Assembly (NCBI GenBank): GCA_958510875.1
Contig: CAUEHT010000001.1
Coordinates: forward strand, 1 to 64,000
Direction of reading: 5' to 3'
Source of the DNA: Endomychus coccineus
Lineage: Eukaryota; Arthropoda; Insecta; Coleoptera; Endomychidae
Length of the DNA: 64,000 bases
Part shown: piece after piece, positions 1-64,000 of the stretch
How positions within the stretch are numbered: position 1 is the first letter of the stretch
How the letters are laid out: every line of letters begins with the position of its first letter
Program-made: the position numbers and the translations under genes
The notes under the pieces: generated by a model
Told to the model about the DNA's origin: nothing
Seen by the model: only the letters and a program-made list of their open reading frames with translations
Database searches by the model: none

Positions 1-483
1 GCATCCTTGTTCACACAAGTACCCATAAACGAAGCCCTAGAGATCATCAAACATAAATACATACCGGAAGGATACATTATTGACTTGGCCAAACACTGTG
101 TAGCCAATACTTACTTTATGTACGAGGGACAGCGATATAGGCAAATCGAAGGAGCACCGATGGGATCACCAATCTCACCAGTGATCGCAAATCTTTTCAT
201 TGAGGATTTTGAAATTAAAGCTCTTAACACAGCGCAACTAAAACCCAAACTTTGGCTCAGATATGTAGATGATATTTTCGTTATTTGGCCACATGGAGAA
301 GGACAACTAAGAGGGTTTCTCGATCACCTGAATGGAATCCATGATCGGATAAAATTCACAATAGAAGCCGAAGAGAACAACCAATTACCATTTCTAGATG
401 TTTTGGTAACAAAGAAAACTGACGGCAGTTTGGGACATACAGTATTCAGAAAAAAAGACCCACACGAACCGATATTTGAATAG
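1..483 (+). pseudogene. Penelope-like element reverse transcriptase, 3' part (cut by window edge)
   Basis: The frame is open from base 1, so the gene starts outside the window. Seen: RT motifs PMGSPISPVIANLF (about 165-207) and YVDDIFVIW (about 265-291), where the DD pair binds catalytic metal, then the thumb-start motif LPFLDVLV (about 385-408). This order and wording are typical of Penelope-like retroelement RTs, which prime on target DNA with telomerase-like RTs. The frame closes at 483, while the normal continuation is in the next frame from about 458, so a 1-base indel in the A run at 449-456 separates RT from the downstream endonuclease part. The break may be decay or a consensus error in the A run. 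Confidence 0.9.
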
Positions 484-1303
484 TAACTCGCATCACCATC
501 CATCCCAGCTACAATCAGTCGTAAATACCCTCATGACAAGGTCAAAACGTCTCGCTGATGCGGAGAACTTCGATGGAGAAATGGAAACCATCCGAGCAGC
601 CCTTAGGATGAATGGCTATTCAAGAAAACAGATTCATAACTCTCAACGCAAAAATGAGAAGGATGTCAACAATGAAGATCAACCAGTGGGAAACGCTTTT
701 CTACCTTACATTAAAGGCACAACTGACAAAATCTGCAAAATACTGAGCCGTCATGATATCAAAACAACCTTCACAACAGATAGGAAAATCAAAAATGTTC
801 TTCGGAATCCAAAAGACAGAATTCCTCTAGAATGCCAAGGAGTGTACGAGGTGCCATGTGGTAATTGTGAAAAGACATACATCGGACAGACCAATAGACG
901 CATTGATGTGCGAAAGACTGAACATGCAAACGCTGTGTCGAAAAACGAAACCACGTCTTCACTAGCTGAACATGTAAGAAGTACGGGCCATATGATCAAC
1001 TTTAGCGGCACAAAGACTCTAGCCAACATTGAACACTTCTACACCAGAATAACCAGGGAGGCAATAGAGATCGAGAAACGTCCACATAGTCTTAACAAAC
1101 GAGATGACGAACTAAGATTACCAGCAACATGGAAACCCGCTTTAGAAAGTCGGAAGATACAACCAAAAACAAGAGAGAACGTGGTATCCAGTGCACGTGC
1201 AACAGGTCACGGAAACTTTCCGGCTGATTCCAGCGTCGCAATGACGTCATCCAAACGTGTCACTCGGAGCCAAACACGTAGAAATCAACCAAGCGTGAAA
1301 TAG
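458..1303 (+). pseudogene. Penelope-like element RT thumb, linker and GIY-YIG endonuclease
   Basis: This continues the RT reading one frame over. It begins with a residue run THTNRYLNSNSHHHP typical of the PLE thumb, then a basic linker, then a GIY-YIG nuclease domain. Seen: GVYEVPCGNCEKTYIGQTNR (840-899), which carries the GIY..YIG pair in the usual PLE form (GVY..YIG), and EHVRSTGHMINF (about 967-1002). The nuclease nicks target DNA for target-primed reverse transcription. No own start codon is expected, since it is the C-terminal half of one polyprotein. The stop at 1301-1303 is followed by the element's 3' tail. Confidence 0.88.
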
Positions 1304-1525
1304 TTCGAAAGTCCAAAGGTCAAGCATAACGGAGGATATGAATACCTGTCCCTCCAAGTAAGCGTCAGTTCACCTAGATTTTCCAGACTCTACGGTCGAA
1401 TCACTTGAAGATGGCAAATGCGACTTTGCCGAAACGTCGTGAAATTGGTCCTTTTGAGGACCGAAACCACACAACGCGGATCAATACCCGAGAATCCAGT
1501 TCTACACATTACGTCCGCGAGAACC
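1304..1525 (+). mobile_element. 3' tail of Penelope-like element
   Basis: Non-coding stretch after the GIY-YIG stop. Bases about 1370-1525 recur in reverse complement at about 36212-36375 inside a LINE, which marks this as a mobile 3' end (pLTR) of one PLE family. It contains the hammerhead-like fold described separately and runs into a TA microsatellite at 1537, a common landing or generation site for PLE tails. Confidence 0.7.
1394..1452 (+). ncRNA. Hammerhead-ribozyme-like motif, probably inactive copy
   Basis: Core boxes are in hammerhead order: TTGAAGA (one change from CTGANGA), a 6-bp stem II GGCAAA/TTTGCC with loop TGCGAC, then GAAAC and GTC. Stem I can pair TCAC with GTGA; stem III would be only the palindrome ACGT, as in two-molecule (dimeric) hammerheads. 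The second copy (36285-36345, minus) has CTGAAGA, so this copy carries a C-to-T change at a core base that should block cleavage. An extra T between the core and stem II weakens the match in both. Hammerheads in PLE tails are established; this assignment is by eye. Confidence 0.45.
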
Positions 1526-1533
1526 TAAGAAGA

Positions 1534-1536
<3 letters not shown>

Positions 1537-1606
<70 letters not shown>
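1537..1606. repeat. (TA)n microsatellite
   Basis: About 35 uninterrupted AT units directly after the PLE tail. The short ORF through it (IYIYIY) is a repeat artefact. Confidence 0.98.
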
Positions 1607-1608
<2 letters not shown>

Positions 1609-1649
1609 TGCTATACATACGAAACCCATACATTGACTATTTGCAGATG

Positions 1650-3239
1650 ATATGGGACCCGGCTGCTATATGAGGTCCGTATATGGGCTCCATATCGCCC
1701 TGCCATTCTAAATCATGTGTTTCGTCAAAACACTGTACCAGACAAAATTTCATGAGGGCCCCACATATTCGTAATTTGTGTGATTTTGTATTCTTTAATT
1801 CAGCCGTGCGCCGTAACAACTGGTGCGCTGCATCTGAGAGCGTATATTATCGTATATTTTATATTTATTCCAACGATGATAAGAGGCCCATAAATCGTTC
1901 AACACTGTACTGGTTTACGCCTCTTCAGAAATGTTTCCAACAGAAAGCACCCTGGCGTGAATTGTCATTTACTTTATTATTAAAAGCGTACCGATAGTGA
2001 AATAGAAATTGTCATAAATATTTTCTCATTTGATAGTTAAATAGTTTTTTACCATTAATGGTGTAGAACGAGTGATGTAACAAATCTCCAATTCTCAAAT
2101 CAATTTGTAATTGAATACACATAAGAACAATGTAGTGAAACTCTTACCTACACTTCTTTCAGTATAAAAGTGGCTTGCGAATTACAACGAGTTAACAACA
2201 GTGGTTTTGTAATAGATTTCGCCCAGAAGAAAGGGTTGAGGTTGTTAATGAATATATAATTAATAGGGAACAACATCAGTCAATACTAAACGACATTTCG
2301 CCTTCAGATAACTCAGTGACAAATAATGCTGAAACGAGTATGTCAGAAAATAATCCAATTTCTAAAAAAGTACGTATGTACAATTTGAACTTGAAATCAA
2401 ACTTTATAGGCAAGATATGCTTAGTGACAGTAATTCGGAATATGTACCTGACAGTCCAAGCATGTCTGATGTATCAATTTCTGTAAGTGATAAGTTTGTT
2501 TCATTTGATTTACACAATGCAAGTTTGAGGTGTTTCTTCCATACTAACTTCTTTGAGATCAAATGTTTGAAAATATCGTGGAATAGGTCGATTTTAATGT
2601 TTTAAATGGGTGTTTTTGATTCAAATATTTTATTCCAAAATCACCCCCGTGCGGGGTAGCTATCCCCTTCAAAATGCAACAAGGCTCGAGTGATAGCTTT
2701 TTTTATAGGAAATTTCATTTTCTATAGAGCAGTTTGGTGAAATCAATCAGTTTTTGTGTAAAGTAAGTCTAAAATCTGTGAGATTTCAAGTGCCCCCCTT
2801 ACTAAAACCTGTATTGTAGAATATTTGAGAGATTCCTTGATTTTTATTTTTGATGAGGGATACTCCTGTTAAGAAATATGTTATCCCAGATTCTAACCCC
2901 TGTGCGGGGTAGCTACCCTCTTGACATGAGTCGACTGATAGCTCATTTGATAGGGATTTCTTTTGTCTATTCAATGATTCATAGAATTTTGAATTTGCTC
3001 CGAATGTTTTTAAAGGGGGTAGCTACTCCGCTCAGAGATTGGTATCTAGGGTGAAATTTTTACACTAAAATTGTGCTTCATCAAAAATAAAATTGGTGTG
3101 GCTGAGAATTAGCTCATACCACGAAAGAGTTAGTACGGGGTTACACTTAAAATCGAACAGATTTTAGACTTACATTTCTCAAAAGCTATTGAGCAAATCT
3201 AAATTTCTAAAAAATCGATGGTGGAAGCCGTTACTCTAT
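1650..3239. other. Non-coding stretch with a degenerate ~240-bp direct repeat
   Basis: I recognise no gene. Two segments at about 2635-2720 and 2880-2960 share a GTGCGGGGTAGCTA core followed by GATAGCT about 35-40 bases later, and a third partial trace (GGGGTAGCTACTCCG) lies near 3016. Bases 2215-2490 have gene-like codon use, including MLSDSNSEYVPDSPSMSDVS at 2417 flanked by splice-like GT/AG sites; acidic serine-rich N-termini of this kind occur in transposon proteins, but frames on the two sides of the putative intron do not join, so I do not call a gene. Confidence 0.4.
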
Positions 3240-3500
3240 GGTAATTTATCATTTTGATTATATGAAAGAATAACTATTTGGTTTTTATACCACTTTTATT
3301 AATAATAACGTGAAAACGTAACTATAGTTTCAACACCGAAGTGCCATTATCAAACAATTAGAAAATTATGAAGAAACCGATGAAACAGTTCAAGTATAAA
3401 TAGAGTAGACTAAAGTAGGGTTGATCCTAGGAAAGTACAGTATTACATAGTAAACATAGCAACAATTTGTGAATCAGTGTGATTATAATTTAATATTCTG
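3240..3500. repeat. Dispersed copy of the second PLE family's terminal repeat
   Basis: Matches the outer flanks of the PLE copy at 20965-22815: the run from about 3300 to 3500 (ACGTGAAAACG, CGAAGTGCCATTATC, TAAATAGAGTAGA, GATCCTAGGAAAGTACAG, AATTTGTGAAT) recurs in the same order, in reverse complement, at 22560-22790, and partly in direct orientation at 20975-21110. No coding part is attached. Confidence 0.7.
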
Positions 3501-3501
3501 T

Positions 3502-3646
3502 AACGAAGCTTAAAATTTTGAAATATCATTTATTTTAGATCGGACAGTAAATACGGATATTACAAGTAGACTCAGTTTGAACGGTTCAGTATTCCAATAG
3601 ATATGCGTGAGCTCCGAATGTATTTTCCGTGATTGTCACTTTTTTT
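3502..3646. repeat. Direct repeat copy A (~145 bp)
   Basis: Starts TAACGAAGCTTAAAATTTTG and ends in GTGATTGTCAC. A second copy about 90-95% alike by eye lies at 3960-4103, 458 bp downstream. Between them are imperfect short tandem units of the type TTTTCCGTTTTGAAGAAG. No terminal features of an LTR were found. Confidence 0.75.
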
Positions 3647-3959
3647 CCGTTTTGGAAAAGAAGTTTTTGTGTTTCCGTTCCGAAGAAGATGTTTTGAGTT
3701 TTCCGTTTTGAAGAAGCAGTTTCAGTTTCCCGTTCCGAAGAAGAAGTGCAGTTTTCCATTCTGCAGAATTTTCATTTTATGTTCCAAGTAAGATATTGCT
3801 ATTCCGCGAAGTTCCCGACGAAGGAAATCGAAGTTTTAACGTCAGGTTAGGGTATCTTACCTTCGTATTAGATTTTTTTTTTCTCGTATGAATTCTCAGA
3901 TGAGAATTGAAAAATGAAAGAATCATATTCTTTCATTTTTAAATGAACTTAGGGGGGAT

Positions 3960-4103
3960 TTAACGAAGCTTAAAATTTTGAAATATCATTTAATTTAGAT
4001 CAGGCAGTAAATACGGATATTACATGTAATCTCAGTTTGAACAGTTCATTATTTCAATAGATATGCGTGAACTCCGAATGTGTATTCCGTGATTGTCACT
4101 TTT
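3960..4103. repeat. Direct repeat copy B (~144 bp)
   Basis: Second copy of the repeat at 3502-3646. It lies 50 bp outside the left end of the Polinton element. Confidence 0.75.
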
Positions 4104-4499
4104 CTAAATTTCCGCAATTTTGAATAAGTGTAATTATTCAAATAAATGAATCAGTAGGGATGGCGCCACTTGGGCCCGCCAGACAGAGAGCCTTATCAGA
4201 TGTAGGCAACCAGTGATACACTCGTGCATGCGCGGTATGCCCAGACAGGTATCGGTAAGTACTGACCCTGTATTACCGGCCTGGGTAGACGGTGTGGTCT
4301 CGCCTCTAACATCTAGGTGTTACCGGGTAGACGGTTAGGGTGTGGTCTCTGACCGCTAGGGGTCCTTCTGCTATGGTTGTATGATGGAGACCGAGTAGTG
4401 GTAATCAGCCTGTATATACAAGATCGTTCAAGGTAGACAGCAAGCAATATGTGAGGTTAGGGAGAACTTCAATGTAAAGCAGCATCAAAATATTTTTTT

Positions 4500-4568
4500 C
4501 TACACACGGGAATCGAACCCGAGAAATGAAATCCAAAGCCAGCTCCTTAACCGCTCAGCTATGGAGGA
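4500..4568 (-). ncRNA. tRNA-like sequence in left TIR (A and B boxes, no acceptor stem)
   Basis: Read on the minus strand it has a pol III A box TAGCTGAGCGGTTAAGG, a short D-arm pairing GCT/AGC, and a B box GGTTCGATTCC with a 4-bp T stem CGGG/CCCG. The presumed acceptor ends do not pair, so it is a tRNA-derived or tRNA-mimicking piece rather than a working tRNA. The same sequence occurs in the right arm at 16149-16218 (plus). It could drive pol III transcription of the TIR; no function can be shown. Confidence 0.6.
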
Positions 4569-4630
4569 ATTGAGAACAAGCGATTTTAATGTTGTAGATA
4601 TAACCGCAGGGTATCCGGTCTGAGTGATAA

Positions 4631-5359
4631 GTGCGAGTATATTGCAGTCTATATGATGCAGGTAATTTGTTTTTACATGACATCAGTCATGCAGGTATGT
4701 CACGTAGCGAGGTATGGCATGTGAGACTTCATAGCGCTAACCATAGGGGTTTTGAAAGAGTTATAATGGCGCTGTTTATGTATGCTGTCAGTCACGTGAT
4801 TTTTGAAAGAGGCGGGTATTCATCGGAGGTATCATGGGAGGGCTGCTGCTCCTTCATCGGAGTGGGTGTATAGATGGAATGTTATACAGTGTGGAAATGA
4901 TATCTTCTTCTGCATTTCTCAAACGCGATGTTTATAAGGAAATTACTTTCAAAAACGTGTATTCAAGCTGTCTGTACCTTACTTGATTGCTATATTACAA
5001 AATGCGATTTCAATCATCTTAAACATATATGGAAATTATTATTAGTATACAAAATGGAGTTGGAAGACTTCAATGGGGTATGGAATGTGAGGTTATACAG
5101 ATTGTTTATGTATGACGTTAGTCATGTGAATTTGAATGAAGCTGGCGCGATCTCCAACGAGACAGGTGTGTATGTGAGGTTATACAGAGTGTACAGGTAT
5201 AATGATGTCTATCACGCAGGTCTTCAGCGAGGTATCTACCTTGCAGGAGCCTTCAATGAAATGTGGGGTTGTTTGTACATGCCGTTAGTCGCAGGGTTTT
5301 GTCTGAGTTATAATGATATCGTACGCGGCGCATTGTCTGCCCCCACAAGTCTTCAATAA
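4631..5359 (+). other. Two ORF-like stretches over diverged tandem repeats in the left TIR
   Basis: Open frames of 80 codons (4631-4873) and 143 codons (4928-5359). Translated units repeat a loose V.VRLY...MYDVSHV pattern because the DNA itself is an imperfect tandem repeat of roughly 80 bp. They recur almost unchanged on the minus strand at 15844-16086 and 15358-15789. Neither resembles a known protein and I think they are repeat artefacts, though survival of the frames in both arms is noted. Confidence 0.4.
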
Positions 5360-6924
5360 GGGGTCATAACATCTAACATGCGATAGTTTACAAAAAAATG
5401 CTGCTTCTCATAATAGCGATATTTTGAAGCGTTTGCAGAAATAACTATTAAATCATCCTAGGACTTTTTGCTTGATTAGTACTAGCGAGTACAATATTCG
5501 TTATAATATTATAAGTATGCATCATTAGCTTACTTATGCGATAAGGTTGTGCTAAATCATGTCCAACAGCAATGTATTCAACTTGGAATTATCGTAATGA
5601 TGCGCGCGATCCTTCAATGTTAAAGTAGTTTTATAAGTTATCCGAAAGTAATATGAATATATAAAATGTTTTTCCAAAATTAGTTCCGAAGTAAACATAA
5701 TTCGCTATAATATTCATTCATGTATGTTTCATAAATTATCCGATATAAATCAAATAAGTTTATGCTAAATTTGTGTCAGGTTGAACAATATCCACTATCA
5801 TATTTTGCGGTAGAGCTACAGCTGGTTCGAGAGATAAGAAAGATACGCCGATCACCTTCAAACGCGATGAGAATACTTTATTTTAAATCACACATGTAGT
5901 ATGTATATATTCGAATCATATTGATTGTAAATCGCATAATATGACCCGAAATCTAGCTGCTGCTGGGTGTAGCCCAATACCTATACAGAATCTAGACGAA
6001 GCGGTGTTACGCATCACGATGATTATTCGAACTGTCTGTACAGCTCGATTGCTATATAACAAAATACATTTTTAATCATCTTAAACATATAGATGTGCTA
6101 ATATAATTTTTTCAGTATACAAAAATATACTAATAAAACATTTTTCATCGACACACATTTCTTCATAGGATAGTTAGCTTTTTATAAAATTCAATCAATT
6201 TCAATGGGAAACATATATGCGAGGGAGTTTTATAGAGATCGAACTCATTTCCCCAACCACCCAAGAGGTAGAACTATGATGAGGAATAGATGTGGATAAT
6301 GATAATAATCATATGAATATCTTCATAAGCGCTAATGTATATGACATTCAAACACATGCTTCATAAAAGTCTGAATATTGAGTAGAGATTCAACAGCCTG
6401 TCACCATCGTTCACGAACTATGATGGTTCGATGAGGACTCAAACATTGAACAGATGAATCTTTGAGGTTAAATATCTGCTGTAGAAATTACCCCACTTTT
6501 ATTACCTTTTTTATTTGAGAATATCGATATTTCCCATGTAACGGTTTATTGCCTAAAGCTATTTTGTATGCAACATTGTTATCATTTGAGAGCCTACGGG
6601 GGCCTGTGTGTTGGTCGGGGCTAAATGAATATGTTTGACTATTATTACCTGTAGATTTATTTGAGATTCTTCAAGTTTGAGATTGATAACCCACATGAAG
6701 AAAGAAGCTTCAACGAATTGATATCAATGAATATTCGCTATTCTGAATGTGACAACTTTATCGGCTTCAACACTCGAGATAAGAGAGAATATTTACCGCT
6801 GATGTAGGGAAAATCAATATGATGCATACAAATTGGGGTGGGTGAGAACATCAGACTATAGCTTTATGTGTATCGGAATACATAAGGATTTGACGAGTAA
6901 GTGGTGTTTTATTGAATTGAAGAT

Positions 6925-7319
6925 CCGGCGACCATCGTTCACGAACGATGATGACGTCACTGCTTCAAGCCAATGACAGTAACTGATTCAATCCGGCGAC
7001 CATCGTTCACGAACGATGATGACGTCACTGCTTCAAGCCAATGACAGTAACTGATTCAATCCGGCGACCATCGTTCACGAACGATGATGACGTCACTGCT
7101 TCAAGCCAATGACAGTAACTGATTCAATCCGGCGACCATCGTTCACGAACGATGATGACGTCACTGCTTCAAGCCGATGACAGTAACTGATTCAATCCGG
7201 CGACCATCGTTCACGAACGATGATGACGTCACTGCTTCAAGCCAATGACAGTAACTGATTCAACCCGGCGACCATAGTTTACGAACGATGATGACGTCAT
7301 CATCGTTCACGAACTATGA
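6925..7319. repeat. 68-bp tandem repeat with a central inverted motif (5 full copies + partial)
   Basis: Copies start at 6925, 6993, 7061, 7129, 7197 and 7265. Each holds an 8-bp hairpin CATCGTTC-AC-GAACGATG directly followed by TGACGTCA, a palindrome that is also the CRE site bound by CREB/ATF-type bZIP proteins. Copies are nearly identical (one A/G change in the fourth; the sixth is altered and truncated). The hairpin motif also occurs singly in the TIRs (about 6403, 13907 and 14231). Confidence 0.95.
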
Positions 7320-7412
7320 TGGGCTAAAGAGGAATAAAATGTGAATAATCATAATGTTTGTAATACATTCATGCACATGTTTTATCGCATGATTCAACAC
7401 ATGCTTTAACAT

Positions 7413-8130
7413 TCAGACACGTGTTTAAGTATTCAGACACGTGTTTCAGGCACGTGTTTCAACATTCAGACACGTGTTTCAGCACTCAGACACGTGTTTC
7501 AGCATTCAGACACGTGTTTCAGACACGTGTTTCAACATTCAGACACGTGTTTCTGCATTCAGACACGTGTTTCAGACACGTGTTTCAACATTCAGACACG
7601 TGTTTCAGCATTCAGACACGTGTTTCAGACACGTGTTTCAACATTCAGACACGTGTTTCAACATTCAGACACGTGTTTCAACATTCAGACACGTGTTTCA
7701 GCATTCAGACACGTGTTTCAGACACGTGTTTAAGTATTCAGACACGTGTTTCAGACACGTGTTTCAACATTCAGACACGTGTTTCAGCACTCAGACACGT
7801 GTTTCAGCATTCAGACACGTGTTTCAGACACGTGTTTCAACATTCAGACACGTGTTTCTGCATTCAGACACGTGTTTCAGACACGTGTTTCAACATTCAG
7901 ACACGTGTTTCAGCATTCAGACACGTGTTTCAGACACGTGTTTCAACATTCAGACACGTGTTTCAGCATTCAGACACGTGTTTCAGACACGTGTTTCAAC
8001 AATGAGACACGTGTTTCAGCATTCAGACATGTGTTTCAGACACGTGTTTCAACATTCAGACACGTGTTTCAACATTCAGACACGTGTTTCAGACACGTGT
8101 TTCAACATTCAGACACGTGTTTCAACATTC
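7413..8130. repeat. CACGTG-rich minisatellite (20-bp and 13-bp units)
   Basis: Alternating units of the form ACATTCAGACACGTGTTTCA (20 bp) and GACACGTGTTTCA (13 bp). I count about 39 CACGTG sites, each in the 8-bp palindrome ACACGTGT, the canonical E-box for bHLH proteins. A higher-order repeat of 305 bp is visible (GTGTTTAAGT at 7421 and 7726). All open frames here are artefacts. It sits just upstream of the structural genes, where an enhancer or replication/packaging element could be. Confidence 0.95.
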
Positions 8131-8224
8131 ATGCCTATTTAACATGTATTTGATACCTGATTTTGACAGAAGCGTAGAAGTACCTAACCGCGTGATCAGA
8201 CATACACAATATAACATCATCATC

Positions 8225-8235
8225 TAGTATATAAA
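8225..8235 (+). promoter_or_regulatory. TATA-type promoter motif upstream of the ATPase gene
   Basis: TAGTATATAAA ends 17 bases before the ATG at 8253. The same 11-mer lies at 10936-10946 before the penton-like gene. A start about 30 bases past the TATA would give almost no leader. Confidence 0.45.
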
Positions 8236-8252
8236 CAAATGCTTATTAACAT

Positions 8253-8698
8253 ATGTTCCAGTATGATTTCGATTCGCCTTCAGGCATGATGAAGATTGTT
8301 AAGCAAAAAGACTCGTTGAGCATTATGAACTTAGGCTCAAGCAATGAGAATGTAGAACAACCACAACGTCACAGCTCTTTGCTGCCTAATACTCTACGAA
8401 CAATAATCTGTGGTCCAAGTAATTGTGGGAAAACAAATGTGACGTTATCTCTATTGTTAGATGCTAACGGCCTGAAATTCGAAAACGTGTACATATATTC
8501 AAAGTCTTTACACCAACCAAAATACCAGTTACTAAAGGAGACATTGAAGAAAATTGAGGGGCTTGGATATTTTCCTTGTACCGAAAGTTATGTAGCGTAT
8601 GTTGGAAAGGTGAATATGGATTCCTTATGATAAACAAAGACTGTGATATGAACAAAGGACGTTATCGCAAAGGTTTTGATAGTTATATATACATCTAA
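8253..8698 (+). pseudogene. A32/FtsK-HerA-type packaging ATPase, internally deleted
   Basis: The N-terminal 125 codons (8253-8630) hold a Walker A P-loop GPSNCGKTN at about 8412-8438 and the following ENVYIYSKSLHQPKYQ. This is the start of the DNA-packaging ATPase of Polintons and related viruses, which pumps DNA into the capsid. The frame ends early, at 8628. From 8615 a different frame encodes a short basic tail containing NKDCDMNKGRYRKGFDS up to a stop at 8696, which looks like the protein's C-terminal end. The middle with Walker B and sensor residues is missing, so one internal deletion with a frame change is the simplest reading. It should be unable to hydrolyse ATP for packaging. Confidence 0.8.
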
Positions 8699-8740
8699 CA
8701 TGTATATATACTTTCATTTGAAATAGACAATCCGCTCAGC

Positions 8741-9796
8741 ATGGACGTAGGTGTGAGTAACATGCTTGAAGAAAAACAACAATTGAAGAAAAAAAATTGG
8801 GAGTTAGCAAACGTTGTGAGGAAAAAATATATGGCTGTGAAATTGGGTAAAGCTGAAAATGATGAGATTCTAGATAATATGTTCAGGAAAGTATCTAAAC
8901 CTCTGGAGGAAATTGCGAGAAATGCTGAAATAATCAAACAAAATTCGTTGGTTAAACCTAAAAGTATTGTTTCTACAGCAACACAAATGGAGAACATACC
9001 AACCCCAAATATTGTAACTGAAGGTGAAGAATTCGTATATAACCCCCAAGATACTGAGGAGGATGTGTTTACACCCGAACCTACTATCGATCAGATTCGT
9101 GAAGAATTCAGAAAACATAAGAAAGATAATGCAGCGGCTACAGAGGAGTTTCTGCAACAATACCCCACATTAGCACGTTATTACTTGGAAGGATTCCTAT
9201 TGGATGATGATGTCAAGAAATACGATGATAGAATGGGATTGCAATATAATTCAACTTCAGACAAATGGTTCATGGGTAATCAACCTATAGAAATTGATAG
9301 TGAGAGTAATATAATTATCAAGGGTACTCCGTTCAAAGGTACCACAGGACTGTATAATTTGATATTTTACAGAGATGTTCTACCTGATACTTACACTGTG
9401 GAAGATGGGAAAAATTACAGTCAAATGATGGAAATGACTAGTGCCCATAGACGTAATAACGATCCAGCTGATCGAATAAGGAACATTGTAAAATACAAAC
9501 ATGTACTGAAACCTTTGATTAATTCCATGAAAAGACCCAGAGCCAAAACATACACTGGAGGTGCATATATCAAAAATGATATGCTTGAATATAACGAGAA
9601 ACCTATCGAATATGTTTATTGGGATGACGTTAACGAAATTGTGGATAGACTGAGACTTCTTGTTGCATCCTCGCATGCAGGTAACAATAACGAGATAATC
9701 TCTATAATAGAAGAATTGATAGAGGCAGGGGTAATTGAACAAAAACCAGGTGTAAGACAAATTCATCACAATTATAAAGATGGTTTCAATGGATAA
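8741..9796 (+). CDS. DUF8207-like protein of insect Polinton-type elements (351 aa)
   Basis: Open from ATG to stop. Seen: an N-terminal coiled-coil-prone, Lys/Glu-rich stretch (residues 1-75), an acidic linker, then a compact domain with KGTPFKGTTGLYNLIFYRD (about 195-215) followed by YSQMMEMTSAHRR (about 226-239). This pattern is one I associate with the uncharacterised DUF8207 family in arthropod repeats; the name is from memory and unverified. A role as a minor virion or DNA-associated protein is inference from its place between ATPase and capsid genes. It overlaps the next gene by 17 bases in another frame. Confidence 0.65.
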   Translation: MDVGVSNMLEEKQQLKKKNWELANVVRKKYMAVKLGKAENDEILDNMFRKVSKPLEEIARNAEIIKQNSLVKPKSIVSTATQMENIPTPNIVTEGEEFVYNPQDTEEDVFTPEPTIDQIREEFRKHKKDNAAATEEFLQQYPTLARYYLEGFLLDDDVKKYDDRMGLQYNSTSDKWFMGNQPIEIDSESNIIIKGTPFKGTTGLYNLIFYRDVLPDTYTVEDGKNYSQMMEMTSAHRRNNDPADRIRNIVKYKHVLKPLINSMKRPRAKTYTGGAYIKNDMLEYNEKPIEYVYWDDVNEIVDRLRLLVASSHAGNNNEIISIIEELIEAGVIEQKPGVRQIHHNYKDGFNG

Positions 9797-10436
9797 GTTT
9801 GGCAGAGCCTCCTCTTCCATGTGGATATATGATACAAATGTATTTAATAATAATTTCAAACAAGTTCACGGACAAGGATTATTCCTAACGAGCGATGGGA
9901 GTTATGATATGGAAAATCGTAGATTGTGCAACGTAAAATCACCGAATGATGATGGAGATGTTGCAAATAAAGTATATGTTGATAAATTAACACACAAACT
10001 GAATCTGAAAACGGAAACCAGTCTTAAAGATACCTTCAATGTTAGGGTTGATAATTTGATCAAAGATATCAACAAAGACCTGGATGAACATAACTTAACG
10101 AATGAGAAGGTTATTCTCAACATTGATAAACATCTGATGGACATTCAGAATAAATATAATGAAATGGGAATCTATATAAAATCAGAGTATAAAACAATCA
10201 GTGATAGTGTGAGGGAAAACAGAAATGAATTGAAAGAGATCAATAACACATTTAACAGTGTGAACATGCCTCTAAATGACATTACTAGTAAAGTGGAGGC
10301 GTTAGAACGACGGATGACATCTGTGGAACCTTCTAAGAAGAGACCCTCATCATCCACAACAACAACAAAGCAGGGCTCTGTGAAACGTATATCTCCAAAT
10401 CCTGTGAATATACCCAAAAAATTAATTCTACACTAG
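9780..10436 (+). CDS. Fibre-like virion protein with coiled coil (218 aa)
   Basis: The N-terminal part contains GSYDMENRRLCNVKSPNDDG then DVANKVYVD (residues about 40-70). That D.....I.NV..P....DA.NK.YVD arrangement is the repeat found in phage tail fibres and similar trimeric fibres. Residues about 70-175 are rich in heptad-like I/L/V spacing with charged residues (long coiled coil), and the tail is Ser/Thr/Lys-rich and low-complexity. It may form a trimeric spike or fibre on the capsid. The ATG lies inside the end of the preceding gene. An AATAAA at 10615-10620 follows. Confidence 0.6.
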   Translation: MVSMDKFGRASSSMWIYDTNVFNNNFKQVHGQGLFLTSDGSYDMENRRLCNVKSPNDDGDVANKVYVDKLTHKLNLKTETSLKDTFNVRVDNLIKDINKDLDEHNLTNEKVILNIDKHLMDIQNKYNEMGIYIKSEYKTISDSVRENRNELKEINNTFNSVNMPLNDITSKVEALERRMTSVEPSKKRPSSSTTTTKQGSVKRISPNPVNIPKKLILH

Positions 10437-10453
10437 ATTTCCACATTGATAAG

Positions 10454-10531
10454 ATGAGTAGAGAACAAGTTTTGCATGAGCTTCATGAGCACAGAAGAAA
10501 GAACTTTTACCAGCATATGCAATACGACTAG
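10454..10531 (+). pseudogene. Possible N-terminal stub of Polinton integrase
   Basis: An ATG-initiated 25-codon frame (MSREQVLHELHEHRRKNF...) ends in TAG at 10529. The LHEL...RRKNF wording resembles the segment just before the catalytic core of retroviral-type integrases in arthropod Polintons. Nothing of the DDE core follows. The match is short, so this is only a candidate for the deletion scar of the integrase gene. Confidence 0.3.
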
Positions 10532-10698
10532 GACGATGAATCAAGAGTCAAGATTGAGATATTTGAAACATATATTGTTAAGATTATACTTAAGTCTTTT
10601 GTATTGAGAAAATTAATAAAAAGATTATTTTGAGATCTTTGGTCTTCCTCCCACCCCTCGTTAAATAACGGTGCAATCTTGAATTCTCATCAGTCTGT

Positions 10699-10920
10699 AT
10701 GGAAGCGTACGTAGGAGAAGGTGTTCCCAATACGCTTATAAACAAGCTCCCGTTTGAACTTCGAATCAATACCAGAGGCAAAACTAGAAGAACGATTGAG
10801 GAGATCCAAGGTATCAATTCATTCGATAAAGTTTGCAGTCAACACGATATTTCATGCAATATAACACTTATAATCGTAGCCTGTTATATTTGGAATTCCT
10901 CTCTAACTCTTCAGTTGTGA
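10699..10920 (+). pseudogene. Phospholipase-A2-like relic (73 aa)
   Basis: The frame holds NTLINKLPFELRI and, at about residues 38-52, GINSFDKVCSQHDIS with a D...C..HD pattern like the catalytic helix of parvovirus/Polinton-type PLA2 domains, where the HD pair activates water to cut membrane lipids. The upstream calcium-loop glycines expected in the family are not visible (the region reads RGKTRRTIEEIQ), so the enzyme is probably dead or misaligned. Small PLA2 proteins in related elements help entry. The C-terminal 20 residues look like non-coding readthrough. Confidence 0.45.
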
Positions 10921-10935
10921 TCGATTAGCATTTAT

Positions 10936-10946
10936 TAGTATATAAA
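10936..10946 (+). promoter_or_regulatory. TATA-type promoter motif upstream of the penton-like gene
   Basis: TAGTATATAAA, identical to the motif at 8225-8235. It ends 10 bases before ATG 10957 and 28 bases before ATG 10975, so a transcript starting about 30 bases downstream would favour the second ATG. Confidence 0.5.
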
Positions 10947-10956
10947 TAGATTGTTG

Positions 10957-11718
10957 ATGAAGTTTTCATCAAACATGTCTCAGACGTTCACTATCACGGG
11001 TAAGAGCTCCCGCTTATCTGTAGATTTTCACCCACCTATAGAACTAGATCCTCATTCATATTATTCTATCGCACTTGTTGGTTTGCATACGTACAATAGC
11101 ATCCCGAACATTGAAGAAGGTTTTAATAAATTTTATTATGAAGATGTGAAGGGTGAGGAAAAAGTAGTTACTATACCTACGGGGTCCTACGAGTTGACAG
11201 ACATCGAGGATTTCATACAAAGTGCAGTTTGTGGGATAGGAGTGGAGCAAGAAGAACGTGACCGGAAATTATCAATAAAATCTAACAACAACACTCTACA
11301 CACAGAGCTGAAGAGTGATTTTGAAGTGAATTTTATTCCTAAAGATAGTATAAGCGAACTGTTGGGATTCAGCAAAAAGAAATTGACATCTCGTGAACTA
11401 CACGTATCTGATCGACCTATAAACATAATCAAAGTTCAAACTATACGCGTAGAGTGTAACTTAACCGCAGGAGCATATTATAACAATAAGGTAGCTCATA
11501 CGATATATGAGTTCTCACCTCTTGTACCACCTGGGTTTTCCATTGATATAGAGCCGAAGAATCTTATTTATCTACCGGTCATCAGCAAGACGTCCTTCGA
11601 TAACATCACGCTGAATATTTTAGATCAGAATTGGAAACCGGTAAATTTTTGTGGAGAAGAAATTATTATACGATTGGAATTGAAAAAGATCGCTAGGGAT
11701 TATGGCTCACAACAATAA
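10957..11718 (+). CDS. Minor capsid (penton-like) protein, about 248-254 aa
   Basis: Open reading frame with ATGs at 10957 and 10975; the second (MSQTFTITGKSS) is the better fit to the TATA box and to the beta-rich start. The protein is beta-strand-rich throughout, with SYYSIALVGLHTYNSIPNI near residue 35, LGFSKKKL near 135 and a conserved-looking VRIL-type C-terminal strand region. This profile, its length and its place just before the major capsid gene match the penton proteins (single-jelly-roll type) of Polintons and relatives, which close the capsid vertices. AATAAA overlaps the stop (11714-11719). Function is inferred from family and context. Confidence 0.6.
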   Translation: MKFSSNMSQTFTITGKSSRLSVDFHPPIELDPHSYYSIALVGLHTYNSIPNIEEGFNKFYYEDVKGEEKVVTIPTGSYELTDIEDFIQSAVCGIGVEQEERDRKLSIKSNNNTLHTELKSDFEVNFIPKDSISELLGFSKKKLTSRELHVSDRPINIIKVQTIRVECNLTAGAYYNNKVAHTIYEFSPLVPPGFSIDIEPKNLIYLPVISKTSFDNITLNILDQNWKPVNFCGEEIIIRLELKKIARDYGSQQ

Positions 11719-11798
11719 ATAATAATCCAATACTCACCACCACTCATTATATGAAAGGAATTCAACTGAGAAGGTTGCAGTAGCCATCACTTGAGAAC

Positions 11799-12014
11799 AT
11801 GGGTTTGGATTTTAGCAATAAAAGACATCTCCATAGTGGTCATCAGTCATTATCTACAACGAGCTCGAGGGAGAAGGTTGCTCCTGCATCACTGTCATTG
11901 AAGAAGGAGAAGGTTGCTTCTGCATCACTATCATTGGAAAATATAAATTTTTTGAAGTCCCTTGGTTACAATGTCGGAAAAACTTCAAATATTCAACGAG
12001 CCAAACTTCATTGA
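11799..12014 (+). CDS. Small basic ORF overlapping the major capsid start (71 aa)
   Basis: ATG at 11799. It contains a two-copy internal repeat (EKVAPASLSLK / EKVASASLSLE) from a tandem DNA duplication, then NINFLKSLGYNVGK. It ends 43 bases inside the next gene in another frame. Short proteins with an NI.FLKSLG motif precede capsid genes in some related elements (memory, unverified) and could be a small virion peptide. It may equally be chance. Confidence 0.35.
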   Translation: MGLDFSNKRHLHSGHQSLSTTSSREKVAPASLSLKKEKVASASLSLENINFLKSLGYNVGKTSNIQRAKLH

Positions 12015-13173
12015 AGACATCATCCGGGAAGAAACTCATACCTACTATCCACACACAACATCTTTTGGCAACAGCGATGAAATTGAGATATTAATCAATC
12101 AACAAGATGTGTTGGTAGATTTGGCATCGTCTGCTTTATTCATCGAGGCAGAATTCCAGCCAGAAGCAAGTGGTGATGGTGAATGTAAACTAACGAATAA
12201 TTTCGGAGCGTTTCTCTTCGAATATATCAGTTATGAATTGAATGGAAAAGAGATAGACAAAGTACGTGATCCTGGTATTGTCAGCACCATCAGAGCTTAT
12301 CTAACATATGCCAAACATGAATCTATACCTCTAGCTATTTCTGGATGGTCGTTTAAGGATGCATTGAGTTCAGTCCACAATAATAAAATCAATTTATGGA
12401 TACCGTTGAATTTTCTACTAGGCCTATTCATTGACTATAACAAAGTCTTGAGTGGAAAACATAAGCTGCGCTTGATAAGGTCTCGAACCGATAACGATTG
12501 CTATACTAATAGCACAGGCACGAAAACGGCTAAAATAAATGTGAAGACGATAGCATTAAAAGTGCGACATGTGTTTCCAAGTGATCAGGTTAAATTTCAA
12601 ATGTTGGAGAATTTGAGTGCTGAGAAGCCTATTTTGATTCCATTTCGCAGCTGGGATCTGCATGAAAATCCGTTGATGAAGGAGAGCACTCGTGACATTT
12701 GGGCTGTTAAAACTTCAATGAATTTGGAACGTCCCAGATATGTGATTTTAGCTTTCCAAACTGATCGAAAAAATAATCCTGTTAAGCACAGTGCATATTT
12801 CGATAATATAAACTTGCTAAATGTAAAATTATACTTGAATTCAGAGTGTTATCCATATGAAGCAATGAAATTGAATTTCACCGACCAGCAATACGTGGAA
12901 GCATACCAGATGTACTATGATTTCCAGAAATCATTTTCAAATAAAATAATAAGCGAACCCATGTTAGATTATATAGCATTCAAGAATAGAGCAATTTTTG
13001 TGATTGACTGTTCAAAACAAAACGATGCTATAAAGTCATCAACAGTTGACGTCAAACTAGAGATGGAAAGTTTCCTGAATTTCCCCAAAAACACCAGGGC
13101 TTATTGCATCATCATTAACGATCGTATAATGGAGTATTCTCCAATTACAGGATCAGTTCGGAGTTTAGTGTGA
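11971..13173 (+). CDS. Major capsid protein, double-jelly-roll type (400 aa)
   Basis: ATG at 11971 (MSEKLQIFNEPN); an upstream in-frame TTG at 11962 is not needed. The frame is intact. Seen: a beta-rich protein with paired barrel-like halves, FGAFLFEYISYELNGKEIDK near residue 70, WIPLNFLLGLFIDYNK near 145 and a C-terminal IIINDRIMEYSPITGSVRS. It belongs to the arthropod/nematode family often annotated as F54H12.2-like, which I take to be a Polinton-type major capsid protein forming hexagonal capsomers in nuclear-assembled particles. ATATAAAT lies about 25 bases upstream and AATAAA at 13224-13229 downstream. No break is visible, in contrast to the ATPase. Confidence 0.75.
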   Translation: MSEKLQIFNEPNFIEDIIREETHTYYPHTTSFGNSDEIEILINQQDVLVDLASSALFIEAEFQPEASGDGECKLTNNFGAFLFEYISYELNGKEIDKVRDPGIVSTIRAYLTYAKHESIPLAISGWSFKDALSSVHNNKINLWIPLNFLLGLFIDYNKVLSGKHKLRLIRSRTDNDCYTNSTGTKTAKINVKTIALKVRHVFPSDQVKFQMLENLSAEKPILIPFRSWDLHENPLMKESTRDIWAVKTSMNLERPRYVILAFQTDRKNNPVKHSAYFDNINLLNVKLYLNSECYPYEAMKLNFTDQQYVEAYQMYYDFQKSFSNKIISEPMLDYIAFKNRAIFVIDCSKQNDAIKSSTVDVKLEMESFLNFPKNTRAYCIIINDRIMEYSPITGSVRSLV

Positions 13174-13223
13174 AGAACCATGAATTATAATGTTATTATT
13201 TTAATTCTAAATGTATTTTTCTA

Positions 13224-13229
13224 AATAAA
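13224..13229 (+). terminator. Polyadenylation signal AATAAA after the major capsid gene
   Basis: AATAAA 51 bases past the stop, followed within 30 bases by a T-rich stretch (TTATTATTATTATTTTT). Confidence 0.5.
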
Positions 13230-13532
13230 TGTTATTATTATTATTTTTGGTATTTTATTTCTCTCACTTTCCCGCAAGACATCACAATAATGAACGAGCC
13301 GTTTGGTAAAGTACAGTCCCTTGGATCAACCCATCAGGATTGTAATCTAAATTATAAATATTGCTTCAGAGTTAGAAACAAAAAAAATTATGTTACTATC
13401 TAATTAATAAATATAAATATACTTTTGTTTTATTACCTGTTTGCATATAATGTTCCTCAAAAGTGATTCAGATTATTATGTTATCTTTTCAATTATTATA
13501 ATATGTAGTACCTAGTGGTTATAAGACAGTTT
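13230..13532. other. AT-rich spacer between capsid gene and right TIR
   Basis: No gene seen. A 38-codon ATG frame at about 13290 (MNEPFGKVQSLG...) has no recognisable features. Confidence 0.6.
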
Positions 13533-16500
13533 GCGGTAAATATTCTCTCTTATCTCGAGTGTTGAAGCCGATAAAGTTGTCACATTCAGAATAGCGAATA
13601 TTCATTGATATCAATTCGTTGAAGCTTCTTTCTTCATGTGGGTTATCAATCTCAAACTTGAAGAATCTCAAATAAATCTACAGGTAATAATAGTCAAACA
13701 TATTCATTTAGCCCCGACCAACACACAGGCCCCCGTAGGCTCTCAAATGATAACAATGTTGCATACAAAATAGCTTTAGGCAATAAACCGTTACATGGGA
13801 AATATCGATATTCTCAAATAAAAAAGGTAATAAAAGTGGGGTAATTTCTACAGCAGATATTTAACCTCAAAGATTCATCTGTTCAATGTTTGAGTCCTCA
13901 TCGAACCATCATAGTTCGTGAACGATGGTGACAGGCTGTTGAATCACGTGCTAAACAAGTGTCTGAATGTTGATAATGATCGCTTATGATGATACTATAG
14001 CTCTACTCAATGTTCAGACTTTTATGAAGCATGTGTTTGAATGTCATATAGATTAGCGCTTATGAAGATATTCATATGATTATGTAAACCCGTGAAGAAA
14101 AATGTGTTTATCATTATAATCTTTTACGCGAACGTATGGAGTTTGTAAAAGTTGTGCTCGTGAAGGAAAATGTACAGATTGCTAATGGAAATATTTATAT
14201 AATTATTATTGGTATTTTATTCCTCATCAGCCCATCATAGTTCGTGAACGATGATGACAGGCTGTTGAATCACGTGCTAAACAAGTGTCTGAATGTTGAT
14301 AATGATCGCTTATGAAGAAGATACTATAGCTCTACTCAATATTCAGACTTTTATGAAGCATGTGTTTGAATGTCATATAGATTAGCGCTTATGAAGATAT
14401 TCATATGATTATTATCATTATCCACATCTATTCCTCATCATAGTTCTACCTCTTGGGTGGTTGGGGAAATGAGTTCGATCTCTATAAAACTCCCTCGCAT
14501 ATATGTTTCCCATTGAAATTGATTGAATTTTATAAAAAGCTAACTATCCTATGAAGAAATGTGTGTCGATGAAAAATGTTTTATTAGTATATTTTTGTAT
14601 ACTGAAAAAATTATATTAGCACATCTATATGTTTAAGATGATTAAAAATGTATTTTGTTATATAGCAATCGAGCTGTACAGACAGTTCGAATAATCATCG
14701 TGATGCGTAATACCGCTTCGTCTAGATTCTGTATAGGTATTGGGCTACACCCAGCAGCAGCTAGATTTCGGGTCATATTATGCGATTTACAATCAATATG
14801 ATTCGAATATATACATACTACATGTGTGATTTAAAATAAAGTATTCTCATCGCGTTTGAAGGTGATCGGCGTATCTTTCTTATCTCTCGAACCAGATGTA
14901 GCTCTACCGCAAAATATGATAGTGAATATTGTTCAACCTGACACAAATTTAGCATAAACTTATTTGATTTATATCGAATAATTTATGAAACATACATGAA
15001 TGAATTTTATACCGAATTATGTTTACTTCGGAACTAATTTTGGAAAAACATTTTATATATTCATATTACTTTCGGATAACTTATAAAACTACTTTAACAT
15101 TGAAGGATCGCGCGCATCATTACGATAATTCCAAGTTGAATACATTGCTGTTGGACATGATTTAGCACAACCTTATCGCATAAGTAAGCTAATGATGCAT
15201 ACTTATAATATTATAACGAATATTGTACTCGCTAGTACTAATCAAGCAAAAAGTCCTTAGATGATTTAATAGTTATTTCTGCAAACGCTTCATAATATCG
15301 CTATTATGAGAAGCAGCATTTTTTTGTAAACTATCGCATGTTAGATGTTATGACCCCTTATTGAAGACTTGTGGGGGCAGACAATGCGCCGCGTACGATA
15401 TCATTATAACTCAGACAAAACCCTGCGACTAACGGCATGTACAAACAACCCCACATTTCATTGAAGGCTCCTGCAAGGTAGATACCTCGCTGAAGACCTG
15501 CGTGATAGACATCATTATACCTGTACACTCTGTATAACCTCACATACACACCTGTCTCGTTGGAGATCGCGCCAGCTTCATTCAAATTCACATGACTAAC
15601 GTCATACATAAATAATCTGTATAACCTCACATTCCATACCCCATTGAAGTCTCCCAACTCCATTTTGTATACTAAAAATAATTTCCATATATGTTTAAGA
15701 TGATTGAAATCGCATTTTGTAATATAGCAATCAAGTAAGGTACAGACAGCTTGAATAAACGTTTTTGAAAGTAATTTCCTTATAAACATCGCGTTTGAGA
15801 AATGCAGAAGAAGATATCATTTCCACACTGTATAACATTCCATCTATACACCCACTCCGATGAAGGAGCAGCAGCCCTCCCATGATACCTCCGATGAATA
15901 CCCGCCTCTTTCAAAAATCACGTGACTGACAGCATACATAAACAGCGCCATTATAACTCTTTCAAAACCCCTATGGTTAGCGCTATGAAGTCTCACATGC
16001 CATACCTCGCTACGTGACATACCTGCATGACTGATGTCATGTAAAAACAAATTACCTGCATCATATAGACTGCAATATACTCGCACTTATCACTCAGACC
16101 GGATACCCTGCGGTTATATCTACAACATTAAAATCGCTTGTTCTCAATTCCTCCATAGCTGAGCGGTTAAGGAGCTGGCTTTGGATTTCATTTCTCGGGT
16201 TCGATTCCCGTGTGTAGAAAAAAATATTTTGATGCTGCTTTACATTGAAGTTCTCCCTAACCTCACATATTGCTTGCTGTCTACCTTGAACGATCTTGTA
16301 TATACAGGCTGATTACCACTACTCGGTCTCCATCATACAACCATAGCAGAAGGACCCCTAGCGGTCAGAGACCACACCCTAACCGTCTACCCGGTAACAC
16401 CTAGATGTTAGAGGCGAGACCACACCGTCTACCCAGGCCGGTAATACAGGGTCAGTACTTACCGATACCTGTCTGGGCATACCGCGCATGCACGAGTGTA

Positions 16501-16564
16501 TCACTGGTTGCCTACATCTGATAAGGCTCTCTGTCTGGCGGGCCCAAGTGGCGCCATCCCTACT
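13533..16564. repeat. Right terminal inverted repeat of the Polinton (3032 bp)
   Basis: Inverse of 4154-6799. It is longer because of a local duplication: a block beginning CATCATAGTTCGTGAACGAT at about 13907 recurs at about 14231, with a 130-bp unique insert before the second copy that the left arm lacks. Both blocks contain a unit (ACAAGTGTCTGAATGTTG, reverse complement) close to the minisatellite at 7413-8130. Mirror ORF-like stretches lie at 15358-15789 and 15844-16086 on the minus strand. Confidence 0.92.
16149..16218 (+). ncRNA. tRNA-like sequence in right TIR
   Basis: Mirror of 4500-4568: A box TAGCTGAGCGGTTAAGG, B box GGTTCGATTCC, then an A-rich run and TTTT at about 16230 that could end pol III transcription. 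Acceptor strands do not pair. Confidence 0.6.
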
Positions 16565-16570
16565 TGAATC

Positions 16571-18355
16571 GAATTCATGTCCGTTTAAAAATTGCATTCA
16601 TTCAGATAAAATATGTTGCAAAAACAGGGGTCTGGCGAATTAACGCATCAAACTTTGAACAGCCTTATGTATAAAAAGGGCGAACAATCAAAAAACTCCA
16701 ATAACACTTGTTTATTGTGCCGGGAGGAACTACTGGAGCATCATGTGCTCGAATTTTAGATCTGAAAAGTAGCGTCACTTTTAAGCATTGTTCGGGACAT
16801 AAGTAAAAAACTCTCGGCACAAAATAAGCAATTGGTGGAGCGGACTTGACCAGAACCTCGGAAAACATATAAAAGCAGTGACCGATGAAAGATCGCTCTA
16901 TTTTGTGACTCTCTCTTTTGTGCCCTCTTTTGTGATTTTGATTTTCAAATAGTACCTACCGTTGTAGTGAGATTAACATAAGAATCAGAGTGAATTAATT
17001 ATCCGAGTTCAAGTCAGATTTAAACTGTGAATTAACAATAGTGTTCCGTTTAAGTGAATTGTTATATAAGGTAAATAATAGCTAAATAATTTATATTTCT
17101 GAGCATTACGATATATTGATTTCCGTAGTTTATGATTATTATTGTGATTGGTAACCTTTTGGAAGATATTTGAAATCCGTTGCTTTCGGTAATTCAAATT
17201 GTTATATTTGAGTTTATCCCGTCATAGGTCGGACCTGGCACGATTTGAATTCGCATTTGAATTGAAAATTCAAGTAATTGTATGATGTGTACAGAGTGTG
17301 TATGTTTGAACGACAGAGGCGTATTTGGGTATATTTGTGCACGCTGTGATCTACCGGAAGTATAAGTATATCCTAGACGACCAAACCGCCAACGACTTGT
17401 GCACGCTGTGATCTACCGGAAGTAGGAGTTGGGGTGGTTTTGTGATTGAGAATCGTAATAATCCCTTATTCGTATGAGAAGTCTTCGGCCGTGGATGTAG
17501 GGGTTATTGCAGATATGATAGTTAGGGTTTGTGCACGCTGTGATCTACCGGAAGTATAAGCCCCAATTGTCCAGATTCTGAATCTGTAAAATGTACGAAA
17601 TCTAACACTGTCATACAATTACCGGGAACCCCGTTGATGGCTAATACCAGGGTGGGTGTTATGACAGAATAAAGACAATTAGAGTAATTAACCGAAAATA
17701 TCGTGAAATCTGATATCGTACGAGCGGAAAACTAGTGCAAGACAATATTTTCCGAACCGACCGAATTTTATAACCGTTTAATATATCGTAGTGTGTTTTG
17801 AACATTTCACGTATTATTGCTATCTAAATGATCTACCGTACACCGCTTATCACTCTAGGACCTGTGATTTGTATTTTCCGCAAATGACAATTGTCAACAT
17901 ATCGTAAAGTAGATATGTTGAAACAGTTTTCATATACCGTTTGAGCTTCATTACATTTTCCGTCTGGGTGAATAATTTTTGTGAATAATACCGTTCAATT
18001 GCATTTATATTGATTATTCTGAAAGTGTACTTGTTATAATTATTATATATTTTAATATTTGGAATTCCCGTTTTATTAAATTATTTCTGCTCTATCTTCA
18101 AACGAGCTAAGTTTTAACCAGGTATCAATTGTAATTAAAGCCAACAATTTTGATACTGTTTTCTGCCCAATGGGCCCTGGTTTTACTTCACTGTAACTAC
18201 CCTAGGGACAAGGATATCTATAGAAAGCATAGTGACAGGCCTTGTGGAGAAGACCCTAGCAGAAGTCATCTAAAGCTTTAGAAAAATCTGGCGCCTGAGG
18301 ATTTGAAATAAGCAGTTTACCGAAAAGTCGCAAGGTACTCGTCATAATTCTTAGA
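16571..18355. other. Non-coding AT-rich stretch, possibly an old LTR
   Basis: No gene seen. The stretch has a TATA-like TGTATAAAAAGG near 16669 and, near 18287, TCTGGCGCCTGAGGATTTGA, which looks like an LTR end followed by a primer-binding site starting TGGCGCC. A matching second LTR was not found, so a solo LTR is only a guess. Confidence 0.3.
17335..17556. repeat. 28-bp motif repeated three times at irregular spacing
   Basis: TTGTGCACGCTGTGATCTAC followed by CGGAAGTA occurs exactly at 17335, 17397 and 17529. Spacings are 62 and 132 bases, so this is not a simple tandem array. It contains GTGCAC and CCGGAAGT (an ETS-type core), which may be protein-binding sites. Confidence 0.9.
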
Positions 18356-18739
18356 ATAATTTAAAGAACGGTTTGAAAGACAGTACAGTATAACATAGTA
18401 AACAAGGTAACAATTTGTGAATTAGTGTGATTTGAGTTTAATATTCTAAGAATTATTTTAAGAGCGGTTTGAAAGACACATGAAAAGATCACTTTGATAT
18501 AGGTCTAACTGATCATTGAGGATATTTCTAATATAATTTTTGACACCTTTATAAGTCTCTATTGATTCTAATGTATTCAATTCAAAACCTCTGGTTTGGT
18601 TATGTTAAATGCTTAGGCTATCTAAATTAGGGAAATTATGACCAGTTTGTAAAAAATGATTAGCAAAGGTTGAGTCAGTTTTGTTGAGTCTAAACGAGCG
18701 AAAATGCTACATGCATCATCAGATGATGTACTTGCCTCC

Positions 18740-19228
18740 TTATAAGGCACATCCAGACAATTGAATTCCTTTCTATCATTTATCAACCAACTTCACCCGA
18801 AAATTGAATTCACGTTAGAAACAGAAGAAGATAGAACAATAAACTTTTTGAATTTAACACTAATACGTGACCATAATAAAATAAAATTCAACATCTACAG
18901 GAAACCCACTTGTACAGACATCCCTATTCCGAACTCATCGTTTAGCCCTCGTGGCCATAAATTAGCAGCATATCACTCAATGATCCATAGAGCATTTTCG
19001 ATATCATTGTCAATAGAACACCTCACTATTGAGTTGAACACGATCAAACGAATAGCCATCATTAATGGTTTTCCGGTAGATCAAATAATGAAACTAATAA
19101 ATCGGAAACAACAACAATTAACTTTCTATAAAATCTATCCGCGTATAAAACACATAGATGCTACCACTGAATTCATCTCTTTGACATATTTTGGTACAGT
19201 AAGCGAACATATTGCTAACATTTTATAA
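18740..19228 (+). pseudogene. PLE RT C-terminal (thumb) fragment, copy 1
   Basis: The frame has FINQLHPKIEFTLE, then INFLNLTLIRDHNKIKFNIY and RKPTCTDIPIPNSSFSPRGH, the end of a Penelope-type RT (palm end and thumb). RT catalytic motifs are absent: the fragment begins after them. It ends in TAA at 19226 (ANIL), after which the nuclease continues in another frame. Confidence 0.85.
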
Positions 19229-19630
19229 CGCCATAATTTTAAAATCAGTTTCAAAACTCAAAATTAACTTTGCCATCTTATAAACAACGCCGAAGACATA
19301 ACCAATAAATATGGAAAACCTGGAGTTTATAAGATGATTTGCCGAGACTGTGATGACTTTTATATAGGTAGAACTTGTCGTAATTTCAAATTGAAATACG
19401 AAGAACATTTTCGCCCGTATAGACTCAGCAAAACAGACTCAACCTTTGCTAATCATTTTTCACAAACTGGTCATAATTTCCCTAATTCAGATAGCCAAAC
19501 CAGAGGTTTCAAATTGAATACATTAGAATCAATAGAGATTTATAAGGGTGACAAAAATTCTAATATCCTCAATGATCAGTTAGACCAAAATCAAAGTGAT
19601 CTTCTCATGTGTCTTTCAAACCGCTCCTAA
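19229..19630 (+). pseudogene. PLE GIY-YIG endonuclease fragment, copy 1
   Basis: From 19318 the frame reads PGVYKMICRDCDDFYIGRTC (the GIY and YIG halves) and later FANHFSQTGHNF. Compared with copy 2, the linker between RT and nuclease has a stop and a frame change near 19226-19300. This nuclease would make the target nick. The stop lies at 19628. Confidence 0.85.
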
Positions 19631-19744
19631 AATAATTCTTAGAATATTAAATTATAATCACACTAATTCACAAATTGTTACTTTGTTTGCTATGTAATAT
19701 TGTACTGTCTTTCAAACCGCTCTTTAAATAAATCTTAGAAAAGC

Positions 19745-20497
19745 ATACGTTAAAGTGCGAATGAAATGATTCGCATGCATTTGTTGTTTCGCAATTCCAA
19801 ATATTGTCTGTTGCCCATATCTGTTGTGAATATTTTGCGTCGTTATACATGTAATTTGTCTTCAAATAACCGTCAGATCTTTCCAATTGTGACAAATAAC
19901 CAACGTGCGGTTCCATGATACGAAAGGTTTTTTGTACCTCGTCTGGACTTAGAAAAGATATGCCAAATGTCCATCTGAGCCACAGTCCAATTACAGATTG
20001 GTTATTCTTGTATTCTCGAACGAGAGCAAATTGATGAATTTTCCTGAACCACGCCTGGGTGAGGTGGAATAAACAGCCATGGTTTATCAACCCAGGCCAA
20101 CGTGATCTCAACTGATCTTGAATTGCCTATTCAAAATCCACAATAACCTTGTATGGGAAAAATATCCACGGATATTCCCGACATTTATCAATTATTGATT
20201 GAAATTTAATGTCGTAAGTTGTTTTTGACAAACAAAACAACAGCGGTATTTATTGTTGTTTTTCACTCCATGAATGATGGAAAGTTGCTGGAAATGTTGG
20301 ACACAATACTCAAATGTGCCGTCCATATAGATCGTTGGAATCACTTGGAATGGCTGGAAATTCGATTCGACGGCGACATTGCAACTTATATATACATACC
20401 TCCTACGTTGGCCTGCATTAATTGCACGGTCTTTTCTAGATCTATAGTTAGCGATCACACGTAACCCTTTCCATTTTGCACTCAACATAGATAACAT
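19745..20497 (-). pseudogene. MULE (Mutator-like) transposase fragment
   Basis: Read leftward: IPTIYMDGTFEYCVQHFQQL at about 20275-20335, with the first catalytic Asp, then after a frame break HGCLFHLTQAWFRKIHQF (about 20020-20080) and TTNACESFHSHFNV (about 19745-19785). These are the order and wording of the MULE transposase DDE domain. The gene is cut at 19745 by the PLE tail; what follows in frame is PLE sequence. Frameshifts and missing ends make it a relic. Confidence 0.75.
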
Positions 20498-20879
20498 GGT
20501 TGAAAATTAGAATAGATAAATTAAAATTGAATCTGAATAAAATAAAAAAATGTTGACGGAAAATTGAGAAAATAAGTCCAAATAGTAATTGATTGCATAA
20601 CATATCATGATGATAGGCTTTTTTCAAACAAATCATTTGTCTATAATTACCTAAATAACCCCCCCAAAAAAACACAAAAGAATCTATCAGCCACACCATG
20701 TATATGCTTATATTGAATATCAATGTATATTATGAGTTCAAGTTAGAAAAAAAAATTCAAAAAAGGATTTGATCCTCTTTTTTTATTATTTGATGAATTT
20801 AAAAAAATGTATTTGCAAAAAAAAAGTGCATTTTAATTTTGTTTTGATCACATGAAAGAGCAGGGGTGCAGGTATACGG

Positions 20880-20970
20880 CAGGAAACTCGCGCGCTGGTC
20901 GTATAACGACCCCGCGCTAGTGGTATAAAAAGGGGATTATTTTTAGTGAGCTGCGCGCTAGTCGTAGATG
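20880..20970. repeat. Short GC-rich block with three 13-14-bp repeats
   Basis: GCGCGCTGGTCGTA (20890), CGCGCTAGTGGTA (20913) and GCGCGCTAGTCGTA (20953) in strongly AT-rich surroundings, with TGGTATAAAAAGGGG between. It may be a transposon end or promoter; no identity is offered. Confidence 0.6.
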
Positions 20971-21209
20971 CCCTATAAATAGAGTAGAGTAAAGTAGGGT
21001 TGAGATTAAGGGATCAAAGGGAATTCCAAAAACAAGTAGATCCTAGGAAAGTACAGTATTACATAGTGAACATAGCAACAATTTGTGAATTAGTGTGATT
21101 ATAATTTAATATTCTAAGAATTATTTAAAGAGCGGTTTGAAAGACAGTACAGTATTACATAGTAAACAAGGTAACAATTTGTGAATTAGTGTGATTATAA
21201 TTTAATATT

Positions 21210-22028
21210 CTAAGAATTATTTTGAGAGCGGTTTGAAAGACACATGAAAAGATCACTTTGATATAGGTCTAACTGATCATTGAGGATATTTTTATTAGAA
21301 TTTTTGATACCTTTATGAAACTCTATTGATTCTGATGTACTGAATTTAAAACCTCTGGTTTGGTTATGTAAAATGATTAGGCTATCTAAATTAGGGAAAT
21401 TATGACCAGTTTGTAAAAAATGATTAGCAAAGGTTGAGTCTGTTTTGTTGAGTCTATACGAGCAAAAATGTTCTTCGTATCTTAATTTGAAATTACGACA
21501 AGTTCTACTTATATGAAAATCATCACAGTCAGGGCAACTCATCTTATAAACTCCAGGTTTCCTATATTTATTGGTTATGTCTGCGGCGTTGTATATAAGA
21601 TGGCAAAGTTTATTTTGAGGTTTGAAACTAATTTTAAAATTATGGCGTGATAAAATGTTAGCAATATGTTCGCTTACTGTACCGAAATATGCCAAAGAGA
21701 TGAATTTGGTGGTAACAGCTATGTGTTTTATACGCGGATAAATTTTATAGGAAGTTAATTGTTGTTGTTCGCGATTTATTAGTTCAATTATTTGATCTAC
21801 CGGAAAACCATTATTGATAACTATTCGTTTGATCGTGTTCAACTCAATAGAGAGGTGTTCTATTGAGAATGATATTGAAAATGCTCTATGGATCATTGAG
21901 TGATATGCTGCTAATTTATGGCTACGAGGACTAAACGATGAGTTCGGAATAGCGATGTCTGTACAAGTGGGTTTCCTGTAGATATTGAAGTTTATTTTAT
22001 TATGGTCACGTATTAGTGTTAAATCCAA
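21210..22028 (-). pseudogene. PLE RT thumb plus GIY-YIG endonuclease, copy 2 (272 aa)
   Basis: One open frame joins thumb (LTLIRDHNKINFNIYRKPTC), linker and nuclease (PGVYKMSCPDCDDFHISRTC, with YIG changed to HIS) to EHFCSYRLNKTDSTFANHF. The changed YIG (HIS) suggests loss of nuclease activity. RT core motifs lie outside and are absent. Its open linker shows where copy 1 is broken. Confidence 0.85.
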
Positions 22029-22124
22029 AAAGTTTTTGTTCTATCTTTTTCTGTTCCTAACGTGAATTCAATTTTTGGGTGAAGTTGGTTAATAAATGAT
22101 ACAAAGGAATTTGATTGTCTGGAT

Positions 22125-22418
22125 GTGCCTTTGAAGAAGGCAACTACATTATCTGATGATGCATGTAGCATTTCCGCTCGTTTAGACTCAACAAAACTGA
22201 CTCAACCTTTGCTAATAATTTTTTTACAAACTGGTCATAATTTCCCTAATTTAGATAGCCCAAGCATTTCACATAACCAAACCAGAGGTTTTAAATTGAA
22301 TACATTAGAATCAATAGAGATTTATAAAGGTATCAAAAATTCCATTAAAAATATCCTCAATGATCATTTAGACCTATGGCAATGTGATCTTTTCATGTGT
22401 CTTTCAAACCGCTCTTAA
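22125..22418 (+). pseudogene. Inverted C-terminal GIY-YIG fragment at the 5' end of PLE copy 2
   Basis: About the last 70 codons match the C-terminus of copy 1 (FLQTGHNFPNLDSPSISHNQTRGFKLN and CLSNRS*). It lacks GIY and YIG, so it is a structural part of the element, not a gene. Confidence 0.75.
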
Positions 22419-22815
22419 AATAATTCTTAGAATATTAAATTATGATCACACTAATTCACTAATTGTTACCTTGCTTACTATGTAATACTGTACTGTCTTT
22501 CAAACCGCTCTTTAAATAATTCTTAGAATATTAAATTATAATCACACTAATTCACAAATTGTTGCTATGTTTACTATGTAATATTGTACTTTCCTATGAT
22601 CTACCTGTTTTTGGAATTTCCGTTGATCCCTTAATCTCAACCCTACTTTATTCTACTCTATTTATACTTGAACTGTTTCATTGATTTCTTCATAATTTTC
22701 TAATTGTTTGATAATGGCACTTCGGTGTTGAAACTATGAAACTATAGTTACGTTTTCACGTTATTATTAATAAAAGTGGTATGAAAACAAAGTAGTTATT
22801 CTTTCATATAATTAA

Positions 22816-24620
<1,805 letters not shown>

Positions 24621-24629
24621 TGTCAGATA

Positions 24630-26241
24630 TAATCAGCGAGAATTTATAGTGAGACATACAAAAGTAGATATAACTAAACAGAAGACCAGTAACAAGGATC
24701 GATCTAGAAGGCAGAACACAATATTTTATTATCTAACAAGAAACAATGAAAAGGTTTTGGTCTGTAAGAAGTTCTTCTTAGGTACTCTTGGTATATCCGA
24801 GAGAACTATGAGAACAGCATTGAAAAAAGTAAATGCTAGTGGTATCGTTGAACCCGATAAGCGGGGAGGCAGACAATCACAAGAAGAGTACACGAAGGTA
24901 CCTTCATCACGATCTAACCATTTCTAAAATGTATTCATTATTTTTAGAAGAACAAAATGAAGTTAATCGCGAGAAACCAAGCATAACTACCTACCGAAAT
25001 ATTTTTAGATCTAAAAATTCAAGTTTTCATAAACCAAAGAAGGACCAATCATCCCTCTGTATCACATTCAAAGATGGTGATGATAATACAAAATTGAAAC
25101 TAAAAGGCATCTATGACAAACATAACGCAGAAAAAATTAAGGTCAGAGAATTGAAGAATGAATGCAAAACAAGAGCTACTATTGACAAAAAATTCGTATG
25201 TGGAAGTTTTGATTTACAACAAGTTCTACACTTACCAGTGTCCAACGAAAGTGCTATATTTTATAAAAGGCGCTTATCTAACTATAATTAACCTATTACG
25301 ACATGCAACCAAAGCATGCAAATGTTTTACTTGGCATGAAGGTATTAGTAAACGAGGGTCGTGCGAAATAGCAACATGTATCTAACAGAGTTCTACAATC
25401 TTATGATAATGATAATGTTCAATTCATTTCGCTATATTCAGACGGATGTGGCGGACAAGATAAAAATTCTATTGTTGCAGCTATGCTGCTTTTTGCAGTA
25501 GTACAAAGTAGGAACATAGAGTCCATAACTCTGCGGTATTTTGAATCATACCACGGACAAAATGAAGGCGATTCTGTACATAGCTGCATATCGAACGCTG
25601 TATCACATGCAAGAGACCTGTTTGTACCTGCAGAACTACACACCATGTTTAAATTGGCTAGACGTGCTATGCTGCTTTTTGCAGTAGTACAAAGTAGGAA
25701 TATAGAGTCCATAACTCTGCGGTATTTTGAATCATACCACGGACAAAATGAAGGCGATTCTGTACATAGCTGCATATCGAACGCTGTATCACATGCAAGA
25801 GACCTGTTTGTACCTGCAGAACTACACACCATTTTTAAATTGGCTAGACGTCAAAGGCCATACGATGTTTTTCCTTTAGGATTCGAAGATTTCATTGACT
25901 TCAAAAAGTTATCTTTGGATCTTCGAGTATTAAAAAGTAGGGAGCCGGATGATGCTATCAAATGGAATGACATTATGGAAGTTAAAGTTTCTAAACTACA
26001 CCCAGACACATTGTTCTTCAAATCAAGCCACAATCAACAGGAATACAGTAAGATAACTTTGAAAAGACAAAAAAAGTTAAATTTGAAAACTGTCATCCTA
26101 CGTCCTCTCAACGAGGAGCCTAATAAGATAGGGAAGGCCAAGTATAAAGATCTGATGTCTCTTTGTCAAGGAGTAACTCCAGTTGTTAAAATTGCCGAAT
26201 ACAGAGACTTTTACGCGTCACTTCCACACACCGTCAATTGA
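24630..26241 (+). pseudogene. Transposon-type protein, DUF7869-like, broken by frameshifts
   Basis: Segments in three frames form one protein. First RSRRQNTIFYYLTRNNEKVLVCKKFFLGTLGISERTM (24700-24810), then NREKPSITTYRNIF and FHKPKKDQSSLC (24960-25060), LPVSNESAIFYKRRLSNYN, CKCFTWHEGISKRGSCEIATC and finally SDGCGGQDKN (about 25440) onward to 26241. This is a widespread uncharacterised arthropod/cnidarian repeat family I recall as DUF7869; the D/E-type motifs (YSDGCGGQDKN) suggest a nuclease-like fold. Frame breaks lie near 24900 and 25290-25385, and some bases between ECKCFTWHEG and SDGCGG appear deleted. The last 252-codon frame carries a tandem duplication. Confidence 0.6.
25481..25852. repeat. 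186-bp in-frame tandem duplication in the DUF7869-like gene
   Basis: Two copies (25481-25666 and 25667-25852) differ at about two bases. Each encodes 62 residues from MLLFAVVQSRN to FKLARR. Because 186 is a multiple of three the frame survives. The high identity means it arose recently relative to the other lesions. Confidence 0.92.
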
Positions 26242-26629
26242 GGTGGAAATGTGAAAAATAGAAACCTTGTATTATTACTTCATGTTATGTTTGCATAAAT
26301 AAAAAAAGGTATAAGCTTTATTTCGCTTGATTGAAAAAGAACCTGAGTGGCGTAAGTGACCATACTGTATCCTGAAATGAAAAATATTATTTTCACAAAG
26401 TGGCGTATCTTATTTGTTATTAATTTTTCAAGAACTGAAAGGATTTAACCTTGCAAGCACAAAGGTACATGTACTTACTTATCCAACGGTACCTACCTGC
26501 GAGGTTCAAATTGAGATCATATCCTCAATTACTATCACAAATATCCTTCATAGTTAGCGAAAAGCTTTAAATGCTTCTCCTGAAAAAGTATGAAATATGA
26601 GATAAGCCACTACGTGTTTTGAGGGACGA

Positions 26630-27480
26630 TATGCTGCTTAAGAAAATGCACCAAAAATAAGCTTTCAATAACCTCAGACCTACGGATTGCCGCTTGAAAG
26701 TACAAGAAGAAAATACGCTGTTCTCATACCTACGAATTGCCGATTGGAAGTACTTTAGTAAAATACGCTATTCTACAGAATGCATCTAACGAAAATACAT
26801 TTTCAACAACGTCAGACCTATGGATTGCCGCTTGGAGGTACCAAAAGAATGAGGAAAATACGTTGTCCTACAGAATGCATCTAACAGAAATACACTTTCA
26901 ATAACCTCAGACCTACAGATTGCCGCTTGGAACCGCAAAAGGGAAGATCTTTCAAATGAATTCACCACTCACGGATTGCAGCTTGGAAGTACCAAAAGCA
27001 TAAGAAAAATACGTTATTCTACAGAAAGCATCTAACGAAAATACACTTTCAATAACCTTAGATCTATGGATTGCCGCTTGGAAGTACAAAAAAATGAGGA
27101 AAATACGCTATTCTACAGAACGCACCTTACAAAAAAACACTTTCAATAACTCCAGACCTATGGATTGCCGCTTAGAGGTACAAAATGAATGGGGAAAATA
27201 CGCTGTTCTACAGAATGCATCCAACAAAAATACACCTTTCATAACCTCAGACCTACGGATTGCCGCTTGGAAGTACAAAAAGAGTGAGAAAAATACGCTA
27301 TTCTACAGAATGCACCTGACAAATATACACTTTCAATAACCTCAGACCTATGGATTGCCGCTTGGAGGTACAAAAAGAATGAGGAAAATACGTTGTTCTA
27401 CAGCCTAACAAAAATACACTTTCAATAACCACAGACCTACAGATTGCCGCTTGGAACCTCTAAAAGGATGACCTTTCAAA
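26630..27480. repeat. ~94-bp minisatellite, about 9 diverged copies
   Basis: The marker GATTGCCGCTTGGA recurs at about 26684, 26822, 26917, 27067, 27162, 27256, 27351 and 27440, with deleted units between. Consensus parts are AATACACTTTCAATAACCTC, AGACCTA and GAGGAAAATACG followed by TTCTACAGAATGCA. Spacing in the right half is 89-95 bases. Confidence 0.92.
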
Positions 27481-28171
27481 TAATTCCTCCACCCACCTGA
27501 ACAGACAAAGTCGCGGCCTTTTTGAACTTTGACAGCTTTTTACACTCCTCTATCTTAGAGAATGATCACTCGAGCAGTTGTTCCTTATTTGAGCGGTTGT
27601 TCCTTCTCCGATTTCCTCAAAGAAGGACCATCTTAAAGCAGTTGTCCGTTATTTGAGAAAATTGCCGCTTAAAAAGAGAAAACAAGGAACATAATGATGT
27701 TGGAGAAAATGCAACCAAAAATATTCATGTGATGGTTACCTAGTGTCACAGGGACGCACCCCTGAGAAATAGAAATGTTAGATTACTGTCAATAACTCTT
27801 TTAACTTATGTGCATATGCACATTAATTGGTATACTTATTATACCTACAACAAATAAAAGTGTTGAGGTCCAGCAAAGACCAACGGTGATGTATGAGCAC
27901 CCTTTGCCAGGGAAGGAAGCGGACTAAAGGACGTTAAGATTCAGTGAATGAGGTGACATACAACAAATATGAGAGAAATATCAACAATAAAATAAACAGA
28001 TAATTTGGTAACACCCAATAAAAATAGAAATTAAATACTAAACCGACCATTTCGTAAATCAACGATTAAACAAAATCAAAAATAACAAAAGATGTGGGTA
28101 GCATGTAAAAACAAAGAACACTCTAATACATATATACATAAAACATAATATCCTATTCCGAATCTACATCC
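27481..28171. other. Non-coding stretch
   Basis: No gene or repeat recognised. Confidence 0.5.
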
Positions 28172-28618
28172 TCAATTATATAAACACTGGAAATTGCCTT
28201 GAAAAAATGGTGTAATTGAATTTTGTATGACGGATATTTGAATTTGAAAAGGTGTTCTGCCAGATAACCTTCGGAATGGTACTCTCGTCGGCCATATATT
28301 TTGAAATACTTCTCCTAATATTTCTCCATAACCTCTCAATGCTCTGAGCGTGTGCTCCTGTTTCAGTGTCAACAAAATTCATAGTGGTTGACAGTTCCGT
28401 ATAAGAAACCATCATCAGACAAAAAGTCGTAAGCTTTCCAAACAATACGACTTAATTTTTGTATCCGGCAATACCCATTCCTTGATAATATCAAGCATAG
28501 TTTCTTTCGAACGATTTTCCACCGGTACAAAAATACATTTCTTGCTGTCACGCTCATACATTCCGAAAACCCATTCTCCCTCTACCAATATCCCTCTATT
28601 GTATTTCCGTTTTCCCAT
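28172..28618 (-). pseudogene. Merlin-type (IS1016/ISXO2-like) transposase relic
   Basis: Minus-strand segments in several frames: MGKRKYNRGILVEGEWVFG, YERDSKKCIFVPVENRSKET and IIKEWVLPDTKI (28618-28450), then WKAYDFLSDDGFLYGTVNHYE (about 28375-28440) and FVDTETGAHAQSIERLWRNI (28300-28375). The DSK, D..KAY and ETGAH.Q..E parts give the order expected of the ISXO2-like DDE domain of Merlin elements, a cut-and-paste DNA transposon superfamily. At least two frameshifts break it. The N-terminal part upstream of 28620 was not found in readable form. Confidence 0.75.
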
Positions 28619-28619
28619 T

Positions 28620-30450
28620 TTCTAATTCATGTTCTAAAATTTCTTGTAGCGGACAACCAGAAGGTTACCAATTTGCAAATTTGCTCGATTCAAAGATGAG
28701 CTTTCTCGAAAAAAGTACCACTTCTAGCAGACACTTTGAATGGACATTGAAGACTTTGTCGCTTTTGCTTCATATTCTCCACAACATGACGGAAATTCTG
28801 AATCCCCGTGTTCAATGTGCATAACTCATATGTCACATACAAAGGAGCTCTTCAGCATCCCGTATCTGTTAGAAATAACAAAAACTCGTTTTTATTGTCT
28901 TATCTGATTTCACAACCTTGACAAGACATTATTTGAAACTGGCTAGTTCAAATAGTTTGCGACAAAACAAAAAATGAGTTTAGGGACTGGTAGAGAAGTA
29001 CTGATACAATACACAGCACTCTGTGAGTTTCCCGAACGACATATAAACATATTATAATACCGAATTCTTTCTTGATATCTATGGAAATAAGATATCTATG
29101 ACACCAACATCTCAGACGAAACGAGAAGAAATACCGTGTAGGGAGGCTACATTCAAATGGCGGATGCTGTTTATTTACTTTAAATGCGAAATTTGTATTT
29201 TTACTGCGGCTCATTTTCGAAATATTGAAATATAGTCGAGAACTACATACTTATTTCATATAAGGTTGATTGTTATGTGCATTTTAGGTCAATACTTTGA
29301 AACATGGTGCTAATTATGAGAAGGTTTTATTAATTTTTTTGGAAAACAGTTTATTTCCTTAGATTATTCTTTTTAGATCGTTCATAAGGAGCACGTAGGG
29401 GGGGGTGAGGCCCTTGTAAATAATTACCCGATGATTTCTGCTACCCATTTTTTTAAAACATGTTATACCCAGATGGGCGATTTCTTTCTGCATTAATTCG
29501 TTGTGCAATGTTTTTAAACTAACATGTTTTCCTTTCTTGAGACATATAATGTATGTCGAATTGTCATTTTCGTTCCTTATTCATCCAAGACTTATTTTAT
29601 ATGCAAGACAAGGTCTATGTATACCAGGAGATGATATAATCGAGTTGTTTTGTTTTCTTTGCTTAAAGAAAAATGTTTTTTGTTTTTTTAAACTCAAATG
29701 GTTTAAAATATTATAGTAACATCAGACCTGGCTAGAAAGTGAGCAATCCAACCGTTTGTGATATCAGATCACTTAGGTATAACCCCAAAGGTGAATTATT
29801 TTATAAACTTAATTAATTATTCAGGAACTTGATTATTCAGATGAGAGGGAAAATTATACCAACAGGCCAAATCTATCAGAATATGTTGACACGAAGCCCC
29901 ACTACACTGAAAGGCTACAAATTAAGTTAGTTAAATTTGAACATTTGCAAGCCCTTAAATGAAATGGATGTATGTTTTGGCCCTATTATGACGATCTTCC
30001 ACACCTGTAATGGTACCTTATGGCTCAAGGATAAATTTGGTTACTTATATTTCAGTTATTTTTGAAACATTTTTGTATGAGGTATTTAACTTTTTACTGC
30101 TCCCCATATGAGAACTACTTTGACAGAAAAATTAAGTATCAAAACCACGTAAATTTATCCATCCTTAATACGTTACGACTTTGATAGTTGAACACGTGCA
30201 AATCTCGGCTCGCTCAAATGCAGCAAATTTGTGTGTATATGTGAGGAAAATGTCAAAAATAAATATACTGGTATGTAAAGTTAATACCTATAATTAGCAA
30301 AAAGGCAGTGAACGGCTCATATAGTGTTGTACTGTTTTAGTATTCAATTAATTATTAATGAAACAATATCGTAAGCAATAATCTTCCAAGTATACAATCT
30401 AAAACATAGCAGTTCGCAGTGAAAAACTCATATTATTGCGATAAGGAAAC
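28620..30450. other. AT-rich non-coding stretch
   Basis: Nothing recognisable. Some of 28620-28900 may be degraded N-terminal Merlin sequence. Confidence 0.5.
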
Positions 30451-30522
30451 AATAAAAACGCTTCACATATAAAGAGATCCACACACCTGAACATATTAAT
30501 AAATAACTGAAGTTGCCGAATT

Positions 30523-30699
30523 ATGAGCCAGAAAGAAATAACAAACCTTCAATTATTCAATTTAATTAAAGAATCAAATCAAGATATGAAAAATAAAGTC
30601 GTGAAAACTGAAAAAGCATTGCTTGCAAAACTTGAAGAAGCTAATAAGAAAGTAGAAGAATTAGAGAGAGAAAATACGGCACTAAAAAAGAAAATTAAG
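30523..30699 (+). pseudogene. LINE A ORF1 (coiled-coil protein), N-terminal piece
   Basis: ATG at 30523 opens a Lys/Glu-rich frame of 59 codons with heptads (ALLAKLEEANKKVEELEREN), typical of the coiled coil of non-LTR ORF1 proteins that package the RNA. The mariner-like element enters at the TA at 30700-30701; the ORF resumes at 33052. The frame beyond 30700 is transposon sequence. Confidence 0.75.
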
Positions 30700-30701
30700 T
30701 A

Positions 30702-33049
30702 CAGGGTGTTCCATTTTGGGTACTTTTGCGGGGTATCTCCTTTATTTTTAAAGATAGAGAGTTGCGGTTTTCGCGACACTATGCTACTTTTTCGTAAAAC
30801 TCAAGATGCCGTCAACAGAATTTTCATAGCCCTTTTAGTTTTTAAGATACAGGGCATTTCTGAAAATGTTGCATTTTGTGACCCCCCTCGTATCTCCGTT
30901 ATCCTTCAACTTATCGAAAAGGTAAAATAACATTCTAATAGTTTTGTTTCCGTAGAATGCAGTGGTGTAGATAACTTTTGTTACATATTTACTGTTTTTG
31001 AGTTATATAGCAAACTTATGTTTTTTTGAATGGAACACCCTGTATATTTATAGACTATAAAATTTGTCTTTTTTTTACCTTTTCAAAAACATATGATAGT
31101 ATAAACTTTTTTCCAGAAACACGCAAATAATTGACAATTTTTAGAAATTAAATACGTATTTTAATTGTAGGCCATTGATATTGTTTATGACAAGAAACAG
31201 AAATAAACATCAAATCTCTATCGCATTTAAGCTGTTTATTTTCGTTCTTTTGGTATCATTATTCAATAGATATTTATCAATTTTTTCGAATAATGGCAGT
31301 TTACGAAATTCATGAGAAATATGATATGATGGTATGTTTTATACAGAGTAATGAAAATTCTGAAGAAGCTTCGGAATTATATTTCCAAAGGTGAGTAAGC
31401 TATTATGGCTATGAAAATCTCTATTATCATTTTAATTTTTGCTTGTTAGATATCCAGAAAGAAGGCAACCGTTTTTTGGGATATTTGCCCGTTTAAAAGC
31501 AAATTTAGTTGAGCACGGATCATTTGTTCACCCGCGCCCTAAAACATACAACAAAGAGAACAGGGAAAGAAAAGAGATAGATACTTTAGGATATATAGAA
31601 GCAACATCTTCGTCCTCATGTAGAAAATTTTAGAAGGAAATTGGTGTGCCAAAAACTAACGCTCAGAGGATCTTGAAGAAATATAAGTATCATCCATACA
31701 AATTTAATATACTACAACATTTGCATCCTGGCGATGCCGAGCGCCGGGCACTGTTTTGCCAGTGGTATTTGCAACAAATCGATGCTAACGATTTATTTGG
31801 CAGACTTGTTTTTTGGTCAGACGAATGCTTTATTTCAAGTGCTGGTATTTTCAATCGTCACAATACCAGGAACTGGCGTAGTGAAAATCTGCATTTAATG
31901 TTTGAAAGGGCACAACAAGGACGCTTTGGAGTTGAGGTTTCATGTTTTATTTTGGGTAGACATATAGTTTATAGGATTTTTGAAGGAAGTCTTACAGCAC
32001 GTAGATACCTAGAAATTCTTGAGGAAGTTATTCCAGAACTGCTCGAAAACATTCCATTAGCCCAGTATAATGCTGTTTACCTACAGCAAGATGGTGCCTC
32101 AAGTCATAACTCTAGGCTTTTAAGGGCCTTTCTAAATAATAACTTTCCTCAAAGATGGATAGGTACCAACGGACCTGTTAGATGGCCTCCACGATCACCA
32201 GATCTCTCAATTTTAGATTTTTTTTTATGGGGTTATATACAAAATGAAGTATATAAAATTCGATATGACGGCATTGCAAAACTTCGAGAGGCAATTCATT
32301 TAGCTTTTCGAAATCTGCGAATGAGAACAATGGTTCTTTTGAACGCTATTCAAAGAATCTCAAAGATGTGCCAATTTTGCATTAGAGAAAATGGTGGTCA
32401 ATTTGAACATCACATTTAATTTTTTTTAATAATGTTATTTTTTTGTGTTTTTGTTATATTGTCACTTTACGCCACAAAACTGTTGTTACAAACTTACTGT
32501 TAGAAAAAGATCTATGGGAATATTTTTTGATAGATACCTATATACAAGGTATCCAATTATTTGTTAGTAATATGTAAGTTGCACTTGTTTATTATTGTTA
32601 TCCATAGCCTACTATTAAAATATGTATTTAATTTTCTGAAAAAAAGTTTATACTATCATATATTTTTGGAAAGGTAAAAAAAAGACAAATTTTATAGTCT
32701 ATAAATATACAGGGTGTTCCATTTAAAAAAACATAAGTTTACTTTATAACTCAAAAACAGTAAATATGTAATAAAAGTTATCTACACCACTGCATTCTAC
32801 GGAAAAAATCTATTAGAATGTTATTTTACCTTTTCGATAAGTTGAAGGATAACGGAGATACGAGGGGGGTCACAAAATGCAACATTTTCAGAAATGCCCT
32901 GTATCTTAAAAACTAAAAGGGCTATGAAAATTCTGTTGACGGCATCTTGAGTTTTACGAAAAAGTAGCACAGTGTCGCGAAAACCGCAACTCTCTATCTT
33001 TAAAAATAAAGGAGATACCCCGCAAAAGTACCCAAAATGGGACAGCCTG
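30702..33049 (+). mobile_element. Tc1/mariner-superfamily element (DD41D spacing), 2348 bp, ~417-bp TIRs
   Basis: Ends start CAGGGTGTTCCATTTTGGG (left) and CAGGCTGTCCCATTTTGGG (right, inverted), each flanked by TA (30700-30701, 33050-33051), the IS630/Tc1/mariner target duplication. Inverted repeats run 30702-31119 and 32633-33049. The element splits the ORF1 of LINE A; removing it with one TA restores a continuous ORF1 frame across the site. Each TIR arm itself has a MITE-like form (see findings). Confidence 0.9.
31293..32419 (+). pseudogene. DD41D mariner-like transposase with one intron and an internal stop
   Basis: Exon 1 31293-31390 (MAVYEIHEKYDMMVCFIQSN), a 59-base intron 31391-31449 with GTGAGT...TTGTTAG, then exon 2. 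N-terminal helix-turn-helix wording (YPERRQPFFGIFARL) resembles DUF4817. Catalytic region: WSDECFIS (first Asp), YLQQDGASSHNS (second Asp), WPPRSPDLSILDFFLWG; 41 residues separate the second Asp from the Asp of ILDFF, hence DD41D. A single in-frame TAG at 31631-31633 separates the DNA-binding and catalytic parts; both sides stay in one frame. It catalyses cut-and-paste at TA if the stop is read through or is an error. Confidence 0.85.
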
Positions 33050-33051
33050 TA

Positions 33052-33687
33052 CATTGAAAAACACCAAAGAAAAAATAATTTGATAATATTTGGACTAAAT
33101 GAACCACCTGCAGGAAGAAATCAGATCGAATACACAATAACTAAAATAAGACAACTAATTGAAGAAGAATTTAAGAATATGAATTAAATAATTTATACAC
33201 ACTAGGTAAGCAACAAGAAAAGAACAAACCAATTAAACGGGAATTAGTTTTATTTATGAAAAAAGTTCAAATCTTATCAAATGCAAAGAAACTAAAAGGC
33301 ACAAATATTAGAATATCACACGACTTAACTATAGAAGAAAGATCTGAAGATAAGATTCTACGAAAATACCTAAGCATTGCCAGACAAAAAAACTATAACG
33401 CATATATTAGAAGAAATAAATTATTTATAAATGATGAAAAGTTCACAGTTGATGATCTAAGAGAAGAACCAGAAGAAGAAAAAGAGGAAGAAAGAAGACC
33501 ACAAAGCGCTCCTGCTACTCCTGTTACGCAAAAAACTGAAGAGTTTGAAGATGTGTTTGAAGATTTAGAAAAAAATGATGAGGAACCTAACAAATTTACC
33601 AATATTGAAAAATATCCATTGAAAAATTCAGTTTTTGTGAGACCAAAAACAAGATCAGTAGTCCAGAAAACACCAAAAAACGAATAA
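33052..33687 (+). pseudogene. LINE A ORF1, C-terminal piece
   Basis: Continues the frame cut at 30699: HQRKNNLIIFGLNEPP matches LRKNNIIVHGIES in LINE B, the RNA-binding part of ORF1. A frameshift near 33175-33185 moves to a frame with NNLYTLGKQQEKNKPIKREL, KLKGTNIRISHDLTIEER and an acidic, Pro-rich C-terminus ending at 33687. LINE B (35409-36226) has the same order, confirming the joined reading. Confidence 0.75.
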
Positions 33688-33721
33688 AGAAATACTTGCA
33701 TATCTTCCTACTTAAACTAAT

Positions 33722-35035
33722 ATGGATCCTTACATTAGAGATTTTCAGAACACAAGCATTGAAACATATGAATTAAAAAATCTAAACGAACTAGACGAAA
33801 TCTTTCAAGTAAATAATATGAACAAAAAAATAAATATCTTACATCAAAATATAAGAAGTATCTCAAAGAATTTAGAAGAATTTAAAATAATGTTTAGTGA
33901 AATTGAGACAAAATTTCGATATTTTAGTTTTTACAGAAACATGGTTGGTTCATAATTTGCAACTTTATAATCTATCGGGATATAGAATTATATACAATAA
34001 AAGCTCATTAAATAAATCAGATGGTGTCATGGTATATATTAATGAAAATATACCATGCAGCAACAACATTATAAAATTTAATGAAATAAGTGTTTTGGAA
34101 ATTGTATGTGAAATTTACAAAGTTAACGTTAAAGTATTAGCTGTATATAGAAGTCCGTCAACTTGCCAAAATGAGTTCAATGAAAACTTATTATTTAAAT
34201 TATCAAACTCACAATGTAGACATTAGTATAATGTTAGGAGATATGAATATTGACATACAACATGAAAATATATTAGCAAATGATTATATTAATATACTAA
34301 ATGAATCTGGATATTACTCAACAATAAATAAACCTACTAGAGTAAGTACAGATGGCTCGAGTTCGTGTATAGACCATATATTTTTAAAAAGTAAAGTCGA
34401 TAGAACAGATTCTATAATACCTGCAGTTGTCGAGTCAAACATTACTGATCATTTCTTAATTGCATTACAAATTGTATTACCAGATAAGCTATACATTAAA
34501 AATAACAAAACAGATGTATATATAAAAACAATATATTACGAAAAGCTTAAAATACTGAGCTCTGAAATTGATTGGGATACCTCATACCAATTTACAAATA
34601 TAGAAACTTGTTCAACTTATTTTGTAAATAAATTAATGCATATTATACAAGAAAGTACATTAGTAAAAAAGTTGAAAAAACAAGATGTAAAGCGAAAATC
34701 CTGGGTAACTTCTGGTCTGGTCAAGTCAATAAAACAAAAGCATATTTTGTATCGTAACATGTTAAAAAATCCAACTAATATTGAACTAAACAATTAATAT
34801 GCATTATTTAGAAATAAATTGAATAATCTCATTAAAATTAGCAAAAAAAATATTTTGATAAACAAATAGAAAAAAATAAAAATAGATCAAGTTCATTGTG
34901 GAATGTAATAAACAACCTTACACAGAATAAAAATAAACAAACGCAAATTATAGAACTTATAAATAAAGAAGGTCGATTAGTAGAAGACAAACTAGCTATA
35001 AGAAACGAAATGAACAACGTTTTTATAAATATAGG
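33722..35035 (+). pseudogene. LINE A ORF2: APE-type endonuclease, truncated before RT
   Basis: Segments in three frames give NILHQNIRSISKN, then DILVFTETWL, VLAVYRSPS, IMLGDMNIDI, CIDHIFLK and ITDHFL. These are the exonuclease-endonuclease-phosphatase domain motifs of a Jockey/CR1-like non-LTR element; this nuclease nicks target DNA. Frameshifts lie near 33905 and 34215. After the stop at 34797 a decayed linker (YFDKQIEKNKN, SSSLWNVINNL, LINKEGRLVEDKLAI) runs to about 35035 where the element stops. The RT domain is absent. Confidence 0.8.
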
Positions 35036-35408
35036 GGAACATCTATAGAAATATTGTCGTGTGGTGATGATGTTGTGCGAACTAATGTGCTATAAAATAA
35101 ATGTTGAAAAAGTTATAGAAAACTGAACTATAATAATGAAAACTAAATAAAATAAGTATAAAACAAAATGCAGTATATGCTCAAGAACATTTATAGTGAG
35201 AAGTATTCTAAATTGCCGTTCAATCAAATATAATTAGGAATTACTTGGAAATTCCGTTATATTGAAGTGTTATCTTCTACATAAAAAAGTTAGATTATAA
35301 ATTGGAATGTGATATAAGAACACGGTACATCACCTCTGTAACACAGCTGATACCTAAAGGAAATCATACACTCGCAAGCTGTGGAAATTTAAATAAACCA
35401 CCTTTAAC

Positions 35409-36226
35409 ATGAATAATATTTCAAACGCACAACTACTTGAGGCAATAAATAAAAGTAAAAACGAAATAAAAGAACATTTTGATAATAAAATCAGCAAATT
35501 AGCTGATAAACTACAAGCTGCAAATGATAAAATTCGAAATTTGGAAAATCAAACCAGAAGAATTGAAAGCAAGGTCGAAAAATTAGAACAACACCTCCGA
35601 AAAAACAATATAATCGTACATGGAATAGAATCAAAAAATAATACAGAGGAAGAGCTCCTGAAATCTATCAATGAAAAATTTCCAAAATCTCTAAATATAG
35701 TAGTTGAGAAAAGTGACCTGAGTAACATATATACATTAGGAAAAGCCACTATCAAACCAATCAATTTGGAATTTTTGTCAAATTTCAAGGTAAAAGAAAT
35801 ATTACAGTCCTGTGTGAATTTTAAAGGCACAAACATTTTTGTCAACAAAGATCGAACCATAAAAGAACAACACGAACAAAAAATTCTTCGTAAACTAAAA
35901 AAAACACCCTTCAAATAAAAGGAGAGACATTTACAGTGGAAAACCTGAAAATCATTGAAGAGAACTTAAATCAACCGAGTAACATTAAATCAAATAGCGC
36001 TCCACCCACCCCAGGAAGAAAGCAAAGCGAATCAGAATACTCAGATTCTGAAGTGTTTGAGAGCCAACCAGATAACGTGAAACAACCCACAAACGAAAAC
36101 CTGGAACCAACTGAACAACTAGAAATTTTGAGAAGTGCTGGAATTGAAGGAAGAAATAAACAGGACAAAAAAATAGAAACACCTACGTTAGGTAATAAAA
36201 TAGCACGTACGTTCTCGCGGACGTAA
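35409..36226 (+). pseudogene. LINE B ORF1 (coiled-coil RNA-binding protein)
   Basis: ATG at 35409 after an apparent 5' UTR from about 35036. Residues 1-75 are coiled coil (ISKLADKLQAANDKIRNLEN), followed by LRKNNIIVHGIES and FKGTNIFVNKDRTIKEQHEQ. The frame closes at 35918, but the continuation (LQIKGETFTVENL then a Pro/Ser-rich acidic tail) is one frame over, so an indel sits in the A run at about 35898-35906. The second part ends at 36226 inside an inserted PLE tail, so its last residues are not native. It is the same family as LINE A, a second copy in tandem. Confidence 0.75.
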
Positions 36227-36375
36227 TGTGTAGAACTGGATTCTCGGGTATTGATCCGCGTTGTGTGGTTTCGGTCCTCAAAAGGACCAATTTCACGACG
36301 TTTCGGCAAAGTCGCATTTGCCATCTTCAGGTGATTCGACCGTAGAGTGTGGATTTTCCAGACTATATATATGTA
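36212..36375 (-). mobile_element. PLE 3' tail inserted in LINE B (reverse orientation)
   Basis: Reverse complement of about 1370-1525, high identity by eye. It truncates LINE B ORF1. No PLE coding sequence accompanies it. Confidence 0.8.
36285..36345 (-). ncRNA. Hammerhead-ribozyme-like motif
   Basis: Minus strand: CACCTGAAGATGGCAAATGC, then a loop and TTTGCCGAAACGTCGTG. It has core CTGAAGA, stem II GGCAAA/TTTGCC, GAAA and cleavage triplet GTC, stem I CAC/GTG extended by T-A. Stem III is only ACGT, so cleavage would need two RNAs. The extra T before stem II is a weakness. Unlike the copy at 1394-1452 the core C is kept. Confidence 0.5.
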
Positions 36376-36730
36376 AAAACGTAACGTACTGACTTCCAAA
36401 TATATATCGTTCCGACTTCCGAAATTGGAAGTCACAACGTTTTCAATGTTTTTAGTTAAAAAACGAATAATAGGTGTCGTGGACCCTAATGCCGAAAATT
36501 GGTGTGGATGTCATTTTGACCTCCAGTACCTACAAATTTGTCTTTTAGTTCCAGCATAATCTCTGTGGCGCTGGAGCTGTATATACATCACAAGGTTAAG
36601 AAAGATACTTTCATACTTCCATTTTAGCCTGATTATATGGCAACATTGCACTCGTTACATTGCGCATGTCTTTTGTCGGTACTTGAAGTTTTAAAAGTGT
36701 TCAAGTGTTAAGTGAATTGAAGAATAAATA

Positions 36731-39700
36731 ATGTCATCTCGAGGTTCATTGATGTTAAGCTTAGTTAAACAAAAAGGTATGTATACATGAATCTTAATAC
36801 TGATCTTCTAAAAACTCTAAAATCTAATCTAAAGCCATATAACCTACTTTGAATAATTCCCGCCCTAAATAAATCTTAAAGTCTACTGTGGAAAAGAGTG
36901 TTCGTGATTTTACTATTACTTAAAAATTCTATACATATGAACAGAGTATATAGATAAATTTCATTTGAAGATACAACTTTCTGAATTTAATATTATGAAG
37001 GACTGTGTCTAACTATGATAATATTTACGCATTTAAAATGTGAAAGTTCTTCAGAACATTTTTTTTACACTCATCGAATATGATTCAGGCTATCTTATTC
37101 CCAACAAATTCTGCTAAAATCTAGACCACTAATAAACATGGAAATTTGATGGAAGATAATATACAATTGAATATAATATAAAAATTATGAATATATTCAC
37201 CGAAACTTCTCATTGAAAATTTTCACTTCTAGTTTCAATCTCTGGCGCATTTTGAATTGAAATATTCTTTAATCTCTATCGCTTCCAGTTGTGCTGAGAC
37301 CGTAGCTTATATTTATTTCTCTTTTCAATCTGTTTCATTATTGTTTGTTTTGATTTCTTTTAACTAATGCACAAAGAGAAATACAAACCTATAAAAACAT
37401 CAAAACGATTCTGGTACATCTCCTAAGTAACTATGAATCTTTTCTACAGATGAATCAAATATTGCTGCTGAAAAATCACCTATGATAATATGTAATCAAG
37501 AAAGTTCGGTGAGTCATTTTTAAAATTCTTTTCGTATAAGATGATTACTATATACTAAATTGCTTTCTTGAATGTATATTCATTCATTTGTTTGTTTTTA
37601 GAAATACAGTACAGGAAGCAGTCCCATTGAATTTGACGACCAGTATAATTCTGAAGTTGATAACAATAAAGAGAATTTGGATAGTTATTGTCTACATAGT
37701 CAAGATTCATTTACTGAAATTAAAAAAAAACTGTATGCTATCGTAACTCTCAGATTGATAATTATGAATGTAATAATGATTCATACAATTTTGAAAATCA
37801 AGATGAGCTTCGTTTGTGTGCTGAAAATAAAAATTCAGCATATATCCGTGAATTCATTCTGAATGAATCAACTGATTTTGATAACCTACCACTATTGCAA
37901 ACGACGTTCAGAATGTGATTCAAAATGATAGTAGCACTTGTTTTTGTAGAAAAATAAGCAAATCTAAGGCATGCTTGGAGGATATTTGCGAATGTGCATA
38001 CGTATCAGAAACTTTCTCGTCAGATTCTACTGACAATAATTCTGACTCTGATTTCTTTGACTTGGAAGCTTATTCCAATTTTGTTGATAGGATTCCAAAA
38101 ACTCTAGAAATGTGTACATCTGATAGTCCAAGAGATAATATTACAGTTACATCAAATTCTTTTATGAAAGATTTTACGGACAATGTCGTCGACAAGAGTA
38201 AAGTTATTGAAACATCCTTACTGGAAAGTATTCCTACTGAAACAGCCACTGACGATACTAACTCAGATTCTGATGTGAATAATCATTTTGATTTTGAGTC
38301 CTCTGGCAGTTCAGAGATTTTGGATTCTTCTACTACATCAAAACGAAATATATCTTTCATTCCAGAAAACACAAATGGAAATGCTCCAAAACAAAGTATA
38401 TTTTCAATTCAAAAAACCACAAATGAGAATGACCTAGAAGATGCACCTCTCTCAGAGAGATTACGGAATGAGAGAAGAGAAAATTTAAAAGTTATGCGAT
38501 GTACATTTTGTGAAAATGATATAGCTACAAAAAATTTCATGAGGCATTTGAAGAGAAATCATCAGGATGAGAATGAAGTACGTAAAATTTTCGAGTTTCC
38601 GAAACGTAGTTAAGATAGGCGAAAAGCTTTAGCTTTACTAAGGAATGACACCAACTTCAATCTCTACATAAATGGAGAAGTAAGACCTAACAGAAAACGC
38701 AATGAGAAGCTCGGTTTAAGTTACACTAAATATTATCCTTGTGAGTTTTGTAAAGGTTTATATCTGAAGAGTTATTTGAAACGACATGCTAAAAGTTGTG
38801 GATATAACAAAGCTTCTCAAAATCTGTAAAATACTAGGATGAAACATTTAGGGAATTCACAAACATTAACTGCTTGTGCTATAGATCCAACTAATGTTAT
38901 ATCTCAACTGGACATAAAAGAGAAGGTTTTCCAGATAATGAAAGCGGATGATATAAGTTTCGAAGCTAAAAAAGATCTTCTTATAGCGAATTTTGGTGAG
39001 TCCTATCTAAAAAAGCATAAGAGAGAGCGCATGGCCTATGCATGCAGTAATAGAATGAGAGAGCTTTCGCGTCTTCTAATTCGGTATCGCCTGATTGTAA
39101 ATAACAAAGATCTCCAATTTAAAAATTTACTCCATCCAAAGAATTTTGATAATGTAGTTGCTGCAACACGAAGTATTGGGGGTTATGACCATATTAAAGC
39201 GCCTAGTCTTGCTATGCATATGGGAACCTCATTGAAACATGCCTGCGATGAATTGATCCATTTAATTTTACGACTAAGTAAGGGATTCAAATGTGAAACA
39301 ACAACAGTAGAAAGATTATGGTTGCAAAACATTCGAGATTTCAAGGACTTAGTTCAATCTCGTTGGAATACAGAGTTATCATCTCTTGCTAATGAAGACC
39401 TACAGGAGAAACGTTGGGAAAAACCGCTACTCTTGCCATTGGTGAGTGACATAAAGACATTTCGGGAAAAAAATTGCAAATGGCAAACGAATGCACTCTT
39501 CATCTACTCGAAAATACTGATACCAATAATGTACATCGTTACAAAACTCTGGTGCAATGCACTCTGTCATTATTAATACTGTTTAACAGGAGACGTATTG
39601 GTGATGTCCAGTACTTGAAATTAAAAGATTACCAAAATGACAAAAGAAGTAACACGACAGATTTTGAAAGTGCCTTATCAGAAACTGAAAAGATTTTAAC

Positions 39701-39915
39701 AACGAAATATAAAAGAGTCATCAATAGTGGGAAAGGAAGCAGAGCTGTGGTAATTTTGGTACCAGAAATACTGCAGAAATTTATGGACACATTATTATAC
39801 CATCGCTCTAAATTCATTCCACAAAATAATGAATATGTGTTCGCAATTCCGGGAAGCACTCTAAAATGAGGAAGAGGAGATATTACTATGAAAGCTTTGG
39901 TGAAGAAGATACCCC
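36731..39915 (+). pseudogene. Tyrosine-recombinase (Crypton-like) gene with zinc fingers, truncated by copia
   Basis: Exon 1 36731-36776 (MSSRGSLMLSLVKQK), exon 2 37450-37508, exon 3 from 37602, all with GT/AG borders that keep frame. A long acidic Ser/Asp-rich region follows, then two C2H2-type fingers (MRCTFCENDIATKNFMRHLK near 38490 and YYPCEFCKGLYLKSYLKRHA near 38735), a helical core-binding domain (38839 onward), and LLILFNRRRIGDVQYLKLKD at about 39560-39625, where the Arg matches the first catalytic Arg of tyrosine recombinases. Later H..R and Tyr motifs are missing because of an in-frame stop at 39867 and a copia LTR at 39916. Frameshifts occur near 37725, 37905 and 39470, plus stops at 38611 and 38827. 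Family placement is by motif only. Confidence 0.6.
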
Positions 39916-40098
39916 TGTTGATATGATGTACATTTATATTGGCAACACTGACTATGCTCTATATAGTTGCATGTCTATGCTTCAAGACACTTCCAAATAA
40001 TGGCCGCTGTTGTGTAATATTATATTTGTATTAATATGTTTTCTATAAATAAAAGTCATCAAGGACAATCTGAACAAGTTTTATTCATCATATTAACA
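39916..40098 (+). repeat. 5' LTR of a copia-type retrotransposon
   Basis: Begins TGTTGATATG and ends TATTAACA (TG...CA), with AATAAA near 40047. It is directly followed by TGGTAGCAGTCCGTGG at 40099, a primer-binding-like site of the kind used by copia elements (initiator-Met tRNA type). No 3' LTR was found. Confidence 0.65.
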
Positions 40099-40183
40099 TG
40101 GTAGCAGTCCGTGGTTTGAAGAATGAGGATCTGAAAGAAAATAATTTGTGTTCAGAAATTACAACAAGAAGCAACGTGATAAA

Positions 40184-40820
40184 ATGGCGAAAAACAGTGA
40201 TATAAATATTCCGATCTTTGATGGAGCAGACTATAGTAATTGGAAAATACGTATACTGAAATTCTTACAATTCAAGAAGTGTCAAGACGTTGTAATGCGA
40301 GAGAAAACAGACGACGACGATAATAAATGGGACGATCGTGATATTCAGGCGACTAACTATATTTACAGCGCCATAACGAACAAACAGTTAGAATACATAA
40401 GCGAATTGAATTCAGCTTATGAGGTTATCAAAAAATTTGATGAGATGTACCAGAAAAAGTCAACAGCTTTGCAAATTGTGTGTAGACATAACCTTGAAAA
40501 TGTCAAATTAAAAAATTATGAAGAAGTGTTCTTGTTTTTCGACGATTTTGAAAGAGCTGTGAATGAATTAAAGCAGGCAGGCGCAGTTATTACCGAGCAA
40601 GAAAAACTTAACTATATGTTAAAATCACTGCCACAGAATTATAGTCATATTGGTGATTTGATTGATGTGCTACCAGAAAAGGAGAGAACTGTTGATTATT
40701 TAAAAAGCAAAATAAAATTTAAAAAATGCAGATGAAAAATCTAGTGGAGCATCAAATGACAGTTCAAATGCTTTTCAAACAGAAACAAGGACGGTATCAC
40801 AAAATAGTTGTTTTACCTGT
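40184..40820 (+). pseudogene. Copia-type Gag, truncated at the zinc knuckle
   Basis: ATG at 40184 (MAKNSDINIPIFDGADYSNW), a typical UBN2/copia Gag start with PFDG.NY..W wording; helical capsid region to about residue 180 including LKSLPQNYSHIGDLIDVLP. The stop at 40733 follows an A run (about 40718-40726); one frame over, ...SNAFQTETRTVSQNSCFTC begins a CCHC knuckle, but after CFTC the sequence switches to another gene at about 40821. Pol is absent. Confidence 0.8.
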
Positions 40821-42808
40821 GTAAAATTTGATAATGATGATGGCAGTGCGATCGACGAAGGCACTGAAGGCTGTCGCGTTGCTTTAGTACATGAAAAATG
40901 GCTAACACCACGAAAAACCGAAGTATGGTGGCCACCATATAAGAATCAGGAAGTGTTCAATAAATGTTTGAAGAAAGGCGAAACCCCAAATGAATCTTGG
41001 CAAACCTTTAAAATCAAAAGATCTTTTTTCAAAGAAGGCGAGTAAAACTATTTTTTGATAACTGGTGACAGTTTATACGGGTTTCTAGTCAAGTAAACAG
41101 TTTTGAAGACTTGTGTTTATGTGCTGATTGTGACAATTATTTCTAGATAATTTTAAAAAGGCAAATCTAAAATTGAAAAAAGCAGAAGTTACGTCAGATG
41201 TTCAAACTGAAGAAGAACTTCCTCTTAAACGAATAATCAAACCAAAAAAATTGTTTGATGATGACAGTGATAGCGGCGATAGTACTGATGAAAATATTTA
41301 TAACAGTAATGAGATCCTTCCACCACCCCCAAAAATAAAAAAAATTTCTGCCATTGTAGTCAAAAAACCTGTCTTTGGAGAACAAAAATGTATGTTTTTT
41401 TAATAAGTGTGTTTATTTTACATTAACTATTAATATGATTATTTCAGATTTTCGAAAGACACTCTCCCAACATAATGATCCATCAGAAAATAATTATTTA
41501 AATGAGTCTATCAACAATAGCTCCCACAGTTTACATTTTACGAAGGAATCTGAAAAACATTGTTCTGAGAATACTCCACCAAAGTTGAACCATAGTTCAC
41601 AAAAACCTTATAATACAACACCTGATAAAGAAGAATCATTTGAGCTTGTGTTGCAAAGCGCAAACAAAACTCGAAGTAAATTTTATGAAAAAAAATCTAG
41701 TAAGTAAAATTTTTAATGTAAAATGTTTGTTATTAAAATATTTTTTAGCTCATAATTCAGCACACAGCAGTACCTTCAAATTTTCTAATGCGACCCCTAG
41801 AGATGAACCTTTTGAGAATAGGTTATTCCATAGCTCAACACAAAGTTCTCTTTTGAATAACTCTAATAGAAATGATTCACATGAAAAGAAGTGTAGTGAG
41901 TTGATTTTTTAATCTAAAATATCTATTATTATGTAAATAATTTTTAGCAACGGAAAAATTGGTAAAGCTTCTTCAAGAAGTAAAACACAATTCAGAAGAA
42001 ATATTATACTTGCTTAGACAAGAAAGAAATGTCGATGGCTTAAGACTGAATTTGCCACCAGACATACCGGTTTCTTTCCCAATCCAAACATTAAGAGAAT
42101 TAACTATTTTGGAAAAATATTTAAATGATCCAGAAAATTTTAAAGCTTTAGTAATTTTTTTTATTAACTGATATTATACAACACAATAAACAAAATATTT
42201 ATTTTATAAGAGTAAACTCAACACAAAATATAATTGATATTCATTATTAATATTACAGCTGCAATCTTACAAAATAAGTATTTGGCCATAGAGATTTTGT
42301 TTTTGAGATTATTAATTTATTATACAGCATACAGCGGTATGAAATGGCGTCATTTATCTCCATACAGGAAACTTCTGAAAACTGTGAGATCGTTCTCTAA
42401 TTTTTATGTCCTTTTTATTATAAAAAAATTTTATTACAAATTTAACAAATATTTAATTTTATATCTGTTTCGTTACAGATTTCGCACTATTCATTAAAAG
42501 GCGGAAAGGATGAAGGAAGTAAAACAAGAGCAATATTAAGATGTTTATTTTCTGAGACATTGGCGTCAGAGTTCAGCTTTAAAGGAACAAGGAACGATAA
42601 GAGAGCGTTTGAAGGTTTAAAATTGCATAAACTTGTAGTAGGTAAATATACTGAAAATTTTAATTTTTCTCAAAATAATTTTTATTTCAATTTAGATGCA
42701 GTTTTGTTTACATGCAAGAATGTAACTCAAGTTCAAATTGACAATGTTGTGAAAGATTGGCTGAAAAATGCACCCAAAGTGGCAAGAAGACGTTCAAAGG
42801 CTAATTAA
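40821..42808 (+). pseudogene. DUF4806-type protein gene of an EnSpm-like transposon, 5' truncated
   Basis: Exon at 40821-41041 encodes RVALVHEKWLTPRKTEVWWP and SWQTFKIKRSFF, the N-terminal domain seen in DUF4806 proteins. Later exons with consistent GT/AG sites: 41147-41388, 41448-41699, 41749-41895, 41948-42150, one or two near 42259-42365, about 42479-42641 (LKGGKDEGSKTRAILRCLFS), and 42696-42808. LNLPPDIPVSFPIQTLREL and FSETLASEFSFKGTRNDKRA form the DUF4806 core. The first donor (41042) does not join in frame with 41147, so a small lesion is there. These proteins accompany transposases in animal repeats and are suspected DNA-binding partners; role unproven. Confidence 0.65.
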
Positions 42809-42847
42809 GATTAACCTTTTTGTTTGTCCTAAAATCAAAAATTGAAT

Positions 42848-44911
42848 ATGCCTAAAAGTAACTTGAAAAAAATTATTTCAAAAAGACAACAATACCGGCG
42901 AATTAAAAAGGAAGTTGAAAATTTTTTTGCTAACAATTCTGAAACAAATATTATCAATAGTCTTGTCGCAAGTTGCCAAAATATTTGCCAAACTAATTCA
43001 GACTTTGATTGTTCTTTCCCTCATGAGTCTGATAACTTTAACAATTGTTCTTTAGATTTATCTGATTATTCTGATCATAACTCATCTTCAAATAGTGATA
43101 ATAATAACGATGATGATAGCGATAATAATGTTGAGAGTAGTTGCAATTCATTAGATTTAAAATCGCAGTTACGTATTTGGACAGCTTCTTGTTGTGTCAA
43201 TCATGCAACCGTAAATAAATTACTGCATATTTTGTCGGATTATCATCCAGAACTTCCTTTGGATAGTCGTACATTAATGTCGACTCCTAAGCATTTTGAA
43301 ACGGTTAAATTAATGAACGGAGAATACGTTCATTTGGGTTTAGAAAGAGCAATACCGCAATTTCTCAAACAAAATCCTAATTTTATCGAAGAAAAAATAC
43401 AGGTAAGTTTTAACATGGACGGATTGCCTTTATTTAAGAGCAGTAACGTAGAATGTTGGCCTATATTAGGTTTAATTAAAAATGAAAATTTTAATATAAA
43501 TCCTTTTGTTATTGGAATATATTGTGGTTCATCTAAGCCTAAACCATTAGAACTATATTTGGAACAGTTTGTTGCAGAATGTAAACGTATGCAAAAGGGA
43601 TTTGATTTTAATAATAAAAAATTCTGGTTGAAAATTCATAGCTTTATATGTGATGCTCCCGCTAAAGCTTTTGTCAAATCTATCAAATCTACCTGTGGAT
43701 ATTCTTCTTGCGACAAGTGTGAAGTTTCTGGTGAATATGTAAAAAATCGAGTTGTTTTGAATGATCTGTCTTCAAAAAAGAGGACTGATCAATCTTTCAG
43801 AGCTTTAGCAGATGATGATCATCATACCGGAATAACTCCATTGATTGAATTAGAAATTGATATGGTTAACACTTTTCCATGTGACTATATGCATAACGTT
43901 TGCTTAGGAATTATGCGAAAATTACTCAACTATTGGGTAAGTGGAAATAATTTTTCAGTAAAGTTATCTAGTAGCAAAATAAATTTGATATCAAAAAATT
44001 TAATTGAATTAAAGCCATTTATTCCAATTGAAATAAATAGAAAATCTCGATCGCTTTCCGATTTAGCCCGATATAAAGCTACTGAATATAGAACTTTTCT
44101 TTTATACACCGGCATTGTTGTCTTAAAAAAAATTGTTAGTGACTCTGTTTATAAGCATTATCTTTTATTACATGCTGCTGTTTCATTTTTGATGTTGGTC
44201 GAAGATGAAAGTGACTGTCAGTTAGCATCGAAGTTTATTGAAACTTTTATTGTATATGGCGTTCAAATTTATGGTTCAGAGTTTCCGATATACAATATCC
44301 ATATGGCAAGTCATTTATGTGATGATGTTCGTCGTTTTGGAAAGCTGGATAACTTTTCAGCTTTCCCTTTCGAAAATCATTTAAAAATGATTAAAAATTT
44401 AATTCGGTCTAGTAAAAGTCCAATTCAACAGATTTGCAGAAGATTATCGGAATTTGATGAAGCAATGTTGGCAAACATTTCGAAAACCACGAATAATAGA
44501 ACAGGAACATGTTATATGAAACATAATGAAGGACCATGTATAAACCATAATTTTCTGTTTAGTCAATTTAAAAAAATACAATTAGATTGTTTTGTATTAA
44601 CAACTTTTATGTACAGTAGAGCTAATTGTTACTTTTTTACTAATAATTTTGTAGTACGCGTCGAAAATATCTTACAACAGCACACCAGTAAAGAGATAAC
44701 TTTAATAGGTAAAAAATTTCAAATGAAACCAGATAACTACTTTTACAAATATCCTATCGATTCACGACGTCATAAAATATGTACTGTATCTGATCTAGCT
44801 TTAGAAAATGAACCATGGCCTCTTTCATGTATTGAAGGCAAAACCATGCTACTACCACAAAAAAATTCTGTATTTGTTTGTATACCTTTATTGCATACCA
44901 GGCAGAGTTAA
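42848..44911 (+). CDS. EnSpm/CMC-type transposase-like protein (688 aa)
   Basis: ATG at 42848 (MPKSNLKKIISKRQ); no intron, no break. An Asp/Asn/Ser-rich acidic stretch at residues 45-105 precedes the catalytic part: VSFNMDGLPLFKSSN, SFICDAPAKAFVKS, CGYSSCDKCEVSGEY, then DMVNTFPCDYMHNVCLGIMR, and later SAFPFENHLKMIKNLIRSS. The MDG, DAPA and DYMH acids fit the DDE layout of CACTA/EnSpm (CMC) transposases, which cut near short terminal repeats. It follows the DUF4806 gene by 39 bases in the same direction, so the two form the gene pair of one DNA transposon. It is the largest intact ORF in the window. Confidence 0.7.
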   Translation: MPKSNLKKIISKRQQYRRIKKEVENFFANNSETNIINSLVASCQNICQTNSDFDCSFPHESDNFNNCSLDLSDYSDHNSSSNSDNNNDDDSDNNVESSCNSLDLKSQLRIWTASCCVNHATVNKLLHILSDYHPELPLDSRTLMSTPKHFETVKLMNGEYVHLGLERAIPQFLKQNPNFIEEKIQVSFNMDGLPLFKSSNVECWPILGLIKNENFNINPFVIGIYCGSSKPKPLELYLEQFVAECKRMQKGFDFNNKKFWLKIHSFICDAPAKAFVKSIKSTCGYSSCDKCEVSGEYVKNRVVLNDLSSKKRTDQSFRALADDDHHTGITPLIELEIDMVNTFPCDYMHNVCLGIMRKLLNYWVSGNNFSVKLSSSKINLISKNLIELKPFIPIEINRKSRSLSDLARYKATEYRTFLLYTGIVVLKKIVSDSVYKHYLLLHAAVSFLMLVEDESDCQLASKFIETFIVYGVQIYGSEFPIYNIHMASHLCDDVRRFGKLDNFSAFPFENHLKMIKNLIRSSKSPIQQICRRLSEFDEAMLANISKTTNNRTGTCYMKHNEGPCINHNFLFSQFKKIQLDCFVLTTFMYSRANCYFFTNNFVVRVENILQQHTSKEITLIGKKFQMKPDNYFYKYPIDSRRHKICTVSDLALENEPWPLSCIEGKTMLLPQKNSVFVCIPLLHTRQS

Positions 44912-45339
44912 ACTGTACAGCCTTTTGTCCATTTGTATTTTAACGTCTCAACCAACGTTTCGTTTATTGTGTGGAATAATGTTATGTTTTGATAAGGTAT
45001 TAATATTTTAGTTTGATAAGCGACTCAAATAAGCAGAGGTGACAGTATAGCCTTTTGTCCATTTATATATTTATCTGTGCGCGTTAACACAATTGATGTT
45101 TCGTTTTGTATTCAAAATAATTTTGTTTGATAGTGACTATCTAAGGGAAATTTACTGTATAACCTTTTTTATTCATTTATATTTATCTATGCTCGTTAAC
45201 ACTTCCAACTAATGTTTCGTTTTGTGTGTAAAATAATTTTTTGTTTGATATTGTATATAATTTTTTATTGTTTGTAGTGTACATACCTACTTATAATAAA
45301 TATTCGTAAATATTAATTTGTTTTTTGATTTGCTGTACC

Positions 45340-45560
45340 CTATAAATTTATAATTGAAACACGTGAATACTACGTTTAAGGGAAGGTAAAAAGCACGTGG
45401 AATCTACGTTTTTAAGTAACGAGTAATTTACGTGTTTTGTCTACGTGGATACCCTGTGACATATTTACGAAAAATTTACGTGTTATTTACGTTGACTGGA
45501 ACGTGATACAATACTAGATTTCAACGTGTTTTTCACGTGTAGTTGCTAGCTGGGTTAGAG
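45340..45560. repeat. ACGTG subterminal repeats, probable right end of the EnSpm-like element
   Basis: At least ten CACGT/ACGTG-containing short repeats in both orientations (ACACGTGAATACTACG, GCACGTGGAATCTACG, TTACGTGTTATTTACG and others), the kind of subterminal repeat array bound by EnSpm proteins. The run ends CACGTGTAGTTGCTAGCTGGG near 45552, which may be the terminus. A matching left end was not found; the left side is the copia junction at 40821. Confidence 0.6.
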
Positions 45561-45829
45561 ACCATTTCGTTCCCAAAAATAACCCGTATCTTTTCGCTAC
45601 GGCGAGTTCTAACTCACATTTAATAGGTTATAAGGTTTTAGCCAAAGACGCTAAGCTGTGTGGTGCACAAAATCCATCATCAATCACTTCAACCCGATTG
45701 CGAAAACATCTTGCAACCTTACCTTGTGAAAAACTTAATCAACAATAAATATTGTTATTAAATATTATTATTATTATTATCGCAATTATTCAACTTATCG
45801 GATGGAGAAATCTCACTTGTTTGAACACG

Positions 45830-46870
45830 TTTATTGCTGCTGTTCTTGACCACCAAGGACAGGTTGACGTATTATGTAGATTTTTTGAAGGCCTTTGATA
45901 AACTTGATCACACTATTCTTCTAATCTAATCTATTGGGTATAGTACCTCCTTAGTCGCGAAATACATTTTCGCTGATGACTTGAGAACATTTCTGGAAAT
46001 AAAGACCATAGATGACTGCCATGCATACAAAATGATCTGAACAATATTTTTGAATAGTGCAAGAATAAAATGAGTTTAAATATTAGTAGATATTGTGTTG
46101 TTAGCTTCAGTCGTTAAGACCATCCTATTTCCTTCGATTATCTTTTAGATTCAGTCATCATTTCTCGACTGCTGTCAAAGACTTCGGTGTTCTATACGAT
46201 CATCAGTTCACTTTTAATCTACATATGAGTGATATGTGGGCTAAATCTAATAGAACTTTAGGGTTTGTACTGTACATAGGCATTTCAAATATTTCAACAA
46301 TTTGGAGGTAGTACAAACACTATTAAAATCATTGGGTGACCAAAACTGGAATATGCTTTGCTCATCTGGAACCCTCAGTATAAAATACATATTACACTAA
46401 CTGAGAGCATTCAACATAAGTATTTGGTTTAAGGCTTTCAATATCTTCCCTAGAAGAGGTTTTAATCAATTATTATTATCTACTTTTGATTGTCTGACAT
46501 TTGAACTGAGAAGAATAAGAAGCGCAATATTCCTCCATAATATGTTGAATAATAATATTGACTGCAGTTACTTATTATGTAAATAAAATTTTGTTGTACC
46601 TAGATTACCTTCTCGCTGTCCTTCAACTTTTTACAATGTTAGGTCTAATACAAAAGTATTATCTAGGTGTCCGATATTTGTCATGACCACAAGCTTTAAT
46701 GTTATTTGTTCACAATGTGACTTATTTTTCAACAGTATTTTGTTTCTTATTAGTGTGGTCTGTTAAGGTTATTTGTCACTAAGTAATCTAACAATTTAGT
46801 CAGTTTATTTTTATTATTCCTATTGATATTATTTTTTGTTTTATATTTCTTGTTAATAGTCGAATTTGTA
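45830..46870 (+). pseudogene. Heavily decayed non-LTR reverse transcriptase
   Basis: Short matches only: YVDFLKAFDKLDHTILL (about 45872-45925), the RT motif D..KAFD.V.H, then VKDFGVLYDHQFTF and HMSDMWAKSNRTLGF near 46165-46265, as in Jockey/CR1-type elements downstream of the active site. Stops and frameshifts throughout. Confidence 0.6.
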
Positions 46871-46926
46871 TTTTTTCTTAACATTTTCAAAAATCTAAAT
46901 TCAGAAAGGCAAAATCAAATTACTCT

Positions 46927-47091
46927 GTAAGCTAGGAAGAAAACTTAAGAAACTTTTTCAGCACAAAGCTATCCGTTTTAAATTTACAAGGCGTCAAAAA
47001 TCGAAAAAAATGCTTTTGTGCTATTTTCTACGCCTGTAGATCGAAAACGGATAATTTGCGAAAAAATACTCAACATTTCTTCCTAGCTTAC
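46927..47091. mobile_element. Fold-back MITE (~165 bp)
   Basis: GTAAGCTAGGAAGAAA at the left and TTTCTTCCTAGCTTAC at the right are perfect inverse ends; inner parts also pair imperfectly (ATCCGTTTT with AAAACGGAT, ACAAGGCGT with ACGCCTGT). No coding. The target duplication is unclear. Confidence 0.75.
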
Positions 47092-47479
47092 ATAGTCTTT
47101 CAACTTACTTAACCTCAAGAGAGAAAACCGAAGCACTGAATATAATTAGCCATCAACAATGAAATTATAGCCAAATGATCAATAGAAAAAAGCAGAAATT
47201 AACTTACTCAAGTGTGTACCCCTTTAGAAAAGATTCTAATTCATCATCAAAATAATGTGTCCCTACCATGTTTTGGTTCTATAAGCCACCAAAAAATTTG
47301 GTACATTTTTGAAATAAACTAATTCATATTCTGTTCAATCCTAAAAATAATACAAATAAGGTAAATAAACTTGGAGTTTTTAAATTATGTTCAATGTGAA
47401 TTGATACTTTGAAGCATAAACTAACCAAAAAAAGCTGTTAAATTTCTTTCATTTAAATATAATACCTCCCAAGGAAATC

Positions 47480-47665
47480 ATGGTAAGCTGATATTCAATT
47501 TATGTTACTTATAGTTATTATTGCGTCCTGCAGTTTGACATGGAAGCAACAGTGTATGGTATAATGGATATATGGACCTGACAAGGTTGATTTTCATAAG
47601 GATGCAACATTGTTCTGAGAATAAATGAAAATCCGAATATTTGAAAACTGGAAATATTCTGAAAA
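47480..47665. repeat. Dispersed ~180-bp repeat, copy 1
   Basis: Shares TTATTATTGCGTCCTGCAGT, GGAAGCAACAGTGTATGGT and GGTTGATTTT with 50575-50755, 3.1 kb away, same orientation. Confidence 0.8.
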
Positions 47666-48720
47666 CTTGCTGTGTCCATCACAATCATACGCTATTGCTT
47701 CCTTCGAATTATTGCATCCGAATACCTCTACTCAAAATATTATATAAAAATAAAATGGAAACATACATAGTCTCATTATATTGATCAAAATATTATTACT
47801 TCTGATTTTCATCTCCCTTCTTATTCAGCTTTTCGATTTTTTTTATTTCTGATTTAATTATATTGAATGCATTTCTCTCGAAATACATTCTCAATTAACA
47901 GGTAGATTCGTTAACCTTCTTCCCAAACTGATTTTTGTGGACAACTTCATTTTGATGACTTCAGCATAAGCATGGGAATTATCTCGATTATAGTTTTCTG
48001 AACTAGAAGTAGGTACTGCTAGAATTGAATAAATCGAACAATTAATCGAAGAACTTTATGAAATTTAATAGACACTGCTCCTAAAACTATCTAAGTGGAT
48101 GAACCAGCTCCTACAGAAGCACATAGATGGTGTTTCTAAGATATTAGATAACTTGAAATTTAATCCCATATCACTATAACTACAATATTTAACATAATTT
48201 TTTGGCACTGAAATACACTATCTGTTTTAATTGGCATAGTTTGAACAACCACTTTCAAGCATGAAATAGTGGTATTTTATATAGGCACTAAAAATATTGT
48301 TCATAATTCAATTGAAGAAACATAGTAACTCTGACAACTAGTTCGGAAGGTACCACTTGATATAATATCTTCTATTGGGGTAAGGACTGGAGTAATGTCC
48401 ATTCTTGTTCTAGAGCCTGGAATATTGTCTATTGTTTACCAGGAGAAAGTAATTGGAATATTGTTACAGAAATGTTGGTATCTTTATCTGTTCCGTCCTC
48501 AATTAGTAGATACTTATTACGTATATCCAACAATCACAATTGAACACAAACACTTTACTTAATCGAAATCGAAATAACAAATACGAAAGGAGACCGAAAG
48601 ATTAATAATAACAAACAGAACAGAATATATAGATGTTGTTGATTAAAAAGTTGAATAGGTTAGGTATCGATGATTCTAAAAATGTCAATTACGTCCAATT
48701 GTCACTGTAGGTATGATATA
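47666..48720. other. AT-rich non-coding stretch
   Basis: Nothing recognisable in any frame. Confidence 0.5.
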
Positions 48721-48727
48721 GCTATTT

Positions 48728-48850
48728 GTATAACAAGGGAGGAAAGTGCTACTTTTCCTCCCGAGGATGAAGTTTACTGCCCGACGCGTAGCGGAAGGCA
48801 GTAATCATTCAAGGGAGGAAAAGGCACTTTACTCCCATGTTATACATATG
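48728..48850. repeat. GGGAGGAAAAG motif cluster, left of the recombinase relic
   Basis: GGGAGGAAAGTGC (48737), CTTTTCCTCCCG (48752), GGGAGGAAAAGG (48813) form short inverted pairs. A matching cluster lies at 50195-50270 on the other side of the recombinase relic, with TTTTTCCGCCT.CCTC also inverted between sides (48852 and 50300). Confidence 0.65.
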
Positions 48851-49257
48851 ATTTTTCCGCCTCCCTCAAATAACAAGTTGTTTTTAAATAATTTATTTAT
48901 GAAACTAACAAACAAAATGTATTAAAGAAGTAAAAGTAAGAAGTAGGTACAGTATAACTTATTTATTTCCGTTCTTGCATCCTACATATTTTTAATTTGT
49001 GGTAGAGTAATTATTTATACTAATGTTAAACGTGCAGTTTTGAGCAGTGGTCATTTGAATACCACTAGAAGTGAGAGCTGGAGCTAACGCAACGTTCTCT
49101 GTATATTTGTTTTAGAATTTGGTATATTTACTATTAAAATTGAACCTTTATCTTCAATATCTGTAGTGGCCATTTTAAGGAGCTCGTCACACCTGCATGC
49201 TCCTGAAATTCCGAAAATGAGGAGAACCTACAAAACGAAGAAAAAAGAATTTAAAAA

Positions 49258-49350
49258 AAAGCTGTCGACGCCGGAATTTGAACCAACAGCTACAAGCTTA
49301 TCATGAACTGAGAGCGGAGCACCTACTCTTTGCGCTACCGGGACTCACGT
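49258..49350 (-). ncRNA. tRNA-like / SINE-like pol III box pair
   Basis: Minus strand has CCGGTAGCGCAAAGAGTAGG (A-box-like), then a long variable stretch and GGTTCAAATTCC (B-box-like, one base longer than normal). Acceptor strands do not pair. It may be a decayed tRNA or SINE head. Confidence 0.35.
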
Positions 49351-49418
49351 CCAACATCTGCGGAATCATGAAAATATCGTATTATTGTAGCTCTATTATA
49401 ATATTTGCCATTAAACTT

Positions 49419-49878
49419 TTATTTTCTTGATATATTTACTTCTTGAAAGTATCCTACCTTCATTAATAAATAATTATCTTCGGGGGCTTCTACTAAAGAT
49501 TTATTCATTTCCTCTCTTGAGAAGGTTTTTGCCTTATTAGGTTTATATCCTTGGTTTTGTCTTTTCAAGAAAGCAATTAATTTTGGGTATTTAATATCAA
49601 CATTTTCTTTCATTTGAAGCATCGTACGTAGCATCGAATACTTGAACAACAATGTAGAGGCTTTCAATGTATTTGCTAATAGCGAAAAATACCCCAAAAT
49701 AACATTTTCTGAGTAAGTACGAATATGCTTTTCTCCGCCCATTGCTTGAAATGTAAATACTATTTTTCGTATTTTCTTTAGATTTTTTGGGTAATAGAGA
49801 TTGTATTGTTACATTAACTTGTTCCAAAATATCCGGTGGTGTATTATTTATATCTTCAAATTCGCTTGAATCACCCAT
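49419..49878 (-). pseudogene. Tyrosine-recombinase-type protein, N-terminal relic
   Basis: Two overlapping minus-strand frames. The first starts MGDSSEFEDINNTPPDILEQ with SLLPKKSKEN; the second has YSENVILGYFSLLANTLKAS, YSMLRTMLQMKENVDIKYPK and LIAFLKRQNQGYKPNKAKTF, ending EAPEDNYLLMKV. This is the SAM-like core-binding domain of a very common arthropod tyrosine-recombinase family. The catalytic domain (Arg, H..R, Tyr) is absent. It is distinct from the gene at 36731-39915. Confidence 0.65.
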
Positions 49879-50194
49879 TTTTTAAATATTATTTTATATT
49901 TTGTAGATATATTATAGCGCGTTACACACTTTGAAACGGTTAATCTGTCAATCGACCATAGCCATGCTATAATATTTCTGTCCTAAATTCGAAAACCGGA
50001 TGAATCTATGAATTGAAGTCAACTTATTAATGTAAAAATCGTTGAATTAAAATAACAGTTTACTGATTTCTACCATTTTGCAAAATACACTGTGTTCTAT
50101 AGATAAACGGCAAAATGTATGCTTATATAATAGAATATAGTTTAGGACGTCAATGCCGAATAAGTAATTTTATTGATGACGTACCATGACGTCA

Positions 50195-50270
50195 CTTTTA
50201 CTTTTCCTCCCTAGGGAGTAAAAGTACTTTTCCTCTCTAGGGAGGAAAAGTACGACTTTTCTCCCTACAA
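50195..50270. repeat. GGGAGGAAAAG motif cluster, right of the recombinase relic
   Basis: CTTTTCCTCCCTAGGGAGTAAAAG, CTTTTCCTCTCTAGGGAGGA and ACTTTTCTCCCTAC are near-palindromes. The pair of clusters probably marks the ends of a small recombinase-derived or non-autonomous element. Confidence 0.6.
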
Positions 50271-50574
50271 TGAGGCCAGGAAATGTATACTTTGAATAGA
50301 GGTAGGCGGAAAAATTATTATCCCTCTGTGAAAACATCACACATTAACGGATACCACCATCGACATAGAGTATTATCATTGGTAGTACACAAAATTATAC
50401 TAAAAATGACAGACGTATCGGAAAATATGTTGTTGAATTTACGGCTTCGAAGGGTTAATTGGTCAAATAAGCTGTTAAATATGTTTTACTTACATACAAT
50501 ACATTTTTATTTGAAATTGTCCGAGTGAGCTCATAACTTCTCAAGTTGAGTTGAAGTTGAGATAAGCCGATATT

Positions 50575-50755
50575 TAATGTATGTTTACATAGTTATTATT
50601 GCGTCCTGCAGTTTGGCATCGTTGCATGGAAGCAACAGTGTATGGTGTAACCGATATATGGAGCTGGAAAGGTTGATTTTTATAAGGACGCAACATTGTT
50701 CTAAAATTGAATGAAAATTCGAATATTCGAAAACTGAAAATATTCCAAATCTAAA
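50575..50755. repeat. Dispersed ~180-bp repeat, copy 2
   Basis: Second copy of 47480-47665. Confidence 0.8.
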
Positions 50756-50887
50756 TATTGCCCCACCTATGAGATATATAGGTGATTGAGTATACGCATT
50801 AATAACGTAAATATCTCTTTGTTTTCCTGGAGACGCAACAATGTATGCTTTTTGTATGGACGCAATAATGTTTCAAGATGTATGTAT

Positions 50888-50889
<2 letters not shown>

Positions 50890-50938
<49 letters not shown>
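50890..50938. repeat. (TA)n microsatellite
   Basis: About 24 TA units directly left of the 178-bp satellite. Confidence 0.95.
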
Positions 50939-50942
<4 letters not shown>

Positions 50943-50953
50943 ACAATTGTATA

Positions 50954-51531
50954 TTACTACTTAGATTTATTTTGCCCGGAAGTGTCCTATTGTAGCTATA
51001 TATCGATCTCGAAGGAAGCACGTTCCGCCAAAAGAAATCTAAGACCAATATTAGTCCATACATCGGAATCTAAACATATTTCTGAGCATTCTGACACAAG
51101 ATTCATCTCGATAGCTATTCTAATAACGATTTTACTACTTAGATTTATTTTGCCCGGAAGTGTCCTATTGTAGCTATATATCGATCTCGAAGGGAGCACG
51201 TTCCGCCAAAAGAAATCTAAGACCAATATTAGTCCACCCATCGGAATCTAAACATATTTCTGAGCATTCTGACACAAGATTCATCTCGATAGCTATTCTA
51301 ATAACGATTTTACTACTTAGATTTATTTTGCCCGGAAGTGTCCTATTGTAGCTATATATCGATCTCGAAGGGAGCACGTTCCGCCAAAAGAAATCTAAGA
51401 CCAATATTAGTCCACCCATCGGAATCTAAACATATTTCTGAGCATTCTGACACAAGATTCATCTCGATAGCTATTCTAATAACGATTTTACTACTTAGAT
51501 TTATTTTGCCCGGAAGTGTCCTATTGTATCG
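50954..51531. repeat. 178-bp satellite, 3 full copies plus 44 bp
   Basis: TTACTACTTAGATTTATTTT starts each copy at about 50954, 51132, 51310 and 51488. Copies 2 and 3 look identical; copy 1 differs at a few bases (for example GAAGGAAGC against GAAGGGAGC). The frames that read through (SKGARSAKRNLRPILVH) are artefacts of a stop-poor monomer. Confidence 0.96.
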
Positions 51532-51543
51532 TATTGAGGACAC

Positions 51544-51546
<3 letters not shown>

Positions 51547-51617
<71 letters not shown>
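51547..51617. repeat. (TA)n microsatellite inside a short inverted repeat
   Basis: About 35 TA units flanked by ATTGAGGACACGGTATA (left) and TATACTGTCCTCAAT (right), which pair; a third TATACTGTCCTCAA lies at 51718. Confidence 0.93.
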
Positions 51618-51619
<2 letters not shown>

Positions 51620-51779
51620 AGTATGTATATACTGTCCTCAATCTTACGGTTACTGCATGGTAGAGTCTGATATACGGAAGAGTATATACAGGGACAGTAA
51701 TTTATATACCATATATATATACTGTCCTCAAATTTTCTTTCGTACTAGTTGTATATGCAGAGAGATTTGTTTGCTATTT

Positions 51780-54700
51780 TGTGAGCGTTCATACCTTAAT
51801 CAAAAAGTATTTCATTTATTGATCCTTGTCATAATATATAAGCTCTTATCAAACATTTTTAAACGCTATAAAACTTTTTCATGTTTATTGACAAAATATT
51901 CTTTGATATTCGATCCCTTGAAATTCTAAATTACATTTATGTCAATTTAAAATCTCATATTTTAGCCCTAGTAGATAAATTTCTCAATTCAAATTTTACT
52001 AGCTCAACCTTCATCAGCAACCTCCTCAGGGATAATAACTCTTCTTGTCGAAGGGGAGCAACGATTTCACGAGTGTGAAGATAACGGTGCAAACATCACA
52101 CAGGTGAAATATTTGTTTTCTTTCGACGAGTTTCACCTATAATGTCGTAAGCCCACTCGCTCACCGGGTAACTGTGAATGCTCCGTTTATAACATGAGCA
52201 TTACCACCACGCTTGAGGGTACAAAAATATAAAGTAGATTGTTTATAAGGAAAGGCCCTTCAGGACCATCCACGCTAAATAATTCTGTCTAGGATGAAAT
52301 TAGTGAATATCCTCGAATAGGTCGATTTTGTTTTCGAGGAAGACGTATTACAGCATCGAAAACTTATAGTTTCACTTTTTCCACCATGATTTATCGAAAT
52401 GAATACTCAAATGCTAAAAATTATCAAATTGATATTAATCCCTATGAAATAATCCGTGGAATTTAATTCAAGTGTGTACCGGATTTCGCGATACATCTAT
52501 GGTTCGTCTACGGCCGAAATCGAAAATCCACGTCAATACAAATGTTGACATGATTTCTCCCCAAGTAGACCCCTAGAAACACGGGAAAAATAATTTAAAA
52601 ACTTCCGGACTCACGGTATAGAAAATATAATTCACGATTTTCGATATTCGTCGAAACCGCAACTCTACGTTTGACACCGTTTACAGAGAAAACGTTTAGG
52701 GGTGATTTCCATTAAGAATAGATATAAATAGAAAGAAAATTTCCAGATCGACATATCGAACGGCTCCGTGAGTCTTACCTTGTGAAAGTTATAAAAATAA
52801 AAATTTCAAAGTACCGAGAATTATAAAAAAATTAGTTGTTTACTGAGCGTACCCTGTATCCTTTAGACTATCCCTCCCTCAAGTTTCAGGAAATTCAGAT
52901 GAATTCTGTCCATCTACCGGCCGGATAAATCGAGTATAATTCCAATATAAATTACATACATTTGTATTCTTAAAATAGTGATTTTGAAAATATAAATAAC
53001 TTTTTTCGATCACCGAAACTTGTGAAATTTGACCTATTCACGTTTTGGGACACGAGGAAACCGAATATGACCTTAGAATTGTCGTATCTATAACCGTTCC
53101 GGAAATACGAACGAAACTTCGTTAGATCGTCTATAGATCAACATTTTATTTTTTATAAATGAAGAATCTAAACCGCTTTCCCCTACTTGGAACCCCAGCA
53201 ACACGTAAAAATAGTTAAAAAATTCCTCGATTCACGGTATAGAAAATAGCCTCCCAGATTTTGCGATGCATCTATGATTAGACTAGTCAAAATCGAAAAT
53301 ACACGTCATTACAAATATAGACAAGGTTTTCCCCCAATTAGACACGTAAAAAATAGTTCATAAATTCCCGAACTTACGGTATAGAAAATAGCCTACCGGA
53401 TTTCGCGATACATCTATGGTCCGACCACAGCCGAAATGGAAAATGCACGTCAATACAAAATGAAGTCATGGTTTTCTCCTTATTAGACCACTACGAACAC
53501 CGATGTTCCAGTGTTAAATAGTTACTTTCAAGTGTACCAATATTACAACAGCTACAGTGGCGCTGACCCTGAATTTGTAACAGATCAAAATGTAGGTAGT
53601 ACGAAATAACACATTTGCGATACTCTCTCAAACAGTAACACACACTATGAAAGTATGAGAAATAAATTAAAAATAAATATAATCAATGTAAATACCAATG
53701 AAAATTTTTATCAATCCTATTCAAATGTTGTCATTATGAAATTCTTTAATCGATTAATAGCACTTGTTTAGCAGCAATGTCTGGGCATAACTCATTTCAT
53801 ATGAGGAAAAACAAGTGAATTAAATTTTCTTGCTTCATATTCATGGTATGATGAGGTAAAGTATTACTTTGACCTCCCAAACATGACAAAAGATAGTCTG
53901 ACCAAATTTTTTGAGCGAAACAACCGCCGATGTGACGTGAAACTACTGAAACCTACTAAACTGGTTAAAGAAATCTACTGAAAATATCCTTTCTATTCTG
54001 CATAGGTTTTGAACTCAATATTACGGTAATTAATTACTTCATCACTAGAAGGGGGACTGTAGAACACAGTCATTAATTTTATGAACAACACTACTAGACA
54101 GGGTCTGAAATTTCAAATATAAATCATTAAAAAAAAAAGAAATACTCATTCAAAATAACATATAATGTCATAAGAAGCCAAAAAATATGTAAGTAAAAAT
54201 CAAATAAATATACTATTTATTGGAGCACGAAAAACATAAGCTTGGTATTCATAAAGAAAACAATAAATTCATTAGGAGTGTTGAATCCTACAGAGGAAAA
54301 GGAAACACCATCTAATAAAATTTGAGAATCATAAACTAAGTATTCATGAAAAAATATCTCTTCATTTCCCGTGTACATTCAAATTACAAACTTTCACCTA
54401 CAACCTATTGAAAACTGACGTGACGACTCATTCACTCAAAGTTCACAATGCAAATCAATCATAGACAAGAGATTGATGGATAAAATAAACCTGAGGAAGA
54501 GCACATAAATATATCTCAGTCTAGATATATATTCTATGGATTAAACTTTCTGCCACTGAATGTTGGCATAATCAGATAGATATAAATAATATGATTTTTA
54601 TCCATAAACATCACAATATTAGAATATTAATAGTAACAGAAACAAACGATTTTGATAGCTAGCAGAAATGGGAAAGTTAATGTAGCCGTTAGAATTTATA

Positions 54701-54895
54701 ATTTTTTAGCTATAAGAAAATATAAATTCATTTATTTCTAGAATGTCATAATCTACTGAATTCTATACTGAGAATATTTTACTTACTAAAGACTACAAAA
54801 ATATATCAATAAACCATTGAAATATAGTAATGCAATGCAATAAACTACCAAAAAAGTAGTTTTCTTATAAATATGGTAATTTTTAAAGTGCCTGC
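51780..54895. other. Non-coding stretch with diverged long repeats
   Basis: No gene. At about 52490-52630, 53225-53345 and 53365-53500 the same string of motifs recurs (CGGATTTCGCGATACATCTA, CGAAAATCCACGTCAATACA, CACGGTATAGAAAATA), an old repeat of roughly 130-150 bp. The remainder is AT-rich and featureless. Confidence 0.5.
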
Positions 54896-54963
54896 ACATC
54901 AAATATTTGCACCGTTTCCATAGATATTATTAAACTAGATAAGAAGTTAGTAGTTCTGTTTCA

Positions 54964-55890
54964 ATGGGGGTTCCCCAAGGTTCAACTTTGGCTCCACTTT
55001 TTTTTATAATATTTATGAGTGACATAGAACTCTCCAGTATGGTCCAGCAAAAAATGATCATCTATGCAGATGACACTAGTAAAATATTGGCTCAGAATAA
55101 GCTCCCGCTATCTATAAAAGCAGCAAATTCAGCTGCAGATGAATTCGCCAGATGGTGTGAAAATAGTGGTTTAGTTATCAACATCAGTAAAACAGTCTTC
55201 ATGGTTTTCCAACAAAAAAACATTTCTTATGACTACTGTCCCCTAATAAAAGTTAATCACAAATCCATAGAGCAAGTGAATCTGTTCAAGTATCTAGGCC
55301 TAACTATAGATCAGAAATTAACATGGGAGGTACACATAGAAAACCTTGTCTCAAAAATGAGCTGTATGTGTTTTGTAATAAAGCAATTACGTGGAACAGT
55401 TTCACTACATGTTCTTAAGCTGACCTACTATGGACTTGTACAATCCATTCTATCCTATGGACTACCTTTCTGGGGAAACTCAGCCCATACAATAAAAGTT
55501 TTTAAACAACAACAAAAAGTAATAAGATGTCTAGCTGGACTACATTATAAAGAATCATGTAAGAGTACATTCATTGAGTTAGACATAATGACCTTACCCA
55601 GCCTGTACATCTACATAATCACCATGAATATTAAAAAAAATGAAACACACTATACCAAAAATAATTTGATTCACAACTACTATACCAGAAGAGGTAATGA
55701 ACTACGGTTACCCTATTCCCGTCTGGCTCTGGGACAGGACTCTGCGAGTTATCAAGGTATCATCTGCTACAACCATGCACTCAAACTATTTGGATACACA
55801 TGTAGCTTGAGAAGCTTCAAATCAGCTCTATATAATCATCTCATACAAAATGCTTTTTACTCTGTTGAGGAATTTCTACTATCCCAATAA
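54964..55890 (+). pseudogene. Non-LTR element RT, C-terminal part (5' truncated LINE C)
   Basis: 308 codons starting inside the RT: GVPQGSTLAPLFFIIFMSDI (motif B), IIYADDTSK (catalytic YADD), GLVINISKTVFMVF, NLFKYLGLTIDQKLTWEVHI, then the thumb and a C-terminal domain (LRLPYSRLALGQDS). It fits a Jockey-like element. The 5' side is missing, as usual for target-primed insertions. The 3' UTR continues 55891-55947, is interrupted by the BEL element, and resumes at 61985 to end near 62130 with GATGAATAAATTTC and a TTTC-rich tail. Confidence 0.88.
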
Positions 55891-55947
55891 TTTCTTAATA
55901 TACCCATTTCATGGAGTATTTTATCTGATCAATTTTATATTTTTATC

Positions 55948-56195
55948 TGTTGATGTGGTTTCGATTATACACCAACTAATCGTATCGATAATGATAATTG
56001 TATGATTAAAGGTATTCCAATGTTTGTTTCAAATTGTATTTGATAATACGATACAATGCTAATAATAGAAAAATGTCTAATTGACAACACAAAGCACTTG
56101 ATCAAAAAAAACAGAAACATGGAGTTTACAATAATCTTGTGAGATGGCACTGCAATTCAAACCATAAATAAATTAATATGAAATTAGATTATACA
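55948..56195 (-). repeat. 3' LTR of the BEL/Pao element (248 bp)
   Basis: Element runs on the minus strand. In that sense the LTR begins TGTATAATCT and ends CATCAACA. It looks identical to the other LTR (61732-61979). A purine-rich tract (AAGGGAGCAGAA, minus strand) adjoins it at about 56198-56212. Confidence 0.93.
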
Positions 56196-56245
56196 TAATT
56201 CTGCTCCCTTGAACAATCCAAGCTCAATAGGATTTTCAATTCAAA

Positions 56246-57352
56246 TTAATGTTCAATTGGTAAAACACAAAGTTTCTGCACTGCACGCTTCGTAATACCT
56301 GTAGACGTCTTCACACTAACTATGCGTATAATACCATCGTTTCCTGGATACAATTCGACAATACGTCCCAATTTCCAACATACTGGTGGCATATTTTCAT
56401 TGACTAATATAACCATCATACCAATTTTGAATTCCACATTTGAAACATCCTTCCACTTCGTTCGATTTTGCAAACTTAGCAAATAATCCTTGGACCAATG
56501 TTTCCAGAATAATTGGATGACTCGTTGTAGTGTTTGATATTGATCAAGCCGATTTTGTGAAATTTCGCTTATGTCTGTCTGAGGAAAGGAAGTCAGAGCA
56601 TTTCCAATAAGGAAATGACCAGGAGTCAATGCTTCGAAATCATCGGGATCTTGAGTTAAAGGAATTAATGGTCGGGAATTAATAATAGCCTCTATACGTA
56701 CAAACAGAGTATATAACTCTTCAAAAGTTAAATGGGAACTATTACTTCCTATAACACGTAATAAATGAAACTTTGCTCTTTTCACTGCAGCCTCCCACAA
56801 ACCTCCATGATGTGGTGAATAAGGCGGAATAAATTGCCACCTGATTCGATTTTGCAAAAAAAACTCAGAAAATTCAGACCCATCCAATGATTGTTTCAAC
56901 TGTTCATAAATGAGTTTTATCTCATTATCTGCTCCCGTGAAATTTGTACCATTGTCTGAATATATAATCTTAGGCAATCCACGACGCGAGACGAAACGTT
57001 TAAATGCGTTTAAAAATGAAACAGTGCTAAGATCACTTACAGCCTCCAAATGTACAGCCTTTGTACTAAAACATATAAAGATGCACAAATATGCTTTAAT
57101 GATCGCCCTATTACGTAATTTACCATCTTTAATATGGTAAGGACCTGCAAAATCTACGCCACTTACATAAAATGGACGATTGGGCACAACTCGATCTTTA
57201 GGTAAATCAGCCATTTTATTGATAATTTTTATTGGATTAATTCGGAAACAAGTAATACATTTGTTTAATACGCTGCGAATTGTTGATCGACCGTTCAAAA
57301 TCCAATATCGTTCTCTGATTGATGCTAAAAGTGTTTGCACCCCAGCATGGAG
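56246..57352 (-). pseudogene. BEL/Pao integrase and C-terminal domain
   Basis: Same frame as the RNase H part but separated by a TAA at 57353-57355, so no native start. Seen: LHAGVQTLLASIRERYW and CITCFRIN (zinc-binding head), YVSGVDFAGPYHIK (first Asp), IIYSDNGTNFTGADNE (second Asp), PPYSPHHGGLWEAAVKRAKF (Glu), then WKLGRIVELYPGNDGIIRIV, the DUF5641-like tail. It joins retrotransposon DNA into the genome. Confidence 0.9.
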
Positions 57353-58340
57353 TTATCTGTTATGTTCACTTCGAATTATTAATGTAGTCAACGAATGTTT
57401 CGAGTCAAGAATAATTTGATGTTTAGTTTTGTATGGCAATTTAGCTCTAGTTATTCTTCCACCAACTCTTAAAAAACCACTTACATCTAAAAATGGACTT
57501 AACGAACATAACTTAGATTTTTTCGATACTTTTGGAAAATTGATATCCGAATTTTTTAGATCATTGATTTCACGTTCAAACGATTGATATTGAGCTATTT
57601 TCAGTAATACATTCAAAGCTGATTCCATCTCATTTATATCAATTGCACCTCTTAATTTTGTTCGAAATCTAAGACAAAGTGCAACTACACGGATTATTCG
57701 ATATAACGATGAAAATCTTCCGAATAATTCAAAATTTGGGATAACACTTACAGATGAAATTTTTATAGTTCGCTTTTCTGGTAAATCTTGTTCGATATTA
57801 TCCAAATTTGGATAATGTATTGAGCTTAGCTGAAGCCATTTAGGTCCCTGCCACCAAAGTAAATTATTGTTAAGTTCAATCGGACCCATTCCTCTTGTTA
57901 AAATATCTGCTGGATTATCACGAGTACTAACATGTCTCCAATCTTTGATCTCTATTCTTTTTTGTATCTCTGATACACGATTTGCTACGAAAACCTTCCA
58001 ACTGTTCGGACAAGCCCTGATCCACGATAACACAATAGTGCTATCTGTCCAAAAAAATGATTGATTGATATTGATTTTTATAGAATCAAAAACTTTTGAA
58101 TAAAGACATGCTAATAATACAGCACCCATAAGCTCAAGACGCGGTAATGTTAAGCATTTCAATGGAGCTACTCTAGTCTTTGAACACAATAATCTTATAA
58201 TTGTTCCATTGGTTGATACTGTTTTTAAATAAATACAAGCTCCGTACGCCCTTTGTGATGCATCACAAAATCCATGAAGTTCGATTACCTTCAATGAAAT
58301 TGATAGAACATGTCGAGGAATATCTATTTCGTTTATTTTC
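57353..58340 (-). pseudogene. BEL/Pao RNase H and connection domain
   Basis: The frame has ELHGFCDASQRAYGACIYL (first Asp), LPRLELMGAVLLACL (Glu), WTDSTIVLSWI (Asp) and NPADILTRG (final Asp), the four acids of RNase H. It is offset by one base from the RT frame; the switch falls near 58330-58350. Confidence 0.88.
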
Positions 58341-60539
58341 GGTAAATTTTTGATAATCAATCCATGCCAATACAATATCATCCGAAGGTTTTTGATCCCA
58401 GTCCAATTTACATTCCCAAAGACGTTGCATAATAATTTTTGCAATTATTATGACAGGAGATAAAAATCCCAATGGATCAAATATCCTAGCAATTGATGAA
58501 AGTATTGTTCTTTTCGTAATCTTATTTGTATCGAATTCAATATCAGTTTTATATTTCAATATGTCCTGTTTAGCATACCACTTCAGTCCCAAAATATTAA
58601 TTGCATCATCATCGGTTATATAATATGATTCACTAACGTCTAAAATATTGCCGATAATAGAAATTTCATTAGATGCCCACTTTCGTAGATTAAATCCGTA
58701 TTGATTTAATATCATATCTAAATCATTTTTTAATTTCTTTGTTGAATCAATTGTATTTGATCCGGTCAATAAGTCGTCAACGTTGAAATCATTAAGTATG
58801 GCGTTTGCAGCATCAGGAAAGTCTGTGCATTGTTCATTTGCAACTTGTTGTAAACTTCTGATCGATAAAAATGCGGCCGGTGCTGTTCCATATGTAACAG
58901 TATTAAGTCGATAATGTTGTATAGGATGTTCTGGATCGGTTCTCCAAATTATACGCTGTAAATCTCGACTAGATTCATTAACCCAAACTTGTCTATACAT
59001 TTTTTCAATGTCAGCCGTTATAACGTAGTTATGTATTCTAAAACGTAAAAGAATCGCTAATAAATCATTTTGAATCGTTGGACCTACTTTAAGAATATCA
59101 TTCAATGAAGTTCCTGTTGATGTTTTACACGATCCATCAAATACTACCCGTAATTTTGTTGTAGTACTTGATTCTTTTATTACACCATGATGTGGTAAAT
59201 AAAAGTGTGGCTTATCGATATGGATCTCATCCTCGTTTATTTTTGACATATGATTCAATGTTTCGTAATCAAACATGAAATCCAAATATTTCCGTTTAAA
59301 CTCTGGATTCTGTTTGAATTTACGTTCTATTGCTAACAATCGTTTTTCTGCAGCTGGTAATGATTGACCTAATGGAGCAGCTTCACTTCGAATTGGTAAT
59401 TGTACCATAAAATGACCAGATTTATCACGTTTTGTAGTGCCTAAAAACAATTGCTCACATTCTTGTTCCTCAATTGTATGCTTACGTGTTTCAATTTCCT
59501 CAACTTTCCAAAATCGTTCAATTTTCTGTTCAATGGAATCGTTATTTGAATGAATTGCTAAATGACATGTTTGATGATTACTCAAACTGTATTTTGAAAT
59601 TGAACCACCAATTATCCAACCCAACGATGTAGCATGTAAAATTGGTAAATCATCACCCAAAATGATTTTTTCTGATTCAATGATATCCATGAAAACACTC
59701 ACACCTAATAATATATCAATTTCTCCAGTTAAATTAAAGTTGGGATCGGCCAAAACAATATGGTTCGGAATTCCAAAATCATTTATATTGAACGATTCAA
59801 GCGGTAAATTTTCAGTTATTTTGTCTAATACTAAAAACGTTAATTGAGAACTGAAATTAGTTGTTCGCGATTTAATTTTAATACAAATGTTATCATTGAT
59901 AACCGTTGTTGTTTTTCCAATTCCAACAATCGGTACTGGTGTTTTGCAAGTTTCTAATCCTAATTTTCTTATTGCGGTTTTAGTTATGAAATTAGGCATT
60001 GAACCATTATCTATCAACGCTCTAAGACAAATCCATTCACCTGATTTGCTTTCAATCAACACTGCTGCTGTCGATAGAATAATCTGTTGTGTACGATGAG
60101 TACAATGCGTTGCAACTACGTTACTTGATGAGTTTATCAATACGTTTTGTATATCGCTGCTTGACCTATCCGTAGAATCAACATGCAATATAGTATTGTG
60201 TTTCTTCTGACATTTCTTGCAACCACGGGAATTACAATCGTTTGTAGTGTGATTATTTCGTAAGCAATTTAAGCAGAGCTTAAGTTTGTTAATTTCATTA
60301 ATACGTGACGCTATCGGCAATGCTTTCAATCGATCACACGCATAAATTGGATGCTGTTGTTTACAAAAATAACAAGACATGAAACTGTTTGAATGATTAG
60401 CAGCTATATTTGATACTTCAGACTTCTTTTTAAATGTAGATTTATTCCCAGTATTCCAAGATAACTTATTCATATTGGATTCATTCCTGTGTACGGTAAC
60501 TTCCAAAACTTTACACTTTTGAATTAGGAATTCAATCAT
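58263..60539 (-). pseudogene. BEL/Pao Pol: zinc knuckles, aspartic protease, reverse transcriptase
   Basis: Open for 758 codons and in the same frame as Gag; only a TGA (60588-60590) lies between. Order: two zinc knuckles (CYFCKQQHPIYACDRL and CLNCLRNNHTTNDCNSRGCK), protease LRALIDNGSMPNF (DNGS where DSGS/DTGS is usual), RT with LRVVFDGSCKTSTGTSLND, YVITADIEKMYRQV and NDFNVDDLLTGSN (catalytic VDD). About the last 25 residues are out-of-frame readthrough after the frameshift. Confidence 0.9.
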
Positions 60540-60587
60540 ATCTTGAAATGATGGCGATTTATTTTTTCTCTCGAAAAGATGTTCTCT

Positions 60588-61448
60588 TCACTCCAGTTCT
60601 AAATTGCGATCTAAACGTTGCATGATTATATAAATCAATAAAGAACTCCAGCTATCAACTGGTTCACCGATAACTCTTAATGATCGAATGTGCTTTTGAA
60701 TATCATCTGTTAATTGCCGTAATGAATATTCTTTAGATACATTTGGTAATTCCATAATTGCTTTGATATGTTTATTCATTGTTATTGAATTATCTTCATA
60801 ACGTTCTTTCAGCAATGCCCAAGCGATGTTATATTTCTCATCTGTTACTTCAATTGAATCTATGACTTTAGCTGCATCACCTTTTACACAACTGATTAAA
60901 TAATAAAATTTCTTAATATTATCTAATGTTCGACCATTATGCACTAGAGAAGTAAACATATCTCTGAAATGACCGAATTTTTCATAATCACCATAAAATT
61001 TTGGCAATTCTAAAGTTGGGAATCGAACGTTCGAACTAATAGATACAGTGTTATTAGATGCACTGCTTGGATTATTATTAATGTTAGATTGATTACTCTG
61101 TTGCATTTTATTACTGTGGGAATCATGTAAGATTTTCTTAGCCCTTTCCATTTGAACGTGGTAACGATCTTCAAACGATTCGTCTGATGTTGCTGTTTCA
61201 TCGTACAACATCAGTTTTTGTTCGGTTTCAGTGAACTTATCTAACAATGGTTCAAATCTCTCAAGTCTCGATTCTAATTGAAAAATCTGTGATTCATTAT
61301 ATTTATCAAGAAAATTTGCAAATTTAGTAAGAGCTGTTCGTGAGGTTGTTCGTTCAATCCGCAACTTTTTTAATGTTAATTCGACATTGTACTTATCTAT
61401 GTCAGAATGAGAATTAATATCACTATTAACAATACCGTCTTCCGCCAT
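60588..61448 (-). pseudogene. BEL/Pao Gag (DUF1759), ended by in-frame TGA
   Basis: The best start is ATG at 61448 (MAEDGIVNSDINSHSD); the frame is also open upstream to a GTG. Seen: helical N-terminus, Asn/Ser-rich linker, then LELPKFYGDYEKFGHFRDMF and YYLISCVKGDAAKVIDSIEV, the DUF1759 capsid domain. TGA at 60588-60590 separates it from the pol frame with no shift, so it is either a single-base lesion or a readthrough stop. Confidence 0.88.
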
Positions 61449-61731
61449 TTGATGAATTAAATTGAATCTGTTTAAGACCACCAAGAAAGAACAAAGTTTC
61501 ACAATTCGTTAATTAATATTCTGTATTATACTACTATCTGTACAAAAACAGGCTAATGATTGGATAAGGAATGATTGGGAAAGGAAAAGACAGGAACAGA
61601 CTTACGAATTCAGACAATTTCACTTATCTGTAAAATGGCCGTCAAATTACGTTGATGCTATCTGATGTCAATTCGAGTTATTGAATTCTTCAATCGATTG
61701 TTGCTTCAAATCCAGACGAAGGACCAAAATA

Positions 61732-61979
61732 TGTTGATGTGGTTTCGATTATACACCAACTAATCGTATCGATAATGATAATTGTATGATTAAAGGTATT
61801 CCAATGTTTGTTTCAAATTGTATTTGATAATACGATACAATGCTAATAATAGAAAAATGTCTAATTGACAACACAAAGCACTTGATCAAAAAAAACAGAA
61901 ACATGGAGTTTACAATAATCTTGTGAGATGGCACTGCAATTCAAACCATAAATAAATTAATATGAAATTAGATTATACA
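61732..61979 (-). repeat. 5' LTR of the BEL/Pao element (248 bp)
   Basis: Appears base-for-base identical to 55948-56195. Followed in element sense by the primer-binding-like site after a 5-base gap. Confidence 0.93.
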
Positions 61980-61984
61980 TTATC

Positions 61985-62130
61985 TATATTTGGTATCAAT
62001 AATCAAATTTTAAATATGTTTTTAAACTGTTGTGTGTTCTGACTAGTCTGATAAAATTTTATAAATGTACGTACTACAGTTGTAGAATTTTCAATGATGA
62101 ATAAATTTCTTTCTTCTTTCTTTCTTTCTA
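61985..62130 (+). mobile_element. 3' UTR end and tail of LINE C
   Basis: Continues the LINE interrupted at 55947; ends with ATGAATAAATTTCTTTCTTC, an AATAAA and a TTTC-type tail in place of poly(A). Confidence 0.7.
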
Positions 62131-62650
62131 TTCTATACTTCGAAAGTCTCGAATATAACCTATATAATTTTGGAACCTTATAGCCTCAGTCAGAATATAC
62201 AATAAAGTATTCTGTACTGCATGAAGTGCTGTGCAAGGAGTTCAAAAAGTATACAAAATAATCCAATAAACAAATTATCTTATCTTTTCTTTTCTATATT
62301 ACTTTCGTTTGAAATGAGAGGAAATAGATTATTCCGAAATTACGCGATGACGTATGGAATTTTAAACCCACGACAACAGAGGTTACATGTTTTTTGTGCC
62401 AACCATCTCTGACTATAGTCACATACCCTACTATAGTGCTGTTACGAACTGCAGTTACATTTCCTCGCTGGCCGAAGCCACTGTTTTTTGGCCAAGAATC
62501 ATAGAGCAATCACTTGTTCGACTAATATGTGACTAAAGTAAGGCACTATAAACATGAGTATTCGCATCCGCCATTTTGTGTCCTGTCACATTCAAAATAG
62601 TACATAAACAGTGGTAAAGAGTGCAAAGTATGGCATGTTTTTGTTGAATA
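62131..62650. other. Non-coding stretch upstream of the P-element-like gene
   Basis: No gene. The last ~100 bases, with an AATAAA-containing run and the gene's ATG at 62672, may be its 5' UTR. Confidence 0.5.
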
Positions 62651-62671
62651 AATTATTATTTAAGGTTTAAA

Positions 62672-62809
62672 ATGACTTGCTGTTCTGCTAATAATTGTAA
62701 GAACAGGAGCGAAAAAGGATTTCGCATGTATCGGTTTCCGAGTGCGAAAGATCCCCGGCATGCTAAATATTACTCGAAAAGAACGAATGGAACCCGAACT
62801 GTTTGGTAA
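62672..62809 (+). pseudogene. THAP-type N-terminus of a P-element transposase, truncated
   Basis: MTCCSANNCKNRSEKGFRMY then RFPSAKDPRH: the C..C zinc pair and the following FRMYRFP segment of a THAP DNA-binding domain. The CxxH half is missing; the frame ends in TAA at 62807. The catalytic part continues in another frame from about 62760, so a large piece (rest of THAP, zipper, first part of the RNase H fold) is deleted between. Confidence 0.65.
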
Positions 62810-64000
62810 TTTTCTTTTGCAATGCATTGATGCGTTAGAGAAATGTGGTCTGCGGGTTCTTGTTTTTTCGAGTGACTTAGATGGTAGAAATAAGGGTTTC
62901 TTAAATTCCATGAAAATTTCGGCTTCGCAAATGGGAAAATGCATCAATTCTTTTCCGTTCAACGAACGTGACATTTTCGTGATTCCCGATATTTGTCATT
63001 TGTTAAAAAATTTGAAATCTTCAGTACTTAGCCAGCCTGCTTTTTTACCTCCAGATTATGTTGAGAAACATAATCTTGGAGATTTTAATGTGGTGCGTGG
63101 CTCTTACGTAATTATATTGTGGAATCATGAAATTTCAAATAACATGGAGAAACGCCTGCTTCATCATCTCCGTCGTGAGGATGTATATCCGTCGAATTTC
63201 GATAAAATGAATGTTGGCGCTGCGGTTCGTTTTTTTTCACCAAAAACTGCAAGTGCATTGCAAACAGCTACTAGAATTGGCATTCTCCCACCAGAAGCTA
63301 TAGCTACCGCTCAATTCATTTCAACAATTTACGAGTGGTTTACAATTGTATCATCACAAGTCAGGAAAACATCCATAACAGCGAGAAACTGTGACCGTAA
63401 ATACATTTTTTTGAACTCTATCATTGATTTATTCAAAAACATTATTTTTATAAAAGGATGGAAGCCGCTAAATTACGGATTTGTAATTGCTACAACGTCT
63501 TTTTGCGACGCAGCGGAATTTTTATTTCGTTCAGAATTTGAATTCGTTTTGGGACATCGATTCACGCAGGATGCTACTGAGAATATCATTTCACAGATAA
63601 GAAATAAAGAGGGGAAAATGCCATCAGCCTTGAAAGCCATTCGGGCTGTAAAATCAATTTCTGTTTCTCAGTTTGTTTCTGAGGTGAAAAATAGTAGTTA
63701 TCTTAGCGAATCAGACGAGTTTCTACTTGATTTCTGCAAAAACAAGAAAAAAACGAATGTTCACGGAACAATCGCAAGCAATATCGACGACGAATTGAGT
63801 TTCGATATTCAAACTTTCTCTATTTGTGATTTTGCTGAAACTATAGTCACTTACGACACAAATAGTATTTTTTACGTAGCTGGTAGTACAACCTTTGCAG
63901 TTGGAAAAAAAATAGTCTGTTCAGATTGCGTCGCTTTTTTGTATAAAGACAACCTTCCAAATATTGAATTCGTACAGAAAGCAAAAACATTCACTGATGG
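62760..64000 (+). pseudogene. P-element-type transposase, catalytic and C-terminal part, runs off window
   Basis: One frame is open from ATG 62760 to the last base (over 410 codons). Seen: LRVLVFSSDLDGRN, FVIPDICHLLKNLKSS (equivalent of the DPPHLLK catalytic Asp segment), VGAAVRFFSPKTASALQ, FVLGHRFTQDATENIISQIR (the QD..EN..SQIR block) and CSDCVAFLY near the end. These are the ordered landmarks of the P-element/THAP9 transposase, a GTP-dependent DNA cutter. The 3' end and terminal repeats lie beyond the window. It joins the THAP stub out of frame. Confidence 0.8.

Follow-up and report, generated by a model that had tools for sequence, protein, structure and literature searches.

What kind of element carries the genes of a virion and none that would copy or insert its own DNA, and is it a decayed copy of something complete or a form that spreads as it is? 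The question is raised by a Polinton-like insertion in the window, i.e., the 64-kb stretch of beetle DNA (Endomychus coccineus) analysed here, which the sequence-only reading had described as a Polinton that kept its virion genes.

The window element and its virion genes

The insertion, termed here the shell element, is 12,412 bp long, begins with AGTAGGG and ends with CCCTACT, and is enclosed on both sides by a 6-bp TGAATC target duplication (Table 1). The ends and duplications, which had been taken to define one 12.4-kb unit, were confirmed, with the start corrected from 4154 to 4153. The inverted repeats differ by 14 substitutions over 2,647 aligned bp (99.5% identity, 0.53% divergence), and the right arm is longer than the left by one 385-bp tandem duplication. 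Between them lie, in order, the minisatellites, a packaging ATPase, a DUF8207-related frame, a fibre-like frame, a phospholipase remnant, the penton gene and the capsid gene. No second copy was found when the element was compared with the rest of the window, and neither Rfam nor ARAGORN gave a match on the window.

Table 1. Coordinates of the shell element and its parts in the window
Feature	Position	Strand	Basis or remark
Whole element	4153..16564	+	enclosed by TGAATC duplications
Left target duplication TGAATC	4147..4152	.	
Right target duplication TGAATC	16565..16570	.	
Left inverted repeat	4153..6799	+	outer ~335 bp belong to a terminus type that copy L042 lacks
Right inverted repeat	13533..16564	-	contains 385-bp tandem duplication
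68-bp minisatellite, 5.5 copies	6923..7299	.	
20/33/53-bp minisatellite	7392..8131	.	
A32-type packaging ATPase, broken	8253..8695	+	middle gone, frame shifted by 280-bp deletion
DUF8207-related frame, 365 aa	8741..9796	+	120 listed relatives carry PF26634/DUF8207
Coiled-coil, fibre-like frame, 226 aa	9780..10436	+	name weakly supported
Truncated phospholipase-A2-like gene remnant	10678..10854	+	35.8% to a protein of the C1 locus (L009), E 7e-9
Penton protein, single-jelly-roll type	10957..11718	+	predicted-structure match
Major capsid protein, double jelly-roll	11971..13173	+	PF21738, fold model

Predicted models bore out jelly-roll folds for both capsid proteins, double for the major capsid protein and mavirus-type for the penton. 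The capsid frame matches PF21738 (double jelly-roll) in Pfam at 5e-90, and its model (pLDDT 87) was matched by Foldseek to the capsid proteins of PBCV-1, Sputnik and mavirus (E 1e-15 to 5e-14). The penton model (pLDDT 88.6) has the mavirus penton as its top match (E 1.4e-10), followed by the adenovirus penton base. The 365-aa frame itself gave no PF26634/DUF8207 match in Pfam at E<=1; it has 302 relatives, and the domain is present on the 120 that were listed. The 226-aa frame may be fibre-like, a name that is weakly supported because it comes from a coiled coil and weak matches to phage head/tail-fibre families (E 1.5e-4 to 6e-4). All four frames are open, as had been claimed. The phospholipase-A2-like remnant had not been mentioned before. 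No relatives were recovered from IMG/VR viral contigs with the capsid, the capsid alignment or the ATPase fragment.

A high-copy family and one slightly decayed member

That only one copy exists, which would have spoken against a satellite, was refuted by a genome-wide search: a 30-mer of the capsid gene has 1,363 matches in the 906-Mb genome, with none for the reversed control. The terminal sequence has 66 matches, which form 25 inward-facing pairs; 22 of these span 10.9–13.0 kb (median 12,362), the interior having been read in seven pairs and the span alone being available for 18. The repeat block follows the capsid gene in 30/30 loci, the layout was found in 11 of 12 other copies read upstream, and copy L042 has a 6-bp duplication of its own, TAGGTA. 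The window element is thus a member of a high-copy Polinton-like family that keeps its virion genes, and the layout recurs across this family and is not that of one decayed copy.

The packaging ATPase is where the window copy departs from its relatives. Compared with two other copies, it lacks 280 bp at 8586-8592 (7-bp overlap), so the loss of the middle of the gene, noticed earlier, is real. In 12 other copies the region upstream of the capsid gene was read; the ATPase adjoins the minisatellite block in 11 of them and is open over 242 codons in 10, and that of copy L041 matches Pox_A32 above the cut-off. The window's deletion is seen in none of the ten copies with an open ATPase; therefore the window copy is a slightly decayed family member, and the loss is specific to it among the copies sampled. 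The packaging enzyme was lost from the window copy, as proposed, and not from the family as far as it was sampled.

Missing genes and a polymerase-bearing element

The absence of DNA polymerase B and protease was upheld by a six-frame Pfam search (X at stops) of the window element: at E<=1 neither of them was matched, nor an integrase or any other replicase; a diverged cysteine protease could escape the protease search. Integrase had been described as at most a stub, and the same search found neither an integrase nor the stub. By tblastn, no polymerase B was found in the sequence retrieved for 11 other copies, and no integrase in copies L041 and L042. The absence of the three genes looks like a family trait, and of the suggestion that the window holds a recently deleted copy only the ATPase part holds.

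A polymerase B gene was found in another insertion with similar ends. The one polymerase element read whole (C5:47100053-47117687) is 17,635 bp long and has its own 6-bp duplication, TATATG. Its genes include polymerase B and a matrix metalloproteinase, and no virion genes were detectable in it. One end matches the window terminus over 62 bp at 98%; the other matches it at 79% over 86 bp, plus a 126-bp block, and the inner parts of its ends differ from those of the window. This element is palindromic and resembles an aberrant replication product. A listed capsid gene lies within 16 kb of 0/76 polymerase loci, a weak test, since these loci are a manual grouping of those rows that were listed out of 201, and the capsid lists cover the 126 of 3,836 and the 40 of 1,730 candidates that were scored.

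We consider it probable that other elements in the genome supply in trans the proteins that replicate and integrate the shell family, which has no detectable polymerase, integrase or protease in the copies examined, and we infer that the shell element depends on such helper proteins. Through the common ends, the shell element would be copied by the protein-primed polymerase of the partner; both kinds would be inserted by an integrase supplied from elsewhere, e.g., by a canonical Polinton family that is also present; and the shell element would provide the proteins that package its DNA and perhaps also that of the partner. No integrase was located in the shell elements or in the polymerase element, which leaves the proposed cycle incomplete.

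Shell and polymerase genes on separate insertions with common ends point to a shell satellite or, more boldly, to a split-genome Polinton. The latter, which we put forward tentatively as somewhat short of an even chance, would comprise a shell and packaging segment of ~12.4 kb and a polymerase B and secreted metalloproteinase segment of ~17.6 kb. These would have the same ends and travel together, each inserting on its own, and a double-stranded jelly-roll virus lineage would thereby have become multipartite within an insect genome. A rival of comparable, similarly tentative standing is a purely parasitic satellite mobilised by complete Polintons, with polymerase-only elements as other deletion derivatives. 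It is favoured by a locus on C1 (L009/L010) that holds integrase, ATPase, penton, capsid and a polymerase-like frame together, and by the likeness of the palindromic polymerase element to an aberrant product; however, the C1 capsid is only 40% identical to that of the window, no terminus match to the window occurs in the parts of this locus that were read (its own ends may fall outside them), and it is the polymerase element that has the window's terminus. The 1,237-aa frame of L010 has a DTDS motif and weak polymerase B similarity; Pfam gave no confirmation, and the frame is called polymerase-like only. The polymerase element may also be irrelevant, complete Polintons doing the mobilising.

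Selection on the shell genes and the remaining explanations

It had been argued that random decay would not spare adjacent structural genes. This argument is weak by itself, because the repeats of the window copy differ by so little, and function is supported instead by comparison across copies. Purifying selection on capsid and penton was shown in variants common to several copies (ratio 0.15, p 5.5e-5, and 0.20, p 4.8e-7, respectively), which are thus not neutral, whereas single-copy variants are near neutral. Capsid copies show a mean divergence of 0.64%, and the adjoining spacer is as similar as the gene (0.66% vs 0.55%), so similarity alone gives no sign of constraint. The recurring layout together with this selection favours the earlier option of a capsid-carrying satellite.

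Neutral leftovers, i.e., a replication-deficient derivative recently amplified passively with its virion genes unused, would accord with the young repeats and capsid copies and with the near-neutral single-copy variants, but are improbable given the strong depletion of amino-acid changes in shared variants of both genes and the 28 of 30 capsid frames without frameshift or stop. Collapse of the assembly at the minisatellites (6923-8131), a possible place of the missing genes, is very improbable, since the same organisation occurs at loci on several contigs and 22/25 end pairs have a nearly equal span. Host use of the capsid proteins, to which the open and conserved capsid frames might point, can hardly be credited when over a thousand dispersed matches, 6-bp duplications and near-neutral single-copy variants mark a mobile family.

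Known systems and the spread of the shell family

A non-autonomous DNA transposon has, as a rule, lost its genes and retained its ends. Mavirus has its own polymerase and integrase and is dependent on a giant virus; mavirus-type virophages resemble the shell element in the penton, theirs being the closest solved one, and in the idea of helper dependence. The segments of bidnaviruses and of Vesanto virus have common ends. With Polinton/Maverick elements and adintoviruses the family shares AG...CT inverted repeats, 6-bp duplications (in the window and in L042), a double jelly-roll capsid, a penton and, in family copies, an A32-type ATPase; unlike them, the shell element has no detected polymerase B, rve integrase or protease, has very long repeats, and bears its virion genes all on one strand. 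Adintoviruses are described by an OTU-bearing polymerase B, hexon and chromodomain integrase (PMC11071296), and both polymerase and integrase are absent from the window element. Polinton-like viruses and 'meldviruses' likewise combine jelly-roll virion genes with a lack of polymerase B and integrase, and are described as having other replication genes instead (PMC11071308; PMC11071296), whereas no substitute replication gene was found in the shell element by six-frame Pfam. Bidnaviruses and Vesanto virus offer an example of a segmented genome in a group whose polymerase B is protein-primed; theirs is single-stranded DNA with a parvovirus-type capsid and no double jelly-roll capsid (PMC8363768; PMC11071296).

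Virion and packaging genes under selection, no copying genes and a very high copy number suggest that packaging or the formation of particles contributes to the spread of this family, which bears on the open question of whether animal Polintons make virions. Because the family's ends recur in an element that bears a polymerase, helper dependence or a multipartite Polinton can be tested directly.

Ends, age and gene content of the window element

The Polinton-like element of the window (4153-16564) is flanked by TGAATC duplications, and its inverted repeats differ by 14 substitutions in 2,647 aligned bp, the right arm carrying a 385-bp tandem duplication. For dating, ~3e-9 mutations per site per generation are assumed, and at this rate the repeat divergence amounts, as an order of magnitude, to a million generations. 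A tRNA-like stretch lies in the left repeat (4499-4568, minus strand), with its mirror in the right one (~16149-16218), and is present also in loci L041, L042, L043 and L050, the last of these in the repeat of the polymerase element described below. Within it are apparent boxes A and B of an internal pol III promoter; ARAGORN reported no tRNA there and the predicted fold is no cloverleaf.

Genes of the window element
Feature	Position	Strand	Remarks
Packaging ATPase, broken	8253-8695	+	280 bp missing compared with the other copies L041 and L042, which leaves a junction with a 7-bp overlap
DUF8207-related frame	8741-9796	+	
Coiled-coil, fibre-like frame	9780-10436	+	
Phospholipase-A2-like remnant of a virion gene	10678-10854	+	Counterpart full length in the canonical family
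Penton	10957-11718	+	Model matches mavirus penton and adenovirus penton base
Capsid	11971-13173	+	PF21738, 5e-90; model matches PBCV-1, Sputnik and mavirus capsids

The nearest named capsid relatives among the matches listed come from beetles (Sitophilus 53%, Molorchus 52%, Aromia 50%, Tribolium 48%), which points to a beetle as the probable host. Searched against Pfam in all six frames, with X at stops and a threshold of E<=1, the element shows no polymerase, integrase, protease, helicase, primase or recombinase, in agreement with the sequence-only reading that polymerase B and protease are absent. Elsewhere in the window, long open frames at 56246-61508 (minus) were read by eye as a putative Pao/BEL-type retrotransposon, and those at 37885-39869 and 42833-44911 as resembling other DNA-transposon proteins.

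A multiplied family under selection

The window element is not a lone relic. In the assembly (906,413,582 bp, 129 contigs), of which the window is C4:1-64000, the best 40 of 1,730 candidates for the capsid gene all had 99-100% DNA identity over nearly the full gene length, and a 30-mer probe, chosen as invariant across 30 capsid copies, was found at 1,363 places with <=2 mismatches (a word count, not a whole-gene count; reversed control 0). The 30-base terminus of the element occurred at 66 places with <=2 mismatches, forming 25 inward pairs of median span 12,362, of which 22 span 10.9-13.0 kb and the other three 6.5, 19.9 and 25.5 kb. Among the matches listed, the capsid gene lies inside six pairs (the window included), polymerase B is present twice in one, and 18 contain neither.

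The repeat block follows the capsid gene in 30/30 capsid loci, including the window's own. Upstream, where ~10 kb were read in L041 and L042, the order is repeat, minisatellites, ATPase, DUF8207 and fibre-like frame; with ten further copies (L053-L062, 2.2 kb each) 12 other copies were available. The minisatellite block adjoins the ATPase in all 11 that have this gene; copies of the same internal structure were what the earlier reading proposed to look for. Its claim that the ATPase had lost its middle stands for the window copy but not for most of the others sampled: the gene is open over 242 codons in 10/12 others, is interrupted in L055 and is missing from the sampled stretch of L058, a rearranged copy, and when intact it matches Pox_A32 above cut-off. 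By tblastn, polymerase B was found in none of the 11 copies tested, over the stretches fetched (L042, L053-L062). L042 is flanked by a duplication of its own, TAGGTA, and has the ends AGTAGATG, repeats 99.75% identical across the 1,627 bp compared, and a split DUF8207 frame; for the L041 copy no right end was found.

Among the best 30 of 40 scored capsid copies, 28 are without frameshift or internal stop, and 23 of 30 penton copies lack indels, with a stop in one of the 23. Variants in at least two copies are constrained, in the capsid (12 synonymous, 7 nonsynonymous; per-site ratio 0.15, p 5.5e-5) and in the penton (24 and 18; ratio 0.20, p 4.8e-7), these p-values being indicative only, since few ancestral events may underlie shared variants. 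Single-copy variants, in contrast, are nearly neutral (capsid 18 and 45, ratio 0.63, p 0.07; penton 16 and 54, ratio 0.92, p 0.43). The dN/dS comparison proposed earlier for the capsid genes separates propagated variants, which are filtered, from those gained later, which are nearly neutral, as expected of working virion proteins in a propagating element. Against selection counts the 252-bp spacer 5' of the capsid gene, which is as similar as the gene itself (0.66% vs 0.55%), although this may come from picking copies by capsid similarity.

Polymerase-bearing elements and other Polintons

A genome search with PF03175 scored 76 of 1,489 candidates, with 201 rows in all. Five of the 76 polymerase loci are close to a terminus of the window's type, and these five fall into three elements. 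One of the three, read whole in the pieces L051, L050 and L052 (C5:47100053-47117687), is a separate insertion of 17,635 bp with the duplication TATATG. It matches the end of the window element over 62 bp at 98.4% on the left and 86 bp at 79% on the right, and has in common with the window element an inner-repeat block of 126 bp (91%). Besides polymerase B, it carries a zinc-finger frame and a 524-aa metalloproteinase of the matrixin type (L050:7285-8856, C5, minus; M10 4.4e-31, hemopexin, PG-binding). None of the five window proteins was found in it by tblastn, the integrase of L009 (a canonical locus, below) had no significant match to it, and Pfam detected no integrase among five L050 frames. 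The half of L049 that was read contains polymerase B (PF03175 3.5e-46) and no significant match to window proteins; its two polymerase genes are so placed that L049 (C5:69627345-69647206) would form a 19.9-kb near-palindrome. Two inverted polymerase B genes, in a giant-palindrome-like arrangement, were seen in this element and in that from C5:82049446 onward.

Penton and capsid proteins at ~38-41% identity to the window's occur in all eight loci L001-L008. Loci L009/L010 combine an integrase (rve 8.4e-13, chromodomain just under cut-off) with a 1,237-aa polymerase-like frame, a DUF8207-like frame, an A32-type ATPase, phospholipase A2, penton and capsid; a canonical Polinton that could supply an integrase therefore exists in this genome. 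Neither of the two terminus types matched the pieces read of L009/L010, outside which the element's own ends may fall. There are further multiplied capsid families (best 126 of 3,836 candidates), most with ~400-aa open frames and many with identical scores.

Propagation of the shell element

What is demonstrated is the family with its layout and size class, the selection on it, and the existence of a distinct polymerase element that has ends in common with it. As for mechanism, a protein-primed polymerase would copy the shell element in trans at the common ends, integration would proceed via an integrase from elsewhere, and packaging would be performed by the shell family's own ATPase and shell. 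Jelly-roll virion genes are known, in the excerpts of PMC11071308 and PMC11071296, from genomes without polymerase B and integrase in which other replication genes are present, and bidnaviruses are segmented (excerpts of PMC8363768, PMC11071296); a capsid-only or split Polinton is named in no title or abstract opening of the literature searched.

A satellite copied by a helper and two segments of one multipartite Polinton would differ in one respect, whether the shell element is in turn required by the polymerase element. For the outer ~335 bp of the window element nothing corresponding was found in L042, nor in the repeat of L041 itself. A second element (L041:7093-7301), which starts at a distance of ~14 bp from where the L041 copy ends, has a hybrid end: its first 84 bp are of the window's terminus type, and sequence of the other type comes after them. 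It thus seems that ends have been swapped between elements, and, if so, the shell element could change its helper.
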